DNA from: Branchiostoma lanceolatum
Taxonomy: Eukaryota; Chordata; Leptocardii; Amphioxiformes; Branchiostomatidae
Length of the DNA stretch: 64,000 nucleotides
NCBI RefSeq assembly: GCF_035083965.1
Contig: NC_089727.1
Span: 13,087,501-13,151,500 of the forward strand
Reading direction: 5' to 3'
Positions 1 through 64,000 of this stretch are shown piece after piece (within the stretch, counting starts at the first letter, position 1; each line of letters starts with the position of its first letter). The position numbers and the translations under genes were made by a program. The notes under the pieces are model-generated. The model was not told the DNA's origin, did not search any database, and worked only from the letters and a program-made list of their open reading frames with translations.

Positions 1-2572
1 TTAATGATAGTCAGAACTGACCGCGAGTTAAGTAAAAGTTAATATATTTCGGACCCATATGCACGTAATTTAAAACCATTTTATGACGTGAGCAGACAAC
101 ATCTGGTTGTAGGTTTTCCGGATGGTTAAACAGCTCGAGGTGAAAGTTCAGCGGCCGTCATCCCCGATATCTACCGGAATGTACCGCTAAATCCGCCGCC
201 CAGATTACATCTTGTTCGGGGGATTAGAAAATAAATTGGATATCTCTGGCGTGATATCAGGCGGGGGATCCTGCCCGGGCGCCGGCCGGATCACCTGATC
301 GTAAAACGCCGCGGTTTTCGGGAAGCCTGCGAGTTAGTGGGCTGGATGGGATTTGAACAGGGCCCTGCGGGAGCAGACATAGCTTTGCTGCAATTTTTGT
401 TGCCAGTGAAATAGGAAATGATGATGATCTCCTTCTTGTTGTAGTCATATTTCCGTGTAGCGAGCCCGCTGGACCTGTGACGTACATTGCCTTGCCTTCC
501 CCTAGTTAGAATCAGACAATAATGCATATTTCAGGGCTGCACGTAATATTTGTTGCCGATGGACTAGGAAATGATGATGATCTTTGTGTTATAGTTGTAT
601 TTCCGTCTCCCAAGAAGGCTCTATTTTCCATTTGTTTCCAACGACTGTAGCAATGTCAATGGAAAGTCAAGCCCCATTGGTGGGGGCACGTATTTGCAAA
701 GTCACGTGTCAGGCATTCTGAGGAAGGTCGCAGGTGCGGCCTCAAATTCCTCAGCTGTCCGTTGATCGATGTCTTAACGTTATTCAAACCAACTAAACAT
801 TCAAAAGTCACTAATCACCCAATCAGAAACATGCATATGTAGCCGCTCGGAATTGTTCAGACTTAGTTACAGACGACTGCGTCCTTTAAAGTTCCATTTG
901 TAACCCATCTTCAAAGTTGCACTTGCTAGCAACCCCAACATGTGTCTAGAGTTCATCGGACGTCGATAATAGGATTACAAGCGTTCGTAGTAACGAGATT
1001 ACGCCGAAAACATGGATGAGAAGTGGTCAATGAGAAATCGTGCCTCGAAAGTAAACGCCGCTGAACCTGCGACTGATCACCGAACAGATATAGCTGTAAG
1101 GCTGAGGCTTGCGGTAGCGAGAGAAACACAGAAAGCCGTTGGTCAATGGACTATGTCTATGTATTTATGTATTTACTGAATAAAGTATTTTTATGTAAAA
1201 AAATAATAATGTTACGTCCATGGGGGAGCCTCATACATGTTAAAGTTTCCATCACACTAGTCGATAGAACTGAATAGTAGAGGTCAGCGCATTCCGGAGT
1301 GCGCTGGTCGCGATCAAATTCAAGCATATTCGGACATTGCAAGAATGGACAAAGGAATAATAACCTCTCCCGGTACATATGCACTTTTAAAATCTTGGCA
1401 GTAACAGCAAGGCAACCTAATGTCCCTATGTGCCACCAGCCACGATAAGAAGGAATATGAAAAGCAGAAAAAAATAACCAATACGAAAAACTAAACAAGA
1501 GTCCGTAGGACACAATTCTCCGTGAAGTATTCATAGTCTGTAAATTTTGGGTGAGGTGTTTGTTCATTTCCTTTGCTAGTGACCTGCTCAGCTGTAAGCA
1601 AATGGATCTTGATGTAAGGTGTGGAATCACAGACAATTCATTTCTAGAGCCTGGAACAGGATGACACTCAGGCTAACTTAACATACCCATTCAGCAACGG
1701 AATCGTGGATTGTATGTGGTGCCAGGTGTGAAAAGTAGCCTCCACCAGGCCCTCTTACGGGCGTATGAATCGTACAATTCACCAGAAAAAGGAATAATTA
1801 GCCAGTAGAGTCAGTCCACAGTGACGATCATATTTCGCCCGTTTAGGACGGAGCCTGCAAGTGAAACCCTGGCGTAGTTAGTCTGGTAGAGACTATGTGA
1901 AAAGTGCATTTTTGATAAGCGGTAATTAAAAAGTAAATATATTGACCCACACAAATTGCATCTCTGTACAGTCCAAGTAGTGTTTTATAGCAAGTAAAGA
2001 AAATGTGTTTATTTATCTTTTTCTTTCAATACAGGAGGGGTCAACCTGCTGAAAAGTACGTTTTTACAACATGGCACAGATAGGATCTAGAAATTCCGGG
2101 AAAAGTCACAAATTTAGATCTAGATGGCTTCCTTTGAAGATCAACGAACCATTCAGCCTTACAACTAAAATGTTTCAGAAATCACAAATATGCAGTAAAT
2201 CCTCTTTCCACAATTTATTGCAGGCATGCCTGATCTATAGCTATCGGCCTATTTGTATTATCGTAACATTTCTCGAAGGTCAAAGGTCACCGGATCTTTG
2301 AAAACACCCGGAAGTGACACAGTCTGGCCGCGGCCTGCGCGCACTATTCTGAGAGAGATATCTTAACAATCTTTCATCCCCTGCGTAAACGTTTTATATT
2401 GTCACAGCCTCCGTATTACAAACTACAAGTGTGAGAAGTTTGAAGGTCCAGATATATCCCATTTTCACACTGTGCGTAAAAGTGCGACGGCCGTCTCGTG
2501 CGCCAAACTAGTATGCGACCTGCGATTGTACACGGCATACTTAATATACAGACTGAAGCTCACTCGGCACAT
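1..2572. other. Intergenic DNA with a degenerate direct repeat
   Basis: I found no supportable gene here. An imperfect direct repeat pairs about 378-460 with 536-615, offset about 160 bp. Both copies contain TAGGAAATGATGATGATCT followed by a TATTTCCGT block. Bases 80-160 also resemble 5945-6000 (an ACATCTG-TT-AGGTTT block followed by GGACGGTTA-like sequence), which suggests a dispersed family. The rest shows no structure I can name. Confidence 0.5.
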
Positions 2573-2948
2573 GTTCGCAGCGAAAACTCACAATTCCCGT
2601 TGCCGCATTGGTATGTAACTTGGTATATCGCTAGCTAGGTTGCGTGTGGTGATGCACGTTGTCTATTTTACAATGTAACAGTGACTATACGATCATAGCA
2701 AGTAGGAAATTTTCGTACCCCGTATCTGCCTGAAGTATTGCAGTCAAGCGTAACGGGTTATAACATGGTCGCTATGGCAGGACAGTGGCCCTTACCATTA
2801 ATTATAGGGGTGCAATTTCGATATTGCATTGACGATTAAAGTAGTTACGGCGTAACAAGACATTGTGCATCACCACGCCGAACCAGGCAAACGATATGCC
2901 AAGTTACACACCAATGCGACAACGGGATCGTGAGTTATAGCTGCGAAC
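2573..2948. mobile_element. Foldback (MITE-like) element with long terminal inverted repeats
   Basis: The left end, beginning GTTCGCAGC, reads as an imperfect reverse complement of the right end, which finishes GCTGCGAAC. Matching inner blocks include GTAACTTGG / CCAAGTTAC, GTGGTGATGCAC / GTGCATCACCAC and GCATTGGT / ACCAATGC. The arms are roughly 110 bp around a centre near 2760. There is no coding capacity, so a non-autonomous DNA element is the natural reading. I could not identify a target-site duplication with confidence. Confidence 0.7.
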
Positions 2949-4054
2949 GCGCAAACAAATGCATTCCCAATACTCCCAGAAGGAGGTATTCCTCCTTCCC
3001 AGAGTAATGATGTGCAGCGCAAGCCGAATCAAACGTCGGTTTAGACATAGAAAATGTAGAACTCGGGAAAATGCCTTGTATCTTGCAGGTACAGACGCCG
3101 TGGGAAGTAAACACGTGACCGGTGCAGATACAGGTCCCCGCTAGCGCCGAAATTGGTTCTTAAATCATCGACATGTCAGAACTTCTCGTCTGGAAGGCAC
3201 GAAAAAGAAATAACTGATTTGTAAGTTTGGCTGCGGGCGAAATGTCATTATGAGGCGAGGTTTGTGTGAGGGCACAGGGGAAGAGAGAAGACTAATTACG
3301 GCGTATCGCTGAAGGAAAATCTTGTAAAGCAAGATTTCTTCGGGCACGGAGAAGGAATGACTGATTTGTCTTAGAGCGGAAATATTGCGAACCGAGGCTT
3401 ATCAGGGGAGGTCTCACCGGAGTTTCCTTAGCAATGAAAAGTTGCGCATAAAACTAGATTCCAGTCTTATTTGGTTGTTGGAAAATAGGAAACACTGGCC
3501 CGAAATATACGGAGAATATTTCATCACAAAAGCAGCCAAGAGAAGAATAAATTGGCAACCATAAATTTCCAGAAGCCAAGAAAAGTCTGATGGAGACAAG
3601 TATAAAACGAACTTCGTGTTGAAAATATCGAAAATCATTTTTAAGCCTTCTGAGATCGAAGGACTTTTCATTGACGCCTTTGTTAACAGGAATATTGCAA
3701 GGCTATACGTTTCGCTGGAAATTCATTTTGTGGAATAAAATTACGACACAGGACGAGCTTCGGGTTAAAAATATCGAAAATCATTACGGTCGAGAAGAGA
3801 GGACGTCTCATTGACGTGTTTTGTTAATAAAGCCGGAGATACAGCTAATCATCTCGCTGATGGCTTTTAATTTCCACATTTGCGGGCTCGCCGCCGGCAT
3901 AATTGCAGGTTCCCGTGGGTGGAGTCGTGAATGAAGCCGCCGCAGGCCTGACCTTTTCACGGTATTCAACAGCCGCACATTCGAGAGGAGCTGGCGGGAA
4001 AAACCTATCATTACCCGCGCCTGCCTTTGTACGGCGGGGTATTCAGTGGATGTG
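2949..4054. repeat. Intergenic DNA with local direct repeats
   Basis: Two stretches, about 3605-3695 and 3745-3835, are imperfect direct repeats offset about 143 bp. Both contain AATATCGAAAATCATT and a later CATTGACG...TTTGTTAA block. A weaker pair is 3180-3260 and 3330-3415, sharing ACTGATTTGT. No gene is visible. Confidence 0.5.
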
Positions 4055-4059
4055 ACGTA

Positions 4060-4150
4060 CGCGTCGCCGCGGGGACGGTGGGAATCGAACCCCGGACCTT
4101 TGGTGACGGATCGCTCCGCATCACACCCATTGTGAAATCTCAACACCGCC
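4060..4150 (-). repeat. tRNA-like / SINE-like remnant with an intact B box
   Basis: The minus strand contains GGTCCGGGGTTCGATTCCC, a textbook tRNA T-arm and pol III B box (GGTTCGATTCC). It is preceded by a hairpin, GTGATGCGGAGCGATCCGTCAC, that sits where an anticodon arm would be. The D-arm and acceptor stem do not form convincingly, so a functional tRNA is unlikely. A tRNA-derived SINE or tRNA pseudogene is more likely. Confidence 0.45.
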
Positions 4151-4724
4151 CGCGGTCACTTTCAATTTGGAAAGTTTGTTTAACTGATGATATCAGCAAC
4201 AACTATCAAACACCTCGGACAAATATTCAGGTTTACAAAAATCAAGAAGGAACATGTCTAGATTTGTCTTACAAATGGAAGGTATTGTTCTATGAAACTG
4301 TGGAATTCTTTTGATGAATAAAACACGACCTCAGTATTCATTCGGTGAGCTCCTCTTTCCATATGGAAACGTCTGTGTTTCTGGGCTAGTCATGTAGACC
4401 ATGTCTACATTATCTAAATACTGTAAACAAGACAAAATAATTTGCCTTCAGGCCATTCAGCCTCCAACCGATACTGAAGCCTTCAACACCTATAGCTATA
4501 ACATGGTGTTCAGCTAATGTAAACAAAGCTATCAATCACATGGAAAACATTTCCTGCTATACATTCTATTGTTTTCTATAATATTTAGAACAATTTAAAT
4601 ACTGTAAAAAATGACTGTTCTGAAAATATTCTTATGTCAACTAACAATCAAGAATGGCATCATCATTCTTTTCACAGACAGTAAAGAACTATTCATAATT
4701 GAAATGTTTGTTTTACCTTTGTAA
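4151..4724. other. Intergenic DNA, nothing recognised
   Basis: AT-rich sequence without a supportable ORF, repeat or RNA gene. Confidence 0.4.
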
Positions 4725-4798
4725 CTCCCCAGTGTAAATATCATGTAAGAATAAACAAAAACTCCCCAGTGTAAATATAATGTAAGAATAAACAATAA
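4725..4798. repeat. Two-copy tandem duplication, about 38-bp unit
   Basis: The block CTCCCCAGTGTAAATAT followed by ATGTAAGAATAAACAA occurs twice head to tail with only a few differences. Confidence 0.75.
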
Positions 4799-5010
4799 GA
4801 GTTCGAAGATCTCTCGCCTCCGTGAAATATTTAGATTTTCTCATGTCTTCTTTAATTTGTAGTTCATATATTATGCAAATAAGGTTTTGATTAACACGAC
4901 ATGTGTAATTGATCACTTCCTATCACTTTAAAATGCAAAGTAGATTAGCACTAGCATATGGAAAATAAATAACTACGAAAACTACGAAGAACAATACCTC
5001 CCCGCCTCTG
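4799..5010. repeat. Dispersed repeat family R1, copy 1
   Basis: Shares an ordered set of blocks with 21885-22050 and 56180-56380: GAGTTCG-AGATC, then TATGCAAATAAGGTT, then TTGATCACTTCC-ATCAC. The first and third copies end close to an ACAATACCTCC / ACGATACCTCC block. Three similar copies at unrelated places indicate an interspersed element. It is non-coding. Confidence 0.6.
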
Positions 5011-5639
5011 CAATTGACCCATGACCTGGAATGACTGTTCTTTCTGCTCCTCTGAACTCTTCTTCCAGTCATTTACGAAAGAACGATCTTTCTGGTAACA
5101 TCATCTTCCCACCCACTTCCTACCACTCTACTGACAGTGAATTTAAAAAAACTACGAACACACACGAACACAAACAAACAGGTACACAGAAAACAAAACC
5201 TTCACACACGAAGGCAAAAAGACTATTAGTGACAAGAAAATTTACCGTTTTACTGATAATCAAGTACGCCTCATCATGCTTTTCTTTCCAGACGTTTAAC
5301 AGCTATTAATACGTGTGTGAACTAGCAGCATACGCCATAAATGAAACATACGGGTCCTGAGGGAACGTGTAACAGGCTCAGTAACATCATGTCAACATCG
5401 GAGAAACTAACTGGAACGGCACGGCGCTCCCCCGGCGACACAACCCACATAATCGCGATAAATTCCCTCCTCAAACTGCGCTCGCTCCATCTGACGAAAG
5501 GGCAACGCAAACATTACGAAAGATTAGGTAATAACTATTTCATATATTTGGAAGATAAAACTCGAATGTGTTTTCCACACTTAAGATGGCATTTACATTC
5601 AGAGTACGTCTATTTACATTAAGTTAAGGTAGTTTTCGG
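5011..5639. other. Intergenic DNA, nothing recognised
   Basis: Short ORFs occur on both strands but overlap each other and show no domain. No repeat is recognised. Confidence 0.4.
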
Positions 5640-6265
5640 CGTGCACCGCTGCGTGAAATAACAAGCTCTTGTGACCCTTTTCGTCGTAAAATATGCTTCA
5701 TTACTTAGCTGAATGTGATAGTTTCTTAAGCTTATGGAGCATGGGATTATCTCTGGAAAATAAGACGTACTTGTAAACATCACTGCCGCGGAAAATGAAG
5801 AATATCACATGCGATCGGAAGCGCCAAGCGAGCGTCTCGTTATTTTGATCCGCACAAGCATTGGCTTATCATATTTAGCATCATATCTACCACACATATC
5901 TTTATATTTCGGGCTCATGTAACACATGATGAGTATAGCTTTATGAAGTGAATGGAAAACATCTGTTTGCAGGTTTGCTGGACGGTTAGATAGCTTGCTG
6001 TTTTAGCTGGGTTATGAGGCAAGAAATAACAAGCTTCTATGGGCATTTACGTCGTAAAACATACTCCATTACCTAACTGAATGTGATACTTTCTTAAGCT
6101 TATGGGGCATGGAATTGTCTCTGGGAAATAAGACTAATGAACATCGCTGTCCTGGGAAATGAAGAAAAAAATCTGCGATCGCAAGCGCCAGGCAAACATC
6201 GCGTTTCTTTTTTGATCCGTAGAAGAAGCATTAGTTTGTCATATTTTGATACCATATCCACATAC
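5640..6265. repeat. Imperfect direct duplication of about 255 bp
   Basis: Bases about 5650-5900 and 6015-6265 align along their length. Both carry AAATAACAAGCT, GTCGTAAAA, AACTGAATGTGATA-TTTCTTAAGCTTATGG and a later GCGATCG-AAGCGCCA block. The offset is about 367 bp. I see no conserved reading frame between copies, so this is a non-coding duplication. Confidence 0.7.
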
Positions 6266-7210
6266 ATGTACATGTACAAGACTGTGCACGCTTCGCCATC
6301 GACATTATTTGCTCTACAAGTCTGCACGATGCCACTTGATGTACGTGGCTTTTGTGGAACGGAAATGGGCTCATCTAAACCAGCCCGTGTGACATTAATT
6401 ATAGGACGTGACGACCTGATTACCTGGTGTTATTCCAGGTTTTCATTATCAGTGGTCGTGCGTAGCTTACAGGTAACTACATGATGGCCATCCTTGAGGT
6501 GGATGGGCTCGGATGCTACCACGGTATGAAGAGGAGCGGTCACCGCATTAGCTGTGTGGTACCCTACTGACCCGAATCGTGTACAGTTCATCGAGCGACC
6601 CGGAGGGCATTTTCTGTGTTTGGTAGAACGCGCTAAGTGGCGTTCTCGTCGAGATCCACTCTCGATATTAATAAGAGTTATTAGTTGTGTCTTACCTTTG
6701 GGACTTGATCATGTGCAGTTCATCGGAGGAGCAGTAGAGCTCCCCTAAGTAGCGCTTTACTCCATAGCCATCCTAGTTGTTACCTTCGCCAAGCTTTTGT
6801 TACTAGTGTGTTTTGGTAGCTTTGAACTGCGTAACTCCAGAACCTATGGATGGAATGATATGAAATTTATTTTGCGTTCAGATCTTGACCAATCGAAGGA
6901 ATGATTACATTTTCGGTCCGATGATGACTGTCCTTGGTACTGAAACAGAACTTCTCTTTTCTATCTCGGGTCCTGAACAAGCTTCTGGTTACGATTTTCG
7001 GGTGGTAGATAGTTCTTGTTTACAAAGGTTACTGGGTGAAGCGGGTCAACCTTTTAAAGTATGACAGAACCAGACAGCCTTTTTCGTAAACCTATTACTT
7101 TTGTGTAGTGTTATGATGGCAATAGTATTAAGATAAGATTCTATAATGCCTTTTTGGCAAACAGTGATGTAAGAATTAGAGAATCATAATTTTTGGTGTA
7201 TCCGTCTACA
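6266..7210. repeat. Intergenic DNA with a degenerate dispersed element
   Basis: Around 6775-7010 the sequence contains TTACCTTCGCCAAG and AACTCCAGAACCTATGGATGG-ATGATATGAAA. It resembles the tandem units at 60978-61915 (ATAACTGTAGAACCTG-ACATGGATTGAAATGAT). A weak duplication of a GTGCAGTTCATCG-like block occurs near 6581 and 6714. Confidence 0.45.
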
Positions 7211-7285
7211 TCTCTCTCTCTCTCTCTTTCTCTCTCCCTCTCTCTATCTTTCTCTCTCTCTGTCTCTGTCTCTCTCTCTCTCTTT
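7211..7285. repeat. (TC)n microsatellite
   Basis: Nearly uninterrupted TCTCTC with occasional T or G substitutions. Confidence 0.9.
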
Positions 7286-9179
7286 CGTCGTTAACTAAGT
7301 GAACATATTTGGTGGTTTCTTTGATTCAAGATACATATGCGGAACAACTTTATTTGATGCTCTTATAAGCCAAGCAATCTTGCATCCCTTGTCCAATAAA
7401 GTTTCGCAGCCCTATTCAGCTAGTCAGTTCTGTACCTACGTTGTAAACTAAGGTATTTAATTCTCCGTTTTCACTTTTTACCTCTATCTTAGCGTCCATA
7501 AAAAGTCTGACGATGTAGGATGAGAGATAAATCAAGTGGATCACCTCCCGACTACAGGGATGGTTCCCCGTCCATGCCGTGATTCCCCGCCCGTTATCTC
7601 TGCCAAGATGGAGTTTTATGAACCCCGTCCATAAATCCTATCTCCATCTGATTGCCTCCCATTCTTCGCTGCAGCACTTTTACAGCGTTTTTTTCCTCTC
7701 CATATAAGGAAGATATGAGATGAAACAGACCGCCGGCATGCAGATGAAAGCTCTGACGTCCATTTTCTACTAGCGTGGGACGATAAAGATTTGCACAGGA
7801 CAGAGAAATAGTGTTTGTTTTTTATCTACAAGACAGACTATGTACTTTGTGGTGAAATATTTGCGGCATTCATGCGTTCAAGCTAAACAACTAACTTTAT
7901 CGTGAACTACAAAGAACGAGTAGAACATGATGTTTTGAGATTTTAAGACGATCCCGTTCCACAAAGATTTCAAATCCGTATGCAAGATAAAACTAATGTA
8001 CTTGACGGTGAAATATGTGGTGCATCAATACTCTGTCTATACTACCAGGCATGGGCGGTAAAGACTGCATGGCTCGAAAATGATTTTCTCAGGGAGAAAT
8101 AGATTGTGGATCAGCAGCAAAAATGTAGTCAAAAAGTTTAATCTTTTTAGAACTTCAGACGTTTATCCTTGTATAAACCGAATTTTTAACGAGATCCAAA
8201 GGAGTAGAATATTTTAGCACGTGTAATTTTCTTTTTACAATTGATAACAATTGCATTTTCCAAGTTACATGTTCTGCGATTAGTTGCAAGTCTTATATAT
8301 GTGTTGAACCCAGTGCCCAGAACTCCGTACACGTCTACAACAGAAGTTCAAAACTCTATGTGAGGTAAATGAGATGTGTACAGACGCCACCAAATCGTCT
8401 CCCCCTAGTGTGATAGCCACAGACAGGCGCGGGAGATAACAGTGCTTTATACGGCAGTTCTGCTCCCGACGATGAACACTTTTGCCCTCTTTTATTTCCG
8501 AACGACCTCGTAAAGCGAAGGCCCAAATGTCATTGATGAATACAAAATGATGCGCAAGAGCAGTGATGTACGACCATCATTCCTCCATCCAACATCTTCA
8601 TCCTCTGCGCGGGCACAGATAATGGAGATAAGATCGAGGGAATGGGAAAATGGCGGGTCGTCTCTGCCGTTACGACAAGGCTGATGTCACCGACGTATCG
8701 ACCGTAGATGCTTACTTACTCGGTAGAGTTCATAATGGTACGGTGCGGTTGTAACAAATCGCTTTTTCAGAAACTCACGCGGGCTTTCATGTCACCCGTA
8801 TGGTTTGGGAGTAATTGTCAGAATTCGAAACCACAAATCCCTGGTGGTTATATTCCCTCCTGTAATGCGATTCCAACGTGTCTATAGGCTGTAGCTATAG
8901 AAATACTTTGATTGAAATTTCAAACCTTCGAAAGCTCAGTTCCGCTCTTGATAATCTCCGCAAAACATTTTAACACTAATCGACGAACCGTATTCTTACG
9001 AGCTGAAACACGCAGTCGTTCAAATCCTCTCATTTCAAGAGATATCCCTTTTCAATCCCCTCCAAAGCCGTCCTAATTCTTTTTAGCCTACTTAAGTTAA
9101 GCAGAGAACGAACAGAAGCACGACTAGTCTAGAACATGTAACCCCAAGAGCCCGGTCACAGGCGCTGTATGATTGTCAT
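7286..9179. other. Intergenic DNA, nothing recognised
   Basis: No long ORF, tRNA or clear repeat noticed on either strand. Confidence 0.4.
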
Positions 9180-9310
9180 TTCGGACCGCAAACTTAGAGC
9201 ATTCTTGAGACGGAAAAGGTTGTATAAGATCCTTGTTGCCAGTTGGATTTGTCGCAACCTGCTTGAAAACTCTGCGGCATCAAAAATCGTACGACGTCCT
9301 ACGACAAGGC
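9180..9310 (+). repeat. CGTACGA dispersed repeat family R2, copy 1
   Basis: Contains AGAGCATTCTTGAGACGG, a GCTTGAAAACTCTGCGGCAT block and ATCGTACGACGTCCTACGAC. The same ordered blocks appear at 21214-21410, and parts of them at 34138-34260, 39790-39850 and 40222-40320. Confidence 0.55.
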
Positions 9311-12149
9311 TGTGACCGCGCCGTAAAGCCACATCTTCGTACGTTGCATATTTTTGCATTCTGCCAGCGTATGTGTCTGATGTTTGATGTTTGATTGCCA
9401 TGTATTCGGTGGAACCCACGTGACAGTGGGCCCTGAGGGACCTCTGCTCACCTTGTTGGGTGTATGATGAATGCGGAGAGGGACCGGTTCTGACACTAAC
9501 TCTCCTCCGCACATACTGGCCTATCGCCATCAAATACTCTCCCGGGCATGGACCTAGCCCTGTAAATATCGAGCGAAAGTTTCAGCGCCAAATAATGGAT
9601 GCGGAGTGAGCTGCATTAACGCGCGTCGCTGACGCCACGCTGGCGCCATGATGAAGATATAAAATGTCGATTTCTCGGAGCAATTTTGACATGATAATTA
9701 CATTTTCTCCGCCGCGAAATGTGTTGAATAACACAACAGAGTTATGATGATTTGACAATTGAGTCTTGGTGTTGATGAGGAAATGGTATTCTTGTGTCGC
9801 GTCGCGTCATGGTGTGTCATAAGGGTTCAGTTCCCTTTATCAAGCTCATCGGCTTCGTGCTGAGTTCGTTTGCTGTGTGTTGTAGTGAGTTGTGTATTGT
9901 GTTTTGCTGTACATGTGTGTTGTTTCTTATAGAGCTGTATGTTGTGTTTTGCCATGATGTTTCATTTTCCTTAAGTTGATCAAGTTCCTCGTTTTTGTCT
10001 TTTTTTGCTGAGTTGTATGTTCTGTCGTGTCTAGTCGTGTATTGATAGTCAGGGCGACTGCCGCAGTGTTTAGCCCGTGGTGTGTCGGTAAGTTATGCTA
10101 CAGTAGCAATATAAAACATGATTTATGACAGCACGGTGAAAATAGAACGGCCATAGTCATCTGTCATGTCTAGAACGAGGTCAAGCCATTGTGTTATCAC
10201 CCCGTACAAAGGTGTGTTGTAGATAATTGGCTATCCATTTATGGTCCGGTGCTCAGCACGCCCCATTTGCTATATCTTGACAGCCACCTTCCAGCGTTAA
10301 TGGTCAATGTATAATGTCAACGCACGTTTGTGTGTGCCTTTTCGTTGGGGGTGATATAGAAATTAACCAACCCACTTATTACTGAAAACTTGGGACATCT
10401 CATTCGCCATTGCCTCCAAAAAAGAAGTGAAAAAGTACATTTGTTTTTAGGTGTTGTATAGACATTATAAAGACTTGCTTGATGTGTTTATTCATTCGAA
10501 ACGCACATGTACAATAGCGAATATTACCATTTAAACTTATTGTACTAGTTTTTGTTTGTACTAGTTTGATTATATTGTAATGATTAAATTCCATTGTACT
10601 ACTTTAATTTTGTAAAGGTAGTACATCGCAAGCCTAAAACAAACACCTGCAAATCTTGTAGCATACCTAACATGGTGGTTAGCAACCGCAATGGTGTACC
10701 AATGTTGAAAGTACGTACGGATTAATTCGAACCGGCGTCAGGGAGTGAAGTCCTACATGTAGGTAGAATAGAACTTATTAAAAGGAACACCTGAACCGGA
10801 AGATTGAGAGAACATTGGGGTTTCCTTTACGTTGATCGGGTAGAAATTGAAAAAAAATATGCTGAAACGAATAGAGAGAGGGAGAAAGCTATATATAAGA
10901 GAGAAAGAAAACAATCTGTTCTCCACATTGCGGTTTGGGGACCATATAAACATATTTCCACCGTTGCTACGCACCACGCGTATATCTGGCTTATGGCATC
11001 AGTAATCAGAGGCTGAAGCGATAATTGCTCTATTTTTACAGACAATGAAGTTATGTGTCAATACATGTCCCTATTAGTACGCTCGGTGATTTGATGGTCC
11101 CGGAATCGCGGCGTGTGGCCCAATTTGTCCGTGATTTACGTCTTGTGCACAAACAAGTCACATACGTCATAAAATCTGCGTACTGTGATTTCCATCGAGA
11201 CTATTACAGAACAGACTTGCATTCAACAAAACGGCAGAATTTTATTCGACACACCCACAATTGTCACAAGACTACCTTCATGTCGTAAAACAGTCGTACG
11301 ACGTATATATGCGACAGGGACCAGACCAGTAGTAGCGTTATAGGTGTGAGAGGACAAGATATGGTGACTGGAGCTTGCGCGCCCTTAACATGATACGGTC
11401 ATACATACCACCTCATCCCACTAATAACGTTAATGGGCATGTTTGACAGCTCCCTTTCTGTCAGGACTGACAGTTTCCGAATTAAGGACACTCCTGAAGG
11501 ACAGGGAGGGCGATATGGGTTCTGTTGGGACATTTGTTAGAACCGCTAGAACCGGGTAGTGTAACTGTTTTGCATGATCGACAGCAACCATCTATCTGAC
11601 GGAGTAACGCCTATTTATCATATTCAGCCCTTGACATTGACATGTAAAATGCACGAGTATCAAATAAAGGGACTTGTGACCAATCGGAAGTGTGTGCGTA
11701 TCATGTTATGTGGAAAAGCCTCAAAGTTCTTTCCTCAGCACGCAATAAACACATACATTTCTGACATTTGATAGATTCAACTATCTATACTGTCAAACCA
11801 CTTGACATGTGTCTTTGACAATGGTTCAATCAAATATGCACCCATATGAGTTCATGGAGGCACGAAACAGCAACACAGAATTTATACATGTATGTGCACA
11901 CATACACATGTATGTACATGCACTGAGTATATTAACTTCATTGGTAATTTGCACGTTTCATAGTTGCGTTTGATGTTGTTATGGACATTGTTATGTTTTG
12001 TAAATTGACTGAAAATGCATGACGTATTCTTTATGGTATCCAAGAAGATTAGTGTATTCACGAGCTTGTACACCATTATTGGATGTATGAATAAATGATC
12101 AGTATTAAAGTTCTGCTTTCCGAGTATTACTGAACGCCACTTGTGCTGT
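9311..12149. other. Intergenic DNA upstream of the receptor gene
   Basis: Bases about 9790-10030 are low-complexity TGT/TTG-rich. A short R2-like fragment (CAGTCGTACGACGT) lies near 11290. I see no convincing TATA box or upstream exon for the gene that begins at 12150. Confidence 0.4.
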
Positions 12150-12353
12150 ATGGGAATTCGTTATCATAGCGTGCTTATCTCAACCTTTGTGTCGATTTCT
12201 GTACTTCTAGGTGCTTTCGGACAGACCACAGTGTCGAACAGTGCGATTGGTTTGAAGGTGTCCCAGACTGTGGACGCCGTAGCAGGGCAGCCAATCACAC
12301 TGAAGGCTACATACCAGAGCACCCGGTCTATTGTCTCTCTCATATGGAGCAAG
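12150..12353 (+). CDS. Receptor exon 1: signal peptide and first half of Ig domain 1
   Basis: ATG at 12150 gives a hydrophobic leader (VLISTFVSISVLLGAFG). The exon then runs to IWSK and ends phase 0 at AAG|GTAGGG. The sequence before GGTGCTTTCG (TTCTGTACTTCTAG) also looks like a 3' splice site. A separate leader exon joined there is therefore a possible alternative start. Confidence 0.7.
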
Positions 12354-15300
12354 GTAGGGCTATGCATGACAAAAATGGATGATAAGAGATGATAGTTAAA
12401 GGCAGATTAAACCTAATTTCGTAAAGCATACTGCAATATGTTAGATATACCACTAAGACTAGTTCTGCCTTGTTTTGGACTAGTCCGTCGTAGATTAGCG
12501 TTGTTACAACATTTGAAATCCGCGGCGTTCTGAGATCATAGTCGGCGATGCCAACGACCTTTGACCTGTGAATCTACTTATAGTTAATAAGGTTACACCA
12601 ATATGTAAATTGCCTAAGAACGCACCTGTACAATAAGTATCCAAGTCAGCCATCTGTGGCTGCGACATACTTTTTATTGATCATGTTTATCAAAATAAAC
12701 AAATCCATTCATTCATAAGACTTGTCCTCCTAAACATCTTTGCGTAAGATCCTCAGTGAGCATCTTCATGTATATTGTCAGCAAGATTTGGTCTTTGGAG
12801 AAGAAAGTTCTTACAGATTATTAACGTCGTCTTTCTTCAATGTAGCCCTACCAGCCATGGGTAGATCATTATTGTGAAAGCACGCATGTTCAAAAGGACA
12901 TTTTTGTGTGGTTGTTAAGCTGCACGTTGCATGTTGAGAAGCTGATAAAGAAAGCATCGCCCCCATGATTGCCGTGCTCTTCAGGAATGCCGATGTATCA
13001 GCCTGTCAGTTGCGCTGTAGACATGTGCCTGTTGGCGGCATGATAAGGAAACAGTATAACCTGTGATCTACAAAATTGTTTGTTATAATCCTTTCATTCT
13101 TAGGAAAACAGTTCCGCATAATACAATTTGCTTTTTACCAGAAATCAGATATAATTTAGTTATTTCTTCCTACGTCAGTATCATATAGTACATGTAAATG
13201 TAGATCTCAGAAAGAGAATGGATGTGATTCGTAAGCTTCTGTCGAGACCTGACATGTTCCTTGTCAGATACCTGTCGTCATCTGCTCGTTATCACTTCTG
13301 CTGTCTCGTCACGAAGCATCTCATATATTGGAATCCAAAGTTGTGGAATTCGTGATTGCCGCGGAATTGTTTGGTAATAGAGGTGACAAGTGTTGGCGTC
13401 GGAGAAAAATTGCTTTTAGTCACAAAGATTCCACGATCTCCTAACATGTTTAGAATCGTATATAGTCTACTGCAACTTTCGCAAGATCTTGCCAAATCTT
13501 AACAGTCATCGCAAGGAAATGTTTTGAGATGTACCAATACCATAATTATTAGTCGTGACATTGGTTTCAAATCAACCACTCATAATGTTCTGTCAGTATC
13601 ACTATAAAACGTAAATGTGGAATTGTGGCAATGCATAGATCCTACGAAAGAAGGTATATCTAGGGTTTAAATGTACATTGTGACCTTTTCTTAGCAACTC
13701 TAATTTACTTTGTGTCATGCAGGTTTTCAACATAATGGATAAACTAGTCAACTTTTACACGAATCAAAGCAAAATATGAGAATGGGCTTCGTCTGATTAC
13801 AAGTGATAATGATCGACAATTATTAGTCCAATATCTTCAATATATTGAGGGCAGTTGTTTGCATATCATTTTTCTTGTTATTGACATATTGTCTCCATGT
13901 ATATATAAAGAGGTTTTGTTTTTGGTATGTTTGGAATTCTGGATCTCTGTGTTTTTGTATGTTCGAAGTTATTTGAACATACGATCAGTAAAGTGGTTGG
14001 AAGTGAGTAGGAAGATGGTGTCACCTGCGGGAGTGGTAGAATTAATTGTCTATCAGACATGACAGACATTCCAGGTCATGGGGTCAACGAAAGATGTTGG
14101 AGCTCGAAATTCAAAGCGACGTCTTGTTTCTAGTCTGTGTTTTCGCAGTTCAGTTTCAATATGTTACTCACGTTCGCCGTAGAGTGACAGAAAGTGATAA
14201 CTGGAAACATACAATGTTAATCAAAACCTTCTTTGCATGGTTGATGAACAACAATTAAACTAGAGGAGAAGCTGAAAATATTTCATTGAGCCGTGAGATC
14301 TAGATCTTGTAACACTTGTTGTTTTCCTTAGGTGGAAGGAGATGTCGGTGGTAGACGTGCCCCAGTCTTCGTGCATTACCCCGGGTCGGAGTACTCGTAC
14401 GGGGACCTGACGGGCCGGGCAGAGAGGATCAACGGCGTCTCACTCAGAATATCGCGGGTCAAACCCAGTGACGAGGGCTACTACGTCGTTCAGGTGTTAC
14501 TGGACGCCGTAGGGCAAGAGGAGAAGGAGGTTTACCTCAACGTTTTAGGTAAGTCATAAGTTTCCGTAAGAACTCTAAAAAAAGCTCAGTACGTATGCCA
14601 AAGATATTAACTCAGTGAAAATGTATGTCCTTCCGTTGGGTACTTGTAATTTGGACACCTTGTAATTTGTTGTCTGACACCTGTTTATGAATAGGCAGAG
14701 TGTCCTACCCCCAGACACCTTTTTTATGCTAGAAGCTGTAATTTATGACATTTTATGATTTATTGTGTAATAATTTATCTTAATTTATTGTGCCTCTATC
14801 CGACACCTTTCTAACTCTCTTAGTTCTTGATAACAACAACAAGTACTATTAAAACGCGGAGATTATTAAAAAGATGGCAGAAGTCAATACACAATTAGGG
14901 GATAAGTGAATTACGATCATCTCCAAATGTGCAGTCAACTATGAATCCGGCGTTAGACGTGCCGGCAAGCGCGTGTTCGTATATAAAAAAGCTTCACAAA
15001 TTATTTAACGGGCCTTTTGGTAGAGGTTCAACTTGTTACTTCTCATAAATATATTACAAGTTTGGCAACTTTCCTCACGCGATGGACGCGTAAATGCGAC
15101 TCTGGACCACAAAAATGAAAATTCTATAAATCGTAGTTCTGAAACATCCAACCATTGGATCAGCATGTTGCACTGAACCAGTGTAACCCTATGATGTAAT
15201 TTGTAGCAGTCAGGTCCGTGGATTATAGTTCTAATGGCTGTTACAGCTGCTCGTTTGGAAGCTTGATCATGAATTAATCGATTCAGTCAAGGGTACGTCC

Positions 15301-18300
15301 CATGGGAACCACGCCCTGCAATATCGATCTGGTCATGTCCTGTAAACTTCCTGCCTTTTGAATTAAAACAGTTCATCCCAAATGTGACCATTTGTAAAAT
15401 GTTATGCATTTTGTAGTTTACCAATTAAATGTATACATTTGTAAATAAGGAGATGTGATTTCTCTATAGATGACGTTATTGTGTTGTGTCGGCTGCTGCT
15501 AGAGGCCATGGGTGATATTTAATCTAGCCGTCCTCATGCTGTATTAATAATTCATGGTTGAGCACCTGGCGTGCCCCACAATGTCAAAATGACGAAACAC
15601 AGAAACATTGGCACAAGGCCAGAGATCCTGGAAAATACATTCCCGGACAGATTCCAATATTTGAGTCATTCTTTGACGAGCTACCTCTCTGAAGACTTAA
15701 TCTGACAACTGGTATGAATATACAAGTCTAAATATCTTATAGATATGTCAATATATTAATCTTTGGAAGACAAATTGCAATTGTAGTACAAGTCATGACT
15801 CAGAATGAACAACATCTGATCATAATTTTAGATACATGATGTCATACGTAGCAACAAAATTGTGAGCTGTTTTGAAAGCAGCAGTTGCAGTTTGAAGGGA
15901 TGTGGAAACGCTCATGAATTTATCATGTATCATCTACAGAGGTCAAAGGTTACAACCTTTACCCTTTAACGGCCTACATTCCAACCATTTGCAGTCTGGC
16001 CTGGTTTTCCAGAATTCCGTGAGATACAGGTTTCATAGTAACAACATGAATATACAACATTACTCGTCACCTCTAACTGAGAATATATAGTTTGTTTCTA
16101 TAGCCGTTACTATTAACGAGGCATTCAGTATCTACCGTACGAATATTGGCCACAATATCAACTTTGCTGGAATTTGAGAATTGAGAGTTGAATAACAGTG
16201 TGTATATGTGAATCATCAACAGAAATATAACATATCAATTAAAATAATGACACTTATTTCAACAAATTATTTCAAAAGTACATCCATATGCGAAGATGTG
16301 ATGAATTTAGAGATTTTCAAAGACATGGTTTGGTTCCATCTTCTTTTGTAATTAAGTCGTGTAATTGCGCAGCCCCATCGGACTTAGCTTTCTTCTCAAA
16401 GAAATGATTCAAGTGAAACCGGCCCATTCCACCGGGACCGTGAAAAATCCCCGGCTCATCCAACCCGGCTATAATTAATGTGGAATGCGTGACATTCCAA
16501 CAAATGTAGGAATATGCCGCTGCTCACCGGGGATCTGCCTGTCTTATCAACATGCTGATGTATCGATTACACCGCGTCAAACTTTCCACGGTGGCAGTAG
16601 CGCAGGGCTGATGCTAATGCTGATCTACAACATTTCCGTGGTAATGTTGCCATCTATATTGTCAGTCAGTGTAGCCTCAGTCCAAGGCAGGCTCGACGGC
16701 TGCCGCTTTGAAAGAGCATTTTTGATGATTACCTCCGTAACAAGGGACTTAAAGGTGGTATTGTTTTCAGTCCATGTCTTTGTTTGTCTTGCTGTTCGTC
16801 CGTAGTTATTTGAATATATATCTGTAAAGTGACATGGTGTAGCCGGAGACTGGCAGGATGGGAAGGTTGGCTTGGTCCGGGTCCAAAGTAGGTCACACGG
16901 ACTGACAGGAAAATGCATGCAAAGACAGAATTAGTGAGAAATTCACAATAATGCATAAAAGAACAAATTCACAAAGACTTGACAAATATTTGACGGAGGT
17001 ATGATATGTCAGAAACCAGTGCTGTCAGAAATATATGACAGCAGCCAGAGAAGGTCATCATCATCAATGTCAAAATCAAGCCATTCGCCGCAAAGCCTGG
17101 TATGGGGGCTACGTCGGTGTTCCCAGAGGTCATGTGCAATACGTTGAGATTTGAGCAACAGCTAGGCATATATATGTCGGGTCGCGGGAAGCAGCGCGCG
17201 CGCATTCCTGTGATGAATGGGGTGAGCGAGTAAAACTTCACCCGCATTGTGACTGTCAGTAATGATGATCATCACATTCTAGTACCAACCTTCCGTACGA
17301 CATACCGTTGCAAAAGGTCTTCCGCAGAGTACAAGTAATAAGGAAATCCCGGCCACGGCGTTATAGTAAGACCTTATGAATTTTTACGGTCCCCCGACAA
17401 TAATATGGGCCCCTGCTTCGCTTCAATTCATATGGCCTGTACATAAAGACCATAATTCCGTGGAAAGAAAACCAAATCGATACGTTACAATGGGCGCGTG
17501 GATCAATAGCTCGTTTGTATCAATCGAGGCCTGGGGAAACATACGACAGCTAGATAATGTAGGCTTTCTAACTATCATGACACTGTGAACTCGATCCAAG
17601 TCTCCTATATAATAACACGTATGATCGTGATTCATTGTTTTAACGGTTTAATGTCCTCACGGTTTTAGAATATTAGGTATCTTGAATATATCACGACCGT
17701 TTCTTTTCTTTTTTAAGTGACACAGTCAACAAAAACGACAGGAAGAATTCATCATATCACCTTGAAAGTCCTTTGTTGATCGTTGATTGAGGTTGACACG
17801 GAAGCGCGGGTACGCTGGCCTGTATCAGGGTACCTTGGTATTCTGTGCGTACATGTGTATGGCAAGGTGACTGCAATGTCATACACTGTCCAGATTCCAT
17901 ACTTTATTGACGATTTGGAGAGCGTGTGCATTAGTCTATCTGTATCCGTATCTTTATGAGTCACCGGCGTGACACAACAGCTGTAATATATCGTACAATT
18001 TATCATCGCGGCATCAGCTAAGTTCGGATTTGTTTAAAGCTATCTAAATCTAGTGACCAGGTCCCATCGTAACGTAGTGAGAGGGTACTTTAGTTTTATT
18101 GACAGCCATTTTGTCACACCAATGCTAAGTCCTGAATATTTTTGTTCTTGAATTTAACAGTGTTTGCTAGAAATCGTCGCAGTTTTCAGTAACTGAGCAG
18201 AGACACTGCGTAGCTACTAACTAACCCCTAGTGCCGACTAGTGGTTAGCGACATCACTACTAGGCCAGAGGGTCGAAAGTTTGCATCCCGTATGCTGTGG

Positions 18301-21300
18301 CTGATCCATTATTGACAAGAAAATTGTGCAGTCCCTAGGACGAGACGTCGATATTTTTTTTACCAGATGAAAACAGTAAAGCACTAGAAGGATTTGGCAA
18401 AACACTGAAGTGTCATATTCTGTACATAGCACCTGGCGTTCCCAACAGAACAATAACCATTTCAGTCAACAAAATTGGACTAATGTATACTTTTACCTCC
18501 CCTCATCCACCGTGCCTCATCATAGTGTGTTATGCAAAGCTAGATACCATCATCAACAAGACCTTAGTTGATGTGAACGGTTGTACCATGTATTTGGTAC
18601 TCTTCCCCTGTAACAGATCCCCAAATGGGATCAAAATTTCAAATTCCATCCCCCAAATGGGATCAAGATTTCAAATTCCCCCACCGCCCGCGTACATGTA
18701 TGCAGCCTTGGTGTGTGATAACCGTGTTGGTCAGCCAAGTGTTAAAATCAATACAGACAGGCTCAGCCTAAGTGGATCACAGGAACACTACATCTTATCA
18801 CGCCCGTTAGACATCAAATGCATGCTTCAGCACTTAGGTTAGGCAGGGCTTTCTCCCAAGACGTTTCGCAGTACTAGATTTTCTTGACAGGGCTCTAAAT
18901 TTACACTGGCCCTCTGCCTATTAAAATGACATTTGAGGTTGACCAGGGACAATCAATAACTGCACACTTCGGGACAGATTTTTGTACAACAGTAGACATC
19001 TAAATGTGGTCCCAGGAGTAAACAATTCCCAAGAAAACCACACAGGGAACCGATAAGATCTGGTCTCTGTGGACAGGTGGTCACTTTAGACAAGATTCAT
19101 GATGCTTGTGTCGATGTGGTCGACATTGACCAGGTGGCACTTGTACCGGTTTGACTGTATCTATGTGTTGGAAGATCATACATCTAATGCAAAAAGCCTT
19201 CCATCTCTCCAGAATCACTTCAACAAAATTCGTTCTCACTGTATGCGGTACCATTACAGTATAGTTACAAATAACAACTTTGGACAGTCCATGATTATAC
19301 TTTAAGACAATTGAATATCGCTTTGGGACACTTCTGGAACACGTTAACAGTAGAATTAATTTCGATGTCTGGGTATTCAACTAGTCACCCACGAACGTGC
19401 GATATTCACTGACAGGATTTTCATCCTAGAATTAAGAGCGACCTTTCCCGGAATTGGGACCACTCTTGTACCTCGCTACGTGTGACACGTGACCGTCACA
19501 GACCCGAATTAGGTAAAGTACAGATCAATAACGCAGAGATGTGGATAAAACTTCCTCAGGGATTTAACAGTCTGGGGACCATGTCAAAATACGCTTACTT
19601 GTCGATGGTGTGATCCAAGCTGCGGATCTTGTCAAAACACGTTGATTTGCCGACAGTTTCAACTTTGATACAGAATGAAATCAGTTGGCCGAACAATCGA
19701 CCTTGATCTTTATCTTCCTATCCACAAATTATTAAGTTATTGCTGGCCAAAATGTCCGGAAACACAAACAGACAAACAGAGACACATGTACACAGACAGA
19801 CAAACAACCAATAACAATACCTCAATTTTCATGGAGGTAATGATACAGGTGAATTTATGCAAATGGAAGCAAAAGGCTTCCCCAACACATCTATGAAGGT
19901 TACTACTACCAAGGATTTGCATTAAAGAGGACACAAAATAGCTGAACATCTGTATCGTTCTCTAATACCCTAGCACCCAAGAGACGAGGTCATGGACCAA
20001 AAATCCTCTACCACCGCACTTTTTCTCGTTAGCGGTGTTATTTGCCCGTGCAGGACACATAAAAGCCATATGCCAGCTCACATCACATTCCTCCGCTGAC
20101 AGCTATTGATTTTGCGACAGTCGTAAGTGAGCACGGGTCACTCGGGACGTCGTGATATTTCCATTTACCGCCAGGAATCGACCGTTAGACGTCCAAATAA
20201 CGGTCACCCGCCGGGCTGTTCGATGATCCTGGGCGTCCTTTAGTGCGGGTTACACGGTGTAAGGGTTGGTTAGAATCGATCTGTTTGCTCACTGTTGTCT
20301 GCACAAAGGGGCTCTACATGGGGGGATCCTGGCAACGCTTAACGGTAAATTTAGGAGGGCTTGCAACGCTAACCGATAAAGTCAGGAAGGCTGGTGAATT
20401 GACGCGCAGTCATAGATCCTATACGCACTACGCTAGATTCGGATAACGTTATAGTATCCATTGGTAAAACTAGACTGCGACCACCGGCACAACCAGATGC
20501 TCTTCTGTGACTCTTGACGTTTAACTACGCGATGCTACTACGCGAGTTTGTCAATAACCCTTTAACGATGACTTTTGGATGACAAATAACGTGCTACAAC
20601 CAATTAAAGCCACCAATTACGCTTCACGAATAATGTATCGACAACGCTAAACGTTGGATTAGAGCTGGCAAACTACGCTTACGATTAACGGTGAATTGAA
20701 ATACGCGGGATAGGCATGGCCAACCCCCCTGAACATATTATGGTCTACGCCACGGCACATCGCTGATCGGTGCATCTATCGGGTCGAAAATAGAAAAGGT
20801 TGTTTATTGAAGGCACCGCTGGTGGACAACGCAAATGGCTTTAATTAGCTCCGAGCGCTTTTGAGGGCAACACCACGCGTATTGTTCATTGAGTAATGGT
20901 AGCGGTGGGATTGGATATACAAATCTTTAGATGAAGGCTAGTCTTTGTGGGTGGTTAAATTGTGTTGGTAGTTAGACTGTGGTAAAACAATACTGCTTTC
21001 AAAGTCAGGTGCTGAAAATTGACATAGCTAGTTAGAGAACCACACATGAGGTGCTTTCCAATTAAAAGAATGTGTGTTTCGCGAGAAAAAAATGTATGTT
21101 TTGGAAAATACCAACATTACATCGCTGTTATTCTTTGCTTCATTTTCCTGCCTGTTTTTCTCTCTCTCTGTCTATCTCGAAGCAATGACAGAAACGTTGA
21201 TTTTGGGCCCGATCACATTCATCGTACGATCACAAACTGAGGGCATTCTTGGAATAGTGCATGTGTCGTACAGAATGCAGCAGTCTTGTTACGGAAAGGA

Positions 21301-24300
21301 CTGTATTAGACCCTGGCGGTTGGTTCTGTCACAAAATTGCTTGAAATTCTGCGACATAAAAATTGCTTGAAATTCTGCGACATAAAAATCGTACGACGAC
21401 CTACGACGATCGCACCGTTACGCATTTTTGTTGTTGCACTTTTATTTAAAAAAATCAAACAAAACCCAGACCAGATCAGTTCCATATCATGATCATATCG
21501 GAAATGTAGCAGGTCGTGCCAATTTTCTTCCATTATTTTCAACAAAGCCCCTTGATATGAAATCAATGGTTTTCAATTGCTATGTACCTCCAGGTTTATT
21601 TGCTTGGACAATTTCATGAATAGAAATAGAGTTGGGGTCGCTCCACTTGACGATAGGTCAAAGTAACAAAACTGCGATTCGACAGAAATTATAATTCTAA
21701 AACCTCGACTTAAAATTGGTTATAATTTCTGATTTGTGCTGCCTCAGACGATGAAGCCACATTTTGATAAATACTATTTGTAGTCAGCTATTCTGAGGCC
21801 GTGTTTTTGTTGATGATACTAGCATCTAAATCGAAATATCATTTCATCAGTTACATTTTGCGAGGTCACCTGTGAAATGCAAAACAAGAGTTCGGAGATC
21901 GCATGCCTCAATGACATATTGAGAGTTTCTCGTATGGCTGGTTTAATTGTATTTCATCGATTATGCAAATAAGGTTTATTACATGAGTCCATTGATCACT
22001 TCCCATCACACTAAGATGAATGTGATTGACATATGAGAAACAGACCAAAAGCAACGGCTCCCCCTGAATTAGTAGTCTCTTCCATTGACTACATGTCTGA
22101 TACTTCCAGTCACTCCACAAGTCTGACCTTTGCAGTGACCCTAGTGGTCTTCACACTCACTTTCTGCCAGTCAACTGACAGTGTGTTTGAATAACTACGG
22201 ACACACATGAACATAACAGACAGACGGACACACCGTGCAATGAGGTGATTAAAGGCGTCACTATTCGCAAGGGAATGTATTTCTCGACAAGATTTTGATA
22301 GTCCTTCCGGATACTAGCTGTGTCATTAAACTGTCCCTTCTTTCTTTTCTTCATTCATCCAGAGCCCCCGAAGGTGTATGTCGGCCCCGGCAGCCCGTAT
22401 GTGGTCCGGTGGGGGAAGAACATCACCCTGTCCTGCAGGGTCAAGGCCAAGCCCGAGATCACCAACCTGTACTGGGAGAAGGACGGCCTTCCTGTGCGGT
22501 CCTTTCCGCGGAGCAAGAAGTACAGGTACGTCAGAGGAGATGTGCGAAATGCTACTCATGAGCCAGTAAGAAATTGAACAGGATTATTTTGTGACGGGAA
22601 TGAAAGAGGCCATCTACAGCTATATTAAGCTAGGCACACCAGCCATCACCCAACGGCATAAACTTCCTGACACTCTTGACGTCCCGTGTCCGAAAGGTCA
22701 CGTGTCCAAAGTGATTGGTCATGCAAACCTGCTGAAGGCTGCAGCACGAACAGCCGAACATTCTATGAGGGTTTTTTTTCAGACTTATGATACAGTTGCA
22801 GATGTTTATGATTACTTACAAAATAATCGTGCCATCCTAGTAACGACAACAACACCCTCCCCCCTCAGTGCCGCTCATTTTGTCCCCTAGGGTTAATGGA
22901 CTACTCCTTATTATTGCATAAAATACACTGACAAATCAGCAAATAAACGGATTCTACTGTATTTGATTTTTGTTCTACCTCCCCAGAGGAGGGAACATGA
23001 GGAACCCGAACCTGCACGTGATCAACGTCGGCAAGACGGACGCAGGGAAGTACGGCTGCGTCATAGATCACGTGGTCGAAAGTACCAGGGCCACTCTTGA
23101 CCTGGAAGTGCTCTGTAAGTACCCATGACATCTTCTTGTAACAATATGGAGACTAATGTTGTATTCGGTAAACAATTTTTAAGGTAAAATATCGATGCTA
23201 CTGTTCCTGTTCTGAAATATCGCACAATCAAGAGACCAATAAATGTTCTGTATTGAATGCAAGAAATACTACCGTTTATTTTGTTAGGTAGCACTAGGTG
23301 TACGGAAGTGAAAGTACACATGCTTTCATCCGAATGGAAACCTTCAGTGTTATATTTCATTTTTTTGCTAATTTTTTTAACAATTGATTATAATTTAACC
23401 TTCCCTATGATGCAATACAAGTTAGAGTAGTGTAGGTACCCTCGCCTATTTCATAAATCGGTTTTTAATTGGTATCAGGACAGAACGAGGTAGGTATCTT
23501 ACAAATAAAAATGTCCACTGAGAAAAAAATGCCGTAAAAAGCGTCAGCAACCATTCCACATTTGCTAGCCGATGTCTTTTTTTTAAAAAGTTTTGATGAC
23601 TGTATGTAGAAAGCTCGCATTTGTTCCTAGATTTGATTGCTGCCGGTATAAAGCTCACAACACATATCCCAATAAACCAGCCCTGCTTTAACCCCGTGAT
23701 GGATAACCGGGATGCTTGGAACAGATGGCACGTCATCCATTATAGCGTGTTCCCTTAAGCCTCGCACAGGTGTCATTTTGCAAGCAGCACTTTAAAAAAC
23801 GATCACTCAACCTTTATCGCGCTGGGAACCGTTCGGAGAACATCGGTCATCTGTACAGACATGGATATTCGTGACACGTAGAAATGAAGGTGTAGGTTGT
23901 ATATTTGTTAGTTTCTGTATCACACAGTCTTAAATCCCAGTGAAGGGTCGTTTCTTTTATATGATTTAAGTGTCATTTCCCAAGCAGTACTTTAAAACCG
24001 ATACATTGCTGAACTAAACACGTGTACGCATTCGTGGCACGTAGAAATGAAACAAAAGGCTGCATACTTGTAAGTTTCTATATTTCACAGTCTTGGAACA
24101 CCAGGTGAGCGAAGACTGGGTGCAACGTTTTTTATGAGTTAAGTGTCAGTTTGTAAGCAGCACTTGAAAACTGATAATATATTGCACAACTATGGACGAA
24201 CACAAGTTCGTGACACGTAAAAATGATACAACGGCTGCATTATTGTAAGTTTTTATATTACACATTCCTTAAATGCCAATGAAGGCAATCATCTCCTTCT

Positions 24301-27300
24301 GCGGGGTGGAACATTTTTGATATGATCATTTTGCAGGCAGCACTTTAAAAACGATAACATCGCTCATCTGCACACGAACGCACATTCTTGACACGTAAAA
24401 ATGTATTAATTGCAAAGAGAAGTGTTCTTATAAGATTGAGCTTTATTTTCGTATCTGCAAAACTGAAATCGCAGTAAGGGCGGGGTGAACAAGCGTGCCG
24501 TAGTGAACATATTTTATTTGATTAAAGCACAGAAAAGGTGGGTTCTATACCAGGATCATTTTCCGCTCCCACCGACCCGTTATTGAGCTCAATCTCTGAT
24601 CTGTCCTGTTGCATGTCGCATCAATATTCTACCGGTGATTTCTTTATATCCTAAGACTTATTATTTCGGCCTAGTACACGGGTGTATATCCTGGTTGGCT
24701 TGGTTCCCGTAAAAGTTTGTGAATTGTGATTGTTTTCCCCACCTCCCTATAGATATTGTATTAAATTCTCAGTCTTTGATTAACGGTCCGTAAATTTTGC
24801 GTTGATTATCTTCGATTCTGAACTGCTTTTCTTTCGCATCACATTTTTTGTGTTGAAAATGATAAAAATAGGATTCTTTTGGTTTTCCCCTGGGTACGAA
24901 TATAAGTTCTTATTGACTTGATATTCCCGCGACACTGTTGTTTTATATATACACGTCTGGTGGAAGAACAAGTTTTATTGGAAGTTGATTTGCCCAGAAG
25001 GTGTGGCAGTGTCGGTGGACATGACCCTCACCAGATGAAGTAATCCTACACTTGGCTGGTGCAGTGATTAGTACCACAGACGGCTTTGGGACAGACGGAA
25101 TATTACAGCCTATAAAGGCAATAACACGCCAGAAATGATTGGACGGAAATTTGATTTTCTTTGCCAGGAAAGTTTGACCTTCTATTCACATGAGAAAGTA
25201 GGGACAACAGACACAACACAATAAGGTCTGTTTGTGTCTGTCGGTACCGTTCAATCTAGTGATGTTTAAATTACTATGTATACCGATAGTACCACAAATG
25301 GCTATACTTTGGGACTGATTGTTGTTTGTTTGTTTGTCTGTTGTTTTGTTCATTCATTCATTCGCACTAAGAAAGCATAAACAGTAAAGAAATGAAATTG
25401 GCAAAAAAAGCAAAGAGCATGAGGAGAAGCCTGGAAGGGCTTATACCAATCCCTTCTCCTTTAAACTTAACAAATACTAATAACAATACTAATGAAATAA
25501 TTCTCAGATGAATTACAAGAATATCTATTAGATATTACAAAAATCTACTACAGTTCAATGGATTGTGAAATATGCATATCCAATTAATCGGATCCAATGT
25601 AGAATCCTTTCAGGGCAACATTTGGAAAAGATTGAGAGAATTATGATGTTAGCAGTTGTTAGCGAATCCTCAGGCTGGTGCAGTATTTGCTATATATATA
25701 TACAGGTATCGCATACGGCTTTGGAACAGACGGAATATTAAAACCTTTGGGCAATAAACCGTCAGGAAAATATGGACAGAATTCACGGAAATATAATAAT
25801 GTGTTTTCAATCAAATCCCGGTCTTCCTTATATTCTAGCAAGCGTATCGGATGTAGAATACAAAAACAATTAAATCCACAGTTGCATAGCTATTATATAA
25901 TTGTTCCAGTTCCCAGTAGGACCACATCAGACTACTGGATAGATGACATATAAAAGCCTCTCATGCAATAACATGGCAGGAATGTATGGATGGAAATATT
26001 ATGTACTTGATAGCAAATCCTGGCCGTTATATTCCCTCAGGACATTTTGCCAAGGCCAACAGACGGACAGCCCTGATGTACAAATAGTTGTTAACATGGA
26101 AAATAGTAACTACTTCTCTAAGGCTGCCCCAAGTCACGATTTCCCATCCTTACATCTACTTGGGGATTAGAAGAGTACCGAAATGTTGGCACAAGTATTT
26201 CTGTTTGTTGTTCAAATTCTACCTGTAACTATGACACAAAATTATTCTAAATTCCTAAATTAAGTTTTAATTGAAATAAAATTAATGACAATCCACGCTC
26301 AGATTTTTCCAAACGTCTTAAATGCGTACATTCTCCGTCGCAGGGCCTCGCCCGCGGACTACTTTGAACAGACTCTCCTACACCGGGCTGAGGTTTGCAT
26401 TTTTGTGGGCGTGACCTCTGTCAGCCAATCAAAGAATCGCCTTAATGATTTCTTCAGGTAATGCCGATTCTGTGATTGGCTGACAACTGATTTGAGGCCA
26501 CGCCCACAAATTGCAAACCTCAGTCTGGTTGAGCAGAACCACCTCAAGGTATACTGTAACGGCCTTGGGCGAGGCTCTGCGTAGGAGGATGCTGAAATAC
26601 AGCCCTTCTCATTTAAATCAGGTGTAGGGAACACACTGGGGAAGCTGTACATCGATCCCTGTCAGGAGCCACAGCTGTATACTTGTTTTGTGACTGATGC
26701 ACTGCTCCGTAATTAAGGCAGGCACGGAGTCCACACTAAGTAATTTCATTGCTTCTGGAACATGTTTTGAAGAATAAAGAGGTCAAGCTAAAGACTTGAA
26801 TCTGATAATGTTGACGACTCCTTGAAACTTTGTTTACAAAGATACAGACTGACAACGGTATATGTGTTCATATTTAACGGCATTTGTTGTTGCTGTTGAC
26901 CCATTTCAGCCTAGTGCAGTAGTGGCACATAAGACAGCTAATTTCATATATATGTAGCAGGATTTTGTAACTACATGTATACAGTGAGTGGCGAGTTGCT
27001 AGCCATTCACCCAACAATGTAAGGTTGGTATGTATGCAAGGTTCGGAATGGATAATATCAAAATGCGGATACAATCACTTTTTTTTCGCGAACCAACAAA
27101 TGGAATTATTGTGGCCCGAGGGTGCTCCACAGTGCAGGGACTTGTACCGTTGTTCAGCCTCTAGATGAGTGATGACTGTGCGCTAGAGTCAAGGATGCGG
27201 GCCCCATAATAGAGTTATATTACACACATCACACCATGGGAGCTGATATTACCCTCACAGAACGGCGCATTACTTCTTTATTAATAAGGGAAGAAATCAA

Positions 27301-30300
27301 ATCCTGTTCAGGTAGACATCAATAATAAAAGTTTGACATATATCATTGTAATACTTAAAACTTGCCAAATCTTATACATTGACACAATCTTTTATATGAT
27401 TGTGTGCAGATTTGTGTTGACTACCTTTAATAAACCGACAATGTAGTAATCGATAATGACTAAACAAACAGCCCAAAACTGGGTCTTGATATAGCTTTCC
27501 AAGGAAATAAATCAAAGAAATCCGTTTTCTTCAAGATCAATGACTCAATGGTTAAGTATTCGTTACCTTCGTATGCATCACCATATAACAATATGAATGT
27601 CAACAATCGTAAACATGTATTCGGTAGTGATTGGTATTATATGAATCGCTATACGAGTCGTATATTACAAATTACGTCAAAATATGTATTTTTCGATATT
27701 CCTAACTGTCGTTGTGTGGTTCTTGGTGAAAAGACGGAATAGACATTTTGTCGAAATACTCAAAATTGATTTATAACAGTTTGAACGAAAGAGGTCAAAA
27801 TGTCGGCATGGTGTGACTTTTGTAAGTGTCAAAATACACGTTCACATTGTCAGGTTTATCATGACTCATGTCATAATTCATGTTGTATTATCTTAAGCGC
27901 CTTCGGGCATGTATACGAACACGAACGAATGAATGAATGACACTTTATCATTGTGTCATGTATCTTACGATGCCTAGCCCGCATTTAGCCTGTGCGTGAC
28001 ACCGTTATTGAAATACAAACTTTGTGAGGGTTTAGCATACCATATAGAACTGAGATGGCAACGAAAGGATGTATAATATGTCTTAAACTAATCAAACACC
28101 AACTCATGATCATGAAGAGTTTGTTAATTTAGTTTGATGAATCACTGTCTTCTATTCTCCCTTCATACAAAGAATTGAGATGATGACGAAGGAGGTATAA
28201 GGAGGTCTGGCTAACATTCCTTACGATCATTAAGAGTTTGTTTGCATTTTTGTTTGCATGTTTAACTATAAATCCTTGTATCTTAATTCCCTCTAGACCC
28301 CGCTAGCATCACCAGCCTAACGGAGTCCGTGTCCGTAGCACTGACCGACACCATCACACTTCAGTGCTTCGCAGACGGAAACCCCGAACCTAACATCACA
28401 TGGACCAAGGAGGGAGCGCCGGTAGAGCGCATGCGTGAAATCCAGACTTTTAGTAAGGGACTTCGCGCAAGCGCCCTCGTGCTCAACTACGCGGAGAGGA
28501 ACGACAGCGGGAAGTACATCTGTACGGCGAGTAACGGACTGGGGAAACCGGACGTACGGACACTCACGCTCAATGTGGAGGGTACGGATTTCTTTCTTAC
28601 CTTCGTGTACGGAGGTTTTGTTTTTGGTATATCTTGTGTGTCCGTTGGTAATTTGAATGAGGTAGAATGGCAGGAATTTAAGGGGAAATGGTGTAATTGC
28701 GGACTGACAGGAAGTGGAGGTCAAATTTGACACCACTTCACCCTGTCAGGTTGGAGGAATCAATCAATTTCCTCCCTGATCATGATTATCCCTATGTCGA
28801 AATACACAAGTTAGCACACTACTAGATTTGCCAGTAGCAGGACCGTGAAGTATCGTCAACTTTTTTACTGACCAACAGTGTATTGTATGTCTTGAAAATA
28901 TGATAATGAGAAGGCAAGACCATACGAAGGTTCAATTGTCAACAAGTCCAACGACATTATGTCAAAGATGCTCGTATATCTTCACAGCAAAGTTTTGATG
29001 CACCAACTATACACAGCACAATTTTTGAATGATTTTGGAAGCAGATCAGTAAAATCCTGTGTTCACTGTAAGAAAAATTTCTCAAACGATAAGAATCTTG
29101 TTCTCTGGTTTAGGTGAAGTCACACTGAACAGCTATATCCTTGCTACATTTGAGGTTTCTTTCGTATGGCGTACTAGTATATTGAGATCGGTAAGGAAGT
29201 TCAAATGATATACGGTGAGAATCAGTAAAAGCCCGTATTCAGTGTAAGAAAAACATGTATCAGGCGATAAGGATCATGTAGAAATGCTGCAGTTTCTTCA
29301 TGCACTATGTATTGAGATCACAACCCTTCCACATTCATACATGTGTATGAGAAAGTTCAAGTGATTAAAGATGTGGCCCCCTTCGTTCGCTGTGAGAAAC
29401 ATACATCAAACGATAAGGATCTAGTTCCGACCTTGTAACTTGTAGGCGTACGTGCTTTGAACATCCAAATCTGTCAAAAATCCTATAGGAATCTTGAGTA
29501 CCTTAATATTTTGCGGCGCACATTATATCATGAAAAAGCCTGTTTGATTTTCTCTATGACAATGCCTCGTTGGTAATGATGATGCATTCATAGAACGAGC
29601 ACTGTGGTAGTGGGTGGATCGCAAGTTAAAATTATTTCCAAATGTAGAAAAAAAGATAATATCTTATTTCGCCACGCACTTAGGAGAAAGTGCAATGAAC
29701 AGCTACGTGTGTGTCCCTTCCCCCGAGTACTTGTGCACATAAGCAAGTGTGAGAAGGTTCGCATGTTGTACAATATGTTGCAATTTGTATACGACCCTTC
29801 AATGTGAGAAAACGTGCCCTGAGCAGCTACACGTGTGTCCTTCCCTGCTGGTATGAGCAACTGTTAGAAGCCTCACATGTTTTACGATATGTTGTATACA
29901 TTCCTTCGATGTAAGAAAACATGCATCAGACGATAAAGATCTTGTTTCTCCCACTTGTAGGAGAACGTGCCCTGAACAGCTACACGCAGATAGCGATCTT
30001 TGCCGGGGCTGCAGCCGGCGGCGCGTGGCTCATCGTCTGCATCATCCTCGTCATCGTCTACGTCAGAAGACGGAACCAACAGAGGCTCAGGGACGACTTC
30101 GCCTACTACTACGCCGTCGGACGCCGCCATTTTGAATACCTGACGAAAAAGGAGCTGCCGCCAATCCCACCACACGCGGCCGCCGCCCAACAAGCCAAGA
30201 AGATGCCTAAAAACGCAGGTGTGTGTCAGCTACCATATGCATGATTCTGGAGGTCATCAAGACAATGTGATTATTTTTCAGATTATCCTCTTACTTTTAT

Positions 30301-32631
30301 AAGAGCTCTTGAGATTTATGATTTAGTCCTATTTATCGGTAGCTGACAGGTCGGATTAAGTGTGGATTTGCATGACAGTTGGAGTGTTTGTCAAAACAGC
30401 AAAAAGCTGATTTCAGTTCCATACAACGCGTAACGAACAATTCCTGCCTTCATAGCCTTCATCAGGTTCGAATGACCAATCAGTACGGACACGTGACATC
30501 AGGTTATACAGGTACTTATTGTAAGGTTGACTCAGCCTCACACCGTCTGTTTAGGCAAAGGACGAGATGTGCTTATTATGAAATGTTCCATTTCTTTTCA
30601 AGGGAATGCGTCCCTCCTTCTCTTGCAAGCCAGGGAAGGCATGTGTCTGTTGGACAGACCGATTATAACTGATTCCTATCGTCTATTTCCATTGAGTCGA
30701 CAGGCTAGCCGGAGTGGTACAAAAGCAGTTCAAGTATGCCTCCCGGACGGAGGGCTGCTGGTACTAAAAGCGTCCCTTCGTTTTCTGAGGGAACTCGTCC
30801 CTTCCCCTTCTCTTACAGGCCACGAAATGCATGTTTCTGTTGCTTCTGTACTTTGAACTGCTTCCTATCGGCCGTTCCAGTGGGCAGGTTAGCCCGGGTG
30901 GTGCACAGGTGCGCGCCCAGGCGGAGTGTGAGCTGCCAGAAAAAGTACCCTTCTTTTCTGAAAAGAGGACGCGCTCCTTCTCTGATACTGATACTTTATT
31001 ACCTCCATTAGCTATCATACAGTGAGTATGTAGCTACTCTTCCTGGAGTACAACACACATACATCTGACAGACTACATAGACTTACTACATCATCATTTC
31101 TCCATCTCTTATAAGCCAGGAAATTAAATGTATCTTTCTGTTGTACACGCTGATTCTAACTACTTCCTACCGTTCCAGTGGGCAGGTTAGCCCGGGTGGT
31201 GCACAAGTACGCGCCCCAGGCGGAGGACGAGCTGCCAGAAAAAAAAGAACCCTTCTTTTCTGAAAAGATGGACGCGCCCCTTCTCCATCTCTTATAAGCC
31301 AGGAAATGTTACAGTATCTTTTCGTTGTACACGCTGATTCTAACTACTTCCTACCGTTCCAGTTGGCAGGTTAGCCCGGGTGGTGCACAAGTACGCGCCC
31401 CAGGCGGAGGACGAGCTGATGCTGGAGGTGGACGACGTGCTGGAGATCGTGAAGACGGACGAGGGAGGCTGGTGGGTCGGCTACCTCAAGGGCAAGCTGG
31501 GCCTCTTCCCCTTCAACTACGTGGACCTACTGCCTGAGAAAGGTACGGTACGTCCGTGCCGTGTTGTATACCCGTAAACAGCTATCTTGGCGTGAAACAC
31601 ATCTTTTGAATGTCACTTTCCTTTCTTTATTCATTCAGAACAAAAACGAACATAAAAACATATGAGGAAGGAATATGACGTACAAATGTACATAGAACAG
31701 TAGTTTTTGCTAACAGTGAAATGGCATCGATCAAAATGGTATGAAGGTTCACATTTTGTGCTGGGATTACTCAATTTGTTTGACGTGTGGCAATATTTTC
31801 TCCAATCTATGTAGGTATTTAATGAAGGCGACAAGCTTATCGCTAGAAGGAGCTGACGATATTTGAGATGGTTATGTTGCGTAAAGAAGTGATTTGTAGT
31901 CATTGTACATCATGCTGATGAGTCATGGCAATGAAATATCATTCCCACAGCCACCATGGGGAACGGGAAGGCCAAGTCCCCCCTGAGAGCGGACCTGACG
32001 GACTCGGAGTACCAGGCCCTGGACGCGCCCGAGAAACAGGGGCCGCCCGGCTCAGAGAGGGTAAGGGTAAGGCAACTCACTTTCTTCTTCCTTAGTACAC
32101 TAAGAAGTGGTAAAATGTTTAAGCAGCGATCAGCTTTAGGGATCAGATTGGGTCAAATTAGGGAACAGATGTAGCGTTGAAGGGTGTGGCACTGTGCGCC
32201 AATCTATACATTGACAAGAAAAAAAGAACAAGAAACAATGCTTGACAGAACGTATCTTTTGTAAGAAATTTTCTCACCCCACGAAACCTCAATGATCTTT
32301 CTTGATCTCTTTTTGATGTTACATACATTTAGAACAGCGCAGAACAATTATGACATCATTGGAGATCGGTCAATAAGATATTCTATTGTAAACAGCTGGC
32401 CTCAAATAAAAAGGCCTGAATAATTCGTATAAACATCTACTTTGGTCGCATGGTCGTTTGATAAATCAATATCGTCTAAATGTAAATGTTCCCGTATTTT
32501 TTTCCCTACAGGACAGCATATCACTCCCGGAGGCTCTGACGGGAGACTCCTTCAGCAAGGCCACCACGCTGGTCGCCGAGAAAAAGGAAAAAGACAACCC
32601 GAACCTTCTTGCATGTAGCGGGAACAGATGA
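12150..32631 (+). CDS. Ig-domain transmembrane receptor with cytoplasmic SH3 domain (9 exons, 554 aa)
   Basis: Coding exons are 12150-12353, 14332-14548, 22363-22525, 22987-23114, 28297-28581, 29961-30218, 31363-31542, 31951-32060 and 32512-32631. Every junction has GT/AG borders, phases agree throughout, and the total is 1665 nt. Residues 1-25 form a signal peptide. Residues about 26-140 form a V-like Ig domain without the cysteine pair, 141-237 a C2-type Ig (NITLSC...DAGKYGC), and 238-332 an I-set-like Ig (ITLQC...DSGKYIC). Residues 343-367 are the membrane helix, followed by basic VRRR. The tail has PPIPP at 399-403. The SH3 domain is 422-475 and keeps Y429, W455, P468 and Y471, while the first ALYDY tyrosine is His427. 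Inferred role: surface adhesion or recognition receptor with a built-in adaptor module. The closest named family for domain 1 is CEACAM-like. The overall architecture is not one I recognise from vertebrates. Confidence 0.85.
12354..14331 (+). other. Receptor intron 1
   Basis: No gene inside. Around 13905-14060 it contains a degenerate block (TTTTGTTTTTGGTATG, then GTTATTTGAA, then GACAGACATTCCAGG). Parts of this block resemble 16755-16910 and 28605-28755, suggesting an old dispersed element. Confidence 0.4.
14332..14548 (+). CDS. Receptor exon 2: second half of Ig domain 1
   Basis: Acceptor TTCCTTAG at 14331, donor G|GTAAGT after 14548. It encodes VEGDVGGRRAPVF...SLRISRVKPSDEGYYVVQV. The F-strand D-x-G-x-Y motif is present (D115, G117, Y119) but the following cysteine is V121. 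It ends phase 1. Confidence 0.85.
14549..18229 (+). other. Receptor intron 2, first part
   Basis: Mostly unstructured AT-rich DNA. Bases 16755-16910 carry the degenerate element also seen at 13905 and 28605. No coding exon with conserved domain features was found. Confidence 0.4.
18225..18300 (+). repeat. Degenerate tRNA-like (SINE-like) fragment
   Basis: TAGTGGTTAGCGA resembles a pol III A box. About 30 bp later GGGTCGAAAGTTTGCATCCC resembles an altered B box. A functional tRNA fold is not evident. A SINE head is possible. Confidence 0.3.
18605..18680 (+). repeat. Two-copy tandem duplication, about 36 bp
   Basis: CCCCAAATGGGATCAA-ATTTCAAATTCC appears twice in succession, with a single A/G difference. 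Confidence 0.75.
18681..21213 (+). other. Receptor intron 2, middle part
   Basis: Short similar blocks (GCAACGCT-AACGG/CCGAT-AAA followed by AGGAGGGCT or AGGAAGGCT) recur at about 20332-20393. Otherwise nothing recognised. Confidence 0.35.
21214..21412 (+). repeat. CGTACGA family R2, copy 2, with internal 28-bp tandem duplication
   Basis: ACATTCATCGTACGATC, CAAACTGAGGGCATTCTTGG and TCTTGTTACGGA match 34138-34240. The block ATTGCTTGAAATTCTGCGAC is duplicated back to back at about 21336-21385. The copy then ends ATCGTACGACGACC, as at 9286. Confidence 0.65.
21885..22050 (+). repeat. Dispersed repeat family R1, copy 2
   Basis: AAGAGTTCGGAGATCGC, ATTATGCAAATAAGGTTTAT and CCATTGATCACTTCC match 4799-5010 and 56180-56380 in order. 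Confidence 0.6.
22363..22525 (+). CDS. Receptor exon 3: first half of Ig domain 2
   Basis: Acceptor CATCCAG, donor ACAG|GTACGT. It begins phase 1 (EPPKVYVGPG) and includes NITLSCRV and LYWEKDG, i.e. the B-strand cysteine and C-strand tryptophan. It carries an N-glycosylation sequon (NIT) and ends phase 2. Confidence 0.85.
22526..22986 (+). other. Receptor intron 3
   Basis: Short intron between the two halves of Ig domain 2. No structure noted. Confidence 0.6.
22987..23114 (+). CDS. Receptor exon 4: second half of Ig domain 2
   Basis: Acceptor CCCCAG, donor CTCT|GTAAGT. It encodes NLHVINVGKTDAGKYGCVID, the E-F region with the second disulfide cysteine, and ends phase 1. Phase fits exon 3 exactly. 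Confidence 0.88.
23770..24410 (+). repeat. Four-unit tandem array, about 170-200 bp per unit
   Basis: Units start near 23770, 23970, 24143 and 24325. Each opens with a variant of GTGTCATTTTGCAAGCAGCACTT, continues AAAAACGAT, then has an ACACGTA-AAATGA block about 80-100 bp later. Units 1-3 also carry a TTGTAAGTTTCTATAT-CACA block. Units are clearly diverged, so the array is old. Confidence 0.75.
26334..26587. mobile_element. Foldback (MITE-like) element
   Basis: The left arm (CGCAGGGCCTCGCCC ... GGGCTGAGGTTTGCA, TTTGTGGGCGTG, CAGCCAATCA) is matched in reverse complement by the right arm (TGATTGGCTG, CACGCCCACAAA, TGCAAACCTCAG, GGGCGAGGCTCTGCG). Arms are about 110 bp. No ORF. Sequence just right of it (26588-26635) resembles 55030-55075. 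Confidence 0.75.
28297..28581 (+). CDS. Receptor exon 5: complete Ig domain 3
   Basis: Acceptor CCCTCTAG, donor GAGG|GTACGG, phase 1 on both sides as is usual for a whole-domain Ig exon. It encodes ITLQCFADGNPEPNITWTK and ERNDSGKYICTASNGLG, an I-set/C2 domain with both cysteines and the tryptophan. Confidence 0.92.
28582..29960 (+). repeat. Receptor intron 5 with degenerate copies of the exon 6 start
   Basis: The start of exon 6 (acceptor plus GAGAACGTGCCCTGAACAGC) is echoed upstream at 29683-29712 (TTAGGAGAAAGTGCAATGAA), at 29800-29834 (AGAAAACGTGCCCTGAGCAG), and more weakly at 29108-29140 (TTTAGGTGAAG...CTGAACAGCTAT). A companion block, GTAAGAAAA-CAT followed by CGATAA-GATC-TGT, recurs near 29070, 29250, 29395 and 29910. 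The intron therefore appears built from diverged tandem units that include an exon edge. Confidence 0.65.
29961..30218 (+). CDS. Receptor exon 6: transmembrane helix and proximal tail
   Basis: Acceptor ACTTGTAG, donor GCAG|GTGTGT, phase 1 to 1. It encodes SYTQIAIFAGAAAGGAWLIV and the rest of the helix, then VRRRNQQR, FAYYYAVG, a proline motif KELPPIPPH and an alanine/lysine-rich end. The charge change (basic after the helix) sets type I topology. Confidence 0.9.
30219..31362 (+). repeat. Receptor intron 6 with three truncated copies of the SH3 exon
   Basis: Units of intron end, acceptor and exon 7 start recur ahead of the true exon. Copy B has exon-like bases 30881-30944. Copy C begins at 31179 after TTCCAG. 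A more diverged copy A lies near 30697-30765. Copies B and C run from GGCAGGTTAGCCCGGGTGGT to GAGCTG and then jump to CCAGAAAAA, matching CTGCCTGAGAAAG at the exon 7 end. The SH3 core is thus deleted between CTG triplets. Copy B keeps a GT after the exon-like part, and copy C has lost it. Confidence 0.8.
31363..31542 (+). CDS. Receptor exon 7: SH3 domain
   Basis: Acceptor GTTCCAG, donor AAAG|GTACGG, phase 1 to 1. It encodes RVVHKYAPQAEDELMLEVDD, then GGWWVGYLKGKLGLFPFNYV, a complete SH3 fold with the WW of the n-Src/beta region and the FPFNYV 3-10 helix motif. The whole domain sits in one symmetrical exon. Confidence 0.93.
31543..31950 (+). other. Receptor intron 7
   Basis: No repeat or gene seen. 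Confidence 0.6.
31951..32060 (+). CDS. Receptor exon 8: distal cytoplasmic tail
   Basis: Acceptor TCCCACAG, donor GAGAGG|GTAAGG. It encodes ATMGNGKAKSPLRADLTDSE followed by YQALDAPEK. The SEYQAL segment fits a Y-x-x-hydrophobic sorting or phosphotyrosine motif (inference only). The exon ends phase 0. Its CCACCATGGG context is a perfect start-codon context, so an internal start is conceivable but not needed. Confidence 0.75.
32061..32511 (+). other. Receptor intron 8
   Basis: No feature noted beyond the splice sites. It has a pyrimidine-rich tract, TATTTTTTTCCCTACAG, at the 3' end. Confidence 0.6.
32512..32631 (+). CDS. Receptor exon 9: C-terminus
   Basis: Phase 0 acceptor. It encodes DSISLPEALTGDSFSKATTL, then a lysine-rich end, and stops at TGA 32629-32631. 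Composition stays GC-rich like the other exons. I did not find a nearby AATAAA. Confidence 0.8.
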   Translation, partial: DSISLPEALTGDSFSKATTLVAEKKEKDNPNLLACSGNR

Positions 32632-32703
32632 AAGAAGCAAGAGTTATGAGTGATGGGAAATTGTACAGAAACTACTTATCGATACATACGCCAGGAATAT
32701 AAT

Positions 32704-32894
32704 GGTGTTTGCACGTGACGTCAGAGCCGCCATACTGGTTGGCTGAACCTGGCAGAGTCAGGCCGTTAGGTTTGATTGTGTTTTAATGTGACTGCTATCA
32801 CATATACAAATTCAAATTTACCGGGCAAGTTCCAGGTTTAACCAATCAGCATGGCGGACGATGATTGCGTCAGAGTCACGTGAGTGCAGACACC
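32704..32894. mobile_element. Short foldback element just 3' of the receptor gene
   Basis: The left end GGTGTTTGCACGTGACGTCA and the block GCCGCCATACTGGTTGG-TGAACCTGG pair with CCAGGTTTAACCAATCAGCATGGCGG and TGACTC/CACGTGAG-TGCAGACACC at the right. Arms are about 55-60 bp, with a small insertion in the right arm. Confidence 0.65.
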
Positions 32895-33697
32895 CTGTAG
32901 GGGATGTTGTGGATTTCGTGACGTGGTGTGTTTTCTTGTCCGGGGTTCACTGTCCAGTGGGACTGTTTCGGGTAGACTGCAGTGGTGGCCTAAACCGCAA
33001 GGGGGTGTACATATCATTGCGGCGGATTATCTCCAGATATTGTATAAAGCTGTCATGGATGGAAAAAGTTAATGTCTAAGTGTAAAGTGTAGGTAGACTT
33101 TGAAGAATCCAAGGCTTCCACGTCTTAGAACGCCGTTCTCAAAAAGGACATCGTTCGCAATGCTTTGTGTCGTCGAGAGGTGATATTTGTTTAGCATGGC
33201 GGCAAACGGACCTTCTGCAAATACAGACATTTTAACGCATCAATGTAGACTGTAGCTGACATGGGAACAGCAACTATGGTTAAGCTGGGTCTTTGTGGAT
33301 CAATGTCAGAAAAGCGCCATCTGACGGTCGCGTTGTGTAAATGCATATCCCTCACTTCTTGGCGAATGCCGTCTTGGATGGTTCGAAGTTGGATGTTACT
33401 GAAGTAAATGATAGTTCAAACGTGCCTGTATGGTAGAACCTGTACATACATATAGACGTATATGATGTGTCGAGGTTGTGATTTTCTCGTATGCGCACTA
33501 CTATGTGGATATGTGGTATGTTGTGCGGTTCTAAGTTCTAACCACAGTAACCGTTAGCACATACACTTCCCTGTGGTGCCTGGTAGAATATCCACGAACA
33601 CTACCCATAGACGTTGCTGTAGTACTAGAAGCGAACAAATGTACAAATTTGGGGGACTTAACGATGAACTGTAAAATCTAAGTCTTTACCAAGCTCC

Positions 33698-33840
33698 TTT
33701 TGTGGCTGAAACTTGTGGAAGTTGGCCAAATAGGGTAAATAATTTGCCAAAGGAAATAGAATTTACCTTCTATAGCCTGGCTTAAAATTATTTGCTCTAT
33801 TTGGCCAATCTTTACTATTTGTTTCAGCTTCGAAAAAAAG
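33698..33840. mobile_element. Small palindromic foldback element
   Basis: TTGGCCAAATAGGGTAAATA at the left mirrors TATTTGCTCTATTTGGCCAA at the right. The outer GGCTGAAAC / GTTTCAGCTT blocks also pair. Confidence 0.7.
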
Positions 33841-34137
33841 TCTGATAGAGACTATAAAGTCGAGTACATTATGTGTGGTGGATGTAAGCATAGACAGGCA
33901 TTAGTTAGATGATTTTGTACTATCCCTTTGTTTCTTCTCTGACATGTAAAAGATGTTACGTTTCTCTGGAAAATGGACCAAAGTTGATTAGATTTCAGGG
34001 TGTCGTTTTGTAATTTTCTATTGGTTTGCACTTGACATTGGAATTCTCTATGGATGTAACGATTTGGGTAGAACATGGTGATACTTCTGAAAGAAACGCT
34101 GTCGTGTGTTTTCTACTCATTTCTACTCTACTCACAT

Positions 34138-34260
34138 TCATCGTACGACTGTCGTACGATGGCAAACTGAGGACATTCTTGGGATAGTCGTGCAGATGTA
34201 CAGAATTCAGCTGTCTTGTTACGGACAAGGCTCTCTTAGATCCTTGTTGGTTATGTCACA
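34138..34260 (+). repeat. CGTACGA family R2, copy 3
   Basis: CATTCATCGTACGACTGTCGTACGATGG, CAAACTGAGGACATTCTTGG and TCTTGTTACGGACAAGGCT match 21214-21300. The two CGTACGA heptads lie in mirror orientation. Confidence 0.6.
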
Positions 34261-34334
34261 TTACGCTTGAATTTTCTTTTTTAACGAACTCGTTCAGTGT
34301 AAGCTAAGGCCGTAGGGGGCCACTCCTCTAAGCA

Positions 34335-34715
34335 CTGAACTAATTGTTACTGTAGCAGCATCTCTTCACCCTAGATCAGAAACATCAATGCTCGAGACAA
34401 GCATGACTTCACTGACTCATTAGGAGAAGCAGGGGTTATGAAGGCTGCTCCGGAAATTCCCTACCCCATTTTAATTTAGGCCGGATGTTCTGATCCACTC
34501 ACATCAAAATTGTGCGACTTCTGATGCGACTCGCTGTCAGGCTGTGTGTTCATACGCTTTTTTTTCCTAATCAATTCATCAGAGCCTGATGTTGCCATCG
34601 ATTTACGAAGAAAGGCGGCTCAATTGTTACTGTAGCAACATCTCGTCGCCCTAGGCCAGAAACATCAATGCTCAAGACAAGCATGACTTCACTGACCCAT
34701 TAGGAGAAGCTGTGG
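34335..34715 (+). repeat. Local direct repeat, about 95 bp per copy
   Basis: ATTGTTACTGTAGCA-CATCTC...CAGAAACATCAATGCTC-AGACAAGCATGACTTCACTGAC-CATTAGGAGAAGC occurs at both ends, offset about 283 bp, with a handful of differences. Confidence 0.8.
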
Positions 34716-35269
34716 CGTCGTGTTTAACGTTGCCGAACTTTGAAAAATTGTGCACTTTTTATTGCATGTTGATCAAACCAGCACGCACATAAAGACTCGT
34801 CAACTGATCAGATCTCGGAAAACATAATATCGAAAGGAATAATGTAAATGTTTCATTGTATCATATCTATTTCAACTTTATTCCACACACATCTGACCTC
34901 CATAAGTACATTAAGCCATCGATACGTACCAGAACTGATGCCACAAACTACACATCTAAATTTCCACAGATTTTGGAACTTTGGCTTTCAAATAGATTTG
35001 AATGGACAAATGTTCGAAAAGTCTTTTTACAAAAGAATATGACAAAAAAACTTTACAGTTCTTATTTCCTTCATCCCCAGAAACAAACAAATGAATATAT
35101 ATAGATAGAGTGGTAAATAAGCAATAGGAAAACAGTTTGTTTATAACAAGACAATGAATGAAATTATGAATGAATAATCAAATAAATGCATCTACGAATG
35201 AGTGAATGAACAGCCTTTACATATTAAAACTTTTCCACAACCCCATAAATAACAACAATGTTCTTTACC

Positions 35270-36025
35270 CTAAATAATTTTCACATGCCAGAAAGGGTTC
35301 AGGATTTCTGTTGATTTGTCTTGTTCTTTTATGTTACATGTCATTGCTACAACCTTATTTGAAACAAATAGTCCGCTCGCTACAACAAGCAGCCATACAG
35401 TCACGTCACCTATCATGGAGAGATTGTGCATAGTGAATGCCCATAGTAGGATGGGAATGTGCGAGGCTACCACCCAGCGAAATATGCTGTAGAAAATCAG
35501 TTCGACGGAGTACATGAAGATCACGCAGACGGCTAGCTGTGTCCGGTGTATAGCAACCACGGTGTCCAGTCCGGCGTTGAAATGTCGGACCAGAATAGTG
35601 CTGACGGTGGAGGTAGTTTCCGCGTGGCTCCACGTCAGACTAAACCCCTCGCAGTTCTCGACTAGCAGCCGGTAGCACCAGCGGTGGGCCGTGGACATCT
35701 CCGCCATGTGGCTCTCCGCGATGTTGAGCGTCAGGAACAGACATGCGCACAGGAAGAATGGCGGGAGAATCTTGGCCACCCCGGCCGACAGGGGGAACCC
35801 GTAGAAATCCAAAATGGTGGAGGCAGCGTTACAGATGATGCTCACACTGAAGCTGGTGATCACTGGGCTCAGCTCCCGGATGTAGTCGTTCCAGGACGTT
35901 TTGTAGACGACCACGAGCCAGTAGATTTGAACGGTGGCTTGCCACATGAACATGAGGGGAAGCAGCATGGGCAGGTACACGTAAGGGATATCAATGGAGA
36001 TTGTACTTTCTGCGTCTGACGACAT
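35270..36025 (-). CDS. Uncharacterised seven-pass membrane protein, cluster member 1 (251 aa)
   Basis: Single-exon coding region. ATG at 36025 is chosen because it aligns with the starts of its paralogues and sits immediately after a splice acceptor (TTTTCCAG|ATG). Hydrophobic segments lie near residues 16-40, 54-75, 83-104, 118-145, 155-178, 186-200 and 207-228. The family motif is LLVENCEGFSLTW (120-132), followed by the VELIFYSIFRWVVA loop. The neighbours at 38475, 41832 and 46006 share the same layout, so the cluster arose by tandem duplication. It is the most diverged of the first three. A leader exon may end near 36705 (CAGGAAACG|GTAGGT). I recall similar predicted proteins in other invertebrates, without an assigned function. 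I cannot name a substrate or role. Confidence 0.75.
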   Translation of the reverse strand: MSSDAESTISIDIPYVYLPMLLPLMFMWQATVQIYWLVVVYKTSWNDYIRELSPVITSFSVSIICNAASTILDFYGFPLSAGVAKILPPFFLCACLFLTLNIAESHMAEMSTAHRWCYRLLVENCEGFSLTWSHAETTSTVSTILVRHFNAGLDTVVAIHRTQLAVCVIFMYSVELIFYSIFRWVVASHIPILLWAFTMHNLSMIGDVTVWLLVVASGLFVSNKVVAMTCNIKEQDKSTEILNPFWHVKII

Positions 36026-38474
36026 CTGGAAAACATATAACCGGGAGGTATTGTTTTTGGTCTCCATGTCTGTATTGTCGCAGGTATATGTATATACTTT
36101 CCGTATGCTAGTCACCTTTAAAGTAAAGTGACAGGAAGTAATAAATGGCATATGTGTATACCAACAAAAATTTGCATAACTAATGAACAAGACATTAGTG
36201 AAACTCCAGATATTTCACGGAGGCGTGACATCTTCAAAATCGTGTCACATTCACGGTGACGTGTTGATCCATACGTTGAACGTATAGGATAATACATACA
36301 ACTGTCTAGAGACTAGAAAGTGTTCCAAAGATAGTAACGTTACATGTATATAATCACACTCGATACATAGACACAGACGTACACCTCGCACTTGCTTTAA
36401 GATATTACTGTTATCGGTTGCTACCATTCATAGTCAGTGGGATGTGGGTAACCATACAAAAGTCTCTGTACCATTTTGTTATCAAAATCAGTTTCATTCT
36501 TCGTATTTTAGGTGTAGATTTGATAGCAGTAATGCACCAAGTTTGTAAATTCACCGGGTCGCCATACTTAATCACCCGGCAGTCAGTTTACTTGTGACAT
36601 ACTGACCGGCTATTTCGAATACATGTTAGCTTGAGCCTAGTACGTAACAGGAAACCTGACCAGAAATTCATATGTTTACGAATGACGACTTAAACAAAAC
36701 CTACCGTTTCCTGATGTCCCTGGGACTCTGTCCAATCCGTCTTCTTGAAGAAAAAGGCAAAAAATATTGGCTAAGTTGTGACCGGCGACCACTCCAGTAC
36801 AGAGCGTGACGTGTCTGAAACTTGTCTAACGAGTCCAATGACGTCATCAATGACGACAGCTGTGCTTGTGTCACCCAGTGGGCCTTACTAGTAACATCAA
36901 AATGACAAGGCCTTTGTCTTTTCTTTTGAGATTTAATTGATCAAAGAGATGATTTATACCAGCACAACAACGGCTGTACTAATATTTGATGAGTTGACTT
37001 TGGTACAATGATGACGTTTTAAGAGCACGTGGCCGGCATGTCTTACGAAACCACCAAGAAAAAAAAGTTGGTACAGCCGTCGCCTTCGCCTTTGCGATGC
37101 CTATGAGCTATATTGTAGCTTGATTCACAGAGGAATAATGTTGAGAGGATAGCAGTAGCTTTAATACATCGTATCAGCTTTGAAGACATTGTTGTGCGAA
37201 CAGCGCCCTTGAGTCCCTATCTCACTGGACCCGCGGCACGTTGGCGACCTCGCTGCGACCGAACGATTTGACAGAGCTCTCAACGAATGTCATCGATAAA
37301 AACGTATTTTTAGTCATACTTGTACGTTTTGAATGATATTCCCATTATAAGGTCAAGGGTAACACAAATCCGATTTAGGACGCAGGGACGCCGCCACTGA
37401 CGTGCCGTGGGTCCAGTAAGATATGGGCTTTACAATGGTATGATAGGCTGTCGTTTGCGGTCTCGTTTCTGTATGGTTTTATACTTCAAGTTCTGTCTAG
37501 AAAACAATCGGACACAAATGTTTAGGTGGATCATAGATTCCTTTCATCGATCCGACCTCATGTTAAAGTATTTGAGATGAAAGTTGTTGTTTTTTGTTCT
37601 TGATAGACATGATAGGATTAGTAAGGAAAGTGACGTCTTCCGAGCGATGGGCCGGCCGTGCACGAGTATTGACGGCAGTCAGGACAAGCGGAACTTGAGG
37701 GGTTAATCCTGAGTCACAAATGAGACCAAACATTTAGGAACTGCCCCCGGTATTAGCCAATGATATGACATGTGCAATCATTTGTATGGCTTCTTTAGTT
37801 GTCTGTGATGGGAGAATCTTTATACATATAGTCACCAAGTGCTCAAAACCTAGCGAGAAATCAACAAGAACTGAAACCTAGCGACCAGCACAGCACCTGG
37901 AGACCATGTCTAACGAAGTAATAGACGTTAAACAAGGACAACAACAACAACAAAATACATATCAGCCAACCTAACCGGTCAGACTGGGTGATATCGGGTG
38001 AGCACACTGACATACATGCTCGCAGTTACGAATGATGCAAGTACATTGTTGTATCTGTAGGCGAGGTAAGAGCCTAAGAGGTCGGAGGTTAAGGGTCAAC
38101 GAAAGCAAAACAAACTGAACATAGACTGTGGTCGATAAAAGTATGACTTTTATTATATATATCGCAGTATATGTCCAAAAAGCTGAGCCTCTTGCGTCAA
38201 TGTACGAGATTGTATTCTCGTCACTGAATGATTGACTAATGACGGTTAATTTCAACGCAAGGCCCTAAGGATACTTAATAGACACCAAACACCGTTCAAA
38301 CACCTTATACTATTATCTCAGTCCGTAGGTTTCCGTTCATAGAAGAGAAACCACTCTGTACCTGAAATCATTGACAGTTGCAAAAGATACGACATTCATA
38401 TACATTCTGTAGTTCGAGCCAAAGTCTATGTTTTCCCGCCTTGAAAGTAGTTCACTAGATCTGAGTCTCTGTCA
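36026..38474. other. Intergenic DNA between cluster members 1 and 2
   Basis: Probably includes the 5' leader intron and leader exon of member 1 (36026-36750). A foldback element occupies 37215-37427. A possible polyadenylation signal for member 2 (AATAAA on the minus strand) is at 38149-38154, about 320 bp past its stop. Confidence 0.45.
37215..37427. mobile_element. Foldback (MITE-like) element
   Basis: The left end CCCTATCTCACTGGACCCGC-GGCACGT mirrors the right end ACGTGCCG-TGGGTCCAGTAAGATATGGG. Inner GCTGCGACC and CGCAGGGACG blocks pair partly. Lancelet genomes are known to carry MITE families. I cannot assign this one to a named family. Confidence 0.7.
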
Positions 38475-39176
38475 TTAAATTTCTAACATCTGGTCTTCAA
38501 CGTTGTGCTCTTGCTTTCCTCCTTGAGGGAAATCGGGACGTGTTACCGGGGCAACTTTCGTCACCAATAACAGCGCGGCTAAGACGAGTAGGGCGTACGG
38601 AAATGTGTCGTCCAGATCACCGACACGGCGGAGATTAAACGCCCATATCAACAGGGGAGGAAAAGAAGCCACTGTCCACCGGAATTTACGACGGAAGACC
38701 AGCTCGACTGTGACGGTGACCAGGACGCAGATCGCCAGTAGAACCAGGTTCAGGGACACCACGGCGTCCGGACCGATGCCGATGTCTTGGACGAGCAGCG
38801 CGCTGACGAGCGTCGCGGTCTGGACGTAGTTCCAGGTCAGGTTGAAGGCTACACAGTTCTCCACTAGCAGGGCGTGACACACTCGGTGGCGGAGGGTCAT
38901 TTGGCCGGAAACTTGCTTCTCGAGCACTCTGTGTGCAACGAGCAGATATCCAATCAAAAAGCACTGGTTGAGAACCTTCGCCAGCACGGCGTATGTCAAG
39001 TCCCTCACAAATAAAGTCATCCCCCAATCAGTCATCACACTCGCACCGAAGGTCCATATGACCAGCTCGGCTTCGGGGGGAACGTCATCCCAGGACTCTC
39101 TCTCGTACACCTTGGCCCAGTAGACCAGAGCCAGCGCTTTCCAGACGACACAAATGATGGTCGGGACATCCGACAT
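38475..39176 (-). CDS. Uncharacterised seven-pass membrane protein, cluster member 2 (233 aa)
   Basis: Intronless coding region, ATG at 39176. Hydrophobic segments lie near residues 6-23, 36-52, 63-81, 104-129, 138-161, 167-181 and 192-208. The family motif LLVENCVAFNLTW is at 103-115. Residues 92-162 are identical to member 3 except His101 (Tyr112 there), while the flanks are strongly diverged. Unlike its three paralogues it has CG, not AG, directly before the ATG, so the leader-intron acceptor appears lost or moved. The C-terminus (MLEI) fits a hydrophobic-x-hydrophobic PDZ ligand. Function unknown. A membrane receptor, channel or carrier cannot be told apart from sequence. Confidence 0.78.
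   Translation of the reverse strand: MSDVPTIICVVWKALALVYWAKVYERESWDDVPPEAELVIWTFGASVMTDWGMTLFVRDLTYAVLAKVLNQCFLIGYLLVAHRVLEKQVSGQMTLRHRVCHALLVENCVAFNLTWNYVQTATLVSALLVQDIGIGPDAVVSLNLVLLAICVLVTVTVELVFRRKFRWTVASFPPLLIWAFNLRRVGDLDDTFPYALLVLAALLLVTKVAPVTRPDFPQGGKQEHNVEDQMLEI
38693..38902 (-). repeat. Gene-conversion tract, copy in member 2
   Basis: This 210-bp block matches 42062-42271 with four differences by direct comparison. Three are synonymous and one changes His to Tyr. Similarity falls away sharply on both sides. Confidence 0.85.
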
Positions 39177-41831
39177 CGCGACAGCAGTAGTTTTTCGATG
39201 CCTGTGCGCAGTTAAGGTCGATGCGACTGGTCGGCGCTACGATGCGGTTTGTGAAAGGTCGGAGTTCATTACATAATGTAAATCGTGAGATACTTGCGGT
39301 GGTTTTGTGTTCATGGTTTTGACGGTGAGCTCTCACCGCGAACTCCTAATCCTGTGAACGTGTGCACTGTCGTACTGCTGCACCATAGCCACAGTTATAT
39401 TGTTTCATCGGCGAATTTAAAACACCGCGAACGCACGTCTTCTTTCCCTAATACCGCGAAATTGAGTTCCCGCGTACTTAAAAAGATTTGCAGTAAAGAC
39501 TGGTTGAACAGTTTGTAACTTTGGTCCGGCATGTCTCAAAGCACATTTGTCAGCTGCAGGCGCTGATTGGCTAGTCGGGTGGGTGACTAATTATATGGAC
39601 GGTGCCTGGTGTATGGTCAGCCTGAGGCTACTTGGAACCGTCAACCTCCTGAGGTGAGGGTCATGTCACCTAATCAACATTAACTCGTTTGGTTACGTAA
39701 CGTTATGTCTTGTGGCTAGAAAATTGCACTTTTCTCTAGAATGCAGGACGGCTTGTATGCTACACTACGACGATGTCATGTTCCTTGGGCCCTTCACATT
39801 CGTTGTGCGACAAGGTTACGACATAAAAATTAAGGACATTATTTGAACAGTCCAAAACTCGGGTGTCGGTCCTGTCGCTGAAAAGCACACCATCAAAATA
39901 TCGTACCATGTGTATGAAAAGAGTGAAGCTGACCTACGCGCTCAGTTCTACAGCGTTTTTGCCCGAGGATATGTTACTGAGAACAAAACATGCTATTGTC
40001 TACCAGACCTCTCCCTCAAGTTAGAAGAATTCGCCCGCATATAATCATTCACTCTATTTAGGCAGATCTATAATATCACTGCACATGCCTGAATCAGAGA
40101 GTGTAAATCGCTGGAAATAATCGGTGTTCACTCTGACATGTTATGTTGGTATGCAGTTGCGTAATATGCGTAGTATTTGTTGGTTTTAGCGAGGCTATGG
40201 CAGATCCTACCGTCATACCGTCAACGTTTCCATATCGTACGACAGAAGAATTTGTCCGATCACACACCCACGACTGTCCTAAGAATGTCTGCACTTTGTC
40301 GTACGCTTGTCGCACGTGTTGCACGCATGTAGCTTGTAGCTGGTATCTTGTATTGGTGATGTCAACGTTAGCTCTATAATAGTATAGAGTATAACTAGCC
40401 TATTTCATACGGAATAGAATTTTTTCGTATTTGATAGAGAGTTTGTGATTATTCTCAATGGATAAAGTTGGACGTCATCGATTAAAATGAATATGAATAT
40501 GGACAGATGTGGATGATACAAATTGGGCTTGAATAGACTGAATGTGCGAGTCTAAAGTTTGTGCATGTGAAATATTTGCTAAATGTCTTCTCGGATGAAT
40601 GTCCAGTTAAGTATTCAGTGAAAGTTACTTTTCTTATTTCAATAGAATCATACTGCACAGATGTCCGGGCTTTGCTGCAACTTAAATTGGATTGGTTGGA
40701 ACATTAACAATTACATTGCAAAGAACCCTGGAATTGACAATCTACCATAAAGCGAATTTGATTTCATACAAGAACGGTTACCGTAACAAATTGCGCAGAT
40801 GGAGATATTACATATCTCAACTTTGACTGGATCAAAAATAAAATAATACTCATCGCAAATTGCAAACAACCCCGCCCGGTATTATCTATAAACCATGGCC
40901 ATAAAGCTAATATAGTTTCATACATGGATGAGGAACATAATGTGAATATGTACATATAGCATATCTCAACTTTGACTATATCACAAATAATAATCATTGC
41001 GAATTGCAAACAACCCTGGAATAATCAATATACCATAACACGAATATAATTTCTTACATGAATGTGGAAAATACCCTGCATATGAAGAGATTAGGAATTA
41101 TAATGATCACTGAAAAGAACCCTCATTATCAATGTACCATACAGCAAATATAATTTCGAACATGAATCGTACACATTATAAAGAAAGACATCACATTCCT
41201 CACACTGACCGATAGTAATGATGTCAAAATCGCACAGGAGATCAGCTATCATATGAATACAGTACAGGGAGCTAGTAATGTGAACTATCCAAACAATGTT
41301 TCTAGTTCTAGCGCAAAAAATGGCTTGATACAGCATCTGACTGGTTTCAAAACTGCTCGCAGTCATAGCCTGAATTTCGAATTATGATATCAAAGCAATA
41401 CATGTTAGAATTTGTGCAGTATGTTAGATTGTGTCATCTAACTATCAAATGAATACACAGTCGATATGTGAAATTCTACAGTCGATATGTTCTGTCATTT
41501 AGAAATAATACACAAACATCAAAACATTATATGATAAAATTGGACTCAAATATGAACATAGTTTATCCCCAAGCACCTGAATTTATTTCAATGTTTTTGT
41601 ACATTAACAAGAAAACAGATACCTCACCTACGATATTTTCGGACAAATATACAAATATTTGTTTGACTGTCAATGTCATTATATCAGAGAAACTATAGTA
41701 CATACATGCCTATTTCAGCTTCTCGTGAAAAGATAAAGTTTCATGAAACAAACAAAAATCCCCCCGATAGTAAGTTTCGTCATGATGTTACTAGAGCGAC
41801 TTCAGCATTTCTTACTCGGTGCGGTTTTTAT
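39177..41831. repeat. Intergenic DNA between members 2 and 3, with R2 fragments and a tandem array
   Basis: R2-family fragments lie at 39790-39850 (CACATTCGTTGTGCGACAAGG, GACATAAAAATTAAGGACATT) and 40222-40320 (ATCGTACGACAG, CGATCACA, CCTAAGAATGTC). Bases about 40700-41170 form a three-unit tandem array of about 180-200 bp. Its recurring blocks are CATATCTCAACTTTGACT, GCAAATTGCAAACAACCC and ACCATA-A-C-AATATAATTTC-TACATGAATG. A possible minus-strand AATAAA for member 3 is at 41582-41587. Confidence 0.55.
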
Positions 41832-42578
41832 CTAGACCTCCAAAAGTTTTTCATCAGCATCTTCTTCTTCTTCTCCCATCCTTTCTACAACGCACTTATG
41901 ATACTTGCATTTTTCCGGAGTAAATTTTATGATCACCAACAATGCGTTTACAACGAGTAGGACCCACACGATTCTACCGTCTAAGAATGACCGGTAGTAG
42001 AGAAAGGAAACCCACACTTGGATGGGGAAGTGCCCTGCTGCCGTCCACCGTAGCTTACCAAGGAAGACCAGCTCGACTGTGACGGTGACCAGGACGCAGA
42101 TCGCCAGTAGAACCAGGTTCAGGGACACCACGGCGTCCGGACCGATACCGATGTCTTGGACGAGCAGCGCGCTGACGAGCGTCGCGGTCTGGACGTAGTT
42201 CCAGGTCAGGTTGAAGGCCACGCAGTTCTCCACTAGCAGGGCGTAACACACTCGGTGGCGGAGGGTCATTTTGAGCATGTCCTTCTCGGGCATGTCGTGA
42301 ACCAGATACAGTAACACGCACAACAAGCCCTGGTGCATGACCTTGATCGCCACCACGACAGGGCCGTTGGCGGGAAGGTGTGGTATCGGCCATTCGACGA
42401 ATTCCTGTAGACTCAAAGTTAGGACGACAAATTTAACTCTGATGTTGTGGTCGTCCCAGAAGCCTCCAATGGTAGTTAGGAGCCAGTAGATTAGGGTTAT
42501 CGCTCTCCATACGAAACAGATCGTGTGGGGAGTACTTGAAATGGTAACAACCAGCGCCGCGATAAACTCATTGGCCAT
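41832..42578 (-). CDS. Uncharacterised seven-pass membrane protein, cluster member 3 (248 aa)
   Basis: Intronless coding region, ATG at 42578 directly after a splice acceptor (GTACACAG|ATG), as in members 1 and 4. Hydrophobic segments lie near residues 15-36, 47-65, 73-94, 115-140, 149-172, 180-196 and 203-218. The family motif LLVENCVAFNLTW is at 114-126. The tail is acidic (GEEEEDADE) and ends LLEV, a possible class II PDZ ligand. A leader exon may end near 43156 (CAGGAAAG|GTACGT), resembling the candidate leader exon of member 1. Residues 103-173 carry the segment shared with member 2. Confidence 0.78.
   Translation of the reverse strand: MANEFIAALVVTISSTPHTICFVWRAITLIYWLLTTIGGFWDDHNIRVKFVVLTLSLQEFVEWPIPHLPANGPVVVAIKVMHQGLLCVLLYLVHDMPEKDMLKMTLRHRVCYALLVENCVAFNLTWNYVQTATLVSALLVQDIGIGPDAVVSLNLVLLAICVLVTVTVELVFLGKLRWTAAGHFPIQVWVSFLYYRSFLDGRIVWVLLVVNALLVIIKFTPEKCKYHKCVVERMGEEEEDADEKLLEV
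42062..42271 (-). repeat. Gene-conversion tract, copy in member 3
   Basis: Partner of 38693-38902. The two blocks begin at GGAAGACCAGC and end at GGAGGGTCATTT on the plus strand. Confidence 0.85.
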
Positions 42579-44737
42579 CTGTGTACGTGTGAAGGAAGAG
42601 AAGTGTCAAGGACTACATGGAAAGGTGTGTTTTCATAATACTCTTAGAATACACAGCGTCTCCGTTAAGCCACTATCACCTGTCAACAATAGCGTGATAT
42701 CTGTTGATCGCCAGAGGGTCGCCGGATTTCAAAATTTGAGAGAGATTGGCGGGTTTTTTCGCCTGAAGATTTTCCCTGTCATGTCTGACTGGGCTCGGTG
42801 ACCTGTGAACATCGGCCAGTGCCTGAAAATGTCGCAGTGATTGAGAATGCACAGGTCGTCCTGCTGCCGAAAATGTCCGAAGAGCTCACATACTCGTCCG
42901 ATTTATGTCCATGACGCCGGATTTACGAAAATATTCTGTCTGTTATGACGCTCCAGGAAACTTCGCACCATAATGGCGGATAGTTAGACAACAGAGAGTA
43001 ATTTTGTATCACATATGAATTAAACCGATAAGCTGCCGCGTGCTGTGGTAAGCTTTGTATATATAACAGTGAACGTGACTCGAAAAACACACGAAGCTAC
43101 ATGCCTATGTGTGAAAGAACCCAGTGCAGTGCGTTTAGTCACATTCAAAACGTACCTTTCCTGTGTTCAGCCACGCTGCGGGGACATCATACAGTCTTCA
43201 AGTCAAGAAGAGCTGCAAAACGGGTTCGATTGACCTTGGTATGATTATGCAAAATGACTTTGGCGTGTGCCAATATGAGCTGAGGGGGACAGATATCCTT
43301 TTTCAAACCCAACATGTATAACGAAATTAAAACAATACCCAGTGTTTATGAATCAGAGCCAACTGCAGATTTACTAGAAAGTAGAAGGTATGCACATGAA
43401 GTCGACGTAACACTTCTACTTCGAAAAAACATTTTGACATGGCCTTGCCGTGGGGACCAATCATATGCCTCTATTCCTACCAGGTATACAGACATATTTA
43501 AAGGTCATAAGCCGATGTTTGCCGTCGGTGTTAACTGTTACATAACACCTGGCCTGTGACTTATAATCACCCCATGTCTCCGCACACTTTGGGCGGTATA
43601 ACATTGCTAAATCGTACTAAAGATCCGCTGGTCCGAGAAAAATTATGCAACAATTTCAAATGTCAGGGTTGAACAATCATTGGTTAGACTGCCTCATGTC
43701 TGCAACATGTCAAGTCTGCAACATGTCAAGTTATGTGGTAAAGGTGAACAATTGGTCTGGTGTCTGGTGGCCTCGCTGGTCTCAGTCTAGTGTAGGGGCA
43801 AGACTTTGGAGGTGTAAGGGGGGGGGGGGTAGAAAAGGTCGATCGACCTAGCTCGGTGGATACCTCTGCAGAGCTCTACAGACACTAACAGATCAAATCG
43901 ATAACTGGCGTATTACCAAGTCAAATAAGAGCTCTGCGAACACTAACAAGTCAATTTGACAGTTGAAGTCACCGATTCATGTTTGCTGATAACGTTATAA
44001 CCTCCATTAATCCGCCGGGTTACATAAATCCGCCCCTTTGAAAAAAGATTTAAGAGTGCAGCACCCTTAGCTATGCATAGTTATAGATATACATGAGTAC
44101 GCCATACTGGGGCACGTTGGGTTCAACATATGTTCGGACGTATGGCGTCTGGGTGGCGGAATTATGTACCCTGGTGGAAATTTATTAGTAGATGTTATGT
44201 CTTAATTTGATTTCCAGCTTGGACATGAAGAACCCAAAAGGCTGCTTTAGATACAAATATTCTAAAAGTCTTATGTATCCTTTACAGGACCAAGGTGAAA
44301 CCTCAAAGGTGTTTAATGAGTGTAAAATTGATAATAACACGAGCTGATTGTGAGGTCGGGTGAGATTTGTTACCTTTGTTGTTTTTTGACAGTCGTCCTT
44401 GGTAGCACAGACCGACCCTGACTGTCCATCACAGCGCAACCAAAGATGGCATGGCAAATAGAAGTTGGACGAATGAGAGAGTGACTGCATGGCCTTCAAA
44501 TATTTGCATTTCGATGTTCTATTTTGCTTGTCCACCTTTTGACGGAGGTGAGCGGGACTATATGGGATCAGGCTAATGGTAAATTCCGCTCCATGGTAAA
44601 ATCTGGCCTTCCTATGGGGTTATAGATTGTAGAATTCCACAAAAATAGGGTGAAAATCAACCTTGACCTTCGTCTTCCCAACACCTATCCACATACGAAA
44701 CATCATCGTAATCCATCGCGCGCGCGCAGATACACAG
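42579..44737. other. Intergenic DNA between members 3 and 4, first part
   Basis: Likely contains the leader intron and exon of member 3 (to about 43200). A poly-G run of about 10 lies at 43820. A weak direct repeat (AGAGCTCT-C-ACACTAACA-TCAA) lies at 43877-43960. No further gene recognised. Confidence 0.4.
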
Positions 44738-44803
44738 CCACACACATGCACACACACACACACGCACGCACACACCCAAACACACACACACACACACACC
44801 CAA

Positions 44804-44856
<53 letters not shown>

Positions 44857-44899
44857 CACACACGCACACACACACACAAACACACACACACACACGCAC

Positions 44900-44973
<74 letters not shown>

Positions 44974-44975
44974 AA

Positions 44976-45024
<49 letters not shown>

Positions 45025-45067
45025 CACACACGCACACACACACACAAACACACACACACACACGCAC

Positions 45068-45128
<61 letters not shown>

Positions 45129-45130
45129 AA
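44738..45130. repeat. (CA)n microsatellite with a higher-order duplication of about 170 bp
   Basis: CA repeat interrupted by CCCAAA, ACAAAC, ACGCAC and CGCGCGCG. The same order of interruptions appears twice: CCC at 44799 and 44971, and the CGCGCGCG run at 44931 and 45099. This points to a segmental duplication within the array. All long ORFs here are repeat artefacts. Confidence 0.9.
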
Positions 45131-46005
45131 ACACTCTCCCCATCTTTAATTGAGATCATTGGCCAGGAGAGTCAGTCCACAGGAATGGTATATTATTTCC
45201 CCTTCACTGCTCGGGCAAATTGTCACCTATGGTGATCAAACTCTCCTGGCAAGAATGATTTAATGATGACGACCTTTCATACTTGTTCTTCTTACAGCTA
45301 AGGGTACAGGGTATAGTGATAATTTGACATATTGCACACTTTATCTTGCATAGTTTTGTATTGAAACCAGCGCAGTCTGCTAGGGACTAGGTAAAAGCCT
45401 AATTCGTCTCTACGGCATCGGTTATGTATAAAAGTTTACGTATCTAGGAATTCTAGATCTATTAACACATTGGAAACGAATTAGAATCACGACCTTTTAT
45501 TAATTTCCAATGATATAGAATACCCTTAACCATGCTAGATGTATATCAATTGTAAGAACGCAACAAAACGTACCCCACTATGCTTCAATAGCCCCTATTG
45601 TAGATTCCGAACTACTATAAAGTCAATATTTTGGTCCTTTCTTAACATCATAAGTTTGTAAAAGTGTTGATTAGCTCGATGTTGTAGCTGAGCTTTCATT
45701 TACATGTACGTGGCAGACAGATCCGAAGTCTATGAGGTGGCGATCGCTGAGAGACCAAACTATCATCAGATCAAACGAATCTTCTTGATAAAAAATGCTG
45801 TTAGCTTTCATATCATACTTTTGCATCATAGATCATATTCAAGTTATAAAGTCATAGGTCTTGCAAAGCCAATTTTGGTCGCTCAGTGGACACCATCCAT
45901 TGGAAAGGGGACCTTGGTGAAATCTATATGTATTAAATCAAACTGTTTGTAACATGTTAACATGTTAAGAGAAAAGCGCATCTGTATATGCCCATGCACT
46001 GTTCC
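45131..46005. repeat. Intergenic DNA with dispersed repeat family R3, copy 1
   Basis: Bases about 45250-45367 (AATGATTTAATGATGA, AAGGGTACAGGG, GATAATTTGACA-ATTGCACAC, TTGCATAGTTTTGTATTGAA) match 48738-48855 in the same orientation. Otherwise nothing recognised. Confidence 0.6.
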
Positions 46006-46794
46006 TCAGACGTGTAAAATACCTTTGTCTTGATCAGGTTCATCCGTTTCTACTTCGTCCGGGAGAAGCTCTATGATAAACAAGGAGGAACACATGGCGC
46101 ATGAGCAAATGATGAGTGATAGACTTGCTACAGCAGTGCCCCCAGCGACTACCATAACGAACCAAGGGATGCTTGATTGAATAAACGACATTTTGTACAA
46201 GCCGCACGCCCACATGAATATGAAGATGTACCCGCCAAAAGTGTAGCGAAGTTTCTCCGGGAAGCAGGCATGTTTGATGCAGATGAAGATGATGGCACAC
46301 GCCATCAGTCCGGCGAGATGGATGAAACAGGCCTCCCGTATCCCTCCTCCAACCCTCAGCAACATCGTGGAGGTGAAATGGCCGGTAGCTTCCATAAACA
46401 TCCAGGCAAGGTTGAAGGCGATGCCGTTCATCACCAGCAGGTGGTTCAAAAACTTCTCCGTGGTCGTCATCCGGGAACTTAGCTTCGCGAGCTTCTGATT
46501 GGCCATGAGCAGGCATGCGCACAAGAAGGCGATCGCGGTGATCTTGACCACCCCTCCCCATATGAACCAACCGGACATCATCAGATGGTCCCATAGGACG
46601 TAGCTGGCGATGTGTGTGCACGTCAGGAGAATTGGGAAAAGGATGCAGCAAACGTCGGGCTCTGGCTGACGGAGCATGATGAACAGATAGAAGAGAACGC
46701 AGAGAGATGTGAATATGGAAAGGACCTCGTCTGGGAGACTGGTCTTCATCAACTCTACGGCAACGGCCCCTCTAGATCTGCCACAGAATGACAT
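46006..46794 (-). CDS. Uncharacterised seven-pass membrane protein, cluster member 4 (262 aa)
   Basis: Intronless coding region, ATG at 46794 directly after an acceptor (GATATTTCAG|ATG). Hydrophobic segments lie near residues 24-41, 48-68, 77-99, 117-146, 155-175, 186-203 and 210-242. The last is long and may be two. The family motif appears as LLVMNGIAFNLAW (119-131), so the Glu-Asn-Cys of the others is Met-Asn-Gly here. The tail has an acidic cluster and ends ILHV. It is the first gene in transcription order and the most diverged, which suggests it split early from members 2 and 3. Function unknown. Confidence 0.72.
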   Translation of the reverse strand: MSFCGRSRGAVAVELMKTSLPDEVLSIFTSLCVLFYLFIMLRQPEPDVCCILFPILLTCTHIASYVLWDHLMMSGWFIWGGVVKITAIAFLCACLLMANQKLAKLSSRMTTTEKFLNHLLVMNGIAFNLAWMFMEATGHFTSTMLLRVGGGIREACFIHLAGLMACAIIFICIKHACFPEKLRYTFGGYIFIFMWACGLYKMSFIQSSIPWFVMVVAGGTAVASLSLIICSCAMCSSLFIIELLPDEVETDEPDQDKGILHV

Positions 46795-49365
46795 CTGAAA
46801 TATCAAATTCTTACTTCAGTAAAAGAACTACTATTTCATGTTATTAATTAAATTTCGAGGACAGCCAAACCCCGGGCACCGTAAAAAACACACCAGACTT
46901 TTCGAAAAGAGTAGGAGTTGCCCTGGGATGTGCTGGTCAAATTCGTACCCGCTCTGGCTTTCTTTATGGCTAGCACGGCAAAGTTGGCTACATGTCAATG
47001 CAAACAATAGAGAAATAGTGTAAATCTTGAAATGTTTATGAATGTCAGGCAGCGGATATGCCTTTCCATTGCATTACTACTGAACTACCAATTTGTTTCA
47101 ACACGAACTAAAGGCACCGCATGTCCCCTTCTTCCGCGAAATTAAATTCCCATGAAAATGAATGAATTCACAGTAGATATATACATGAATCTAATCTAAT
47201 CAATATCAGGAACAAACAGAATTTTCAAAATGCATCGTAGGTCTGTAGAAAGGTCAGAGTTCATGGTTCAAACCTGTTGGATAGGTTGCACTCCCTTCAT
47301 AACAAAACATGTGACGTCATCGCGTTTGTTGACATGTATGATTGAACAAAAGTGCTGCGATGACTTAAATGGTAATGATGATCACTAGCGTTCTTTTTTA
47401 AAGCATCATTTTGCTGAAAGCTATGTTGGCATTGAAGTGAAGTGTTCAAAATAAAAGTACATCTGATGGGAAATTGATCTCATTCCAAGGCCATATAGAA
47501 GATGGCGACTTTTCTGCATGAAAGCCCTCTGTGTTTGTGGACATAATTCAAATTCAAACTTGTTCTCGTAACTAAAGCGGCGACGTGAAAGTGAGAGTAG
47601 ATATTCTTACGGCCACAAACCAAAACACCTTGCCTTGTGAGCAATGAGATGTGGTCACTGATTTTAAAAGCGGTAAAATTCAACAACTCACATTTCCCTA
47701 TGCCCTATGTCTTCGTATTTGTTAAAGATATCTCTTCCCGTATAGTGTTGATGACTGATTTGGAGTCAAGCTGCCTTCGGTTGGAATTTGTTCACTCGAT
47801 ACAATGTAGTGCCGTCCATACACCACTTGTCAATGCATCCAACAGATACTAGTAGCTAAATGACGAGAGCTGTATCCTGTCGAGGTCACTGTCCCAAGAT
47901 GTGGGTGACTGATATTGTCTCCATGCCATGAAACGTAGTGACCCTGTTGAATATGCCCACTTATGTGAATCTGAGCGTCTGTTAATTGTGTCCATAACCT
48001 CGCTCGAGGGGAGAGAGACGGAGAAATGTCTGCGTCTGGCAAGGACACACGGGTTGTACAATACATCTACACATGTACAAAGAAGCGAGAAGACCTAGAA
48101 GTTGACTCTTACCCATCACTCTCGTCTACTATGTATGTTTAAGCTATGTATTGTATATATTTCACTGTACGTCACATGACGGTCTGAACCTAGCCCTCGG
48201 GGCACGAATGTATAATGATACGTGGAATAGTCTTTATTTGCATATTGGCTAAATGCACAGATGACCACACGTGGTCTAGCGGATACAAATTGTAAAACAT
48301 GAGAAACTAAAATGCTATATTCTAACATTACAAAGTAGAAGGCAAACCAGGCTATGGACTATAGTTAATCTAATGTTAATCACCTAATTGTTTCTTCTCT
48401 ATTTTTGAAACACTTGGAAACATAAGTACATACTTTGTCCACTATATGGCCCATTCGTACATGACATCAGGTATATGAAAGTGTCCCGTTTTGTCATTTT
48501 ATAATAAAGGTCTTTCATTCATTCATTCATTCAATGAAACGTTAGGGCACACATCCCCCCACCCCAAATATTCCCAGCTTCAAAATTCAAAACAATCAAT
48601 GGCGTCGGAATTTTGAAAAGTTGAATAACGCTCAGCAATTACCTGACAGTCTGTGTGACATATGTACTTATGAAGAGCTGTACTATCAATTAAGAAAAAA
48701 AATGAAGAACACATCACACAGTCCAGTTCTTCATCAAAAATGATTTAATGATGATGGCATTTAATACCTGTTCTCCTTAGAGCCAAGGGTACAGGGAATA
48801 CTGATAATTTGACACATTGCACACATTGCCTTGCATAGTTTTGTATTGAATGAATTCGCCCATACGTTTAGACAGTAGTACAGTTGAAAGATGGCAAGAT
48901 GGTCTTGTGGTTAAGGTTGTTGAGTTAGAATCTTAATTGCTTGCTTGCTTGTTGGTATTGTTTACCCGGTAAACTACCTCGAGGCGTACCGCACCAGGTT
49001 TACAAATACTGAACAGTACAAGCCCTATATCCGGATGTATTTATTTGATCCACTCACACCGGGAGTTCAAGAGCTCACCATGCTTAACGACAACAGTAGG
49101 GGTCCATCTTGGTGTGAGTGGATCAAACTTTACAGACCAGTTTATATCTTCTGTACAAAACTGTTGTGTTGTGACTAAAGGCGGTTTACAGGTTATTCAA
49201 AAGAAAGAAAGAAAGAAAGAAACACATTTACGCGGCATGTTGCATAGCAATGTACGGAAGAAACTTAAGGTAAATCTCCTAGCAAATCGTTAATTCTTTA
49301 AGCCGACCCGTTTTTCTGAGACGCAACCATCCGAGGGGTAGCGTATCAATGAATGAAATGTGTCG
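46795..49365. other. Intergenic DNA between member 4 and the kelch gene
   Basis: R3 copy 2 lies at 48738-48855. It is followed by a possible tRNA-like A-box stretch (TGGTCTTGTGGTTAAGG) at 48900. A CATT simple repeat at 48513-48533 follows AATAAAGGTC, a typical tail of an old retroelement. A 17-bp perfect palindrome pair spans 49044-49127. A minus-strand AATAAA for the kelch gene is at 49040-49045, and a GAAA run is at 49201-49222. Confidence 0.5.
49044..49127. repeat. Perfect 17-bp inverted repeat with 50-bp loop
   Basis: TTTGATCCACTCACACC at 49044-49060 is the exact reverse complement of GGTGTGAGTGGATCAAA at 49111-49127. It lies in the 3' flank of the kelch gene, overlapping its candidate polyadenylation signal. 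Confidence 0.9.
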
Positions 49366-49571
49366 TCAAAACGTCCGACTGGCCCCTCCTATGGGCCCCA
49401 CTTGGTCGGCTAGATGTTTCTCTACCCTGAACGGCTCTATGAAGGACCCGGGGACCATCATCTTGTACGCAGGCACGGGTCCGGGGTACCGCAGGGTGTT
49501 GCTGACCGTCCACTCACGGGCAGCTTCGTCGTACACCTGAACTTTGCTGACGTAGCTCATCTCCCCGGAAA
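49366..49571 (-). CDS. Kelch-like exon 3: last blade and C-terminus
   Basis: Acceptor TTTTCCAG at 49572. It encodes FSGEMSYVSKVQVYDEAARE then WTVSNTLRYPGP and a short tail, stopping at TGA 49366-49368. The V-x-V-Y-D...W pattern closes the propeller. Confidence 0.87.
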
Positions 49572-52303
49572 CTGGAAAACATTGGGATAGTGAGCAGATG
49601 AATGAATGGTATCTTTTTCGTTAAAATCAAAATGTATTGCAAGTTCTTGCTTGTATGGGAGTTCCAAGTACATGTAACATGAAATGACGGACAGACAATG
49701 GATAACAATATAGCATGTGGCTATTCTAGTCTAAATACTGACACTAAATGCTAACTTATTAGGTTCGACTTCTTATTTCCAGACAGTGGAAGATGTCTGG
49801 GTTTTGGGATATTAAGATGAGAATAGTTATCTTTTTGTATGCAAACGTGGATGAATTAGGATGGAATTTGGTGACCTCTTTAAACAGCTCATTTATTTTA
49901 GATAATAGTTAAAGTAATGGAGCAAGAGGCCGACATGAAAACAGAGGTGTAAGAGGTAAACTAAATTATAATTTAAAAAACTGTGTGCAGCAAGGAACAG
50001 ACTTTCCCGCCAGACTCTGATTTCATGTTGATCGTCCAGTAGAGCATTATCATAAGAGTTGAATTTGAGAACCATTAAATCTAATCCTTATGGCATTAGT
50101 ATACTTACATGTACTCTGATCACCCCCGAGAATTGTCATTTTCCCTTCGACGACCAGGGCGCTGCACAAGCCGGCCGGTACTCTGAGAGGCTCTATGAAG
50201 CTCCACTGGTCCTGTTCGGGACTGTAACACTCCACAACGTCTAACGGCTCGTTATGGGTCCGCGAGAGGGACGTGTATCCTCCTATGGCGAAGATCCTAC
50301 CACTGTACACCTACAGATGTGAATGAATGAATTGCATTGCTTCACAAGTGTATAAGATACAACGTATTGCAACTTCTTCTATGTAAAATTCTAGAATACC
50401 AAAATCTATTCTACATGTAATGAAATAACACGAACAGCTAGCTAACTACGTTTTCTTTCCGGCAAGTCATGGAAAATAAAATCTTATTTCCAACCCAAGA
50501 GAGCTAGCGGGTGGATCAACCGAATCTTCAACCCAAAATCCGAATCCTGCCTTCTTCTGGTGAAGGTCACGTGACCTGTACCGACCAATCCGGGCCAGTC
50601 ATCCTGAATAAGAGTCCGGACGAGCCTGCGCTCTTGACAGTCTAGTATTGGAAACGACTGAGCTTACTCTTTTTCTATAGAATGATTTTAGAAATTGGCT
50701 AAAATGGCTGCCCAACTATAAGGACCAGGTATTGTGTATTTCATATGGATTTTGGCGGTTATTTCACACAAAGCCGTAATATTTTTTAGCGCAGCGCCAC
50801 CCTGACCTTGGTGCTGAAAGTGTTGTCCAATAGATAACACCAGGTACTCACCTCCATGGCATGGGAAAACCTTGCCACGTGCATGGCGCTTCTCTCCAAC
50901 CACATGTCCGTGAGAGGTTCGTAGCAGTAGACCGTGGCCGACATGGTTGGGATACAGGACATGTTCACGTTCAAGGTCAGCGAGAAGGCCGCCTCCGTGC
51001 GTTTGATCCACCCGCCCGACACGTACAGCCGGCCGTTGTACACGCAGGAGGCTTGACATCGCCGACCGTCGGGAATCTCCGAGCAGGGCCACCACAGGTT
51101 CTGTATGGGATCAAACCGTTCGACTGACGACAGAATGCTGGTGTCCTCGTGATCTTCGTCCCCTCCGACGGCGAATAGGTTACCTTCGATTGCGTCCATG
51201 GAGAAGCAGCTCCTTTTGGTCGACAAGCTCGAGACTTCCCGCCATTTTGCAGTCCGCAGGTTGTAACAGAAGGCCGCGGCGGACCACCGGTCGTAGCCGC
51301 GCGCCTCCTTGTCCCACTCCCTCCCTCCGACGACGTAAATCTCGTCGTCCAGCACGGCTGCGCAGTAGTTCCTCCTCCTTATGGGGATCTGCGTCATCTC
51401 GTACCACGGCTGGTCTCCGTCAGGCGACCTGACGTCACAGAAGCTGACGCATGTCCTCTGGACCGCGGGCCGCTCGTTATACATCAGTCTGCCTCCCACC
51501 GCCAGAACCACCTCTCTCGACGCTCGGCAGATCGTGGAGTCTCTAATAGTCTCCACTGAGTCGTGTCGCCTAGCAACCAGTTCGCCTCCCAGTGGTCTCG
51601 TTGCCGGGATACCAAAGTTGTCCTCTGCCGGGATACTGTCGATGTTTAGGATGCTGGAAATTTCGTCCAGGTACTCACTCCTCTTCGGATCTCCTGCCAC
51701 CCATTTGTCCGACATTTCACAGAGCTCTCGGTCGGTGGCTTTGACCCAGTCGTTTGAGAGTAACACAATAAGTTGATCGCAGGACAGTTCCAAAAAGTCG
51801 TCTGATTGCGACGCTTCGATCAGGTTGTTGGTCACGTGGTTCTCTGCGAAATCCTTCAAGTCGTGCAGGTTCAGCGCGCAAGCCAAGTTCCAAATCCCGA
51901 TGCAGTTTTTCATGTGGATGTTTTCTCTTAGATAAGAACAGCACATGTCAATCACCGCGTCCACCTGGAGATAACAGGCAGTCGACAACACGTCTTCTTT
52001 ATTCTCGTCGTTCAACGTGAGATCTCCGCTGTACAGGAAATCCAATATGGCGGCGAGCCCTCTAGCGGTCGTGCCGTGCATTTCAATCGTCGTCTCCTCT
52101 TTTTCTCTCAGGTCTATCGAAAACATTGACCTGAAGTAGGGGCAGCATGCGGCTAGAAGTGTCTTGTGTGATCTAAACTCCCGGTTTTCTGCCACCAGAC
52201 ATACGTCACTCAGCAGCTCGGTATGGTAAAGTTCCCTAAATCCGGAGAGTACCGAGGCCCCATGGGACGCCAGGGAAAACTTGCGTTCGTTGACCTTTTC
52301 CAT
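49366..52303 (-). CDS. Kelch-like BTB-BACK-kelch protein (3 exons, 619 aa)
   Basis: Coding exons are 52303-50852, 50310-50109 and 49571-49366, with consistent phases and a total of 1860 nt. The BTB/POZ domain is near residues 20-125 (LLSDVCLVAENREFRSHKTL, AACCPYFRSMF). BACK is near 130-225. Six kelch blades follow, marked by Gly-Gly doublets: AVGGR, VVGGR, AVGGD, VSGGW, AIGGY and ILGGD. Proteins of this build are usually substrate receptors for cullin-3 ubiquitin ligases, with BTB binding Cul3 and kelch binding substrate. That role is inferred from family. Length fits the family. A splice acceptor (CTCTACAG) lies 16 bases before the ATG, implying an upstream non-coding exon. I cannot assign a specific KLHL orthologue. 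Confidence 0.88.
49572..50108 (-). other. Kelch-like intron 2
   Basis: 537 bp, no internal feature noted. Confidence 0.6.
50109..50310 (-). CDS. Kelch-like exon 2: fifth and part of sixth blade
   Basis: Acceptor CATCTGTAG, donor ACAT|GTAAGT. It encodes VYSGRIFAIGGYTSLSRTHN, VECYSPEQDQWSFIEPL and KMTILGGDQS. Ends phase 1. Confidence 0.88.
50311..50851 (-). other. Kelch-like intron 1 with an E-box/CCAAT cluster
   Basis: 541 bp. Around 50565-50625 it has GGTCACGTGACC (a 12-bp palindrome containing the CACGTG E-box) and CCAAT. Such clusters are common in promoters, but no transcription start can be shown here. Confidence 0.5.
50852..52303 (-). CDS. Kelch-like exon 1: BTB, BACK and first four kelch blades
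   Basis: Long first coding exon, ending HAME|V at GAG|GTGAGT, phase 0. ATG at 52303 (MEKVNERKF) is preferred. The frame stays open upstream to the acceptor but without another ATG. Confidence 0.9.
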
Positions 52304-55300
52304 CCTTCTTCTCTCCACCTGTAGAGATTAAAGATCAGTGTTATACAAATATCATAAAACATTCACTTGCGGACGACCAGATGACGACATGGATTTCCTT
52401 ATATAGAAGCATACTAGTAGTGATTAAGATGAGCGTGTTCACTGTGTTTTCTTGTAGATTGCCATTCCCTCGGCATATGCTCGAGGTGAAACGGTCAACT
52501 TAATACTTCGATGATGATAAGAGATATATTTGATAGGTTAGGCTCGACGGATCAGGACTGTAGCATCTGTAACATTGCTAACCATTTTGCCACATCGGTA
52601 GGAATATATTTACAACGCGATGAGGAAACTTTGAGTTGCTGTGAACATGGTTTGCCGAGTTCAGTAGAAAATCCGTACACGTAATCTATTTCCCGCGGCC
52701 CGGGATATATTTTATTGCAAATTGATGTGCAGATAGGAAAACTATTGAAATATGGGTACTGCTATTGAATTCAGTTCAGTTAGATCATTCTTTAAAGCTA
52801 ACCGTACCGTCTTTGTCCTAGTTTTTGGTTGCAATGGCGTCGGGTGTCCCCCAAATAACCGCCATGAGATCACTTCTCTTCCCTTTGTACATGAATGACC
52901 TACTTACCCACATTCGTTGATTTTCTAATGAATGGCCTTCAACCATCGATACATTACTACTGTAACTATAGACCTGAACACATTGCAGAGCTGGTACCAC
53001 GGGGTTGCACATGACAAACAAATGTCCCCACATGTAAATATTTACCGGTTTTTCAACCTGCAAACAAACAAGCCTGATCCACCCATGGCACGGTGTCACA
53101 TTACAACACAACTACGATCACCATATACATTTCAATAAGATAAACACAGACTCACGGAGGAAGCCAATGGAAGTACCTTAAAACTATTATGTCCTCTTTC
53201 CAAATCGCATAGTACTTACTCTATATATGGTACTGTGCGCGGAAAAACCGGCTTTTCCGCCACATGATTGATTGACAATTTAGTACTACTGCTATATATC
53301 AAACTGCACGGTACAATTACCATGGACAGAAAGTTCACAAAAGGGGCACTGTTTTTGCTTAGTTATAAACAAAACAAAGGGCCAAATACCCAGTCTATTT
53401 TTGCACAGGGCAAAATTTCCTCGCTGACGGTATTACCATGTGACTAAAACCATTCGCCGGTATGGCCAAGATATGGAAACACATAGTCATATATCAAACT
53501 TGCAATCGGAAAATCTAAATTTGAAAAAGATTTTTGAAACGCTGATTGAAATACCATCGACAATATCGACATTTAAAGCGTACATGTATACAATACACAT
53601 CATCATGTGACATGGTTGTCGAGTCTACAAAGTGGGGACCAGGTCACATACGGCACTAGGGAATTGACCATACAATACTGTAATTTGCCACAGGAAAATT
53701 ATCAAAGTACTTAGAAACAGTCACCCCCTACCTGTGCAGTATTGAGTCACAAGACTGGCTTTTTCATCGTTTTCACACGAAACGGGTTCCGGTTGTGTTC
53801 AGATAAAGAGGTCAACCGGCGGTTGGGCAGCCATGGATCCAAAGAAGGGCGCAGTCTCCGACTCAACCAGAAATAGCCGCGGTAACTATGGGAAGAATGC
53901 GGATCAAATTTGCACATCGGATCAGTTGTCGTGTAGTCTATTTTGGTTTTGGAATACCATTTTCCGCCAAGGAAGCCATATGTACTATTTGTGCAATGAA
54001 AGTGAAAAGGCTGAAAGTTGGCTGAAGTGTTTGCAAAAAGCATACTGTGTAGTACGATATTTTACAAAATTTGGCTCATAGATTAGATGTCTACAATTCG
54101 ACGGCATCGGAAACCCTTTTCAGTTCATGCAAAAACGGAACGGAAGCGGAACTTGACAGTACGTCATACTGGCCCGAGAGGTTATTATATTGAACAAAGC
54201 TAAGTTTTTCAACTGTGATTTAACTGTAGCCATATGACAGACACAAGGGGATAACAGCGGAGTCTAGCAGATTGAATGCGAACTGCACCTTAAAGCCACT
54301 GCTCTTCACTGCTCATTTCTATGTATGGACGATTGACTTTAATGTACATAAGACTGGCTCTAGTACCGAAAAGGAAAAAAAAAGAATATAAATCAGTTAG
54401 GAAAAAATCGACTTCATATAGAGACGAAGTAGACAACACTTAGGTAAACACGTAACAATACAGCTTTGTGTATTTGGTTAATTCTGGAACAACTCGGAAG
54501 TAACGTATTTACAAATCATTAAGTTGTCAAAGTTGTTACTAACAAGTACACAAAATGTAGATTCTACACACTGGATACTTAAAATCACATTTCATAACAA
54601 AGCTTGCTTACAAACACTCAGTTACAATCAACGTGTGATTATACAAATACACATCAATATTCAACGAACATAATTCTAATCCACATACAAAAATTCTTTT
54701 AACTATCGGTTTTTCTTTTTCCGAAAGTAACTAATACTCAACAGGACATAACATGACAGTTCCACATTTTATCCAATGAGCGGCACTTAAACGAACGGAA
54801 CTTATACTATTATTTCGATCATATAAGATTGCTTTATTTGTGTAGGAAGAACAATCACGTATACTCAAAAGGTGTTCTACCAAAAGGATTGTCACCGTGG
54901 TATCAAGATCTGGCTTCAAAACATATCACATCATTACATACATCAGAAAGTTTGTAGAATCAAAATGTATGATACAATGTTTCGTTGTGAATGGGGGGCA
55001 CCCTAGCTATCTAACGCAGGGGTTCTGCAGTAATTTCTGAAGACAGACCCTTCTCATCTGAAATCAGGCGTTGGGCTGTGAATCCGCCTTTTTTTTCTGG
55101 CGCTCGGCCATTCCATAAAATGTTACGATTGCGTAGCTTGTATAACAGCCCTCGGCGTAACACACGAGCGCTTTGTTACGCTGAAGGATCTGTCACACCT
55201 AACCTTTGCACATCTAGCTGTATTAAAGCGTTGTTTAAAGCTATCAAGTGTGTGGCAACGAGCTCCACTCTCTGATAGTTCCAATAAAAGCAAATTTGGG

Positions 55301-55337
55301 ATCGATAACTCTAGTTTGAGACTAAGACTGCTCGGTG
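52304..55337. other. Intergenic DNA between kelch and TMEM45-like genes
   Basis: It should include the 5' non-coding exon of the kelch gene, which I cannot place. Bases 55030-55075 resemble the flank of the foldback element at 26588-26635. Otherwise AT-rich with only small overlapping ORFs. Confidence 0.4.
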
Positions 55338-55523
55338 TTATAGCCCCCTTGGGAAGCGGTAGCCCCGCTTGACGAACTGATGGACGATGGTGTACACGAC
55401 GAAGAGGAGCCCGATGTTGCCTAACAGATGCCAGCAGAAGGCCAGGGGCAGGAACATGAGGGTACCGTGTGAGTCCAGCTCCCATCTCCGGGCCGGGTCC
55501 AGCGGGTACAGGACACCCGCCAC
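55338..55523 (-). CDS. TMEM45-like: TMEM45-like exon 6: C-terminus
   Basis: Acceptor CTCCCTAG, phase 0. It encodes VAGVLYPLDPARRWELDSHG, LMFLPLAFCWHLLGNIGLLF and VYTIVHQFVKRGYRF, ending TAA at 55338. The C-terminus is shorter than that of vertebrate TMEM45B. Confidence 0.9.
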   Translation of the reverse strand: MAGVLYPLDPARRWELDSHGTLMFLPLAFCWHLLGNIGLLFVVYTIVHQFVKRGYRFPRGL

Positions 55524-55699
55524 CTAGGGAGCAAACAAGGGGGGGGGGGATTAGGTTCTGTACATAGTCCTCTTTGGATATAAAATCCTTATGACTATAT
55601 ATACCCCAAGGCAGGGGGTGACGCTTCTGGCTTTTTTGTTCCTCTCTACATCCTCTCTCTCTTTCAGTCCCCTTCTCATTGTTTCTATCTCTCTCAGAG

Positions 55700-55746
<47 letters not shown>

Positions 55747-58700
55747 CTTTCTCCGTCTCTCTCTCTCTCTCTCTCTCTGCGTGTGTGTGTTTGTGTGTGT
55801 GTGTGATGTTTCCATTATGTTATTATAAACAACACAAAAAAACTTTCCTACTTAGCTATTCCCTTACCTGCCAGAACCAGGTCCCCTGCAGCATGACCAG
55901 TACCGAGAGAAGCAGAGGTAACAGCTGACTCTCCGGTAGACACGCCCACAACATGGCGGCAACCGCAGCTCCAAATATGGCGATAAACAGGAGCTGGTGG
56001 AGGCGATCTTCAGCCTCTGACGCTCCTGCACGGGGAGCAGAATACATGCTCCATTCGTGGTATATGTTTGAACAACACTACATGTATATGTTTATACATT
56101 GACCCACACCTTCTTCATGCTTATCTTTTTATGATGAGACACTGCAAAGTTTGTGAGGAAGAGATCGACAAGCACTCACACACAAAAATGAGTTCGAAGA
56201 TCTCAGGCCTTCGTGAAAGTTTCTAGTATGCCTTGTCTGATTGTAGTTCATTAGTGATGCAAATAAGGTTGTGAGTATCATTATATGTCACCATTGATCA
56301 CTTCCTAACACTCTAAGTGACTAGTATGCAAAACATAACTGCAAAAACACAAACAGACGGACAAAAAACGATACCTCCCTACAAGGAAGCAACACTGAAG
56401 AAGGAAAATGGTATCAAAACTTTGCACATCTTACCTTCATGGTAGAAGAACAAGTAGGACTCGATAAACAATGCCAGACTGATAAAAAACTTGTCACTGT
56501 TTGGTGGGATCGGTGTCTTCACTCTGACCAAGATGTCCACAAGCCTGCACAGACAGGAATTATAGTACAAGTACTGTCAAACGTCTGATCGAGCTTCAAG
56601 CAATGGAAGGTTGATCATAATCCAAACACATCATACAACACATCACATTTGTAGATGTTGTCCCCTCTAACGGAATGTTATGCGGTACTTGATACAGCGT
56701 TTTGAAATACGTGTATCATAATGATAATGATAACTTTATTGCACAACAATATTAATTGTACTTTGTATACGGTTCAACTCGCTGAGTATGACCATGTCAT
56801 GTATGCATACGTATGTAATTGTTCAAGGTACAAAGCATGGCATCTTCTGGTACATTACTACAGTGTGTAGTATTGGATGAGAATTGGCTTTTACAATCGT
56901 TGGAGGATTATCATATATTTGTTAAACAGATTAAAAGCCCCCCCTTCTGTTTCTGTACAAGCTATCGCAGGCATGATCTTGTTGACGAACCCATTGACTT
57001 TGGAAATGTGCACATGCAGGTTTGCAGATCTACCACTGCGTCTAATGTATGGGGCTTCTTGACTGAGAAGACGTCTTCCCACACCAGTAGCATCTTAGTT
57101 ACGACTCACCCCGAGAAGAAGAAGAACGAGTACATGGTGACGAACTGCCAGTCGGATTGCTCCACGAACTCTCCTGTGACCGGGTCGCGAAGCCTCCAGT
57201 GGGCACCAAGTGACATCTGACTTAATATTCCTGCATCATGAGAAAAAAAATACATATCTATGTATACATGAATGATTTTTTTCAATTGAATTTGCCAAAT
57301 ACAGAGATGCAAGGAGCATGTCAGAATAGTCAAAAGATAGTCTGTTTGTCAGGATCAGTCGCGATAGTCGACATAAACCAGTCAAGCATGCAAGCAAGCA
57401 AGCAAGTAAGCAAGCAACCAACCAAACTAACAAGAAAACAAGAAAACAAACAAACAAACAGACAGACAGACAGACAAACGGAAAGGCTTTACCTATGGTA
57501 CAAGCGATGATCTTGAACATGGGGTCCATGGAATAGAGGAGGAAGCCCAGTGTACGCTTGGCACATCCCTGGTGATCCCTCCATGTCTTGTGTCTGGCAG
57601 GCTGTTTTCCCTGAGCATGGAGCCTTTCCAGCGTGAAGAAGCAGTTCTTTACGGCGTACCAGAGCCCGAACACGAAGAAGAACGCTCCCAGGACGGCGTG
57701 GCTTCCAAACGTCCCCGACTCCGGAGGGGCTGTAGACGAAGATATCAATACAATGTCTCGGTGATATCATATGTAGATATCCAAACTATAGCATGTATTA
57801 CTGTTTCCTTGAAATCATGTCAAATATCAATACAAAACCTTCTCACAGTAAACTGACAATGCCTAAGCTCCATGTTATCAAAGACTCTAACGTTACCTAC
57901 GGCACGGCGCTTTGATGTCGAACATTGTGTTTCTTGATTATCTACTGTTTTCTGATTGGTGCAGCATCCGAATGGCTCCGGTTGTCGACAAAAGCGGTCT
58001 CGAGAGCCATCAGAACACGGTAGCGACCACGGAAACAGCAGACATTCAGAAAAAAACGACAGGTGTAGCTCGCGTCTGCTTTATGGCGATAAGGTAGTAC
58101 CCATGTCGCCTGTTCGTAACCTGTGAGCCTTTCTGAATCACTCGTTTATTCCGGACATAAGCCATACCAGCCGCTACAGATGTAATCTCTCGGGGGATCA
58201 AACTAGAAATAATCCTTGGTCCAAATCCAGGATTAGTCTAAAGGTCGCACGGATCGGACCCCGATGCAGTGCAAAGGCAAAATGTCAAACCATCCTCTGA
58301 CGTCGGCTGTGTGAAAATAGAATCGTGTTACAACTACTACGGATCATGTAAACAGTCAATATAAACCAGTCTTTTCAACGTTTAGAAAGAAATGTCCAAC
58401 CGTTTGTTAGCATTTGTCACGGATATATAATGTTATCGGTATTACACAAGTGCGTAGACACTTGTCTGTGGTCTACAGACAAAGGGAAGTAGTATGTACG
58501 CATACGTTGATATACAAAATTGAAATCTGAATATGAGTTGGTCAACCGGTTTCACTCTAACAAGCGTAACACACCAGCTTCACCGAACAATCTGTCACAC
58601 CTAAACCATCTATACCTAACTCTGTCATCTGAAGCTATCTAATAAAAATGATCCTACCATGTTTGATGACACCATGTTCCATTCTGCAATTGTAGTACCT

Positions 58701-60235
58701 CTCAGGAAAAACGAATTTGTTAAACCGGCTCCCATCCCATAGACTATTCACCATATACTCCGAGTTAACTGTCTCCCATATGCGTGCGTTTTGTCAACTC
58801 CCTAAGGCGTTTTGTTTGAATGAAGGCAATTACAGGGAAATTGACCTTTCAAAAACACAGTGCTGTTGCCAAGCCCCGCACAAATGTCTGTACACAGGCG
58901 GTAACATTTTAACCCGAGCATATGTAAGAAGGGAAGAGCGTAAATTGTTAATGGTTTCTGACAGGCTACCCTTTCGTCTAACGGAAGAACGGCGTAGTCC
59001 GAAAACACCCTCCTCCCTACGTCTGCTTGAAGATTATCTAGACATGCTAGTAGATTCGGAGGAAACTTTGCACCTCGTTTCGAGATGTCAAAGGTCATAT
59101 GTGTTCTACCAGCATTGGTCACGACCTTTTCCAAACACCTTTATATTGGAGACTTCATTTAAATGTTTGTACTGCATTTACCCCAATGTTGGTCTCGTTT
59201 GGGACAGGAATGTGGTTGTTCAACGTCTAAAATTGCTGCAATTTTTGATAAGTACACGGGGATTAACTGAGTGAGTCGAGCTGTTTATGCACTGATCACT
59301 AGGCTAAAACAACACATGTTGATACATTACAATGCCATCAGATAACATTTAAAAAATGTATGGGCGTAAAGTTACGACATCTACATGTGCGTTTCGTCAT
59401 TGTTTTCAGATGACCTTGGATGACTCAGTTTTGCGTGAGAGTCGACTGTTTAGTACTCAGACGGATGAACTCACGGGACGAATTCACTACCATCATGGCG
59501 GACACAGTGTTTGTTTAACTCTGGGTATTGTTTTACGGGTCGCCGAGCATTGTCTATAGACTTAGCTTGTTCCTAGTTACCATAGACTCGTCGTTTTCTG
59601 TCAATAAACTCGTTAACTTGCCACTATCCGGGTCTATTAAAGGGTTACCAGTATCCGATAAGTCTATGTGGAGGGTTGAACCGACAGTACTACTGTTACG
59701 CAATTGTTGAGGGGTAGAGTGACTGGGATATGGTGCCAAGACAAACAGGTGTGGGTTTCTGAAACGAAGCTCGGCATTCTTCACATGATAACACCCCGAG
59801 GCACCAGCCTAGGAGGTCACGCGGAGGCCTTTGTAGTGGATTCAAAGTTGTCAAAACGAATCGTTTCACAACGAATCGTTCTGCCTGAGATTCAGACGGA
59901 CCATGGAACTCTAACCTTCTACGTAGTGGAATATAGATATGCGTATTGAATCCACCACTCATAAACAACTTTATTGATACCATAATATCCCCTCCCCACC
60001 GAGTATCCGACATCGTTACAGATAGCCTATTTGGGATGATGTACCAGTACAAGGAAACGGATAGAACTGCACAACTGATAATTTGATACGTGATGAGCTC
60101 ACCATTGAAATACAACTGATTTCAGTTAACGTTATATTCACCCACCCCTTCTTCTTCTGTTCTACGCCCCTATAGTTTACCTTGTATGACATCCGCAGTG
60201 TGGGCCATTGAATGGTCATGGTGTCCGTGGTCCAT
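55338..60235 (-). CDS. TMEM45-like: TMEM45-family (DUF716) multi-pass membrane protein (6 exons, 288 aa)
   Basis: Coding exons are 60235-60181, 57729-57493, 57230-57110, 56544-56435, 56025-55868 and 55523-55338, totalling 867 nt with matching phases. Family marks are SHAVLGAFFFVFGLWYAVK (first helix), WQFVTMYSFFFFSG, ALFIESYLFFYHE, LQGTWFWQ (220-227) and FCWH (256-259). These follow the order in vertebrate TMEM45A/B (GHALPGSFF, STMYLFFA, FMEGFLFYYH, LQGTWFWQ, CFCWH). Length fits (about 275 in vertebrates). Probably about seven helices in an internal or plasma membrane. The biochemical role of the family is poorly known. The odd part is the N-terminus, MDHGHHDHSMAH, on a tiny remote exon. Confidence 0.85.
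55524..55867 (-). repeat. TMEM45-like intron 5 with (CT)n and (GT)n microsatellite
   Basis: The intron consists mainly of TCTC runs (about 55640-55778) and a TGTG run (55780-55804). The long minus-strand ORF through it is a repeat artefact. Confidence 0.9.
55868..56025 (-). CDS. TMEM45-like: TMEM45-like exon 5
   Basis: Acceptor CCGTGCAG, donor CAG|GTAAGG, phase 1 to 0. It encodes LHQLLFIAIFGAAVAAMLWA, SQLLPLLLSVLVM and LQGTWFWQ, the best-conserved motif of the family. Confidence 0.93.
56026..56434 (-). repeat. TMEM45-like intron 4 with dispersed repeat family R1, copy 3
   Basis: Bases about 56185-56380 carry GAGTTCGAAGATCTC, GATGCAAATAAGGTT and CATTGATCACTTCC-A-CAC, then AACAGACGGAC...ACGATACCTCC. 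This is the same order as at 4799 and 21885. Confidence 0.65.
56435..56544 (-). CDS. TMEM45-like: TMEM45-like exon 4
   Basis: Acceptor CTGTGCAG, donor GAAG|GTAAGA, phase 2 to 1. It encodes LVDILVRVKTPIPPNSDKFF then ISLALFIESYLFFYHE, equivalent to the vertebrate FMEGFLFYYH helix. Confidence 0.88.
56545..57109 (-). other. TMEM45-like intron 3
   Basis: 565 bp. It has small plus-strand ORFs but no recognised feature. Confidence 0.5.
57110..57230 (-). CDS. TMEM45-like: TMEM45-like exon 3
   Basis: Acceptor GATGCAG, donor TCGGG|GTGAGT, phase 1 to 2. It encodes LGAHWRLRDPVTGEFVEQSD then WQFVTMYSFFFFSG, the diagnostic TMY helix. Confidence 0.88.
57385..57480. repeat. AAGC / AAAC / CAGA simple tandem repeats
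   Basis: Consecutive AAGC, AACC, AAAC and CAGA tetranucleotide runs in intron 2 of the TMEM45-like gene. Confidence 0.85.
57493..57729 (-). CDS. TMEM45-like: TMEM45-like exon 2
   Basis: Acceptor GTCTACAG, donor CATAG|GTAAAG, phase 1 to 1. It encodes PPESGTFGSHAVLGAFFFVF, GLWYAVKNCFF and RTLGFLLYSMDPMFKIIACT: the first helix and the following loop and helix. Confidence 0.9.
57730..60180 (-). other. TMEM45-like intron 1
   Basis: It holds a 185-codon plus-strand ORF (58717-59274) with no recognised domain, which I do not accept as a gene. Tandem AACGAATCGTT is at 59856-59880. No other structure seen. Confidence 0.45.
60181..60235 (-). CDS. TMEM45-like: TMEM45-like exon 1: histidine-rich N-terminus
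   Basis: ATG at 60235 encodes MDHGHHDHSMAHTADVIQ. The donor CAAG|GTAAAC is phase 1, which fits exon 2. Exon 2 has no ATG before its first helix, so an upstream start exon is required. The 2.45-kb intron makes this link inferential. The peptide also resembles the metal-binding N-terminus of CTR1 copper transporters, but no CTR1 core follows. Confidence 0.6.
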
Positions 60236-60977
60236 GGTTGCCGCGTGTCTACTTCTCCACGGAAATCGGTACAGCAGAAGACAAATATTCCTGAGACGGT
60301 GTCCCGCTGTGTGTGTGTGTGTACCCGCAGGCATTACCTGTACCCAAGGTAGGGTAATGTTTAACCTGCCACGCCTCACGGTAAACAACAGACCTGTCAC
60401 CGTGGCGGTCACGTGACGCGTTTTGAATAGACCGCCAGAATGTGGCACTGCAAGGTACGATACGGTTGGGCGGGTTCAACTTTCTGCCATCGCTGAAATA
60501 ACAAGAGAATGCACCTAGCGATATTCATAGCTCTCAACACTGGGTTTGTCTGTGGCAGGTTCATTTTTGGTCTGAAAAAAAAGGATCCATCTGTGCTTAA
60601 CGCCTGAAAAAACACTCCCATTAAGAAAGGACCTTTTTCGACAGAAGGCTGAGCTGGTGTCTGGTGTCTTTCGTGGCTAATACCATGGCTTATGGACAGA
60701 GGAGCACAAGGGCTATTAAGTAACTGTACTGCTGTTGTTTCTAACGTTGGCTATTAATTAGGTGATGATTGACATATGACAGACGCACACAATGCTATAT
60801 TGATACTTACTACTTTACTGCCCCACAACTGTGCAAGAAAACTTGAGAGAACTCTTTCGCTCATAACCACATAGGATGATGCGTGTACATGAGTTACTTC
60901 CCTAGCGGTCAACTTTCAACAATCATTATCTCCATGAAAAAAGGCTTTTTCATGAGATACTGTTTTGCTTGCGTTTG
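60236..60977. promoter_or_regulatory. 5' flank of the TMEM45-like gene
   Basis: About 175 bp upstream of the start codon is GGTCACGTGACG, containing the CACGTG E-box. A GTGTGTGTGTGT stretch lies at 60309. No TATA box is evident. A promoter here is inferred only from position. Confidence 0.3.
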
Positions 60978-61915
60978 GTGTGTGTGTATGTATGTGTCAC
61001 CGGACGCTTAAAGTCGCCATAACTGTAGAACCTGTACATGGATTGAAATGATTTTTGGTATGTGGGTGGGTGTCAGGTGGAGGAAGGTCAAGGTCGATTT
61101 TGGGCTTCCTGGCATGTGTGACTGGAACTGCAATGGCGTATTTGTTAAATCTTAAATGTAGAAGAACTGAAGAGTGGTTGGACAGATCGTCATGTTCTTT
61201 GGTACACAGGTAGGTTAGACCAAGTTGTACACACTTAAGTGCAAACTATGCAAATGAGACCGAATTTGCATAAGTTAGGAGGTAAATCGTTTGCATGTGT
61301 GTCGTCGGATGCTTAAAGTCAGCATAACTGTAGAACGTGTAGATGGATTGTAATGATATTTGGTATGTGGGTATGCGCTGGGAGGAGAATGGTCAAGGTC
61401 GATTTTGGGCCCCCTGGTTTGTGTCCCTGGAACTGCAATGGCCTATTTGTAAAAATGTTCTAAAGGGGTTTAACTGAAGAGAGGAACAACAGATTTTCAT
61501 GTTATTTGGTACGCTGGTAGGTTGGACGGAGATGTACACACTGAAGTGCAAATCATGCGAAGTTATTGTGTTTGTGTGTGTGTGCGCGTGTGTGTATGTT
61601 TGTGTCACCGTGTTTGTATGTATGTGTCACCGGACGCTTAAAATCAGCATAACTGAAGAACGTGTGGATGGATTGAAATGATATTTGGTATGTGGGTAGG
61701 TGCTGGGAGGAGAAAGGTCAAGGTCGATTTTGGGGCCCCTGGTATGTGTCACTGGAACTGCAATGGCGTGTTTGTAAATATTTTCAAAGGAGAATAACTG
61801 AAGAAAGGAGCGACAGATTTTCATGTTATTTGATACGCAAGTGGGTTGGGCAGAGATGTACAAACTGAAGTGGTAATTATGCAAATTTGGACTGAATTTG
61901 CATAAGTAATGAGGA
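60978..61915 (+). repeat. Three-unit tandem repeat, about 300-322 bp per unit
   Basis: Units begin near 60978, 61293 and 61615. Shared order: GG(A/T)(C/T)GCTTAAA-TC, CATAACTG-AGAAC-TGT, TGGATTG-AATGAT-TTTGGTATGTGGGT, AAGGTCAAGGTCGATTTTGG, TGGAACTGCAATGGC, and a closing GTAGGTT / GTACACA-T-AAGTG block. Units 1 and 3 end with ATGCAAAT...ATTTGCATAAGT. Confidence 0.85.
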
Positions 61916-62119
61916 ATATCTACTTCTCCATTGTGGGTATGGGCTTTGAGGTCACACCTGTTGAATCCATTGGTCTCTTATCTAGGGCGAGTATTCCCCA
62001 ATTCCCAACAGCTGGTGGTTCCGCTGCCCAAATCCAAGTAGATGTAAGGGTGGTAACTCTACTAATGGTGTTGCAGAAAGTTATATGTACCTTTTGTTTC
62101 ATAGTACGGATGTTATATT
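61916..62119. other. Spacer between two tandem arrays
   Basis: About 200 bp without recognised structure. Confidence 0.5.
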
Positions 62120-63125
62120 TAAAATGTAGGTACCTTTAGAACAGGTCAATACACCTGACAATAATTTATGCTAATGAGGACCTAATTCGCATAATTTATG
62201 CATAATCGTGTATTTCCCTAACCGTAAAAGCTGTGGCTGTCATATGTGAGATGTAGGTACCACAAGGAAAGGTGAATACACCTGGACATAAATTATGCTA
62301 ATGAGGACCTCATTTGCATAATGTATGCAGAAACTTGTATTTCCCTTACCATAATAGCTGCAGATATCATATTTGAGATGTAGGTTCCTTCAGGAAAGGT
62401 TAACACACTTGTCCATGAATTATGCTAATGAGGACCTCATTTGCATATTTTATGCGTAAATGTGTATATCTCCTACCGTAAAGGCTATGGATGTCATATT
62501 TGAGATGTTGGTACCATAAGGAAAGGTAAAAAAGCCTGGCCATAAATTATGCTAATGAGGGCATCATTTGCATAATTTAGGCATATCCCTTGCCGTAAAG
62601 GCTACGGATGTCATATTTCAGATGTAGGTAATTTTAGGAAAGGTGAACACACATGGCCATAAATTATGCTAATGAATATCATTTGCATAATTTATTCATA
62701 AATGTGTATTTTCCTTACCGTTAAAGCTACGGATGTCATATTTTAGATGTAGGTACTTTTAGGGAAGGTGAATACACCTGTCCATAAAATATGCTGATGC
62801 GGACCTCATTTGTATAATTTAGGTATAACCTTGTATTTCCCTTACTGTAAAGGCTACGGATTTCATATTTGACATGTAGGTACCTTTATGAAAGGTCAGA
62901 AAACCTGGCCATAAAATATGCTAATGAGGAGATTTTGCATAATATATGCATAACCCTTACTTTAAAAGCTACTGATGATATATTTCAGATGTAGGTGCCT
63001 TAAGGAAAACTGAACACACCTGACCATGCTAATACAGACCTTGTTTGCATAATTTATGCAGAAACTTCAGGATTCCCTTACACTACAGTAAATGCTAAGG
63101 GCGTCATATTTGAGGTGTAGGTAAC
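62120..63125 (+). repeat. Eight-unit satellite, about 110-128 bp per unit, with octamer sites
   Basis: The block ATGCTAATGAGGACCTCATT recurs, with variants, near 62169, 62294, 62421, 62548, 62665, 62790, 62918 and 63028. It is followed by TTGCATAATTTATGCA-AA, TTCCCTTACCGTAAA-GCTACGGATGTCATATTTGAGATGTAGGTA and AGGAAAGGTGAA-ACACCTGGCCATAAAT. Four units contain a perfect ATTTGCAT octamer, and others have one-base variants. Confidence 0.9.
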
Positions 63126-64000
63126 GGGAGGGGAATATCCTGCATTTTCCCGAAAATGTTGCCTTTCTAGGTTCTATTACGTGGATACCCTCTGGCACAC
63201 AAAACAAAACAACCAGCGGCAACAACAAATAACTAGGGAAAATAAACACATCTCATATAAAAACAAATTTCATGGAGATTTTGGGTCTTCGGACTCTTGT
63301 TATCAGTGTGGTGACATCAGTACAAGAAGCATGGTTGATGATGCAAACAGATCTATATTCGTCACATTTCAAGTTAAAGAATAAACAAATCAAAGCCAGC
63401 AAAATCAATAGGACAAAGAGGGATTTCAGCCGTGTTCAATTCTTACGTCTGCTCCTTTCAGCGCTTTGTAGATGGGCATAATCATAGTGTGAAACAGAGA
63501 CTATTACCGTGGCATAATGTCGGGTACTGTATTAATGCACTGTAGTACTCGCAATACATGCCAGAAGTCGCTGTGAGACCGTCGGCAACCCACAAAGGCC
63601 TTGTCATGAGTGTTTGAAACCATACTCATACAAACGAACTAAGCGTTTTTCATTCAACCTAAATGACCTATTTTTATGGACATAGGTTATAAAGGGGAAG
63701 TATCATTTGTGCGATTTTAGTCGACCGCTTTTGTACTTTTGTGCGATGTTGGTTATGTATTGCAGCACGTTCTGGCTAACGTGTGAGGAGAACGATAGAG
63801 AACGCGAACTGCACAGAAAACATCTAAAAAATGGAAACATTTAGTTCTAAATATGTTTATTATCTCATCCATGTAACTTCTACATTTATGACATCTTAAG
63901 TAGATTTATCTATTGATTCTTCAACTCTTTGTAAATTTAAACTATTGCACATCCCTTAAATCTACTCAAATCATAGTACATGTACATCAATACAGTATAC
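63126..64000. other. Intergenic DNA at the right edge
   Basis: AT-rich, with no supportable gene, RNA or repeat. A gene may begin beyond the window edge. Confidence 0.4.

Follow-up and report, generated by a model that had tools for sequence, protein, structure and literature searches.

The locus and its gene model

The window, a 64,000-nucleotide stretch of the genome of the lancelet Branchiostoma lanceolatum, holds on its plus strand a gene model of nine exons, 12150 to 32631, in which an immunoglobulin (Ig) ectodomain and a membrane helix are joined to an SH3 domain. Spliced in frame, the exons amount to 1665 bases (554 codons and a terminal stop codon, with none inside the frame), and all eight introns are of the GT-AG type. 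Exon 1 (12150..12353), supported by its frame, its donor and Pfam, contains the start codon, a hydrophobic N-terminus and the first half of a V-set Ig domain, the second half of which lies in frame in exon 2 (14332..14548). Ig domain 2 is divided between exon 3 (22363..22525) and exon 4 (22987..23114), which carry its first part and its remainder by frame and Pfam, and Ig domain 3, of the I-set type, fills exon 5 (28297..28581), with its best I-set stretch at residues 242-323. Exon 6 (29961..30218) codes for the membrane helix, located by the hydropathy peak, and the juxtamembrane tail; exon 7 (31363..31542, 180 bases) codes for the entire SH3 domain, as judged by Pfam and PDB matches. The rest of the tail comes from exon 8 (31951..32060), assigned by frame and by motif patterns that include SEYQAL, and from exon 9 (32512..32631), in frame, which ends in a stop after a C-terminus, SGNR, that is not hydrophobic. 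From exon 1 to exon 9 the phases run 0-0, 0-1, 1-2, 2-1, 1-1, 1-1, 1-1, 1-0 and 0-0, exons 5, 6 and 7 being the three with phase 1 at both ends.

Base composition agrees with this model. Third-position GC (GC3) is above intron GC in every one of the nine exons (0.54-0.92 against 0.37-0.46 for introns); it is lowest in exon 1 (0.54) and reaches 0.90 in the SH3 exon, 0.92 in exon 8 and 0.68 in exon 9. Domain homology independently sets the frames of exons 1-5 and 7, and the membrane helix sets the frame of exon 6; for this reason an unbroken frame is not what chance would be expected to give. The rebuilt model agrees to the base with the limits given in the first-pass annotation of this DNA (12150 to 32631, exon 6 ending at 30218, SH3 exon at 31363-31542). 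The unbroken frame over nine exons reported there is borne out by the GT-AG introns and the 554 codons without internal stop, and the order of N-terminus, three Ig domains, membrane helix and SH3 by Pfam and hydropathy, so that, at the level of a gene model, the earlier observation is confirmed.

A search of the window for a second copy of the receptor gene (tblastn, E<=0.1) found none, the sole extra matches being two partial copies within intron 6 that are described below. No NCBIfam family matched the receptor, and neither Rfam matches nor tRNAs were found. Downstream of the gene, the plus strand contains no AATAAA or ATTAAA over 32632-35180, 2.5 kb past the receptor stop, and the first occurs at 35181.

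Other features share the window. The minus strand at 35270-46815 contains four stop-to-stop open frames of 253-314 residues that have the look of a tandem family of multi-pass membrane proteins; none has a Pfam match. A CA dinucleotide repeat of 390 bases at 44739-45128 gives rise, on either strand, to long open frames that are artefacts. The frame at 55338-55523 has a weak DUF716 match below the cut-off (E 0.017); together with the group of four it may represent a TMEM45-like cluster. A Kelch-like gene with BTB, BACK and Kelch repeats lies on the minus strand at 50050-52327, and 62105-63027 is a minisatellite array of 127-base units (6.8 copies, higher-order period 369 bases).

Ectodomain and membrane helix

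Pfam places a V-set domain at residues 38-140 (E 1e-15) and Ig_3 in three stretches (E 5.3e-33), both of which clear their curated cut-offs. Sixteen families match at E<=1; besides the V-set, Ig_3 and SH3 models these are Ig relatives and a weak match to the ErbB membrane segment. Cysteines occur in the whole protein only at residues 165, 219, 261, 313, 359 and 550. Ig domains 2 and 3 keep the usual pairs (165/219 and 261/313), and the usual Ig disulfide is absent from the V-set domain because this domain holds no cysteine. Searched alone against PDB, the V domain finds 26 sequences at E<=1, none of which reaches 0.001: nectin-3 is the best, a weak match at E 0.0019, followed by a TIM-1 homologue (0.042), VCBP3 (0.07), 2B4 (0.14) and CEACAM1 (0.83). 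The whole ectodomain matches 219 PDB sequences at E<=0.001, which are I-set proteins of a general kind (titin, DSCAM and Robo2, for example).

The strongest hydropathy peak (best 19-residue window 2.58, at 349-367) marks a membrane helix at approximately residues 343-367. A second hydrophobic peak lies at the N-terminus, within residues 6-26, and on this hydrophobicity about residues 1-24 are likely to be a signal peptide. With these two segments we infer a single-pass membrane topology for the receptor.

The SH3 domain and the motifs of the tail

The Pfam model SH3_9 matches residues 425-473 (E 1.6e-10), and SH3_9, SH3_2 and SH3_1 together span approximately 423-473. All three score above their gathering cut-offs (41.1 bits against 30, 37.3 against 21.8, and 30.9 against 22.9, respectively), and 237 PDB sequences match at E<=0.001; on these grounds a chance SH3 match is ruled out. 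The SH3 domain had previously been called complete, and this stands at the level of sequence, with the addition that the whole domain is contained in one exon.

Among the best 60 of the 237 PDB matches, the top is CD2AP (E 1.6e-14), with SH3KBP1/CIN85 at 7.6e-14; in this search CD2AP leads Myosin 1E by 5.3 bits (56.4 vs 51.1). When the query is trimmed, CD2AP or SH3KBP1/CIN85 account for seven of the 24 sequences at E<=1e-9 (ranks 1-5, 7 and 17), and the bit scores, a similarity ranking without a tree, are 52.7 for CD2AP, 50.9 for Myosin 1E (a margin of 1.8) and 47.8 for Grb2. Because Myosin 1E trails the best match so narrowly, we take descent of this domain from a CD2AP/CIN85 SH3 to be a lead and not an established result. 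In the alignments, residues expected of a ligand groove are kept, namely the Tyr of the RT loop, the Trp, the Pro and the late Asn, with Tyr at a position where CD2AP has Phe. At the groove's first aromatic position the receptor has His, where CD2AP has Phe and many SH3 domains have Tyr.

The juxtamembrane tail contains a putative ligand for such a domain. KELPPIP (30149..30169, plus strand; residues 396-402) is the only match in the protein to the class I SH3-ligand pattern [RK]xxPxxP, and 21 residues separate its end from the first SH3 strand. Against patterns that were picked post hoc, with KELPPIP already seen, shuffles of the 52-residue juxtamembrane stretch yielded the loose class I motif in 8.1% of cases, a stricter form in 1.0% and [RK]xLPPxP in 0.03%; for the 187-residue tail the values were 13.8%, 1.9% and 0.08%. 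SH3 domains of the CD2AP/CIN85 type prefer PxxxPR ligands. A pattern search of the receptor found no PxxxPR, and for this reason KELPPIP might not be a ligand for a CD2AP-like SH3.

Two further features of the tail were noted. SEYQAL (32004-32021, plus strand; residues 497-502) fits the ITIM pattern [SIVL]xYxx[ILV], whose other match in the protein is at residues 3-8 of the N-terminal leader, and as YQAL it also fits YxxPhi. The protein terminates in LLACSGNR, with Arg as its last residue, and a C-terminal PDZ-binding motif is not present.

A receptor that may hold its own SH3 domain

We propose that the protein is a nectin-like adhesion receptor in which the SH3 domain is kept occupied by the tail of the same molecule, or of a neighbouring one, until the receptors cluster, and we give this reading a probability of roughly one half. 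In such a receptor the three Ig domains would bind a partner on the adjacent cell, and inside the cell the SH3 domain would pair with the KELPPIP of the same tail or of the tail of an adjacent copy. On clustering this pairing would change, leaving both the SH3 domain and the proline motif free for cytosolic partners. For the SH3 domain these could be proline-rich actin or endocytic regulators, and for KELPPIP other SH3 proteins; SEYQAL could attract SH2 proteins or clathrin adaptors. The SH3-ligand pairing, the clustering switch and the partners are elements that we infer. If the latch is real, the receptor would be a minimal one-protein system for the switching of an SH3 domain and its ligand by receptor clustering.

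The latch is supported by the fact that KELPPIP is the only class I match, by its nearness to the SH3 domain and by the parallel with BTK (PMC8260988). It is weakened by the His in the groove, by the missing PxxxPR and by motif statistics that are post hoc, the loose motif arising in 8-14% of shuffles.

A rival explanation, which we regard as quite possible but hold more tentatively, is that the SH3 domain acts in trans only. In other words, it would recruit cytosolic proline-rich proteins, and KELPPIP would serve other SH3 proteins as a separate docking site. The nearest SH3 domains are those of CD2AP/CIN85, which recruit regulators of actin or endocytosis, and the receptor's own tail offers them no PxxxPR; a constitutive built-in adaptor of this kind has, moreover, already been suggested, in the relevant passage of PMC7286890. 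However, with a class I motif only 21 residues ahead of the SH3 domain, self-binding would need to be avoided. The first-pass annotation had argued that a receptor with this domain order would not need to recruit an adaptor first. That the receptor carries an adaptor module of its own is reasonable, but the argument was overstated, as the SH3 domain still needs a partner and a candidate ligand lies in its own tail.

The SH3 exon and its copies in intron 6

Because exon 7 has phase 1 at both ends, skipping it preserves the frame. Exon 7 also codes for an entire SH3 domain and has the same phase at both ends as exons 5 and 6, which makes exon shuffling possible; from this layout, it looks as if the SH3 domain was added to the receptor as a single phase 1-1 exon.

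Intron 6 contains three tandem copies of the SH3-exon region, all truncated and on the plus strand, and their identity to the true exon increases toward it (blastn). The most diverged, at 30614..30725, is 68% identical (E 1e-4). The second, at 30793..30935, is 76% identical and frame-shifted (E 3.6e-23), and the closest, at 31098..31234, is 95% identical (E 6e-58). This last copy has an intact acceptor, matches exon 7 at 64 of 65 bases over the acceptor, and keeps the first 56 bases of the SH3 exon before it breaks off. Within the window, nothing else matches the second half of exon 7 (blastn, E<=1).

These features suggest another explanation, which is compatible with either view of how the SH3 domain acts: the SH3 exon could be an alternative cassette, with many transcripts skipping exon 7 or using an intron-6 copy, so that most of the product is receptor without SH3 and the SH3 form is a minor isoform. 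A receptor without exon 7 would have 494 residues in the same frame and with the same stop. Translation of exon 6 joined to the closest copy (acceptor 31178) runs for 39 codons and then stops, with the SH3 domain absent, and read-through past the end of exon 6 would encounter a stop in intron 6 after 8 codons. On the other hand, the coding signs of exon 7 are strong (GC3 0.90) and its SH3 domain is uninterrupted. Searched for AATAAA and ATTAAA, the only two hexamers considered, intron 6 yields no AATAAA and a single ATTAAA at 31123; this lies upstream of the acceptor at 31178, which makes use of the closest copy as a last exon doubtful. We consider this cassette reading rather unlikely.

A more elaborate proposal, and a long shot, is a self-latching receptor in which splicing sets the signalling state, with a frame-neutral SH3 cassette that came from an adaptor gene of the CD2AP/CIN85 type, a matching ligand in the tail, and decaying intron-6 copies that serve as decoy exons and set the amount of the SH3 form. 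If this were true, the protein would represent a naturally occurring fusion between an Ig receptor and an adaptor SH3 of a type that vertebrates keep on a separate protein.

That two adjacent genes were misjoined, the first an Ig receptor that ends with exon 6 and the second an SH3 protein that begins with exon 7, is hardly credible despite the repeats in intron 6, and we reject it on phase, splice sites and coding bias: the acceptor that opens exon 7 is in phase 1, which matches the end of exon 6, no Met precedes the SH3 domain, the joint frame continues to exon 9, and a lancelet proteome holds the same domain order (Table 2 of PMC7286890).

The gene looks like a concrete case of exon shuffling: an adaptor-type module placed directly on an Ig receptor, in a symmetrical exon, with tandem copies still visible in one intron.

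The published lancelet protein

The surprise is limited, as the architecture is already in print. A Florida lancelet protein appears as 'IgV/IgC/IgC/TM/SH3' in Table 2 of PMC7286890 (Sci Rep 2020;10:9434); the passages on it describe this order as seemingly confined, by BLAST, to the genus Branchiostoma and propose that it avoids adaptor proteins. On the evidence of that paper the architecture is not common in vertebrates, the case in which the first-pass annotation would have fallen. The receptor described here has the order IgV/Ig/Ig/TM/SH3 and, compared by domain order alone, is probably the same gene. Its exon layout, the intron-6 copies and its own SH3 ligand go unmentioned in those passages on the Florida lancelet protein (PMC7286890). 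In the literature excerpts that we consulted, we located no description of an Ig-TM-SH3 architecture besides this one. The 'cytoplasmic SH3 domain' of semaphorin 6D in an excerpt of PMC10705753 was set aside, as it adjoins a 'PXXP region' and is taken to be an SH3-binding region and not an SH3 domain. The architecture is thus already known, and the gene anatomy is the testable detail that is added here. The novelty implied by the first-pass annotation did not survive this comparison, both the domain order and the idea of bypassing an adaptor having been published (PMC7286890), and its interpretation as a whole is partly supported.

Comparison with known systems

Nectins, nectin-like molecules (necls) and PVR share with the receptor a V-C-C Ig ectodomain and one membrane helix. 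A C-terminal PDZ-binding motif is a feature of nectins and necls, a Band 4.1 motif of necls and an ITIM of PVR (PMC7286890). Unlike the nectins, the receptor lacks the C-terminal PDZ motif and the V-domain cysteines and has an SH3 domain in its tail; the missing PDZ motif is the reason for rejecting it as a nectin proper. The ITIM of PVR is matched in its tail, by pattern only, in SEYQAL.

CD2AP and CIN85 (SH3KBP1) have the closest SH3 domains by sequence, by a narrow margin among the best 60 of 237 matches. CD2AP and Ruk/CIN85 are, in the source excerpts, adaptors with three SH3 domains, whereas the receptor has one, tethered to an Ig receptor. A review describes receptor endocytosis and actin remodelling as processes in which CD2AP acts by way of its SH3 domains (PMC12135550). 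The parallel with Ig receptors is not simple, however, because nephrin is bound by the C-terminal domain of CD2AP and not by an SH3, according to a title in the references of that review (PMC12135550).

For the proposed latch, a likeness is found in the Tec kinases. In BTK a proline-rich region lies just ahead of the SH3 domain and has a role in binding it, as an excerpt of PMC8260988 states, and BTK and ITK, like the receptor, have just before the SH3 domain a proline motif that may bind it. The receptor differs in having no kinase or SH2 domain and a linker of 21 residues, so that the comparison is only with how such a protein might work. Yeast Sho1 has four membrane helices and, unlike the receptor, is not known to have Ig domains. 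It is described, in the excerpted text of PMC4411306, as a membrane protein with a cytoplasmic SH3 domain, and in this it resembles the lancelet receptor.
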